This document shows positions 1 to 27,043 of a stretch of DNA of 27,043 nucleotides, piece after piece. The position numbers and the translations under genes were made by a program. Position 1 is the stretch's first letter. Each line of letters begins with the position of its first letter. Source of the stretch: a virus; the IMG/VR virus record IMGVR_UViG_3300042936_000477, positions 1-27,043 of that record. The stretch is one strand, 5' to 3'. Under the pieces are notes generated by a model that worked only from the letters and a program-made list of their open reading frames with translations, had not been told where the DNA came from and did no database searches.

Positions 1-411
1 GACGAACTCTTGCACAAAGAGTGGACTGCTTGGATGATTAATCAGGTTATCAAAGAAGACCCTCGTTTTGCTAAGGCAAAGATTGACTGTGAACATGAAG
101 TTCGTAAGATTTACGAAGATGTAATTCGTGAAGAAAAAGAGTGGGCTGCATATCTCTTTAAGAAGGGTCCAGTAATCGGTCTCAACGAAAAGATTATGAT
201 GGATTTCGTTGACTACAACTCCGTAGACGCTCTTAAGCAGATTGGTATTAAGTATTGGAATCCAGCGCCAAAGACTACTCCTATTCCTTGGTTCAACAAG
301 CATATGGATACCAGTAAGAAGCAAACTGCACTTCAAGAATCAGAATCAACCTCATATGTAATCGGAGTGATGAGTGATTCACTAGATTACGATGAACTAC
401 CGAATTTATAA
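1..411 (+). CDS. nrdB: Ribonucleotide reductase class Ia small subunit (NrdB), 3' part
   Basis: C-terminal 136 residues of the radical-bearing beta subunit of ribonucleotide reductase; the 5' part lies outside the window. The tail matches the NrdB end: a TPIPWFNKH segment (E. coli has NPIPWINTW), then a flexible linker with ESESTSYVIG (E. coli EVEVSSYLVG) and an acidic end DSLDYDELPNL, the peptide that in this family docks on the alpha subunit. The iron and tyrosyl-radical residues would be upstream and cannot be checked. It runs into a glutaredoxin gene 11 nt downstream, the same pairing as nrdB/nrdC in T4-like phages, so the two probably form one deoxynucleotide-synthesis operon. Function in the infected cytoplasm is reduction of ribonucleotides for phage DNA. 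Confidence 0.9.
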   Translation, partial: DELLHKEWTAWMINQVIKEDPRFAKAKIDCEHEVRKIYEDVIREEKEWAAYLFKKGPVIGLNEKIMMDFVDYNSVDALKQIGIKYWNPAPKTTPIPWFNKHMDTSKKQTALQESESTSYVIGVMSDSLDYDELPNL

Positions 412-422
412 GGAGAAAAATA

Positions 423-656
423 ATGAGAGCAATTGTATGGTCAAAGGATCACTGCCCCTATTGTGTGCAGGCAAAGACACTTCTAGAACAGAAGGGTATT
501 GAATACGAAGAAAAGAAGATTGGTGAAGGGTACACTAAGGAAGACTTGCTTGAAGCAGTTCCTAATGCACGTACCGTACCTCAGATTTTCCTCGACGGAG
601 AACTCGTCGGTGGATTTACAGAACTTCGTGCTAAGTTTTTAGCAGAAGCAGCATAA
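423..656 (+). CDS. Glutaredoxin (NrdC-like)
   Basis: A complete 77-residue glutaredoxin. The redox motif CPYC is at residues 11-14 after the first beta strand, and the cis-proline loop TVPQIF followed by a GG pair is in the expected place. Length fits small bacterial and phage glutaredoxins. It is preceded by AGGAG (411-415), 7 nt before the ATG. Placed directly after nrdB, it most likely recycles the reductase with glutathione as electron source. A second possible client is the Prx5 peroxiredoxin encoded at 7273-7812, because Prx5 enzymes often use glutaredoxin and exist fused to it in some bacteria; that link is inference. Confidence 0.87.
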   Translation: MRAIVWSKDHCPYCVQAKTLLEQKGIEYEEKKIGEGYTKEDLLEAVPNARTVPQIFLDGELVGGFTELRAKFLAEAA

Positions 657-669
657 GAAAGAAAAAAAT

Positions 670-969
670 ATGACAATTAAAGTTGGAGAAACCTATACAT
701 TCAAGCTTACAAGCGGTGAAGAAGTTGTAGGAAAAGTTACCGCACTTGAAGATAATATTGCATTACTGCATGATCCGGTTTCAGTTGCACCGGGACCACA
801 GGGTCTCGGATTGATTCAAAGCATGTTTACCGCAGATCCTAAAGAATCTGCAAGATTGAATATGAATAACGTTACTATCTTTGCATTAACCGACGAATCC
901 GTAAAAGCTAAATACATACAAGCAACTTCTGGAATCATCGTTCCGGATAAGAAGCTAATTTTGGGATAA
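670..969 (+). CDS. Small Sm-like (SH3-like barrel) phage protein
   Basis: A 99-residue protein with a predicted all-beta N-terminal part: a strand, the turn SGEEVVGKV, then a stretch ending LHDPVSV. This SGEE-V-G-V pattern and the following DPV is like LSm/SH3-barrel proteins found in many T4-like and marine phages. Residues 73-99 form a second strand-rich part ending in KLILG. No catalytic residues are visible. It lies 13 nt after the glutaredoxin and 3 nt before the PAAR gene, so it is co-transcribed with both. Function unknown; RNA binding, as in Hfq-type proteins, is only a fold-based guess. Confidence 0.5.
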   Translation: MTIKVGETYTFKLTSGEEVVGKVTALEDNIALLHDPVSVAPGPQGLGLIQSMFTADPKESARLNMNNVTIFALTDESVKAKYIQATSGIIVPDKKLILG

Positions 970-972
970 TAG

Positions 973-1239
973 ATGGCAAAACTAAGTAGAAAAGGCGACG
1001 CAAACGCTGCCGGAGGCAAAATCATCCGTGGTGCTTCCACAGTATTTGCTAACGGTATTGAGGTAGGATTGCATGTAAGTGACATTACTCCTCACGGTAA
1101 AGACAAACATAAGGCAGCTAAAACCACTGAAGGTAGTCCGACTGTCTTCGCTGATGGCGTCGCCGTTCTACGAGTCGGGTCAGGTAATGATTGTGGTCAC
1201 AAAATTACCGAAGGTAGTCCTGATGTATTTGTTCCTTAA
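973..1239 (+). CDS. PAAR-repeat protein, likely tip of the tail spike
   Basis: An 88-residue protein with three copies of a GA/GS-x-x-VFAxG-type beta hairpin: GASTVFANG near residue 24, GSPTVFADG near 53 and GSPDVFVP at the C-terminus, with CGH before the last. This is the layout of PAAR proteins, which fold into a small metal-bound cone capping the puncturing spike of contractile tails and type VI secretion. The Cys and His are candidate metal ligands. It is followed 8 nt later by a very large structural gene, consistent with baseplate or spike context. Start ATG is 3 nt after the preceding stop with only a weak Shine-Dalgarno (GGGAT), suggesting translational coupling. Confidence 0.75.
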   Translation: MAKLSRKGDANAAGGKIIRGASTVFANGIEVGLHVSDITPHGKDKHKAAKTTEGSPTVFADGVAVLRVGSGNDCGHKITEGSPDVFVP

Positions 1240-1247
1240 GGTAAGTT

Positions 1248-4124
1248 ATGGCTAACACAGGCAAAAATAGTCCGTTAGGGGTAAACGTTACGGGTTCTAC
1301 CCTCAATAACACAGGATATTCTATCAATTCGATAGCAGCTAAGTACATGGGTGTAAGCAAAACTAATGCTGCATACACTCCTGGTTCACTAGTAGAGCAA
1401 ACTGCACTACGCTGGTTAACGTATGCTATCAATGATGCATACACTAGAGGACAAGTATTAAAGACTCCCGCAGGTACTAGCACATACGACAATCTCATAT
1501 CTATCGGGGCAACCACTCTTCCTGCTTTAGGTAATGCTAAGCCACCAACTTACACAGTTGAAGACCCATCAGGCGTCTGGACTGATGCTGCTGTTATGTA
1601 CGGAGAGCAAAATGCAGTTGCCGGCGGGTATAATCCCAATGATGTATTACCTGGACCAGCAACTTCGGGCTATGGAAACTATGACGGCACATACGGGGAT
1701 TCGTTGCAAGGTTACGGATTAACTGACCAAAAGCAAAACGCTACTTGGTACCCGTATAACATGACTAACCCCAATGATTCTATTACTCAGTGGGGGTGGA
1801 TTCGGTGTCATGCATTACAAGCATGGAATGAATTCAACTGGAACGGTAATGAAGTAAATCAAGCTGCTCCCCAGTATAATGATTTTACTTCTTCCTTTAC
1901 AACCATGAGTTCGTATGTAGCTTATGTCAATGAAGCAATCCTAGCAGCACATAATTCTAACTCATTCCTAGAAGATACGTATAGTAACATGGATGACCTA
2001 GTTACTGCTGACATTTCTGGCATCAGTCTTTCAAGTAAAGATTTTGGTACTGACCTAATCAATTTGGGCAAGGCATTTAATCTAAAGAAGCTAGATGCAT
2101 TTGGATTACCTTCTACTCTACTAGAAATTTTAGGCACAAACAACGCCGTCACTCCGGATTTAAGTCTAGCATTATTAGCGTCTGGTCTAACCAGTGATGA
2201 GATCAGTACACTGACCTCAAGTTCAGCGCAATCAATTACTCCTGAACAAGAGCGTAAAGCATACGGGGCATTTTTGATTATTGCAGGCACAAATCTATCA
2301 GAGATACTAGCTCCATTGCAGTGCGTAACTCAAGGGCTTACATCATTGGCTGACTTATTGAACGTCAAAAAAATGTTCCCTCTAAGTTATACCTCATTAA
2401 CTGTTCCTAAATATAATGCTAATCCAGGACCAACGAATAGCAAAACGTATTACCTAATCTACGAGAATGGTGCAGTAAACGCAGCACTAGATACCCCTGA
2501 TATGCGAGACTACGTAGGCATCCAAGTTCCCAAAGGAACTCCTCCAGTATATGACAGGGCTATTACTAAAGTAGATCCTAATAATTACGGAGACCTTCCA
2601 ATTGGTTTCGGTGCATATGCTAGAGGAATAATTCCCGGAGATCAAGTTATTGCAGCAGGCGCATTGTCATTCACTATGCGTCAAGTTCGTAAAATTGACC
2701 AAGTAGATTTTAAGAAATTTGCAAAAATTGCACAAGGCATGGAAAACATGCAGAATCTTCCACTAGTTGCTGGAACTAGTAAGCCCACAAATCAAGAATC
2801 AATTGACACTAACATATCAAAAGGTGCATTAGGATCAGGTCCATACGGTTCGTTCACTATGAGCGACATGTTTGGAAGTATGAGTGGTCTACCTTATCCA
2901 TGGCAAAAAATTTATGAAAGCATAAATCAACTAGAAACGCCAACGCTGTATGACATCTATCAACAGTTATATCTAGCTGTCACATGGGAACGTGCAACAG
3001 CAACAGTTCAATATACATATGATGGAATAAGCACATATACTACTACCGGTGTAACAATTACTGATCCGGGAGGTGGTTACGGTCGTGAAGGTGCCGCTGC
3101 ACCCGTAGTTACAGTTAACGGTGCTACTGTTACTGCTACTATAGGAACCGATGCTACTGACATTACAAATTTTGGTAGAGTTACTGCATTGAATTTTACA
3201 CCAGGAACAACATCATCTGTTCCTACTATATCAATTGCATATCCTCCGGGAGGTTCATCTTTTTCTAATAGTATTGTGCAAGATTATATTGATCAAGCTA
3301 ATACAGAACTCGTTTCAATCCTACAGAGTAATCCTAGACCGGCTAGGCTGTTAAATGCGTACTGGAATATATTAGGCACTCAGTTAAAAATTGAACAACG
3401 TGCTAGATATCTTGCAGTGACTCCGGTGTCAGTTCCTAAAGATGTGTTTCTAAACCCACTTCATACATCTTTGTACAGCTTTACTGATTCTATCCCGTCG
3501 TTAGCTCAAGATACTAGACCTCATATGAATGCACAGACCCTAGAAGCAATCTCAGATTTATCAACAGTGGGCGGTCAAAGTACGATTGGTGGAATGCGTC
3601 AAGAGAGAAATCAACGTAGGCTGCAACAAGTAGGTATAGATCAAGATAACAATATACCAGATGCATTATCTGATAAAGAAGTTAAGATACTTACTACTAA
3701 TGGCGTTATTGCCGGAGCCATACCCGGTACCGGCATTCCGTTTGCAGATACTAATGTTGAATTTACTATTCCGGCATGGCCTGCTACAGAAATTGGGTTC
3801 CCGACACCAAATGGATATTTTGATCCAGCTGGATATTCCGGAGAATTCTTGCCTACTACTGAAATCAAGCCAGGTGGCATTGAACCTATCTTAGAAGGCA
3901 ATCCTATTCCGTCAGTTTCTACGGTCGTACCAGCTGGACCAATAAACGTTATTGAAACTAGAGTAACAGCACCTATCGTTCAGGCACCGTTAGAACTCTC
4001 GCCGGATAATCTTCCACCAAACCTTAATCCAAACTTTACAGCAACTACTCTACTACCAGCATCACCGACAATTCAAGATGCTATCGATCAAGTAGTTGAA
4101 TGTAATTGCGATTGCTGGATTTAA
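1248..4124 (+). CDS. Large virion structural protein (958 aa), possibly VrlC-like
   Basis: A long protein rich in Asn, Thr, Ser and Tyr with no signal peptide or enzyme motif, typical of tail or baseplate proteins. A Gly-rich beta segment (about residues 605-665, including DPGGGYGREG and then VTVNGATVTAT) resembles the immunoglobulin-like insertions common in phage structural proteins. A conserved-looking stretch SMSGLPYPW lies near 548-556, and GGQSTIGGMRQERNQ near 775-790. The C-terminus has a Cys cluster, CNCDCWI. Position after the PAAR gene supports a role near the tail spike or baseplate. From memory the middle and C-terminal parts recall the VrlC-type structural proteins of T4-like cyanophages; this could not be verified. 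A Shine-Dalgarno-like AAGG lies at 1239-1242. Confidence 0.65.
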   Translation: MANTGKNSPLGVNVTGSTLNNTGYSINSIAAKYMGVSKTNAAYTPGSLVEQTALRWLTYAINDAYTRGQVLKTPAGTSTYDNLISIGATTLPALGNAKPPTYTVEDPSGVWTDAAVMYGEQNAVAGGYNPNDVLPGPATSGYGNYDGTYGDSLQGYGLTDQKQNATWYPYNMTNPNDSITQWGWIRCHALQAWNEFNWNGNEVNQAAPQYNDFTSSFTTMSSYVAYVNEAILAAHNSNSFLEDTYSNMDDLVTADISGISLSSKDFGTDLINLGKAFNLKKLDAFGLPSTLLEILGTNNAVTPDLSLALLASGLTSDEISTLTSSSAQSITPEQERKAYGAFLIIAGTNLSEILAPLQCVTQGLTSLADLLNVKKMFPLSYTSLTVPKYNANPGPTNSKTYYLIYENGAVNAALDTPDMRDYVGIQVPKGTPPVYDRAITKVDPNNYGDLPIGFGAYARGIIPGDQVIAAGALSFTMRQVRKIDQVDFKKFAKIAQGMENMQNLPLVAGTSKPTNQESIDTNISKGALGSGPYGSFTMSDMFGSMSGLPYPWQKIYESINQLETPTLYDIYQQLYLAVTWERATATVQYTYDGISTYTTTGVTITDPGGGYGREGAAAPVVTVNGATVTATIGTDATDITNFGRVTALNFTPGTTSSVPTISIAYPPGGSSFSNSIVQDYIDQANTELVSILQSNPRPARLLNAYWNILGTQLKIEQRARYLAVTPVSVPKDVFLNPLHTSLYSFTDSIPSLAQDTRPHMNAQTLEAISDLSTVGGQSTIGGMRQERNQRRLQQVGIDQDNNIPDALSDKEVKILTTNGVIAGAIPGTGIPFADTNVEFTIPAWPATEIGFPTPNGYFDPAGYSGEFLPTTEIKPGGIEPILEGNPIPSVSTVVPAGPINVIETRVTAPIVQAPLELSPDNLPPNLNPNFTATTLLPASPTIQDAIDQVVECNCDCWI

Positions 4125-4139
4125 ATCACCCAAAACATA

Positions 4140-4168
4140 TTGCAAATCCCTGCAAACTATTCTATAAT
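4140..4168 (+). promoter_or_regulatory. Sigma70-like promoter of metK
   Basis: TTGCAA at 4140-4145, a 17-nt spacer, and a perfect TATAAT at 4163-4168. Predicted transcription start is near 4175, giving a leader of about 13 nt that contains AAAGGA in front of the metK ATG at 4188. Confidence 0.7.
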
Positions 4169-4187
4169 TCTTAATAAAGGAAATAAT

Positions 4188-5297
4188 ATGTCATACCTAT
4201 TTACCAGTGAATCAGTGTCAGAAGGACATCCAGACAAAGTTGCAGATGCTATTAGCGATGCAATTCTAGACTTGTTCATGACTAATAAAGACCCCAAGCT
4301 TCGTTGCGCTTGTGAAACATTAGTGACTACTAACCAAGTTATTATTGCAGGAGAGTTTAAGGGTGAGCTAGATTCACTAGATGTTGAATACTTAGTTCGC
4401 AAGACTGTAAAAAACATAGGATATGAACAAGAAGGCTTTCATTGGCAAGACCTAACTATTACTAACTTGATGCACGGTCAGAGTCCTGATATCGCATTAG
4501 GTACTGACAACTTTGGAGCAGGTGATCAAGGCATCATGTTTGGATATGCATGTAGCGATACTGATACTTATATGCCCGCAGCACTTCACTACAGTCATCG
4601 TATTGTAGAAGGATTGTCATTTGCCCGTAAAAATGGTGACGCTCTTTGGTTAGGACCTGATGCAAAGAGTCAAGTTACTATCGAATATAATGACGATGCT
4701 ACGATAAAGCGTATTGATAAGATTGTATGCTCTACTCAACATAGTCCTGATGTTGCTATCGAAGACGTTAGAAGTTCAGTACAAGGATTTATCACTGAAT
4801 TATTACCAAAAGAGTACATTGACAAAGATACTAAATTCCTTATCAACCCTACTGGAAGATTTGTCATTGGTGGACCAAACGGTGACACTGGCTTAACTGG
4901 TCGCAAGATCATAGTAGATACTTACGGCGGCTACGCACCACACGGCGGCGGCGCATTTAGCGGTAAGGACCCTACTAAGGTAGACCGGTCAGCAGCATAC
5001 ATGGCTCGTTATCTCGCTAAGAATATCGTTGCTAGTGGTAAGGCTAAGTGGGCACAAGTGCAGCTTAGCTATGCAATCGGAGTAGAAGAACCAACAAGCT
5101 TGTATGTTGACAGTGATGGTGAAAATCGTGATATTGAAAAATGGATTCGTGAAAACGTAGACCTAACTCCTAAAGGTATCATTGAACGCTTTGAGTTATT
5201 CTCACCGATCTATAGCTCTACTACTAACTACGGACACTTCGGTAAAAGCTATCTTCCGTGGGAACAGGTGAATTTGTTTGCTAAACCCAAAAAATAG
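4188..5297 (+). CDS. metK: S-adenosylmethionine synthetase
   Basis: A 369-residue enzyme that makes S-adenosylmethionine from methionine and ATP. Family signatures are intact: GHPDK near residue 14, the nucleotide-loop hexapeptide GAGDQG followed by IMFGYA, the second loop GGGAFSGKDPTKVDRS, and the closing YGHFG. Length is close to E. coli MetK (384). The reading frame is open from a TTG at 4140, but that lies in the promoter; the ATG at 4188 has AAAGGA 6-11 nt upstream and starts the conserved N-terminus directly. It is followed by no clear terminator. A phage copy could raise the SAM supply for methyltransferases, or feed the SpeD homologue at 26516-26908, or compensate for SAM degradation; the purpose is inference. 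Confidence 0.95.
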   Translation: MSYLFTSESVSEGHPDKVADAISDAILDLFMTNKDPKLRCACETLVTTNQVIIAGEFKGELDSLDVEYLVRKTVKNIGYEQEGFHWQDLTITNLMHGQSPDIALGTDNFGAGDQGIMFGYACSDTDTYMPAALHYSHRIVEGLSFARKNGDALWLGPDAKSQVTIEYNDDATIKRIDKIVCSTQHSPDVAIEDVRSSVQGFITELLPKEYIDKDTKFLINPTGRFVIGGPNGDTGLTGRKIIVDTYGGYAPHGGGAFSGKDPTKVDRSAAYMARYLAKNIVASGKAKWAQVQLSYAIGVEEPTSLYVDSDGENRDIEKWIRENVDLTPKGIIERFELFSPIYSSTTNYGHFGKSYLPWEQVNLFAKPKK

Positions 5298-5309
5298 GCT
5301 ATTATTCGG

Positions 5310-5338
5310 TTGACTCTTACCCAAAACTAGTGTAGTGT
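5310..5338 (+). promoter_or_regulatory. Sigma70-like promoter with a leader duplicated at 19221
   Basis: TTGACT at 5310-5315, 17-nt spacer, TAGTGT at 5333-5338. The 23 nt at 5337-5359, covering the end of the -10 box and the start of the transcript, are identical to 19221-19243 behind another promoter. Drives the gene at 5370, whose Shine-Dalgarno CGGAG (5358-5362) ends the shared leader. Confidence 0.65.
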
Positions 5339-5369
5339 TAATTATAAGCTGAGAAAACGGAGATACAAT

Positions 5370-5735
5370 ATGTTGGTCAAGGTCATTCATTTTGATGCTA
5401 CTACGAGTGCAATGGACACTATTGCTCTCGTGAATGTCCCCAAGCACCAGCTGGGCTTCAAAGAAGCTGAACTGGATGCATGTGAATATGCATTTGCTCG
5501 TACTCAAAACATCTTTGGCTCTTGGAGCATGGGTTCGACTTTTGAAGATGGCGAACATAACGAAGATTTCAGCGAGAATGTTGAAGTTGTTATGCCTCTC
5601 TTGACCATCGACGGTCGCAAGTACGGTCATCGTAGTTCGATGATTGGCGATCTGTTTGTAGTTAACGGTAACATCTATATGTGTGATACGTTTGGCTTTA
5701 AGCGGTATGAAGAGGCGCCGCAACTCTGTGACTAA
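5370..5735 (+). CDS. Hypothetical protein (121 aa)
   Basis: Not recognised. The protein is acidic and soluble, without signal peptide or membrane segment. It opens with the strand LVKVIHFDAT and has an apparent alpha/beta composition with a C-terminal strand pair (GDLFVVNGNIYMCDTFGF). Codon use is richer in C- and G-ending codons than the neighbours, suggesting strong expression. It has its own promoter and a good Shine-Dalgarno. The start ATG at 5370 is the only one near that Shine-Dalgarno. The next gene begins 18 nt after its stop and has a late box overlapping that junction, so this is probably an early gene followed by genes that can also be read late. Confidence 0.75.
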   Translation: MLVKVIHFDATTSAMDTIALVNVPKHQLGFKEAELDACEYAFARTQNIFGSWSMGSTFEDGEHNEDFSENVEVVMPLLTIDGRKYGHRSSMIGDLFVVNGNIYMCDTFGFKRYEEAPQLCD

Positions 5736-5738
5736 ATA
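5733..5738 (+). promoter_or_regulatory. T4-type late promoter box (TAAATA)
   Basis: CTAAATA overlapping the stop codon of the preceding gene and 15 nt before the ATG at 5754; the latter has its own Shine-Dalgarno AGAGGAAA in between. Confidence 0.4.
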
Positions 5739-5753
5739 CTCTCAGAGGAAATT

Positions 5754-5918
5754 ATGAATTTAAACCGTTTAGGATCAGGTCGCAAACTGATACAGCAAAT
5801 TGCTGATCAAGGCTTAGTAAAAAATATGCGGTGGACACGCCAGCAGCAAAAAGATGCTATCAACCAGCGTAAAAATCCGCATACTAAAAAAACCAGAGAC
5901 GAAAGCCCGAAACAATGA
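5754..5918 (+). CDS. Small basic protein (54 aa)
   Basis: A 54-residue open frame with a clear Shine-Dalgarno (AGAGGAAA) 5 nt before the ATG. The product is strongly basic, with many Lys, Arg and Gln residues, and ends in a charged tail; it has no membrane segment. Its stop codon overlaps the start of the next gene in an ATGA arrangement (5915-5918), a sign of translational coupling. The composition suggests nucleic-acid or ribosome binding, but no family was recognised. Confidence 0.6.
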   Translation: MNLNRLGSGRKLIQQIADQGLVKNMRWTRQQQKDAINQRKNPHTKKTRDESPKQ

Positions 5919-6175
5919 GCGATGAAGTTACTAAATTCAAAAAGTCAAAGCGTATTGCTAAGACAGATGCAGTAATCAAACGCCAAACTCGTATCGCTAA
6001 ATCGTTAGGTGTAACACACTCACATAATCAACCTCATCGCTATGCAAAGCATCACGCACTAGACTGTGGCAATCCTAAATGCCAAGTGTGTCATTCAGAA
6101 AAGATTTTCAATAAGCCTACCCTACAAGAGAAACGTTTTGACCAAAGTTGCAAAACGGACAACCTAGACTCTTGA
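5915..6175 (+). CDS. Small basic protein with a Cys/His cluster (86 aa)
   Basis: The N-terminal half is Lys/Arg-rich. The second half carries a compact motif around residues 46-61, KHHALDCGNPKCQVCH, in which two HH/CH pairs and three Cys could bind zinc; a CGNPKC-x-x-C motif followed by TLQEKRFDQ recurs, as far as I recall, in small hypothetical proteins of many tailed phages. It is coupled to the upstream 54-residue gene by ATGA. The TGA stop at 6173-6175 forms the centre of the TTGACA -35 box of the next promoter. Function unknown. Confidence 0.7.
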   Translation: MSDEVTKFKKSKRIAKTDAVIKRQTRIAKSLGVTHSHNQPHRYAKHHALDCGNPKCQVCHSEKIFNKPTLQEKRFDQSCKTDNLDS

Positions 6176-6200
6176 CAACCCCCTAACTATCTGCTATAAC
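6172..6200 (+). promoter_or_regulatory. Sigma70-like promoter
   Basis: TTGACA at 6172-6177 (its TGA is the stop codon of the upstream gene), 17-nt spacer, TATAAC at 6195-6200. Downstream, CAAGGAG gives the Shine-Dalgarno of the membrane protein starting at 6230. Confidence 0.75.
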
Positions 6201-6229
6201 TTAATTGTTAATAACAAGGAGACCTACGT

Positions 6230-6406
6230 ATGGTTAAGATTATTGTTGCCTTTATCTCACTCTTTCTCATTTTCTTTTTTGGGATTGATATTTTTCGGAA
6301 GATGACCGGAAAAGAAAAAATTAGCTTGACAAAGTGGTTAGGCTATAGTACAGTGTGTTCGTTACTAGCAATTGGTGCTGTAACATTAATCGTTCTACTC
6401 TTTTAA
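6230..6406 (+). CDS. Small membrane protein with two transmembrane helices (58 aa)
   Basis: A 58-residue frame beginning with ATG after AAGGAG. Residues 3-20 (IIVAFISLFLIFFFGIDI) and about 40-58 (YSTVCSLLAIGAVTLIVLLF region) are strongly hydrophobic and are separated by a short charged loop with Lys, Arg and Glu. It lies 13 nt upstream of the Band-7 lipoprotein gene and shares its promoter, so it may be its membrane partner; that is inference from position. Family not recognised. Confidence 0.7.
   Translation: MVKIIVAFISLFLIFFFGIDIFRKMTGKEKISLTKWLGYSTVCSLLAIGAVTLIVLLF
6326..6354 (+). promoter_or_regulatory. Possible internal sigma70-like promoter
   Basis: TTGACA at 6326-6331, 17-nt spacer, TACAGT at 6349-6354, inside the small membrane gene and about 65 nt before the Band-7 gene. 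The -10 box is poor, so this is less certain than the others. Confidence 0.35.
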
Positions 6407-6419
6407 GGAATAAACTAAA

Positions 6420-7217
6420 ATGAATCGTATTGCTAAGATTGCCGTTCTCGCTGGCTTGATGGCCACGACTGCTGCGTGTACTCGTATTGAAACTGGTGAA
6501 GTTGGCGTTCGTCGCGGCTTTGATAAGCAGATTCAAACTACTGAACTTCAACCTGGTTCAATCAACCAGACTATGATCGGTGAAGTTCTCACGTTCCCAA
6601 CTAAGGATGTTCAAGTTGATGTAAGTGATTTGACCCCGCTTGCTGCTGATAACTCAACTGTTGCTGACTTTGATATGGCAGTAATCTATTCAATCAACCC
6701 AACAAGTGCTGCTGAAATCTATATTGAAAAGAATCGCGGATTTCACGCCGAAACTGAAGATGGCGACACTCTGTTGATGTATAACTACATTCGTCAGCTT
6801 GGTCGTAATGCTGCATACAAGGTTGCTCGTCGTTATGAGTCGCTTAAGATGGCTGACAACCGTGCTGAAATTGAACAACTTGTTCGTCAAGAAATCGTTG
6901 CTAGCCTCGCTGCTGAAAAGCTAGATGGTGCAATTTCAATCTCACAGGTTCTCGTTCGTCAGGTTAAGCCTGCTGCGAATATCGTAGCATCAGCTAACCT
7001 TTTGGTTGAGGCACAAAATGCTGAAAAGCAGAAGCAGGTAGAAGTTCGTACTGCAAAGCTTGAAGCCGAACGTATTGCTGCTCTTAATGCTAATGCTGGC
7101 GCAACGAAGTACATGGAAGCAACTGCTCTTGTGACGATTGCCGAAGCTGTCAAGGAAGGCAAGGTCAATACGATCATCGTTCCTTACGACTTTAAGGGTA
7201 TCGTTAACGTAAAGTAA
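6420..7217 (+). CDS. SPFH/Band-7 domain lipoprotein
   Basis: A 265-residue protein. Residues 1-20 look like a lipoprotein signal peptide, with a hydrophobic core and TAAC at 17-20, so the mature form would be anchored by lipid at Cys20 outside the inner membrane. Residues about 25-190 have the Band-7/SPFH pattern (EVGVRRGF, then VQVDVSDLTPL, an AVIYSI strand, and a C-terminal ISQVLVRQV). Residues about 190-230 form a charged alanine-rich coiled coil typical of these proteins (EAQNAEKQKQVEVRTAKLEAER). Stomatin and prohibitin relatives scaffold membrane microdomains and control proteases. A phage copy may protect or reorganise the envelope during infection, which is inference. It is followed by a strong terminator. 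Confidence 0.77.
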   Translation: MNRIAKIAVLAGLMATTAACTRIETGEVGVRRGFDKQIQTTELQPGSINQTMIGEVLTFPTKDVQVDVSDLTPLAADNSTVADFDMAVIYSINPTSAAEIYIEKNRGFHAETEDGDTLLMYNYIRQLGRNAAYKVARRYESLKMADNRAEIEQLVRQEIVASLAAEKLDGAISISQVLVRQVKPAANIVASANLLVEAQNAEKQKQVEVRTAKLEAERIAALNANAGATKYMEATALVTIAEAVKEGKVNTIIVPYDFKGIVNVK

Positions 7218-7222
7218 GTATA

Positions 7223-7261
7223 ATTGGGTAGGGGTATAGTGCTCCTACCCAATATTTTTTT
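7223..7261 (+). terminator. Intrinsic terminator after the Band-7 gene
   Basis: Inverted repeat ATTGGGTAGG (7223-7232) and CCTACCCAAT (7244-7253), extended by two inner pairs, followed by a run of seven T at 7255-7261. Confidence 0.9.
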
Positions 7262-7272
7262 AGGAGAAACTA

Positions 7273-7812
7273 ATGATTGAACAATTACCCACAGTTGTTC
7301 CTGCTGTAACTTTTAAGACTCGTGTCCGCGATGATTCCATCGAAGGTCCGAATCCATATCGTTGGCAGGATGTAACTTCATATGATTATTTCGCTGGTAA
7401 GCGAGTAATCCTATTTTCGCTTCCGGGCGCATTTACCCCAACTTGCTCAACTTATCAGCTTCCGGGCTTTGAGCAGAATTTTAACCAGTTTAAGGCTTTG
7501 GGCATCGATGAAATCTACTGCATGTCAGTGAATGATGCATTTGTCATGAATTGCTGGGCTAAGGATCAGAACATTCAAAACGTCAAGGTTATTCCAGACG
7601 GGTCAGGTGTATTCACTTCACAGATGAATATGCTTGTTCAGAAGGACAATGTTGGATTCGGTGTCCGCTCATGGCGCTATGCTGTTATCGTTGATAATGG
7701 CAAGATTGAACAGTGGTTCATTGAAGATGGTATTGAGCATAACTGCGAAACTGATCCGTATGGTGAAACTTCGCCGGAAACAATTCTTGCATACTTGCAG
7801 GGTTCTAATTAA
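7273..7812 (+). CDS. Peroxiredoxin, Prx5 family
   Basis: A 179-residue thioredoxin-fold peroxidase that reduces hydrogen peroxide or organic peroxides. The peroxidatic cysteine is Cys58 in PGAFTPTCS, the Prx5 form of the P-x-x-x-T-x-x-C motif, and the partner arginine lies in GVRSWRYAV. The VNDAF segment is also typical of Prx5. No glutaredoxin domain is fused; the separate glutaredoxin at 423-656 could be the reductant. It has AGGAGA 5-10 nt before the ATG and stands alone between two terminators (7223-7261 and 7816-7840), so its transcript could be a monocistronic unit fed by read-through. It probably limits oxidative stress during infection. Confidence 0.87.
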   Translation: MIEQLPTVVPAVTFKTRVRDDSIEGPNPYRWQDVTSYDYFAGKRVILFSLPGAFTPTCSTYQLPGFEQNFNQFKALGIDEIYCMSVNDAFVMNCWAKDQNIQNVKVIPDGSGVFTSQMNMLVQKDNVGFGVRSWRYAVIVDNGKIEQWFIEDGIEHNCETDPYGETSPETILAYLQGSN

Positions 7813-7815
7813 GGG

Positions 7816-7840
7816 AAGCGGGGCAAGTCCCCGTTTCTTT
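7816..7840 (+). terminator. Intrinsic terminator after the peroxiredoxin gene
   Basis: AAGCGGGG (7816-7823) pairs with CCCCGTTT (7829-7836) across a five-base loop, followed by CTTT. Confidence 0.85.
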
Positions 7841-7857
7841 ATATGTATGTTAATCCG

Positions 7858-7864
7858 ATAAATA
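7858..7864 (+). promoter_or_regulatory. Late promoter box (ATAAATA) of the RimK-like gene
   Basis: ATAAATA 18 nt before the ATG at 7883, directly after a terminator. No good Shine-Dalgarno lies between box and start. Confidence 0.55.
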
Positions 7865-7882
7865 CTGTAAACGGATTAATGA

Positions 7883-8773
7883 ATGTCAATACTTATATTG
7901 TCTAAAAAAGACGAGGACGAATATGAAAATCGTCGGCTCGTAGAAAGTCTTCGTGACTTAGGCATCCCTGCAACCATTTATCATCCTGATAAATTTGATG
8001 TCATAGTCGGTAAGAATACTGGCTATGGCATCAAATACAATGGACAAGAGTTTGACATGCCGAAACTCGTACTAACTCGTACAGGCTCGGGTACTACAGA
8101 GTTTATCACTGCAATAGTTAGACAGTTTGAAGAAGAAAATGTTCGTTGCATTAATTCATCGCTTAGTGTAGAAATTGCAAAAGATAAAATGAGGTCTCAT
8201 CAACTACTAGCAAGTCATGGATTGCCTATTCCAAACACAATGCTTGTGCGGTTTCCCGTAGAAGTAGACATTGTTGACAATATGATAGGATGGCCCTGTG
8301 TCGTTAAAATTATCAGTGGCAGCTATGGCGAAGGTATATATCTATGTGAAAGCAAAACGTCATTCAAGAAAATGATGGAGTTTGTTGGTAATTTGGACAC
8401 TCCGAAGATTTTACTAGTGCAAGAATATATTGATGCTAAGCCCGGAGAAGACCTGCGAGTATTCGTTATAGGTGGCAAGGTCATCGGGGCAATGAAGCGT
8501 CACGCACCCGAAGGTGACTTTAGAGCAAACATATCAGCAGGCGGTCGCGGCGAACCATTTGAGGTCAATAATGAGATTGACTATCTAGCTAGAGAGGCTG
8601 CTAGAATTTGCGGATTAGACATAGCTGGTATTGATTTACTCTTTGACAAAGATGGATACAAGATATGTGAGGCTAACTCTGCTCCTGGTTTCGAAGGATT
8701 TGAAAACTATTGTCAGGTAGATATTGCAGGGCAGATTGCAGAATACATCAAATATAAGCTAGGTATGATCTGA
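7883..8773 (+). CDS. ATP-grasp ligase, RimK-like (alpha-L-glutamate ligase family)
   Basis: A 296-residue enzyme the size of E. coli RimK (300), which adds glutamates to the C-terminus of ribosomal protein S6. Visible family features are an N-terminal pre-ATP-grasp domain, the nucleotide part WPCVVKIISGSYGEGI, VQEYI, DLRVFVIGGKVIGAMKR, the substrate segment FRANISAGG and the metal-binding end CEANSAPGFEG. The order and spacing follow RimK closely. Two in-frame options exist only at 7883; the overlapping ATG at 7879 is in another frame. It begins a run of enzymes (oxygenase, PP-loop ATPase, protease, oxygenase), so its substrate could be a phage peptide rather than S6; this cannot be told from sequence. 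Confidence 0.87.
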   Translation: MSILILSKKDEDEYENRRLVESLRDLGIPATIYHPDKFDVIVGKNTGYGIKYNGQEFDMPKLVLTRTGSGTTEFITAIVRQFEEENVRCINSSLSVEIAKDKMRSHQLLASHGLPIPNTMLVRFPVEVDIVDNMIGWPCVVKIISGSYGEGIYLCESKTSFKKMMEFVGNLDTPKILLVQEYIDAKPGEDLRVFVIGGKVIGAMKRHAPEGDFRANISAGGRGEPFEVNNEIDYLAREAARICGLDIAGIDLLFDKDGYKICEANSAPGFEGFENYCQVDIAGQIAEYIKYKLGMI

Positions 8774-8776
8774 TAG

Positions 8777-8782
8777 TAAATA
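8777..8782 (+). promoter_or_regulatory. Late promoter box next to an ATG (leaderless start)
   Basis: TAAATA ends 4 nt before the ATG at 8787 and no Shine-Dalgarno is present. With T4 geometry transcription would begin at or beside the ATG. Confidence 0.55.
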
Positions 8783-8786
8783 CTTC

Positions 8787-9419
8787 ATGAGCTACTTAAC
8801 TGACTTCATAACAAATTTTGGAAATGTAATTGAATTTGATTTTCCTCTTTGGGACACCGGCCGGGCACAATCTATATTAGACAAGCATCCGGGTTGGGTC
8901 AGATACCAGCCCCACAAACCAAACAATCGTTGGGGACTCAGTGTTACTAGCTTAGATGGCGGATTCTCAGGGGAACCCGATCTTTACAGCCTACGAGATT
9001 GGAACGCTATGAACGGTACTACTTATTGGGAAGCAGACTTCAAAGCAAGAACTAACGTAGTTGAGTTTATACCTGAACTAAATCCATTCTTAGACTTTTT
9101 TGGAAACAGCTTAGGTAGAGTTCATTTTCTCAAACTAAATGCAGGCGGATTCTTTCCGCCGCACAGAGATAACGGTGCAATAGTAGATAGCCCTACTTTT
9201 AGAATCCTAGTGCCAATCAATAATTTTGGCAAGAATCAAATGAAATGGATTCAGGAAGAAGAAGTGTTAAACTTAGAACCCGGAAGAACTTATTTTATCA
9301 ACACTACTAGACCACATAGTCTTTTTAGCTTCACTGATGATTGCACTATGTTAGTACTAAACATCGTGGTCACCAATGAAATACTAGACAAGCTAGTTCG
9401 CCGTGTCGTTCCAATTTGA
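8787..9419 (+). CDS. Aspartyl/asparaginyl beta-hydroxylase-like 2-oxoglutarate oxygenase
   Basis: A 210-residue double-stranded beta-helix protein. Iron ligands are visible: HRD in FFPPHRDNG (near residue 126) and the distal histidine in TRPHSLFSF (near 172), with an Arg/Thr-rich strand between. This fits the Asp/Asn hydroxylase-type Fe(II)/2-oxoglutarate enzymes, which hydroxylate protein or small-molecule side chains. The gene overlaps the next one by 17 nt, so the two are translated together. It is one of four oxygenases of this broad class in the window. The substrate is unknown; a peptide or virion protein is possible given its neighbours. Confidence 0.72.
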   Translation: MSYLTDFITNFGNVIEFDFPLWDTGRAQSILDKHPGWVRYQPHKPNNRWGLSVTSLDGGFSGEPDLYSLRDWNAMNGTTYWEADFKARTNVVEFIPELNPFLDFFGNSLGRVHFLKLNAGGFFPPHRDNGAIVDSPTFRILVPINNFGKNQMKWIQEEEVLNLEPGRTYFINTTRPHSLFSFTDDCTMLVLNIVVTNEILDKLVRRVVPI

Positions 9420-10386
9420 GCCATTTAAAGATCAGTGGTTAACGTTCACTGACATACTAGACCCGTTTGCTGAATGCGTAACGTATAATGTTGATTTGGA
9501 TGTAGACTTCTTCACCTCTTTGAAATTGGATAATGATAGCACATTGCAATACCGAATCAATGCGGCTAAAGCTGCTGCCGTTCAACTTGGAACTAACCCA
9601 GTACTATGCTTTAGTGGTGGCGTTGATAGTCAAGCAATGATCCAGTGTTGGAAAGAAGCAGAGCTAAAATTTGACGTTGCTATTATGGAATTTGAAAACA
9701 ATCTGAATCAGCATGACGTTTCTGTTGCACTAGAGTATTGTAGCGCACATGGAATTGAGCCGATTATATTAAAGCTAAATGTCATTCAATTTCTTACTAG
9801 AGATTGTATTGAGGTTGGAACAACGTATAAATGTGCAAGTCCTCACTTCATAACACACTATCAAATGTTTGACATGCTACGAGATTTAGGATATACAGGG
9901 ATATGTTGCGGCGGAACAGCATTTGCAAGAAATCACCGAGTGTGGGGACCAGCTCCTAGCGCAGCACAATCAAACTATATAGAATATAGCAAACAACATC
10001 AATTTCCAATTATTGGCAACTTTCTAGGATATGATCCTGCTCTTTGTTGGTCAATCGCTGTACTAACCCCTGAACATGATGTAGAATGGATTACTAGACA
10101 ATCTCGGATAGTATCTGAAACCAATGCTGTTCGCTATGCTGCTAAAATCTCAGGATACCGCAAACACGGATTTGACGTAATTCCTCAAGAGAACAAATAC
10201 ACTGGGTTCGAATTGATAAAAGATTATTTTGCAGAAAAGTTTAATGATGGTTGGGCATTTGAAAAGATGTTTAGAATACCCTTACAAAAGAAATTTGGCA
10301 CAGCGTTTGGCATACTGACCTTAACAGAACACCAAACTGCTGCTATAGATAAATTATATTATGAAGGTTCTAGTTCTAGCGGATAA
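9403..10386 (+). CDS. PP-loop ATPase (N-type ATP pyrophosphatase family)
   Basis: A 327-residue protein with the PP-loop SGGVDS at residues 71-76 after a hydrophobic strand (PVLCF), as in asparagine synthetase, QueC and NAD synthetase relatives, which adenylate a carbonyl group for amide formation or similar chemistry. No glutaminase domain is present. A CC pair and further cysteines occur (YKCAS, ICCGGTAF), but no zinc-finger spacing of QueC is clear. The start is GTG at 9403 within the end of the oxygenase gene (17-nt overlap). The 3' end overlaps the opposing gene by 33 nt. Combined with ATP-grasp and oxygenase neighbours, it may activate a carboxyl group on a shared substrate; this is inference. 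Confidence 0.7.
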   Translation: MSFQFEPFKDQWLTFTDILDPFAECVTYNVDLDVDFFTSLKLDNDSTLQYRINAAKAAAVQLGTNPVLCFSGGVDSQAMIQCWKEAELKFDVAIMEFENNLNQHDVSVALEYCSAHGIEPIILKLNVIQFLTRDCIEVGTTYKCASPHFITHYQMFDMLRDLGYTGICCGGTAFARNHRVWGPAPSAAQSNYIEYSKQHQFPIIGNFLGYDPALCWSIAVLTPEHDVEWITRQSRIVSETNAVRYAAKISGYRKHGFDVIPQENKYTGFELIKDYFAEKFNDGWAFEKMFRIPLQKKFGTAFGILTLTEHQTAAIDKLYYEGSSSSG

Positions 10387-11142
10387 ACCGCTCCCAGGAT
10401 TTCCGTGCAAATGATAATCAGAATAAGACATATCAGTTTGGTGACCACCAACAACCCAATGGTCAACGGATATGCCAGGATACATCGTATACTCAATTCC
10501 AATTAAACTATGATCATCAACCGGACTTAAACTAGTAGCTAAAATTTTAACTACGCCCTCTTCTCTAACGTCATTCCATTGCTTTATGATGTCATGCTCT
10601 CTGTCATGTGCTTCACGGCATAAGCGAGGAGTAGACCATATAGGAAACTCTCCCCTAGATGCATCACTTATACCTTTTGGCCTACAGTAATTAGGATCAG
10701 AAGTTAATCCGTGATTAACATATCTGTACCAGCTTGTACTTTTCCAAAGTTCAACGTCTACGTCATCATTTGGTATATGTGGATATCCATGTAGACATAG
10801 TATGTCAAGTTTAGTTTCTTTGATAGTTAAGTGGATTTGCTTCTCAAACGCAAAATGTAAATTCTTTGGCCAAAGATCAGAATAAAATTTTCTCGCTGTC
10901 AATCCGTCGTTTATCAACGTTTTTTCTTTTTGACGAATCAACTCCCGGCGCCCGTTTAAGTATATCACTTGAATTTCAGGATATTTTTTACAGATAGTTT
11001 CAGCTAACAATATTGACCGTTTGACTACTCCGTTGTTGCCGTTAACGAACACTATATCGCATTCCGGCATTGTCTCATCGATTGGATCTGCCCACTCATT
11101 TTCAAGTAGGTACAGGTCGCTTATAACATGTGCTTTAATCAT
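10354..11142 (-). CDS. Metallophosphoesterase-like protein with lost metal ligands
   Basis: A 262-residue protein with the outline of calcineurin-like phosphoesterases but degenerate motifs. SDLY at residues 8-11 stands where SDxH is expected, VNGNNG replaces the GD motif, LNGRREL replaces GNHE, and GGHQT replaces GHxH; only the histidine of LCLHGYPH and the GNPGS turn near the C-terminus are retained. It is therefore probably not a metal-dependent phosphatase and may be a binding or regulatory protein. It is transcribed against its neighbours, converging on and overlapping the PP-loop gene by 33 nt. The reverse-strand ATG at 11142 lies 7 nt after a TAAATA box and has no Shine-Dalgarno. Confidence 0.62.
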   Translation of the reverse strand: MIKAHVISDLYLLENEWADPIDETMPECDIVFVNGNNGVVKRSILLAETICKKYPEIQVIYLNGRRELIRQKEKTLINDGLTARKFYSDLWPKNLHFAFEKQIHLTIKETKLDILCLHGYPHIPNDDVDVELWKSTSWYRYVNHGLTSDPNYCRPKGISDASRGEFPIWSTPRLCREAHDREHDIIKQWNDVREEGVVKILATSLSPVDDHSLIGIEYTMYPGISVDHWVVGGHQTDMSYSDYHLHGNPGSGLSARTRTFII

Positions 11143-11149
11143 ACTTGAA

Positions 11150-11155
11150 TATTTA
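11150..11155 (-). promoter_or_regulatory. Late promoter box, reverse strand
   Basis: TAAATA on the reverse strand, 7 nt before the ATG of the degenerate phosphoesterase, sharing a divergent 56-nt spacer with the forward box at 11163. Confidence 0.5.
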
Positions 11156-11162
11156 TCTGGAC

Positions 11163-11168
11163 TAAATA
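11163..11168 (+). promoter_or_regulatory. Late promoter box of the subtilase gene
   Basis: CTAAATA on the forward strand 30 nt before the ATG at 11199. Here a normal leader exists, with TTTGGAGA as Shine-Dalgarno. Confidence 0.5.
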
Positions 11169-11198
11169 CACATATACTATATTTGGAGACTTATACTC

Positions 11199-12935
11199 AT
11201 GTCCGTGATTGTTACATTTGATACCCACGAAAATTATGCAGCCTTTGCTGCAAAGACCGGACTTGCGGTCACTGAAGGTGCAACCTCAGTTCAAATTCCT
11301 TGGGGAAAGCTAAAAGTTGCTAAGAATAGTGTCGGCGCAGTATCTTTTGCTCACAGTGAAAGCGAAACTACCGATACAGTAGAATTCATCATGAAGGGCG
11401 ACATCACACACGCTCAAGTCAGTGAGTTGATTACAGTCACCGCAGATTTAGGTAATGGATTTTATCATATTGAAACTAGTCAAGGACTAGCACTATTTGA
11501 TTTAGTAGATGGACTTGATCCAGTTTCTGCCGAACACGTAGTATTTCATGCAATATCTTCAATCGACGGCGTAAATCCAGAACAAGTAGGAATCGATCCG
11601 TTAAGCACAGATGGTCAGTGGGCAAGAATTCGTGTTGCTAGTACATATCGTCCTCTACTCAGTAGTTTTGAATATTATGACGATCTTGTAACTAAGAGCG
11701 TTCCTGAAATCTATCTAGCAGACTCCGGCGTAAATTGGAATCATGAAGAATTTGCAGGTACCGACCATGCTGATTTTTGGAAAGCTTCTATTTTTTCAAA
11801 TTTTGACGGTCAGATGGGTCACGGCACGTTAGTCGCATCTGCAATATTTGGAAAAAATGTAGGTATTGCTAAAAACGTCAAAGTTCTTAATTGTAAGATA
11901 AAAGGTCCAGAAGGTAGTGCTAACTTTGTAGAGTTAGGTAACCTAATAGATGCAATCATTGCAGAAACAGTAGCCAAACCAAATGTCACCCGCATCTTCA
12001 ATGCTTCTTGGGGAGTAGATGAGAATGTTTGGTTAGAAGCTAAATTTAGACAGCTATTAGATGCTGGAGTGACAGTAGTTTGTGCTGCCGGTAACTCTGG
12101 CGTTGATGTTGATACTATTACCCCTGCAGGTATGCCAGAGGTAATTACAGTTGGTGCAACTGATCGTTATGATATTCCTGCCGGCTTTAACAACATCGCT
12201 CCGACTGATAGTGGCCTTACTACTAACTACGGACAACGTCTAGATATTTTTGCCCCCGGCGACCATGTTGCACTTGCTGATAAAGACGGCGGCTATATGA
12301 TTAGCTCAGGTACATCTATTGCTGCCGGATATGTGTCAGGTGCTGCCGCACAAATTGCAGCACTATTTGAAAACAACCTACCAAATCCACTTCTACTCAC
12401 TAAGATTCTTGACAGTTCTACCAAAGACGCAATCTTGTTCGATGATGACAGATTTAGTGACAATCAAAACAAAATAGTACACTTAATCGGTACAAAAGAT
12501 GTGCAGGCAAATTCATTAGATCTGTATTTAGGAGCGTTCAATGTTACTACAGAACTATTCAACTTAGACCTAAATACAATTATTGATACTTCTCACTACA
12601 CAAAATTGTTACCTAGCGAAGCATTTAACTGGTCAATTTTGTTTGAACAAGAAGACTATGATACACTATATAGAGAATTCACTGTCCTAGATAGCTCGTC
12701 AGGACAATTAGTAGCAAATAAACCAACCGTTCAATTAGATGAAGGTGAAATTATTAGAATGGTTAGATTTAAGGCGTATGCAACAAGTGATACAGTTGCA
12801 CTACAGTCTCCTTGGATCTTATTCTTCCAAGTAGACCAAACTATTGATCCGGCTACAGTGAATGTTGACATCACCAGAGCGTTGTCAGAAACTAATAGCT
12901 CTAGTATTTTCTTATTTACACCAGAACTTAAGTAA
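11199..12935 (+). CDS. Subtilisin-like serine protease (S8 family)
   Basis: A 578-residue protease with the complete catalytic set: Asp175 in LADSGVN, His208 in GHGTLVA, oxyanion Asn299 in CAAGNSG and Ser373 in SGTSIAAG. The first 150 residues are a non-conserved domain that may act as inhibitor or targeting part, and about 160 residues after the catalytic core form a C-terminal extension. No signal peptide is visible, so it should act in the cytoplasm or in the virion. T4-like phages use an unrelated prohead protease, so this is an extra enzyme, possibly for maturation of a phage protein or peptide. It is followed 3 nt later by an oxygenase gene without its own Shine-Dalgarno. Confidence 0.9.
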   Translation: MSVIVTFDTHENYAAFAAKTGLAVTEGATSVQIPWGKLKVAKNSVGAVSFAHSESETTDTVEFIMKGDITHAQVSELITVTADLGNGFYHIETSQGLALFDLVDGLDPVSAEHVVFHAISSIDGVNPEQVGIDPLSTDGQWARIRVASTYRPLLSSFEYYDDLVTKSVPEIYLADSGVNWNHEEFAGTDHADFWKASIFSNFDGQMGHGTLVASAIFGKNVGIAKNVKVLNCKIKGPEGSANFVELGNLIDAIIAETVAKPNVTRIFNASWGVDENVWLEAKFRQLLDAGVTVVCAAGNSGVDVDTITPAGMPEVITVGATDRYDIPAGFNNIAPTDSGLTTNYGQRLDIFAPGDHVALADKDGGYMISSGTSIAAGYVSGAAAQIAALFENNLPNPLLLTKILDSSTKDAILFDDDRFSDNQNKIVHLIGTKDVQANSLDLYLGAFNVTTELFNLDLNTIIDTSHYTKLLPSEAFNWSILFEQEDYDTLYREFTVLDSSSGQLVANKPTVQLDEGEIIRMVRFKAYATSDTVALQSPWILFFQVDQTIDPATVNVDITRALSETNSSSIFLFTPELK

Positions 12936-12938
12936 CGC

Positions 12939-13721
12939 ATGACAAAAATAACCCCGATCGAGATTTCGGTAAATCCTAGATATGAAATCGGTGTAACAAA
13001 ATTAACTGGATACCTGTTAGAAGATTTGCTTACACCAAAAGAGTTTGAGTCACTGCTAAGTTACTGGGAACAATTCCATGTACACGGGATAGACTGGGAC
13101 AAGACCGTATATTATTTTAAGGGCAAAGCCCACGCTACAGCTAATCAGCGAACCTTTTTTGACTTGTATGATAGAAAGATATTTGATCTTCCTGAAAAAC
13201 AAGAATGGTACCATCAAACTAAAGATACAATATATGATTGGGCACGAGAAACATTAGGTAGAACCATTCATCCTAGAATTTTTCAAATTTTAGAAAAGGT
13301 AAAAACATTCCCGCCATTCAATAGTGAACCTGACAAGTGGATTCCTGTCAGAGGCATTATTAATGTTTTGGCTCACGAGAAAATATTAGAATATCATATT
13401 GATGCAGAATCAATCATATACAACGCTCCATTGAATCAAATTGACCAGTACAGCATTACCATATATTTAAATTCAGTTTCAGATGGTGGAGAATTTTGGA
13501 TAGACGGCGACCCAGGATTTGTATATCGCCCCGTACCAAATAGTGCTTTTGTGTTTAACGGCGGCAAAGCATTACACGGCGTAAGTATGAACTTAGACAA
13601 AGATCGCAACACTAGAAAAGCAATCACGTTTAGATTAGTCAGTGTTGATTCGTTATTGCTTCCGGGAGACCCTGATAAGTTCCTAGTGAAAACACCATCT
13701 CTTGACGAAATTAAAAATTAA
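12939..13721 (+). CDS. Fe(II)/2-oxoglutarate oxygenase, prolyl-hydroxylase type
   Basis: A 260-residue protein. The iron site reads HID in LEYHIDAES (near residue 147) and the distal His in ALHGVSMN (near 212), followed by an Arg-x-x-x-T-F strand (RKAITFRL) that would hold 2-oxoglutarate. The segment ITIYLNSVSDGGEFWI is the usual core strand pair of the P4H class. An N-terminal region of about 120 residues has no recognised domain. The start ATG lies 3 nt after the subtilase stop, without Shine-Dalgarno, so it is probably translated by coupling. Substrate unknown. Confidence 0.77.
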   Translation: MTKITPIEISVNPRYEIGVTKLTGYLLEDLLTPKEFESLLSYWEQFHVHGIDWDKTVYYFKGKAHATANQRTFFDLYDRKIFDLPEKQEWYHQTKDTIYDWARETLGRTIHPRIFQILEKVKTFPPFNSEPDKWIPVRGIINVLAHEKILEYHIDAESIIYNAPLNQIDQYSITIYLNSVSDGGEFWIDGDPGFVYRPVPNSAFVFNGGKALHGVSMNLDKDRNTRKAITFRLVSVDSLLLPGDPDKFLVKTPSLDEIKN

Positions 13722-13727
13722 TTCACA

Positions 13728-13739
13728 TATAAATAAATA
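13728..13739 (+). promoter_or_regulatory. Late promoter, TATAAATA plus overlapping TAAATA
   Basis: A perfect T4 late octamer TATAAATA at 13728-13735 overlaps a second TAAATA at 13734-13739 that ends 5 nt before the ATG at 13745. No Shine-Dalgarno is present. Confidence 0.65.
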
Positions 13740-13744
13740 CTATC

Positions 13745-13975
13745 ATGAAAAAGATGTACACAAACAATCCTATAATAGAAACAGAAATAATTGAGTTTGA
13801 TAAAAAAGAACTTGATGCCGAAAAGCGTATTAAAGTTTTAGAGGAAAAGGTTCGCATGTTAAGCGAACAATTGCACAAGATGGCTTCTACACTCAATCTT
13901 AATAGCAGACAGATTCGTAAACAGAACACCGACATTAATAATGTTACAACAGCGGTCCGCAGTAAGTTTAGCTAA
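13745..13975 (+). CDS. Small coiled-coil protein (76 aa)
   Basis: Residues about 20-50 form a clear heptad pattern (KRIKVLEEKVRMLSEQLHKM), so the protein is probably a parallel or antiparallel oligomer; the C-terminal third is polar with Asn and Arg. No membrane segment or enzyme motif. It starts 5 nt after a late promoter box without Shine-Dalgarno (predicted leaderless mRNA). The next late box lies across its stop codon. Function unknown; an assembly chaperone or scaffold is possible. Confidence 0.65.
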   Translation: MKKMYTNNPIIETEIIEFDKKELDAEKRIKVLEEKVRMLSEQLHKMASTLNLNSRQIRKQNTDINNVTTAVRSKFS

Positions 13976-13977
13976 AT
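13972..13977 (+). promoter_or_regulatory. Late promoter box of the PlcP/LpxH-like operon
   Basis: CTAAATA overlapping the stop codon of the coiled-coil gene and ending 6 nt before the ATG at 13984; no Shine-Dalgarno. Confidence 0.55.
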
Positions 13978-13983
13978 AGCTGT

Positions 13984-14769
13984 ATGTCACAGAAAACCTA
14001 CAGAACAATTTTTATCAGCGATGTCCATTTGGGTACTAAATCCTGTAAAGCAGAACTTCTCAACAACTTTCTAAAGCACAATACTTGTGAGACATTATAT
14101 CTTGTAGGTGACATTATAGATGCATGGAAAATGCAGCAAAATAAACTACGCTGGAAACAATCACATACTAATGTGGTCCGTAGGATTCTTGGTCACAGTA
14201 AAAGAGATACTGATGTGATTTATGTTGCCGGCAACCATGACGAATTCTTGCGCCCTATGATTCCTTATGCAGCAAGTTTTGGCAGAATGCAAATCGCTAA
14301 CATGCATACTCATTTGGGCGTAGATGGCAAAAAGTATCTCGTAGTACACGGCGACCTGTTTGATGGCATCACTAGATTGGCTCCTTGGTTAAGCTTTTTG
14401 GGTGATAAAGCGTATGATTTTGTGCTAGAACTAAACAGTAGGTTCAACTGGATTAGACACCGGATGGGCTTCGGGTATTGGTCGCTATCAAAGTTTCTCA
14501 AACATAAAGTCAAAAAGGCAGTAGACTTCATGTTTAAGTTTGAACAAAACGTTACTGCATACTGTAAGCGTAAAGGTTATGATGGTGTAATATGCGGTCA
14601 TATCCATAATGCTGAAATAAAAATGATAGACGGTATTGTTTATATGAATGACGGTGACTGGGTAGAATCATGCACTGCATTAGTAGAGCATCACGATGGA
14701 CGCTGGGAAATCATTACTTGGCAGGAGATGAAAAATGAAGGTACAAACACTAGTAAGAAAGATGTATGA
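13984..14769 (+). CDS. Metallophosphoesterase of the LpxH/PlcP type
   Basis: A 261-residue calcineurin-like phosphoesterase with all metal motifs: SDVHLG (Asp13, His15), GDIID (Asp43), GNHDE (Asn84, His85), HGDLFD (His122) and GHIHNAE near residue 206. Such proteins are commonly annotated UDP-2,3-diacylglucosamine hydrolase (LpxH), but close relatives in alphaproteobacteria are PlcP, a phospholipase C that splits phosphatidylcholine and phosphatidylethanolamine to diacylglycerol during phosphate starvation. The neighbouring glycosyltransferase favours the PlcP reading, because plcP and a GT4 diacylglycerol glycosyltransferase (agt) are paired in many marine bacteria. The 3' end overlaps a 43-residue gene by 35 nt. 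The choice between LpxH and PlcP is not settled by sequence alone. Confidence 0.78.
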   Translation: MSQKTYRTIFISDVHLGTKSCKAELLNNFLKHNTCETLYLVGDIIDAWKMQQNKLRWKQSHTNVVRRILGHSKRDTDVIYVAGNHDEFLRPMIPYAASFGRMQIANMHTHLGVDGKKYLVVHGDLFDGITRLAPWLSFLGDKAYDFVLELNSRFNWIRHRMGFGYWSLSKFLKHKVKKAVDFMFKFEQNVTAYCKRKGYDGVICGHIHNAEIKMIDGIVYMNDGDWVESCTALVEHHDGRWEIITWQEMKNEGTNTSKKDV

Positions 14770-14866
14770 AGCTATTTTGAATAAAGACCAAAAAAAAGAA
14801 AAAGAGCTTTGGATGAAGTCATTAAAAAAATCGCTCAAGCATAAAAACACTTTCGTTATAAAATGA
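14735..14866 (+). CDS. Small basic protein bridging the operon (43 aa)
   Basis: An open frame of 43 codons that starts inside the end of the phosphoesterase gene, with GGAGATGAAAAATG placing a Shine-Dalgarno (GGAG) 7 nt upstream, and stops in an ATGA overlap with the glycosyltransferase start. The product is highly basic, about a third Lys/Arg, with an amphipathic helix pattern (LVRKMYEAILNKDQKKEKEL) that could lie on a membrane surface. The double overlap suggests it is real and keeps the three genes translationally coupled. No family recognised. Confidence 0.55.
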   Translation: MKVQTLVRKMYEAILNKDQKKEKELWMKSLKKSLKHKNTFVIK

Positions 14867-15849
14867 AAACGATACTTGTAATTACTGATATTGTTGATGG
14901 ACAAGTGAATGGTGTAGCAACCACATTTGAAAATCTAAAAATTCTGGCTGGAAAAGATAACTTTAAGATAGAGTTCATCAATCCGCATTGTTTCTATAAT
15001 TTTTCAGCACCTAGATATCCTGAGGTAAAGCTTTCTATACCACTTAGGATAGGTAAGAAGATTAAAGATATAAATCCAGACTATGTGCATATTGCAACAG
15101 AAGGACCTATTGGTCTTGCTGCTAAACTTTGGCTTGATAAACACAAGCGGAAATACAATACAAGCTATCATACTAAGTTTCCAGAATTTGTAGAAAGAAT
15201 ATACCACATACCTGAAAAATATACATACAACTATTTGCGCTGGTTCCACAAACATAGCGGTGTTGTACTAACTACTACTCAGACTATGGTAGAAGAATTA
15301 AAAGACAATGGCTTTACTGGCAATATACTGTCATGGACCCGAGGAGTAGATACTAAGATATTTTACCCTAGAACAAAAACATCTGGTCTAACCTTAATCA
15401 ATGTGGGTAGAGTCAGTAAAGAAAAAGGACTAGATGATTTTTGTTCACTGGCGTATCCTAATGCTAAAAAGATTGTAGTAGGCGATGGTCCTTATAGAAA
15501 AGAACTAGAATCAAAATATCCTAATGTAGAATTTGTTGGGGTAAAGCGTGGCAACGAGTTAGCAGAATATTATGCTAACAGTGATGTATTCGTGTTTCCA
15601 AGCAGAGAAGATACATTCGGTATTGTAATGATTGAATCAATGGCTTGTGGTGTCCCTGTCGCAGCTTACAATGTTACTGGTCCTAAAGATGTTATTGACC
15701 AACACGAAACAGGCTTTATGGATAATAGTCTGTCTGTTGCTATTGACCACTGTTTAGAACTTAATAGGACCAGTGTTTACGAAAAAAGCAAAAAGTGGAC
15801 TTGGGAAAACTGCTGGGATATTTTCAAAAATAATCTAGTCACCATATAA
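14863..15849 (+). CDS. Glycosyltransferase family 4, possible diacylglycerol glycosyltransferase
   Basis: A 328-residue GT-B enzyme. The N-terminal glycine-rich turn (TDIVDGQVNGVATTFENL region, residues 8-25) is the form found in MgtA/SQD2/Agt-type lipid glycosyltransferases. The C-terminal donor domain has LINVGRVSKEKGLDD, VVGDGPY and the E-x7-E-type motif SREDTFGIVMIESMACG. ATGA overlap with the 43-residue gene ties it to the upstream phosphoesterase. If the latter is PlcP, this enzyme would put glucose or glucuronate on the released diacylglycerol. Alternatives are LPS or capsule glycosylation. The gene ends just before a run of eight A and the next promoter; no terminator hairpin is seen. 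Confidence 0.85.
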   Translation: MKTILVITDIVDGQVNGVATTFENLKILAGKDNFKIEFINPHCFYNFSAPRYPEVKLSIPLRIGKKIKDINPDYVHIATEGPIGLAAKLWLDKHKRKYNTSYHTKFPEFVERIYHIPEKYTYNYLRWFHKHSGVVLTTTQTMVEELKDNGFTGNILSWTRGVDTKIFYPRTKTSGLTLINVGRVSKEKGLDDFCSLAYPNAKKIVVGDGPYRKELESKYPNVEFVGVKRGNELAEYYANSDVFVFPSREDTFGIVMIESMACGVPVAAYNVTGPKDVIDQHETGFMDNSLSVAIDHCLELNRTSVYEKSKKWTWENCWDIFKNNLVTI

Positions 15850-15857
15850 AAAAAAGG

Positions 15858-15886
15858 TTGACATTTGATTCATAGTTTGTTATAAA
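15858..15886 (+). promoter_or_regulatory. Sigma70-like promoter with leaderless geometry
   Basis: TTGACA at 15858-15863, 17-nt spacer, TATAAA at 15881-15886. The ATG of the next gene is at 15893, the expected start point of transcription, and there is no Shine-Dalgarno. Confidence 0.75.
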
Positions 15887-15892
15887 GAGACT

Positions 15893-16216
15893 ATGACTAA
15901 ACAATACGCATATTTCTTTACCCGGCAAGATACCTTTAAGGAGTACCAGCTTGTGCAGACTGCACATGTTGCGTACAAGCTAGGGTCCGTGTTAGGTAAA
16001 GATGCTGATGCAGATAATACATATTTTACCTGTGTCGGAGTTCGGAATCTTGAGGCACTTCTTGCTGTTGAAAAGATTCTGTTTGAGTTTGGCATCAAGT
16101 ACGAACACTTTATTGAGCCGGACTTGAACGGTGGTGAAATGACTGCAATCGCAGTACACCCCATTGATGAGGACAAGCGAGATATCTTGCTTGCGTTTAA
16201 CCTTTTAAAATTTTAA
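15893..16216 (+). CDS. PTH2-like protein (peptidyl-tRNA hydrolase 2 fold)
   Basis: A 107-residue protein. The helix QLVQTAHVAYKLGSVLG matches the Q-x-x-H-A-x helix of PTH2/Bit1 enzymes, and the C-terminal part GIKYEHFIEPDLNGGEMTAI then AVHP matches their substrate loop and last strand (D-x-G-x-T-x-x ... AIGP). The usual catalytic Asp/Thr pair would be Asp and Thr of this segment. PTH2 enzymes free tRNA from peptidyl-tRNA; a phage copy fits a genome that encodes many tRNAs. The N-terminal strand is shortened and the family is diverse, so an unrelated role of the same fold is possible. It is the first gene of the 15893-19179 operon. Confidence 0.6.
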   Translation: MTKQYAYFFTRQDTFKEYQLVQTAHVAYKLGSVLGKDADADNTYFTCVGVRNLEALLAVEKILFEFGIKYEHFIEPDLNGGEMTAIAVHPIDEDKRDILLAFNLLKF

Positions 16217-16226
16217 GGATACACTA

Positions 16227-16529
16227 ATGAAGAATATTATATTGGCGAGTTGGAATTTTATTTTTGATTATAACAAGAGTCCCCTGCGAAATATCCCTGA
16301 GGGCAACATTCGGCACATGGTATATCAAGTGTTAGGTTGGATGTGGGCTATTTCGTTCTCAATTGCAACTGGCACATATGCGTTTATGGGAGTGAATCTA
16401 ATCGCTCATGCTGTCCTTATCGGTGCAGCAGCCATGACTGTAGCAGTATATACTACTGCAACAGTAAAACCAGAATTGTTTGTGCGTAAGGCAGGTTGGG
16501 GTCGCAGCACTACCGGCGAACACGAGTAA
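16227..16529 (+). CDS. Membrane protein with two or three helices (100 aa)
   Basis: The central region has two strong hydrophobic segments, about residues 32-50 (VYQVLGWMWAISFSIATG) and 53-78 (AFMGVNLIAHAVLIGAAAMTV region), so it should sit in the inner membrane. The N-terminal 30 residues and C-terminal 20 residues are polar, the latter with Arg and Lys. A Shine-Dalgarno AAGGAT lies 5-10 nt before the ATG. No family recognised. Start of a chain of small membrane genes. Confidence 0.65.
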   Translation: MKNIILASWNFIFDYNKSPLRNIPEGNIRHMVYQVLGWMWAISFSIATGTYAFMGVNLIAHAVLIGAAAMTVAVYTTATVKPELFVRKAGWGRSTTGEHE

Positions 16530-16530
16530 G

Positions 16531-16719
16531 ATGAACGTATTAAGGTCTGTTTGGGCACCATATGGCACCAGAAAAGGTGCTACGGTGTGCGAGGATGACC
16601 AGGGCTACTTTGTTCGTTATGCTTACACCATGAAAACTGTCGGTGAAAGTAAACGATATAAAAGACTAAGTACCGCATATAAAAAAGCAGAACAATGGTG
16701 TGAAGGAAATGCCGAATGA
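16531..16719 (+). CDS. Small basic hypothetical protein (62 aa)
   Basis: The frame is open from 16480, but the ATG at 16531, 1 nt after the upstream stop, is the likely start, as the upstream part overlaps the real gene. The product is rich in Tyr, Lys and Arg with a strand-turn-helix look (GYFVRYAYTM, then KRLSTAYKKAEQWC); a modified AP2/integrase-type DNA-binding three-stranded sheet is conceivable but not supported by a clear motif. Its stop overlaps the next start (ATGA at 16716-16719). Confidence 0.58.
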   Translation: MNVLRSVWAPYGTRKGATVCEDDQGYFVRYAYTMKTVGESKRYKRLSTAYKKAEQWCEGNAE

Positions 16720-16799
16720 ATGATACGATGATCGGTTTATTGGGATACGCAGGACTTATTGTATGTCTTGTGGTAGTAGTAGGATTGTTACGTAAATGA
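16716..16799 (+). CDS. Single-helix membrane peptide (27 aa)
   Basis: A 27-codon frame that overlaps its upstream neighbour by ATGA and its downstream neighbour by ATGA (16796-16799). It is almost entirely one transmembrane helix, about residues 6-24, ending in Leu-Arg-Lys. The two overlaps on both sides argue that it is translated. Function unknown; the size and form resemble lysis accessory or membrane-perturbing phage peptides. Confidence 0.45.
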   Translation: MNDTMIGLLGYAGLIVCLVVVVGLLRK

Positions 16800-16996
16800 T
16801 ATTGTTACTCGTTATTCTGATTGCGGCAACGGCGGCATTTACCTTGTTTGCACTACTTTGTGGACTTACAGCCTTTTCACAAGAACAAACAACTGAATCT
16901 CGTGCAAAGCAAACTCAAATGATGTTTGCACGAGTTAAGTTGCAAGCACTTGCCGTAATATTGGTAGTAGTTGCTGCCGCAGTTTTTTCTAACTAA
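16796..16996 (+). CDS. Small membrane protein with two helices (66 aa)
   Basis: Hydrophobic segments at about residues 2-28 and 47-63 flank a polar middle with Gln, Thr and Arg (FSQEQTTESRAKQTQ). Starts in an ATGA overlap with the 27-residue peptide. Two-helix hairpins of this kind occur among phage holins and spanin-like proteins, but the family could not be named. The following gene has AAGGAT across its stop codon as Shine-Dalgarno. Confidence 0.55.
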   Translation: MILLLVILIAATAAFTLFALLCGLTAFSQEQTTESRAKQTQMMFARVKLQALAVILVVVAAAVFSN

Positions 16997-17010
16997 GGAT
17001 AAATTATTCG

Positions 17011-17706
17011 TTGTATTCTAATATAAACTTTGCATTTGATGTAGACGGTACGCTGACTCCTAGTAGACAGCGTATCGCTCCGTCGTTTGAGGAATGGTTC
17101 CTTTTCTTTTGCCAAACTAATAATGTCTATCTTGTGTCCGGAAGCGACTATGAGAAGACGCTAGAGCAGCTTGGTGAAGAGATATGCAACACTGTCAAAG
17201 GTGTGTATAGCTGCTGCGGAAACGCTCTCTATGTGAGCGGAGAGCTACAGTATGTCAATGACTTTGCATTGACCACCGAACAACACGAATATCTTGAGAG
17301 CCTATTGCAGTTGAGTTCCTTTCCAAAGCGGACTGGTAATCACATTGAAATGCGCCCCGGTTCCTGTAATTTCAGTGTTATTGGACGCAATGCAGACATG
17401 AATGAACGTTCTGAATATTTGGAATACGATACTCGTGTAGATGAACGAAATTTTTACGCATTCCTTATCCGCGAAAATTTTCCAAATCTAGCGGCTACGG
17501 TCGCAGGCGAAACAGGAATAGATATCCATCCTGTCGGAAAAGATAAGAGTCAGATAGCAGAATATATATCTCCGTTTGTTTTTTTCGGAGATAAGATTTA
17601 TCCGGGCGGAAATGATTACACTATTGCACAACACGCAATAAAACAATATAATGTTTCAACCTGGGAAGAAACATTTGAAATATTAAAGGAGAATTATAAT
17701 GTTTAA
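17011..17706 (+). CDS. Eukaryotic-type phosphomannomutase-like HAD phosphatase/mutase
   Basis: A 231-residue HAD-superfamily protein of the Cof/IIB type. The catalytic motif is DVDGTLT at residues 10-16 (Asp10, Asp12). The cap region has the segment FSVIGRNA followed by ER and the DIHPVGKDK stretch, and the C-terminal metal site is FFGDKIYPGGNDY; together these are the signatures of animal and plant phosphomannomutase (PMM), which are about 250 residues. It may interconvert mannose-6- and mannose-1-phosphate for envelope sugars, or simply act as a sugar phosphatase. Start is TTG at 17011, 11 nt after AAGGA; no in-frame ATG exists earlier. The end overlaps the next gene by 8 nt. Confidence 0.8.
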   Translation: MYSNINFAFDVDGTLTPSRQRIAPSFEEWFLFFCQTNNVYLVSGSDYEKTLEQLGEEICNTVKGVYSCCGNALYVSGELQYVNDFALTTEQHEYLESLLQLSSFPKRTGNHIEMRPGSCNFSVIGRNADMNERSEYLEYDTRVDERNFYAFLIRENFPNLAATVAGETGIDIHPVGKDKSQIAEYISPFVFFGDKIYPGGNDYTIAQHAIKQYNVSTWEETFEILKENYNV

Positions 17707-18274
17707 GAAGTTATTTGTAGCAGCATTATTACTTTTTGCTACTCCTGCTTTTGCAGAAACATATGTCATCGGCGATAGTATTGCCGTCGGTATTGCAAAC
17801 TCAAGTGGAATTGATCGTGCCGGACATCACGTTTGGCGCAAGGGTGGAATGGATACTAGAGTTATTTTGGGATATGTAAAGAAGTTTATCGCAACCGGTA
17901 AAGCCAAAGGTTCTACTGTTATTCTTAGTAGTGGTGCTAGTAACAGCACTTATGAGCGTAAGAACGGAGACGGTCGCAACCTCAACACCGCACTAATCAA
18001 TCAGCAGATTCGTCTATTGAAACAAGCCGGTGCAACTGTATATCTTGTTGGTACAGGGTCACAGAGTTCCCCTTGGATTAAAAATCGCTACGGCTGGTAT
18101 CGTGTTAATTTTGCTAAACAGAATGCAAATGCACGATTGGCAGAAGTTGCTCGTGCAGAGGGTGCAGTCTTCTTAGGACCGCTTGAAAAGTACTCACCTG
18201 AACTTAATCGAGGCGATGGCATTCATCCGGGACCTCAGGGAGCCCGCAAGATGTATCGGGCCACGCAAAAGTAA
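17699..18274 (+). CDS. Secreted SGNH/GDSL hydrolase
   Basis: A 191-residue protein with a signal peptide (residues 1-19, ending AFA) and an SGNH hydrolase core. Catalytic Ser27 lies in IGDSIAVG, the block II Gly is in RKGGMDTR, and the Asp-His pair is in GDGIHPGPQG near the C-terminus; SSGASNS is in the place of the GxND block. Such enzymes hydrolyse acyl or acetyl esters on lipids, polysaccharides or peptidoglycan. The signal peptide places it in the periplasm. Its start overlaps the PMM-like gene. It has a cytoplasmic-type paralogue directly downstream with the same GDSIAVG motif. Confidence 0.78.
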   Translation: MFKKLFVAALLLFATPAFAETYVIGDSIAVGIANSSGIDRAGHHVWRKGGMDTRVILGYVKKFIATGKAKGSTVILSSGASNSTYERKNGDGRNLNTALINQQIRLLKQAGATVYLVGTGSQSSPWIKNRYGWYRVNFAKQNANARLAEVARAEGAVFLGPLEKYSPELNRGDGIHPGPQGARKMYRATQK

Positions 18275-18301
18275 TATATAGAAAGAAACAAAGGATAATA
18301 T

Positions 18302-18718
18302 ATGTTAGAATGTTTAATTTTAGGAGATAGTATCGCAGTCGGTACTAAGATGTTTGCACCTAAAGAATGTGTATCATATTCTAAGGGTGGTTATAACACA
18401 TGGCAGTGGAATAAGAAGTGGGGCGACACTCCTTTGAATTCTGAAATAGTTGTCATCAGTCTTGGTACTAATGACCATAAAGGTGTAAAGACTGAAAAGG
18501 AACTTCGTAAAATGCGGGAACGAGTTCGTTCAAACCGAGTCATGTGGGTCATGCCTCCCTGCAATGCGAAGTTCTGTAAGTCAAATATCAATGCAATCGT
18601 TACTAAGATTGCTAATCAATACGGTGACCAAATCATTGGTACTAAACACGTCCAGCCCGACGGGGTTCACCCTAGCTGGAAGGGCTATAAAGAAATTGTA
18701 AAGAAAGCAAAATTATGA
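18302..18718 (+). CDS. Short SGNH hydrolase without signal peptide
   Basis: A 138-residue SGNH protein: Ser in LGDSIAVG (residues 7-14), Gly in SKGGYN, Asn in SLGTND, and Asp/His in PDGVHPSW. All four blocks are present, so it should be active, but it has no export signal and is shorter than its upstream paralogue. The two genes probably arose by tandem duplication followed by gain or loss of a signal peptide. A Shine-Dalgarno AAGGAT lies just before the ATG. Its end overlaps the next gene by ATGA. Confidence 0.77.
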   Translation: MLECLILGDSIAVGTKMFAPKECVSYSKGGYNTWQWNKKWGDTPLNSEIVVISLGTNDHKGVKTEKELRKMRERVRSNRVMWVMPPCNAKFCKSNINAIVTKIANQYGDQIIGTKHVQPDGVHPSWKGYKEIVKKAKL

Positions 18719-19179
18719 ACCCACTATCACAAAACGGCAATTGGGTTACTGCCGTAACAATGAGTTTGCCCGACTATGCATCGCAAATGGGAAACCGGCT
18801 TGAATCTATTATGCAAGATAATAGTCTTTCTACTGTAGAAGCACATTCTTGTGCCCTAGCTGCTTCTTTGGCAATGGGATACGGTGAACTGGCTCTTGAA
18901 ATTTCAATGAGTAGCGAACTTAGAGGAAATGATATTCGTGAAGAAGTAGCCGCGTCTGTTATAGACATGACTATTAACAATGTCAGTAGAGATTGCTTTA
19001 CTGACTTAGATATCAAGATTACCCCTTACAATTTAGCTGTTGCTATGGTTCTCAAAGATGGTGCTAGCAGGGTCGTTATTAGAAGCGGGCTAGCAGATTT
19101 GGGCTACACCGATGAGCAACTTATGGATATTGCTAAAATCGCAGGGCTAATTCCTTCTATCGGTAAGTGCCTCGTTTAA
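18715..19179 (+). CDS. AhpD-like protein lacking the CxxC active site
   Basis: A 154-residue all-helical protein resembling AhpD/carboxymuconolactone-decarboxylase proteins, as judged against recalled AhpD sequences: SLPDYASQM near residue 17, a Leu/Ala-rich helix at 41-63, TINNV at 86-90, and a closing GYTDEQLMDIAKIAGLIPS that matches the AhpD end. In AhpD a CxxC followed by His carries the peroxidase chemistry; here the aligned residues are DGAS (115-118) and Ile, so that activity is not expected. AhpD normally reduces an AhpC-type peroxiredoxin. The gene is the last of the operon and is coupled to the SGNH gene. It may be a structural or binding version of the fold. Confidence 0.62.
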   Translation: MNPLSQNGNWVTAVTMSLPDYASQMGNRLESIMQDNSLSTVEAHSCALAASLAMGYGELALEISMSSELRGNDIREEVAASVIDMTINNVSRDCFTDLDIKITPYNLAVAMVLKDGASRVVIRSGLADLGYTDEQLMDIAKIAGLIPSIGKCLV

Positions 19180-19193
19180 CGGCAAATTAGGGG

Positions 19194-19222
19194 TTGACAT
19201 AGAAAGCTGACGGTGCTATAGT
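19194..19222 (+). promoter_or_regulatory. Sigma70-like promoter, orphan copy with duplicated leader
   Basis: TTGACA at 19194-19199, 17-nt spacer, TATAGT at 19217-19222; 19221-19243 is identical to 5337-5359. No gene follows at the expected place, and the position of the Shine-Dalgarno reads CGAAG instead of CGGAG. A short stem TGAC/GTCA followed by seven T (19266-19285) may end a transcript of about 55 nt. Confidence 0.7.
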
Positions 19223-19286
19223 TAATTATAAGCTGAGAAAACGAAGCTTGTTCAGAAATTAATTTTTGACTAAGGTCATTTTTTTC

Positions 19287-19315
19287 TTGACAACAGTTTT
19301 GAAATGATATATAAG
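19287..19315 (+). promoter_or_regulatory. Sigma70-like promoter
   Basis: TTGACA at 19287-19292, 17-nt spacer, TATAAG at 19310-19315. Predicted start near 19322, about 80 nt before the 47-codon frame at 19400. Confidence 0.7.
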
Positions 19316-19385
19316 AGTAAATGTAGCGCAAATTGACGAAAAGTTGAAAAACTAGCCGTTAAAATGCACTATTATTAACCAGGAC

Positions 19386-19391
19386 TAAATA
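19386..19391 (+). promoter_or_regulatory. Late promoter box
   Basis: CTAAATA ending 8 nt before the ATG at 19400, without Shine-Dalgarno. Confidence 0.45.
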
Positions 19392-19399
19392 AACATACT

Positions 19400-19543
19400 A
19401 TGAAAACTACTTGTAACATATCACTGAAACAACATACTCTCTGGGGACAATTATTGGCTCCGATGGGTGCAGTTGCGGCAGTATATAATACAAGTATTCG
19501 CGGCGACTTTACTCCATCAGTGGAACAAGAACCCGGCGGATAA
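19400..19543 (+). CDS. Small hypothetical protein (47 aa)
   Basis: A 47-codon frame between a late box and a strong terminator. The product has a Trp-Gly turn, a short hydrophobic middle (LLAPMGAVAAVY) and a polar acidic tail ending EPGG. It is the only gene in the 700 nt between the operon end and the first tRNA. Support is position, not homology: promoter, frame and terminator line up. It was not recognised. Confidence 0.45.
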   Translation: MKTTCNISLKQHTLWGQLLAPMGAVAAVYNTSIRGDFTPSVEQEPGG

Positions 19544-19571
19544 GTAGACATAGTTAAACTAGTTTATTTAG

Positions 19572-19606
19572 ACCCCGGGGACTCAAGTTCTTGGGGTTTT
19601 CCTTTT
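19572..19606 (+). terminator. Intrinsic terminator ahead of the tRNA region
   Basis: An 11-pair stem with three G-U pairs, ACCCCGGGGAC (19572-19582) and GTTCTTGGGGT (19587-19597), four-base loop, then TTTCCTTTT. Confidence 0.82.
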
Positions 19607-19871
19607 ACAAAGTGCAAGTCGGAACGAGGCTGCAAAGCACTATAAAAAATGAACGGGCGGTGGTAGTGATGGATTCACTTGTGAGTGATGAAAAACCTAT
19701 CAGATGAGGACATTACGATCCTCTCAAGCGGTCAAGTCTGAAATGCCAGGAAACATAGATCGCTTATCAACAAAAGGCTAACCATTCATTATTTAAGAAC
19801 ATGCGAGTAGAACATGGTGCCAAACTTGAAAAATTTGTATACGCCTCTAGTGTTCTTAAATAATGGATGAT
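19607..19871 (+). ncRNA. Structured non-coding region before the tRNAs, candidate stable RNA
   Basis: No good reading frame, but several local pairings: AGTGC/GCACT (19611-19615 with 19637-19641), TCACT/AGTGA (19675-19679 with 19684-19688), GAGGA/TCCTC (19706-19710 with 19719-19723), AAGCGGTC/GATCGCTT (19726-19733 with 19758-19765), and a 19-pair stem with one G-U joining 19783-19801 to 19851-19869. T4 also has small stable RNAs (species 1 and 2) of unknown role in its tRNA cluster, so one or two such RNAs are plausible here. Boundaries are approximate; no promoter was found inside. Confidence 0.45.
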
Positions 19872-19875
19872 ACAT

Positions 19876-19951
19876 TGCCCGATAGATCAATTGGTAGATC
19901 GACTGACTCTGACTCAGTAGGTTCTAGGTTCGAGCCCTAGTCGGGCATCCA
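19876..19951 (+). tRNA. tRNA-Gln (CTG)
   Basis: Complete cloverleaf, anticodon CTG at 19909-19911, acceptor starts with T1-A72 as in bacterial tRNA-Gln, CCA encoded. Reads CAG. Begins 6 nt after the long inverted repeat ending at 19869. Confidence 0.9.
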
Positions 19952-19999
19952 AAATAGTTTACACGATGCTGCAAAGCATATATATTATACAAGTTACAT

Positions 20000-20073
20000 T
20001 GCCCCTTCGTCTAAAGGTAAGACGCTAGTTTTTGGTACTAGCTATCGAGGTTCGAATCCTCGGGGGGCATCCA
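20000..20073 (+). tRNA. tRNA-Gln (TTG)
   Basis: Anticodon TTG at 20032-20034, T1-A72 acceptor end, strong T arm, CCA encoded. Reads CAA and by wobble CAG, so the CTG tRNA upstream is partly redundant. Confidence 0.92.
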
Positions 20074-20081
20074 AACTTAAT

Positions 20082-20157
20082 GCCGCTTTAGCTCATTTGG
20101 TAGAGCAACGGTTTAGTAAACCGTAGGTGGCGGGTTCAAATCCTGCAAGCGGCACCA
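20082..20157 (+). tRNA. tRNA-Thr (AGT)
   Basis: Clean cloverleaf; the anticodon loop TTAGTAA gives AGT at 20115-20117. A at position 34 is rare for Thr in bacteria. Body resembles bacterial tRNA-Thr (GCCG start, A73). CCA encoded. Confidence 0.88.
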
Positions 20158-20163
20158 TTTCAC

Positions 20164-20240
20164 GGATCCTTAGTTCAGCCGGATAGAGCGCCTGTCTTCG
20201 AAACAGGATGTCGGGGGTTCGAATCCCTCAGGGTCCACCA
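20164..20240 (+). tRNA. tRNA-Arg (TCG)
   Basis: Anticodon TCG at 20198-20200, all stems pair, one G-U in the acceptor stem, CCA encoded. Reads CGA and CGG. Confidence 0.93.
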
Positions 20241-20247
20241 AGTTAAT

Positions 20248-20324
20248 GCCCGCGTAGCTCAGCTGGATAGAGCATCAGATTACGAATCTGAGGGTCGGAG
20301 GTTCGAATCCTTCCGCGGGCACCA
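20248..20324 (+). tRNA. tRNA-Arg (ACG)
   Basis: Anticodon ACG at 20282-20284 (expected to become inosine through host TadA), stable stems, CCA encoded. Reads CGT, CGC and CGA. Confidence 0.94.
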
Positions 20325-20331
20325 ATTTCAT

Positions 20332-20405
20332 GTACGCTAAGTGTTACGGTAGCACGACTGGTTCCAACCCAGTTAGCGTGGGTTCGACTCCTACAGCGTA
20401 TGCCA
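20332..20405 (+). tRNA. tRNA-Trp (CCA), atypical copy
   Basis: Five-pair anticodon stem ACTGG/CCAGT, anticodon CCA at 20364-20366, G73 as in tRNA-Trp, CCA encoded. Odd: A instead of U at position 8 and an unusual D arm. A more ordinary tRNA-Trp is at 26922. Confidence 0.78.
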
Positions 20406-20411
20406 GTTTAT

Positions 20412-20489
20412 GGTGATTGTAGCTCAGTTGGTTAGAGCGTCGGTTTGTGGTACCGAATGTCGCGGGTTCGAGTCCCGTCTTTCACCCCA
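20412..20489 (+). tRNA. tRNA-His (GTG)
   Basis: Anticodon GTG at 20447-20449; the extra 5' G(-1) facing C73, the tRNA-His hallmark, is encoded at 20412. The acceptor stem has two T-T mismatches (pairs 5-68 and 6-67). CCA encoded. Confidence 0.86.
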
Positions 20490-20496
20490 GTTTCAT

Positions 20497-20571
20497 GCAC
20501 CCTTAGCTCAGCGGTAGAGCATTTCCTTGACATGGAAAAGGTCACTGGTTCAAACCCAGTAGGGTGTACCA
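20497..20571 (+). tRNA. tRNA-Val (GAC)
   Basis: Anticodon GAC at 20529-20531, CCA encoded. The first acceptor pair is G1-T72, a wobble shared with the other tRNA-Val at 26361. Reads GTC and GTT. Confidence 0.9.
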
Positions 20572-20582
20572 TTATTACTAGG

Positions 20583-20611
20583 TTGACAAGCTACTTGATA
20601 TATAGTATACT
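20583..20611 (+). promoter_or_regulatory. Sigma70-like promoter after the first tRNA block
   Basis: TTGACA at 20583-20588, 17-nt spacer, TATACT at 20606-20611. An ATG at 20617 lies at the predicted start point and opens an eight-codon frame that ends in ATGA overlap with the gene at 20640. Confidence 0.75.
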
Positions 20612-20639
20612 AGTATATGCACAAAGAGATAAACATTGT

Positions 20640-20831
20640 ATGAAAGAACATGAACCGCACTATCACGAAGATAAGAAGACTGGACTACTAGTTCGGTGTA
20701 TGAATTCGTGTTCAAATTTGATTACTGATTATAGATTTTGGATTGGCGTAACTATCAGCTATCCACTAGAACATTTTCTCTGGGAACATGTCTGGCCCTT
20801 CAAGCTAGTAATGCAGTTTCTCGGACTTTAA
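20640..20831 (+). CDS. Small hypothetical protein (63 aa)
   Basis: The first tRNA block ends at 20571 and the frame is open through it, but the ATG at 20640 is the first plausible start behind the promoter at 20583. The N-terminal 20 residues are polar with His and Glu; the rest is aromatic and partly hydrophobic (FWIGVTISYPLEHFLWEHVW), perhaps a re-entrant or single membrane helix. There is no Shine-Dalgarno; translation may depend on the eight-codon leader frame (20617-20643) that overlaps it by ATGA. Not recognised. Confidence 0.5.
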   Translation: MKEHEPHYHEDKKTGLLVRCMNSCSNLITDYRFWIGVTISYPLEHFLWEHVWPFKLVMQFLGL

Positions 20832-20969
20832 CTTATGCCGGCGAGTGATACCCACTACAATAGTGACGAACATACCGTTACCGCTGGCTCCATTCTTATG
20901 CGTCCATCTAGCAATATACCTTCCAAAAGTGTACCAAGTAGAGAAAAAAAGTGGGCGCGCCATATTCAA

Positions 20970-21046
20970 CGGGGTATAGCGCAGTCTGGTAGCGCACTTG
21001 TCTGGGGGACAAGTGGTCGTCGGTTCAAATCCGGCTACCCCGACCA
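20970..21046 (+). tRNA. tRNA-Pro (GGG)
   Basis: Anticodon GGG at 21004-21006, C1-G72 start as in tRNA-Pro, CCA encoded at 21044-21046 directly against the stop codon of the opposing gene. Reads CCC and CCT. Confidence 0.93.
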
Positions 21047-21670
21047 TTAACGAGTGAGTGTTCTCATTATGTGATGATGTTTAATTTCCTCATCCTGATA
21101 CATTTCAGGGATTGTATGGAACCAAATTACAATCGCATAACGAACGCCTTGAACTTTCTTGACACCGTGAAGATATTGCCAACTGCCAGGATACATAAGA
21201 ATGTCTCCTGCACTTGGTCTCTTTTCAATGTCAAAGAACGGAAAATATACTTCTCCCCCTTGATAGTCATCATTTAGATATGCTACGCAAGTTATGTCGC
21301 GGTTGATGTTACTTCTGCGAACAATTGTACCATCTACATATTGACCATCGATGTGAGGCCAATAGTGAGTTCCATCAGAATAGTGAAGAAAGTCTATAGA
21401 GTGTGTGTTACACTCTACGCTATATTGATGCTCTACGAGCTCCTTACAGTGTCTTACGAGCTGGTCAACATTATCAGCGAAGTTTGTATAGTCTACGAAG
21501 TTGGCGGTACAGATGTCAGGATTGTGAATAGCAATATATTGGTCATCCACTATCTTGCCAACGGTCGCTTGAGTTGACTTTGCTTCTTGTGCAGAATTCA
21601 GTAAGGTATTGATTAGATCATTATCAACTGATGCTGATAGATGCTTAATCTGTCTGGGGTCAAAATGCAT
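21047..21670 (-). CDS. Fe(II)/2-oxoglutarate oxygenase, prolyl-4-hydroxylase type
   Basis: A 207-residue P4Hc-class enzyme. Iron ligands are HID in YWPHIDGQ (near residue 110) and His in YLHGVKKV (near 167), followed by the 2-oxoglutarate-binding Arg in GVRYAIVIW. The strand block ITCVAYLNDDYQGGEVYFP is the usual core, and GDILMYPG precedes the last His as in the family. Related enzymes are frequent in marine T4-like phages, where the substrate is unknown. It lies on the reverse strand between two tRNA genes, its stop touching tRNA-Pro, and its ATG 4 nt after a reverse TAAATA box without Shine-Dalgarno. Confidence 0.82.
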   Translation of the reverse strand: MHFDPRQIKHLSASVDNDLINTLLNSAQEAKSTQATVGKIVDDQYIAIHNPDICTANFVDYTNFADNVDQLVRHCKELVEHQYSVECNTHSIDFLHYSDGTHYWPHIDGQYVDGTIVRRSNINRDITCVAYLNDDYQGGEVYFPFFDIEKRPSAGDILMYPGSWQYLHGVKKVQGVRYAIVIWFHTIPEMYQDEEIKHHHIMRTLTR

Positions 21671-21674
21671 ATGT

Positions 21675-21680
21675 TATTTA
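21675..21680 (-). promoter_or_regulatory. Late promoter box, reverse strand
   Basis: CATAAATA on the reverse strand ending 4 nt before the ATG of the oxygenase at 21670; leaderless geometry. Confidence 0.55.
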
Positions 21681-21746
21681 TGAGTACTCCCGGTGATACT
21701 GCACAAATGTTACTGGGGCAGGGGCTGTGCAGGCCCCGAGAGTTTT

Positions 21747-21822
21747 GGGGCCTTAGCTCAGTTGGTAGAGCGTTTGTCTGGCAGACAAAAGGTCAAGGGT
21801 TCGATTCCCTTAGGCTCCACCA
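21747..21822 (+). tRNA. tRNA-Ala (GGC)
   Basis: Anticodon GGC at 21780-21782, stable stems with one G-U in the acceptor, CCA encoded. A GC-rich hairpin (GGGGCT/GGCCCC, 21721-21737) lies just upstream. The stop of the opposing gene is 3 nt past the CCA. Confidence 0.93.
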
Positions 21823-21825
21823 ATT

Positions 21826-22527
21826 CTAGTTAATTGTATTAAGTAGCTTGTGTGCAAATATATGATTACATTCTATTCCGGGGTGAGCTAGGTCTCTTGC
21901 TAACGACTCATTGGTTCGCAATTCGGAACTATTAACATTGATAAACTTTATGTTTCGTTCTGTGCATAACATTTTTATCCCTAATAGATTTTTTTCTTCA
22001 TTGAAAAAAAGATTGTCCTCACATCCGGCCCAAATTTTATAAATCTCGGGACTTTTAAAATGACCAAAATTCCACGGGCCATATAGCCTTGGACTACCGT
22101 CGCTAAGCTCAAATCTTCCCGCCGGAGGTGTTAGGTAGACTACAATTTTTGGTTTTATAAGGTCAATGTGCCCATGACATAATCTAAATGCAGTGTCCGG
22201 GGAACCAGCAGCAATTCCTAAATTTGCACACTTTAAATTGAGATTATCAGAAACAATCTTAGGCCAAATAGTATTAATTGGCAATCCTACTCCAATTGTT
22301 AAACTACAACCCAAAAACATTGCAGTAGGCACCTCAGTAAATTCATCGCATCTAAATCCAAATGAATTAAAACGGTATGTGATATCAGAATCTATCCAAT
22401 TATAACGTTCCAATTCAGCACGACGCCTAATGAGATTGTGTTTGTATAGCTGTTCTTTGTCCGACGAAAGCCAACTTAGAGTTTGATTTGCGTATTTTTT
22501 ATAATAGGAATCATAGTTTGGAATCAT
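21826..22527 (-). CDS. SGNH-hydrolase-like protein (GCS variant)
   Basis: A 233-residue protein. The frame is open further upstream through tRNA-Phe, but the ATG at 22527, 5 nt after a reverse TAAATA box, is the only sensible start. Residues about 66-90 read FLGCSLTIGVG, the GCS form of the SGNH block I seen in many phage proteins; the block II Gly is in NLGIAAGSPD, and DLAHPG near the C-terminus supplies the Asp-His pair. The block III Asn is not obvious (LTPPAG), so activity is uncertain. It opposes the tRNAs around it. Confidence 0.66.
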   Translation of the reverse strand: MIPNYDSYYKKYANQTLSWLSSDKEQLYKHNLIRRRAELERYNWIDSDITYRFNSFGFRCDEFTEVPTAMFLGCSLTIGVGLPINTIWPKIVSDNLNLKCANLGIAAGSPDTAFRLCHGHIDLIKPKIVVYLTPPAGRFELSDGSPRLYGPWNFGHFKSPEIYKIWAGCEDNLFFNEEKNLLGIKMLCTERNIKFINVNSSELRTNESLARDLAHPGIECNHIFAHKLLNTIN

Positions 22528-22532
22528 ATTTA

Positions 22533-22538
22533 TATTTA
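22533..22538 (-). promoter_or_regulatory. Late promoter box, reverse strand
   Basis: ATAAATA followed by a second overlapping AAATA on the reverse strand; the first ends 5 nt before the ATG at 22527. No Shine-Dalgarno. Confidence 0.55.
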
Positions 22539-22548
22539 TTAGTTTAAT

Positions 22549-22624
22549 GCTCCTGTAGCTCAGTTGGTAGAGCACCTGATTGAAGATCAGGGTGTCGGCG
22601 GTTCGAACCCGTCTGGGAGCACCA
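22549..22624 (+). tRNA. tRNA-Phe (GAA)
   Basis: Anticodon GAA at 22582-22584, complete stems (two G-U pairs at the base of the acceptor), CCA encoded. Confidence 0.93.
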
Positions 22625-22776
22625 GATTTTACTCGTGTGTGTACGGTTACCATATGTGACCCTGTTTTATTCTCAAACCAAACAGGAGTGTACCTGATGC
22701 CCGTAGCAGTACTATTGAGTTAGTATCAGTAACTAAATTTGAGACACTAGTTACGGCGAGTAAATACATTTAACAT
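22625..22776 (+). ncRNA. Structured spacer between tRNA-Phe and tRNA-Leu
   Basis: No reading frame. Hairpins: GGTTAC/GTGACC (22645-22650 with 22656-22661), CTGTTT/AAACAG (22662-22667 with 22680-22685), TACTA/TAGTA (22710-22714 with 22721-22725) and GTAACTA/TAGTTAC (22729-22735 with 22748-22754), then a TAAATA box at 22761. Could be a small stable RNA or processing structure. Confidence 0.3.
22761..22766 (+). promoter_or_regulatory. Late promoter box before tRNA-Leu
   Basis: GTAAATA ending 10 nt before tRNA-Leu (TAG). Confidence 0.4.
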
Positions 22777-22861
22777 GCGGCTGTGGCGGAATTGGTAGAC
22801 GCCCTGGTTTTAGGTACCAGTATCGTAAGGTGTGGGGGTTCGAGTCCCTTCAGCCGCACCA
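22777..22861 (+). tRNA. tRNA-Leu (TAG)
   Basis: Type II cloverleaf with long variable arm, anticodon TAG at 22811-22813, GCGGCTG/CAGCCGC acceptor, CCA encoded. Reads CTA and CTG. Confidence 0.93.
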
Positions 22862-22964
22862 AATTTCAGAAATCGGAAGAAGTCATCGGTCTAGAACGAT
22901 GCTTCAAGGCACACTATGAGGGTCACTATAACTAGAACCTGAACTGCTGAACCGATACCAATTT
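22862..22964 (+). other. TRNA-like or structured spacer
   Basis: Between two tRNA-Leu genes. ATCGG (22873-22877) can pair with CCGAT (22952-22956), which is followed by ACCA, and an eight-pair stem with one bulge surrounds GTCTAGAA (stem CATCG/CGATG). This looks like an eroded tRNA or a small RNA with a tRNA-like end; no T loop is recognisable. Confidence 0.25.
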
Positions 22965-23050
22965 GCCCCGATGGTGGAATCGGTAGACGCGGAAGATTCA
23001 AAATCTTCTGCCCTTAGGGCGTGGGGGTTCAAGTCCCTCTCGGGGCACCA
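22965..23050 (+). tRNA. tRNA-Leu (CAA)
   Basis: Type II cloverleaf, anticodon CAA at 22999-23001, well-formed variable arm TGCCCTTAGGGCG, CCA encoded. Reads TTG. Confidence 0.94.
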
Positions 23051-23056
23051 AACTGC

Positions 23057-23062
23057 TAAATA
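23057..23062 (+). promoter_or_regulatory. Late promoter box
   Basis: CTAAATA in the middle of an imperfect palindrome (AAACT...AGTTT, 23051-23070), 17 nt before the ATG at 23080; Shine-Dalgarno TTGGAG between. Confidence 0.45.
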
Positions 23063-23079
23063 GTAGTTTGGAGATTCAC

Positions 23080-23736
23080 ATGTTTAGAACACTTATATTA
23101 TCAGCAGCATTATTATTTTCTTTCCCTGCATATGCTCAGGTTGAGAGAGAAACATCAGGTTCATTAGGCGGAACAGTTATCAATGATGATAACATTGTTT
23201 TGACAGGTGCATTCAAGCACGTTACTGACACCGGCCCTAGAGAATACTCATTTGAAAGTGATATTCTTTATAAGAGTGCTAACGGAGTAACATCTAGAGA
23301 ACAGATTAACGCATTTGCTAAAGTCAATCAGGACATCCATCCTAAGCACTATGTTCAAGTAGGTGTTCGCTATAGACACGACCCTAGAACATTCTCAGAA
23401 GATCAAGCAGTCTACAGCATTGGCCATGGCTTCAGAATCGTAAAGACTGATAAGACTAAGATATCAAATGAACTTAGCGTTGGTTACAAGCATGGCACGG
23501 GCGGATACAGCGATGTAGTAGTTCGTGAAAGTGTATGGATTAGTCATAATCTTAGCAAAACAGTTTCAGTTTCAAACAAATTTATGATTGAACAAGGTTC
23601 TAGAACCTTCATTCAGAACAAAGCTGAAATCAAATATAAGTTGAGCGAGAAAACAAGCTTCTCAATTCAAGACTTGTACACAAAAGATTGGCGTGAAGAT
23701 AACACAATATCTTTTGCATTCACTTTTAAAATCTAA
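23080..23736 (+). CDS. Exported beta-barrel protein, DUF481/YdiY-like
   Basis: A 218-residue protein with a signal peptide (residues 1-19, ending AYA). The mature part is a series of alternating amphipathic strands (YSFESDILYKS, YVQVGVRYRHDP, SNELSVGYKHG, NKAEIKYKL, ISFAFTFKI), ending in aromatic-rich strands as in outer-membrane barrels. The order resembles DUF481 proteins (E. coli YdiY, salt-induced outer-membrane protein). In a phage it might alter the host surface, for example to block superinfection; that is inference. TTG at 23068 is in frame but the ATG has GGAG 6-9 nt upstream. Its stop is 1 nt before tRNA-Ile. Confidence 0.65.
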   Translation: MFRTLILSAALLFSFPAYAQVERETSGSLGGTVINDDNIVLTGAFKHVTDTGPREYSFESDILYKSANGVTSREQINAFAKVNQDIHPKHYVQVGVRYRHDPRTFSEDQAVYSIGHGFRIVKTDKTKISNELSVGYKHGTGGYSDVVVRESVWISHNLSKTVSVSNKFMIEQGSRTFIQNKAEIKYKLSEKTSFSIQDLYTKDWREDNTISFAFTFKI

Positions 23737-23737
23737 T

Positions 23738-23831
23738 ACTCCCTTAGTTTAGCGGTAAAACACCTGGCTTATATCCAGCATCGTCTCCAGATTAGAGAGC
23801 GTCACAGGTTCAAATCCTGTAGGGAGTACCA
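23738..23831 (+). tRNA. tRNA-Ile (TAT) with an unusually long variable arm
   Basis: Anticodon TAT at 23770-23772 by the loop CTTATAT between CTGG and CCAG. Acceptor ACTCCCT/AGGGAGT is perfect, T arm normal, CCA encoded. The variable region (about 23780-23803) is some 24 nt and folds TCTC/GAGA, as in type II tRNAs, but Ile tRNAs are type I. One C-C mismatch at the top of the anticodon stem. Identity as Ile rests only on the anticodon. Confidence 0.78.
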
Positions 23832-23834
23832 TAA

Positions 23835-23840
23835 TAAATA
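23835..23840 (+). promoter_or_regulatory. Late promoter box next to an ATG (leaderless start)
   Basis: ATAAATA beginning 3 nt after tRNA-Ile and ending 5 nt before the ATG at 23846; no Shine-Dalgarno. Confidence 0.55.
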
Positions 23841-23845
23841 GACAT

Positions 23846-24499
23846 ATGATAGTATGGATATTCAGAGAACAGCGTTCCGGTAGTACCGCATTTACTAGTC
23901 TAGTTGCCAATCGGTTAAATCGCATAGACAAGTTTGTTAGATACCCGGAAGACATAGAATTAGTAAAGAATATTCCTAATCCGGAAGACTACGTTTTCAG
24001 TACACATTTTTATAATTTCATAGAAATGATGAACTCAGTTGATAAACCGATTACGTTGATTAGATGTGCTAGGAAAGATAAAATAGAACGTTGCATAAGT
24101 TACTTAGTTGCTAAGTATAAGGCTAAACAGATTATAAACGATATCAATCCTTGGAATATCATTCGCAAAGAAGGTATGTTAGATCATGAAACTTTCATGT
24201 CTAAAATTGAACCAACAGTATTTTCCAAAAAAGAAATTTACAACTACTTACAGTATTGTACTGAAATGAATCAATACTGGGAAAGTTATGCAGCCTCGTA
24301 TCAAAATTTCACTGTCTTTTATGAAGACTTATGCACTGACACTGGAGTTGATTTGCCTATGTTAGGTTTGACCTCATTAAGCATAACAGATGATGATACG
24401 ATAACCATCAAGATGCCTTCATATAAAGAGCAGATATGCATAAATTATGACATGGTTTCTCGTTGGATATCAAAATATTATTCGGAAAATAGAATATGA
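23846..24499 (+). CDS. Sulfotransferase-like protein
   Basis: A 217-residue protein. The N-terminus FREQRSGSTAFTSLVANRL has the 5'-phosphosulfate loop pattern (RSGST) of sulfotransferases right after the first strand. LIRCARKDKIERCISYLVA in the middle matches the 3'-phosphate-binding Arg/Ser segment, and FYEDL follows where the family has a conserved Y/F-E-D-L. It would transfer sulfate from PAPS to a sugar or lipid; an envelope target is plausible but not shown. No signal peptide. It fits exactly between tRNA-Ile (15 nt upstream) and tRNA-Leu (4 nt downstream) and is expected to have a leaderless mRNA. Confidence 0.65.
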   Translation: MIVWIFREQRSGSTAFTSLVANRLNRIDKFVRYPEDIELVKNIPNPEDYVFSTHFYNFIEMMNSVDKPITLIRCARKDKIERCISYLVAKYKAKQIINDINPWNIIRKEGMLDHETFMSKIEPTVFSKKEIYNYLQYCTEMNQYWESYAASYQNFTVFYEDLCTDTGVDLPMLGLTSLSITDDDTITIKMPSYKEQICINYDMVSRWISKYYSENRI

Positions 24500-24503
24500 T
24501 ATT

Positions 24504-24589
24504 GCCCAGGTGGTGGAATGGTAGACACGCAACGTTGAGGTCGTTGTGGACGAAAGTCCGTGAAAGTTCGAGTCTTTTCTTGGGCACCA
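24504..24589 (+). tRNA. tRNA-Leu (GAG)
   Basis: Type II cloverleaf, anticodon GAG at 24537-24539, variable arm GGAC/GTCC, weak A-T-rich T stem, CCA encoded. Reads CTC and CTT. Confidence 0.9.
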
Positions 24590-24600
24590 AAAGATTCTAG

Positions 24601-24629
24601 TTGACAATAAGGTCAATCTGATGTAATGT
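24601..24629 (+). promoter_or_regulatory. Sigma70-like promoter of the HNH gene
   Basis: TTGACA at 24601-24606, 17-nt spacer, TAATGT at 24624-24629. A TAAATA box (24659-24664) and the Shine-Dalgarno TAGGAG lie between it and the ATG at 24686, so both early and late expression are possible. Confidence 0.65.
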
Positions 24630-24685
24630 AAACTGACACTAAGGAATATCAGTTGAATTAAATATAGAAAGAAATAGGAGTTTTT

Positions 24686-25252
24686 ATGGCAGTACTAGCC
24701 TTAGACGTATCAGGTATCCCAAGAACGTGGGTAAACCACGATGAAGCAATTAGCTATCATGCAAAAAATTTGGTCGCCTGGACTCTAGGCGATGTTGTTG
24801 CTAGATATAGAGGCGGATACCGAATTGACGGTACGCAGAGTTATCTTGAAACTCCTAGTATCATTGCTATTAAGGGTGAAGGTTTTAACTTCAAGAAGCA
24901 CAACAAGGTTATCTTGACTAACAAGACGTTGTTCGCTCGTGACCGCAGTATTTGCGGTTACTGCGGGGTTCATGTTAGTAATCACACTAAGTTAAGTCGA
25001 GACCACATTGTACCTAGGTACCACGGTGGTATTGATGAGTGGACTAACGTTGTTACTGCTTGCATCCCTTGCAATCAAAAGAAGGGTTGTAAGAGTTTAA
25101 AGCAATCAGGTATGGAATTGTTATACATTCCATACGAACCTAACCACTACGAAAACATGATTCTACAGAATCGTAGCATTCTTGCTGATCAGATGGATTA
25201 CTTGATTTCAGGTGTGCCCAAACACAGTAGAATTGTTCAATTAGCGGCTTGA
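24686..25252 (+). CDS. HNH endonuclease (HNH_5-type)
   Basis: A 188-residue nuclease. An N-terminal domain of about 80 residues has the ALDVSGIPRTWV and ETPSIIAIKG strands found in this bacterial HNH family. Zinc Cys pair CGYCG near residue 91, the catalytic DHIVPR-x-x-GG near 108, then NVVTACIPCN with the second Cys pair and KKG complete the HNH core. Such free-standing nucleases are frequent in T4-like genomes, where some are homing enzymes and others act in DNA packaging or host DNA breakdown. A homing role would fit its place in a tRNA array, but no intron is seen. Its TGA stop lies within the next promoter and hairpin. Confidence 0.87.
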   Translation: MAVLALDVSGIPRTWVNHDEAISYHAKNLVAWTLGDVVARYRGGYRIDGTQSYLETPSIIAIKGEGFNFKKHNKVILTNKTLFARDRSICGYCGVHVSNHTKLSRDHIVPRYHGGIDEWTNVVTACIPCNQKKGCKSLKQSGMELLYIPYEPNHYENMILQNRSILADQMDYLISGVPKHSRIVQLAA

Positions 25253-25277
25253 CATTTATTTGTCAAGCTGCTATAAC
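25243..25277 (+). promoter_or_regulatory. Promoter with a 12-pair inverted repeat over its -35 box
   Basis: TTGACA at 25249-25254, 17-nt spacer, TATAAC at 25272-25277. AGCGGCTTGACA (25243-25254) pairs with TGTCAAGCTGCT (25261-25272) with one G-U, across a six-base loop. The stem includes the HNH stop codon. It may be an operator, or a hairpin ending the HNH mRNA. Confidence 0.7.
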
Positions 25278-25282
25278 AAGAT

Positions 25283-25288
25283 TAAATA
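25283..25288 (+). promoter_or_regulatory. Late promoter box before tRNA-Asn
   Basis: TTAAATA 15 nt before tRNA-Asn, just downstream of a sigma70-like promoter. Confidence 0.35.
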
Positions 25289-25303
25289 GTTTATAGAGTT
25301 TAT

Positions 25304-25378
25304 TCCCTAATGGCGCAGCGGTAGCGCAGTTGACTGTTAATCAATTGGTCGGTGGTTCGAATCCATCTTAGGGAGCCA
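25304..25378 (+). tRNA. tRNA-Asn (GTT)
   Basis: Anticodon GTT at 25336-25338, T1-A72 and G73 as in tRNA-Asn, all stems pair, CCA encoded. Confidence 0.94.
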
Positions 25379-25386
25379 AACTTAAC

Positions 25387-25462
<76 letters not shown>

Positions 25463-25467
25463 TTTAA

Positions 25468-25506
25468 AAAGAGAAGTCAACAACCCAAAACTGTTGACTT
25501 CTCTTT
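25468..25506 (+). terminator. Perfect 15-pair hairpin ending the tRNA-Asn/Thr unit
   Basis: AAAGAGAAGTCAACA (25468-25482) and TGTTGACTTCTCTTT (25492-25506) pair perfectly over a nine-base loop just after tRNA-Thr. The right arm ends in T residues, as in intrinsic terminators that work in both directions. The same arm carries the -35 box of the next promoter. Confidence 0.75.
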
Positions 25507-25522
25507 ATATCTTTGATATACT
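25494..25522 (+). promoter_or_regulatory. Sigma70-like promoter of the tRNA-Arg/Ala unit
   Basis: TTGACT at 25494-25499 inside the hairpin arm, 17-nt spacer, TATACT at 25517-25522. Predicted start near 25529, 13 nt before tRNA-Arg. Confidence 0.75.
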
Positions 25523-25541
25523 CAACACATAATAAGAGATT

Positions 25542-25618
25542 GGCCCTGTAGCTCAACTGGATAGAGTACGAGTCTTCTAAACTTGGGGTTGCAGGTTCGA
25601 GCCCTGCCAGGGTCACCA
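25542..25618 (+). tRNA. tRNA-Arg (TCT)
   Basis: Anticodon TCT at 25576-25578, stems complete with G-U pairs in acceptor and anticodon stems, CCA encoded. Reads AGA and AGG. Confidence 0.93.
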
Positions 25619-25645
25619 TTCTTTTTGTTTGTTGAGTAAGTAGAA

Positions 25646-25653
25646 TATAAATA
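25646..25653 (+). promoter_or_regulatory. Perfect T4 late octamer TATAAATA before tRNA-Ala
   Basis: TATAAATA, identical to the T4 late consensus, 7 nt before the first base of tRNA-Ala, which would make the tRNA transcript start about 1-2 nt before its mature 5' end. Confidence 0.55.
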
Positions 25654-25660
25654 GTTTCAT

Positions 25661-25736
25661 GGGGACTTAGCTCAGTTGGTAGAGCGACGGCTTTGCAAGC
25701 CGTAGGTCAGGGGTTCGAACCCCCTAGTCTCCACCA
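25661..25736 (+). tRNA. tRNA-Ala (TGC)
   Basis: Anticodon TGC at 25694-25696, stable stems, CCA encoded. Complements tRNA-Ala (GGC) at 21747. Confidence 0.95.
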
Positions 25737-25749
25737 AAAATAAAGTTTG

Positions 25750-26268
25750 ATGATGGATAATACAGACTGCTACATTGAATTACCTTCTATTATATGGGAT
25801 AAGCAGGTTCTCATTGATATTATGAGTAGCTATAACACTGCGAAGTGGGTATCAGAGGGATATGTTAATAAATATCTTCGTCCCGATTCTCATCCAGTGT
25901 TTGATGATTTGTATAGGCAGTTGGAATCTCTTGAGATAAACATCGGCAGAGTTTTCTTTGCTGAATTGAGTCCAAATACTTTCCTTCAACCTCACACAGA
26001 CCAACATAGAAAGGCGTCAATCAATTTTCCATTGATCGGTGATTGGGACAAGAGTCCAGTAAAGTTTCACCGCGAACGCTCAATGAAAAGTGAGCATCTT
26101 ATATGCGAACATACATACAGATGTCCTACTATAATTAATACGACAATCAATCATAGTGTAATTAACCCAACTAATGAAACACGCTATTTGTTTTGTCTAA
26201 GTTTGTATGAGGATTGGGAAACTATACAGTTGACAATTGATAAGATATATAGTAATATAGTAAAATAA
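25750..26268 (+). CDS. Asp/Asn beta-hydroxylase-like 2-oxoglutarate oxygenase
   Basis: A protein of 172 residues if started at the ATG at 25750 (171 from the adjacent ATG at 25753). The strand FFAELSPNTFLQPHTDQH gives a His-x-Asp iron motif, and TTINHSVINPTNETRYLF supplies the distal His and the Arg for 2-oxoglutarate, the arrangement of aspartyl/asparaginyl hydroxylase-type cupins. Short for the class, without an N-terminal extension. No late box or strong Shine-Dalgarno is visible. It lies between tRNA-Ala and tRNA-Pro, and the promoter for the next tRNAs is inside its 3' end. Confidence 0.62.
   Translation: MMDNTDCYIELPSIIWDKQVLIDIMSSYNTAKWVSEGYVNKYLRPDSHPVFDDLYRQLESLEINIGRVFFAELSPNTFLQPHTDQHRKASINFPLIGDWDKSPVKFHRERSMKSEHLICEHTYRCPTIINTTINHSVINPTNETRYLFCLSLYEDWETIQLTIDKIYSNIVK
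26230..26258 (+). promoter_or_regulatory. Sigma70-like promoter for tRNA-Pro/Val
   Basis: TTGACA at 26230-26235, 17-nt spacer, TAATAT at 26253-26258, within the last codons of the oxygenase gene; predicted start near 26265, 9 nt before tRNA-Pro. Confidence 0.7.
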
Positions 26269-26273
26269 GTTTT

Positions 26274-26350
<77 letters not shown>

Positions 26351-26360
26351 TTTTTACCGT

Positions 26361-26435
26361 GCCTCGTTAGCTCAGCGGTAGAGCAGGACCTTTACACGGT
26401 CAAGGTCGGCGGTTCAATCCCGTCACGAGGTACCA
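26361..26435 (+). tRNA. tRNA-Val (TAC)
   Basis: Anticodon TAC at 26393-26395, first acceptor pair G1-T72, one mismatch at the top of the anticodon stem, CCA encoded. Reads GTA and GTG. Confidence 0.9.
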
Positions 26436-26460
26436 TTTTTTAAAACTACGTACATAATGA

Positions 26461-26466
26461 TAAATA
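26461..26466 (+). promoter_or_regulatory. Late promoter box inside a palindrome, upstream of speD
   Basis: GATAAATA lies in the inverted repeat AATGAT-AAATA-ATCATT (26456-26472), 49 nt before the speD start. Confidence 0.4.
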
Positions 26467-26515
26467 ATCATTCGCTATCTGACAGTAAAATTAATATTAG
26501 AAAGGATTTTATGAG

Positions 26516-26908
26516 TTGGCACAGGTTAATAAGCACATCCTAGTTACAGGATATCTAAATGAAGCTCCGAAAGCGGAGTACGTTACTTTTCTTGAAGATT
26601 GGTTCAAGCGATTAGTTGAAGCAGTTGACATGAAGGTCTTGATTGATCCCATATGTGTGTGGTGTAACGACGAGGGTAACGAAGGCGTAACTGGGATGGT
26701 GGGTATTACCACTAGTCACTCATCAATTCATTTTTGGTCAGGTGAACCATCATACTACAAGTTTGATTTGTACTCGTGCAAAGATTTTGCACTTGAGTCT
26801 GTAGCAGAAATGCTAAAAGAACTTGGAACTTATAAGTTCACATACACCGTTGTTGATCGCACAGACGATGAACATCCTGTCATTGACTCAGGTGTAATTC
26901 ACTTCTAA
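26516..26908 (+). CDS. S-adenosylmethionine decarboxylase family protein (SpeD-like)
   Basis: A 130-residue protein of the short AdoMetDC class, which makes decarboxylated SAM for polyamine synthesis and carries a pyruvoyl group formed by self-cleavage before a serine. Ser67 (in TTSHSSIHFW), His72 and Cys88 (LYSCKDF) match the cleavage Ser, proton-donor His and catalytic Cys; the residue before Ser is Thr66 instead of the usual Glu, so processing or substrate may differ. Start is TTG at 26516, 9 nt after AAAGGA; an ATG at 26511 is in another frame and stops after ten codons. Phage SpeD homologues include ones reported to act on arginine or ornithine. MetK at 4188 could supply its SAM. Confidence 0.75.
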   Translation: MAQVNKHILVTGYLNEAPKAEYVTFLEDWFKRLVEAVDMKVLIDPICVWCNDEGNEGVTGMVGITTSHSSIHFWSGEPSYYKFDLYSCKDFALESVAEMLKELGTYKFTYTVVDRTDDEHPVIDSGVIHF

Positions 26909-26921
26909 ACAAAATTTCAGT

Positions 26922-26997
26922 ACGGGTGTAGCTCAGTTGGTAGAGCATCGGTCTCCAAAACCGAGTGCCGGGGGTTCGAGTCCCTCCTCCCGTGCCA
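26922..26997 (+). tRNA. tRNA-Trp (CCA), canonical copy
   Basis: Anticodon CCA at 26955-26957 in a body close to bacterial tRNA-Trp (D arm, G73). One T-T mismatch at pair 6-67 of the acceptor stem. CCA encoded. Second tRNA-Trp in the window. Confidence 0.92.
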
Positions 26998-27016
26998 AAC
27001 TTTCTGAAAATAGTTC

Positions 27017-27043
27017 TTGACATTACCCTCAATATGTCGTATA
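27017..27043 (+). promoter_or_regulatory. Sigma70-like promoter cut by the window end
   Basis: TTGACA at 27017-27022, 17-nt spacer, then TATA at 27040-27043 where the window ends. It suggests that more tRNAs or genes follow. Confidence 0.55.

Follow-up and report, generated by a model that had tools for sequence, protein, structure and literature searches.

The DNA analysed here (the window) is a 27,043-base IMG/VR virus record which carries many metabolic genes and 22 tRNA genes. Three successive genes on its plus strand form the locus of interest. The first (13984..14769) encodes a PlcP-like metallophosphoesterase (phospholipase C-type) of 261 aa, identified from its ORF, Pfam match, motifs and tree position. 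The second (14735..14866) encodes a basic protein of 43 aa, recognised from its ORF and homologues and belonging to a small family of phage proteins with frequent linkage to plcP. The third (14863..15849) encodes an Agt-like GT4 glycosyltransferase of 328 aa (ORF, Pfam, tree and residues), a predicted diacylglycerol glycosyltransferase. The ORFs and their overlaps at 14735-14769 and 14863-14866 are as an earlier note on this sequence had described them. The latter consists of the letters ATGA (plus strand), in which the glycosyltransferase gene starts and the 43-aa gene stops, an arrangement consistent with translational coupling. A TAAATA promoter-like element (13973..13978, plus strand) lies 5 nt upstream of the plcP start codon with no Pho box beside it. 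Directly 5' of plcP is a 76-aa ORF (13745..13975, plus strand), preceded by TATAAATA and possibly part of the same transcript.

Description of the locus as phage-borne rests on the IMG/VR virus classification and on relatives' contigs that encode the T4-type major capsid protein Gp23, which was found on ten of 30 long relative contigs. In the window and its two nearest relatives' contigs, no gene for a capsid, portal or terminase protein was identified; a search for the T4 portal gave no match anywhere, controls included, and is uninformative. Comparison with the nearest relative (L002) gave dN 0.009 and dS 0.69 for the phosphoesterase gene (13984-14766), and dN 0.010 and dS 0.086 for the glycosyltransferase gene (14863-15846). 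As dN is low relative to dS in each case, both genes are under purifying selection. The unequal dS values are a hint of recombination between the two genes.

The 43-aa gene is real, since 44 distinct basic homologues of 43-53 aa were identified, most of them adjoining phage plcP. Those of the 43-aa kind mostly overlap the 3' end of the phosphoesterase gene, while a 52-aa kind is mostly located just 5' of it. About half of the copies of this family in long records lie away from plcP, and the protein is therefore only loosely tied to the pathway; a role as an obligatory third component is not supported, on the same grounds.

Other plus-strand genes of the window encode an S-adenosylmethionine synthetase (4140-5297), a Band 7/SPFH protein (6420-7217), a RimK-like ATP-grasp enzyme (7883-8773), a subtilase-family serine protease of 578 aa (11199-12935; Peptidase_S8, 3.5e-28) and a eukaryotic-type phosphomannomutase-like HAD protein, here in a phage (17011-17706; Pfam PMM, 2e-25). 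The tRNA genes are dispersed among small genes at 19876-26997 (plus strand) and include two for Trp(cca) and one for Ile(tat). A 958-aa protein of the window had no match in phage records.

Phosphoesterase and glycosyltransferase families

The phosphoesterase is a calcineurin-like metallophosphoesterase (Metallophos, 1.3e-12) with intact metal-binding motifs, as looked for in a PlcP: DVH, GDIID, GNHD, HGD and GHIH are all kept, in agreement with the earlier description of the gene as intact. Its scores against the LpxH equivalogs NF003743 and TIGR01854 (53.9 and 40.1 bits) are below the respective cut-offs of 134 and 190.35 bits. Phosphoesterases of bacterial plcP operons score equally low (43-54 bits), and a true LpxH of Pseudomonas alcaligenes, encoded in the genome that also contains L201, reaches 319-330 bits. 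A separate LpxH above the cut-off was present in six of the 12 bacterial genomes examined. Phylogenetic analysis placed the phage phosphoesterases in one clade (SH-aLRT 97), with bacterial phosphoesterases, mostly encoded with an adjacent GT4, as its neighbours and LpxH far from it. This is a quick-search tree in which the LpxH branches are long. As in the glycosyltransferase tree, its references are operon relatives, and the characterised PlcP and Agt proteins (S. meliloti, MED193, HTCC7211, PAO1) are not included. The protein of Synechococcus phage S-SRM01 falls outside the phage clade, and those of three MAG contigs (L163, L164 and L226) fall inside it. On none of these three contigs could further phage genes be clearly recognised; they may represent phage sequence that was binned with bacteria, or the outcome of gene transfer.

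Phage and bacterial phosphoesterases share 47-61% identity; published PlcPs of different genera are 46-47% identical (PMC8528852). A structure model of moderate confidence (pLDDT 77) has LpxH as its nearest solved fold (about 19% identity), and this match does not separate PlcP from LpxH. Grouping with LpxH, which would have refuted the earlier note, was not observed, the protein siding with plcP-operon proteins in the tree, and LpxH identity is rejected on the basis of the equivalog scores and the tree. As far as its sequence can tell, the enzyme is PlcP-like and not LpxH, no activity having been measured.

The glycosyltransferase matches Glycos_transf_1 (1.5e-24) and Glyco_transf_4 (3.3e-14), and its AlphaFold model (pLDDT 93) has GT4 enzymes as the nearest solved folds. 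When bacterial genomes were searched with the phage protein, the best match was the gene beside the phosphoesterase in 11 of 12. Its identity to these bacterial plcP-adjacent glycosyltransferases is about 35-45%. The phage proteins form a clade (SH-aLRT 100) nested in the plcP-adjacent enzymes and apart from the remaining GT4 enzymes that those genomes encode; the deepest split of this tree is weakly supported (75), and the placement of a 72-aa fragment (L277) within the phage clade is an artefact. Substitution of His104, Arg163, Asp256, Trp320 and further residues has been described to abolish the activity of the SAR11 enzyme GTcp (PMC8231724). All 14 GTcp residues considered (G16, G82, G85, H104, T162, R163, R190, K195, D256, T257, F258, G259, E264 and W320) are identical in the window protein, their positions having been mapped by motif without alignment of GTcp itself, and the residues of GTcp that contact diacylglycerol are kept. 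The earlier note would also have fallen had this protein grouped with LPS or capsule enzymes; it does not, and such an identity is rejected on the basis of the tree and the residues. Its assignment as Agt-like is thus supported, with glycosylation of diacylglycerol inferred.

Recurrence, linked genes and upstream motifs

A scan of viral contigs identified the phosphoesterase on at least 597 IMG/VR contigs, the shortest of a few kb and the longest of 525 kb, and a scan with the glycosyltransferase identified 153 contigs. Among phage records, relatives of the phosphoesterase were few: Pelagibacter phage Mosig has one (49% identity), as do S-SRM01 of Synechococcus (36%) and two phages that are uncultured. 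For loci found by the phosphoesterase alone, dereplicated at 97% identity and with at least 2.2 kb of downstream sequence present, a GT4 gene followed in 26 of 48, a GT2-type gene took its place in 14 and neither was present in eight. The pair recurs far beyond chance, and as a related glycosyltransferase gene lies just 3' of the phosphoesterase gene in 42 of 80 bacterial loci, the proposed likeness to the bacterial plcP-agt gene order holds for the window. At L080:4094-4968 and similar loci, the replacing glycosyltransferase is of GT2/GT21 type, often accompanied by a 56-aa gene.

Genes of phosphate acquisition were found near phage plcP. Five of 30 long phage records encode pstS: in four it is within 5 kb of the phosphoesterase gene, against 0.56 expected, and in the remaining one the distance is 5.0 kb. 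A single phage seems to account for two of these records, leaving four distinct ones, all within 5.1 kb (P about 2e-5). No pstS was found in the other 25, many of which are fragments. A fatty-acid desaturase gene was within 5 kb in seven of 17 records (expected 1.6, P 4e-4), and phoH, used as a control, showed no association (one of 20, expected 1.3). These P values are approximate because the records share ancestry and are not fully independent. In L096, phoX (1217-3439), pstS (3454-4500), the phosphoesterase gene (5096-5848) and the glycosyltransferase gene (6001-6981) follow one another on one strand, with an exact Pho box before phoX. In phage Mosig, the phosphoesterase gene is divergent from a PstS-family gene, and the intergenic region contains no box of the YTGTMAY-N4-YTGTMAY type.

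Upstream regions were first scored with the published Pho box consensus CTGTCATNNNNCTGTCAT (PMC8528852). At least ten of 14 positions matched in 24 of 112 phage phosphoesterase upstreams, versus 40 of 1313 other genes. A relaxed motif, YTGTMAY-N4-YTGTMAY, was picked after these hits had been seen. It was found exactly in 19 of 112 phosphoesterase upstreams and with up to one mismatch in 34 (null in shuffles, 0.02 and 0.29); on the other strand there were no exact copies and one within one mismatch. Before other genes it occurred exactly in eight of 1314 cases and with up to one mismatch in 15, five of the eight exact boxes preceding pstS and one the alkaline phosphatase gene phoX. When phosphoesterases were clustered at 90% identity, 16 of 58 clusters had an exact box. 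The same motif precedes bacterial plcP (35 of 78 upstreams at up to two mismatches, versus a null of 1.3). The boxes occur also at phosphoesterase loci with the GT2/GT21-type replacement. Such Pho-box-like repeats before phage plcP are, as motifs, new here; PhoB binding has not been shown. No Pho box with up to two mismatches was found in the window around 12,500-15,200 and in the 1.2 kb upstream of plcP, nor is one present in its nearest relatives, and any claim of PhoB regulation is therefore limited to other relatives.

Boxes with at most one mismatch that have TAAATA after them are separated from it by either 11 nt or 21-22 nt and by no other distance. In 50 of 111 phosphoesterase genes, TAAATA is found 10-12 nt ahead of the start codon, and Shine-Dalgarno-like motifs are rare there (five of 111). 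The window has the element on the plus strand at 13973, 13730, 8777 and 19386, about 5 nt before start codons mostly without a Shine-Dalgarno sequence, and in these contigs it is enriched also at -10 to -13 of other genes. Its position near start codons mostly lacking a Shine-Dalgarno sequence suggests leaderless transcripts from a phage late-type promoter.

Possible roles of the operon

We consider it probable that the three overlapping genes are an auxiliary metabolic cassette, the phage version of the PlcP-Agt lipid-remodelling pathway of bacteria, serving phosphorus scavenging. The genes are present and intact, their products fall in the expected subfamilies with catalytic residues kept, the operon recurs, and relatives have the Pho-box-like motif and the linkage to pstS. 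Because the phosphoesterase is PlcP-like and the glycosyltransferase nests with Agt-like enzymes while keeping the GTcp residues, the lipid-remodelling proposal of the earlier note is supported at the level of sequence. The phosphate-saving part of that proposal gains from the Pho boxes and from pstS and phoX near plcP, all in relatives, the flow of phosphate being inferred.

By hydrolysis, the PlcP-like enzyme would split host phospholipids (PG/PE lipid) into diacylglycerol and a head group that carries the phosphate. Its Agt-like partner, the GT4, would then move a sugar from a UDP-sugar onto diacylglycerol, giving a phosphorus-free glycolipid so that the membrane stays intact. Phosphorus for the phage's own DNA under host phosphate limitation would be the most likely gain. 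Enzyme activity, the sugar used and the benefit to the phage are likewise inferred. In many relatives host PhoB appears to switch the operon on via the Pho box; the window phage has only the phage-type TAAATA element and no such box. This absence, shared with the nearest relatives, counts against the scavenging reading, as do the eight of 48 loci without a nearby glycosyltransferase, the 14 with GT2 and the 25 of 30 long records in which pstS was not found.

Lipid remodelling may be real and serve membrane properties during infection (lysis timing, receptors or stability) rather than phosphorus supply. The clustering of fatty-acid desaturase genes near the phosphoesterase gene and the lack of a Pho box in the window would suit such a role, and in P. 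aeruginosa glycolipids and lipid renovation alter membrane proteins and polymyxin tolerance (PMC8528852, PMC9804370). We hold it to be unlikely, if still worth keeping in view, given the Pho boxes and the association with pstS and phoX in relatives. An LpxH acting in lipid A synthesis next to a glycosyltransferase modifying LPS, with an outer surface altered, for example, against superinfecting phages, is improbable. Both folds are indeed known from LPS pathways, LpxH structures are the closest solved folds to the phosphoesterase, GT4 is a broad family and viral surveys file lpxH-named genes under LPS biosynthesis; nevertheless, the phosphoesterase scores far under the LpxH cut-off and stands apart from true LpxH in the tree, the glycosyltransferase is apart from other GT4 enzymes, and the Pho boxes and pstS linkage would be left unexplained. 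No specific support was obtained for the surface change which the earlier note had offered as its alternative. That the glycosyltransferase modifies phage DNA bases or another phage product, with the phosphoesterase acting on nucleotides, is scarcely credible: DNA modification is common among phage glycosyltransferases, but the two proteins fall within families encoded in bacterial lipid operons, where the genes come in the same order, the diacylglycerol-contact residues of GTcp are kept, and a DNA-modifying enzyme finds no support.

Phages are phosphorus-rich and many aquatic hosts are phosphorus-starved; phages are known to respond with uptake genes (pstS, phoA) and by recycling host nucleotides. 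Many large aquatic phages have the pair, often with phosphate-uptake genes and Pho-like switches, and may therefore draw on host membranes as a source of phosphorus. A phage PlcP-Agt pathway, if true, would make the host membrane a further phosphorus store and tie viruses to lipid remodelling in nature. By rough estimate, the phospholipid phosphorus of a cell (millions to about 2e7 molecules) is comparable in magnitude to what a burst of phages with 200-kb genomes contains, at 4e5 phosphates per genome. A broader proposal stands evenly poised on present evidence: a widespread, overlooked cassette of plcP with GT4 or GT2, often with pstS, desaturase or phoX, would let large aquatic phages under host PhoB mine phospholipids for phosphorus, glycolipids replacing these, and viral 'lpxH' annotations would at least partly be this gene. 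A second look may thus be needed at viral genes that have been assigned to LPS synthesis as lpxH, and the phage pathway offers a way to test clearly whether host PhoB also controls genes of phages other than cyanophages.

Comparison with known systems

The PlcP-Agt lipid-remodelling cassette is established in bacteria. No description of phage plcP or plcP-agt was found in full-text searches of openly licensed papers; in two viral surveys lpxH appears among the auxiliary genes, assigned to LPS synthesis. The phage phosphoesterase resembles the phosphate-starvation phospholipases C (PlcPs) of S. meliloti, Phaeobacter MED193, SAR11 HTCC7211 and P. aeruginosa (PA3219) in belonging to a non-LpxH metallophosphoesterase subfamily, in its gene order with a GT4, and in the Pho-box-type motifs upstream of bacterial relatives and many phage copies. 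It differs in being phage-borne and in forming its own clade, 47-61% identical to bacterial relatives, with a window copy lacking the box and an activity only inferred. The glycosyltransferase has in common with Agt/GTcp (A. tumefaciens Atu2297, HTCC7211 PB7211_960, P. aeruginosa PA3218) the GT4 family, the catalytic His-Asp pair, motifs of the GRVxxEK and FPSxxDTFG type and an adjoining plcP. It is distinct in its identity of about 35-45% to bacterial plcP-adjacent enzymes and in the GT2 which some phages have instead.

Mosig_00120 of the isolated Pelagibacter phage Mosig EXVC030M is a 49% identical phosphoesterase adjoining a PstS-family gene, whereas it has neither a glycosyltransferase nor such a box beside it and is annotated as UDP-2,3-diacylglucosamine hydrolase. 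Control of phage phosphate genes by host PhoB is established in cyanophages (pstS in P-SSM2; S-PM2d, PMC10976474), to which the present phages are alike in having host-type Pho-box-like motifs and, on some of the phosphoesterase-encoding contigs, pstS. Unlike in the cyanophages, and with PhoB binding still to be shown, the box here is of the proteobacterial CTGTCAT type and what lies behind it is a putative lipid-remodelling operon.
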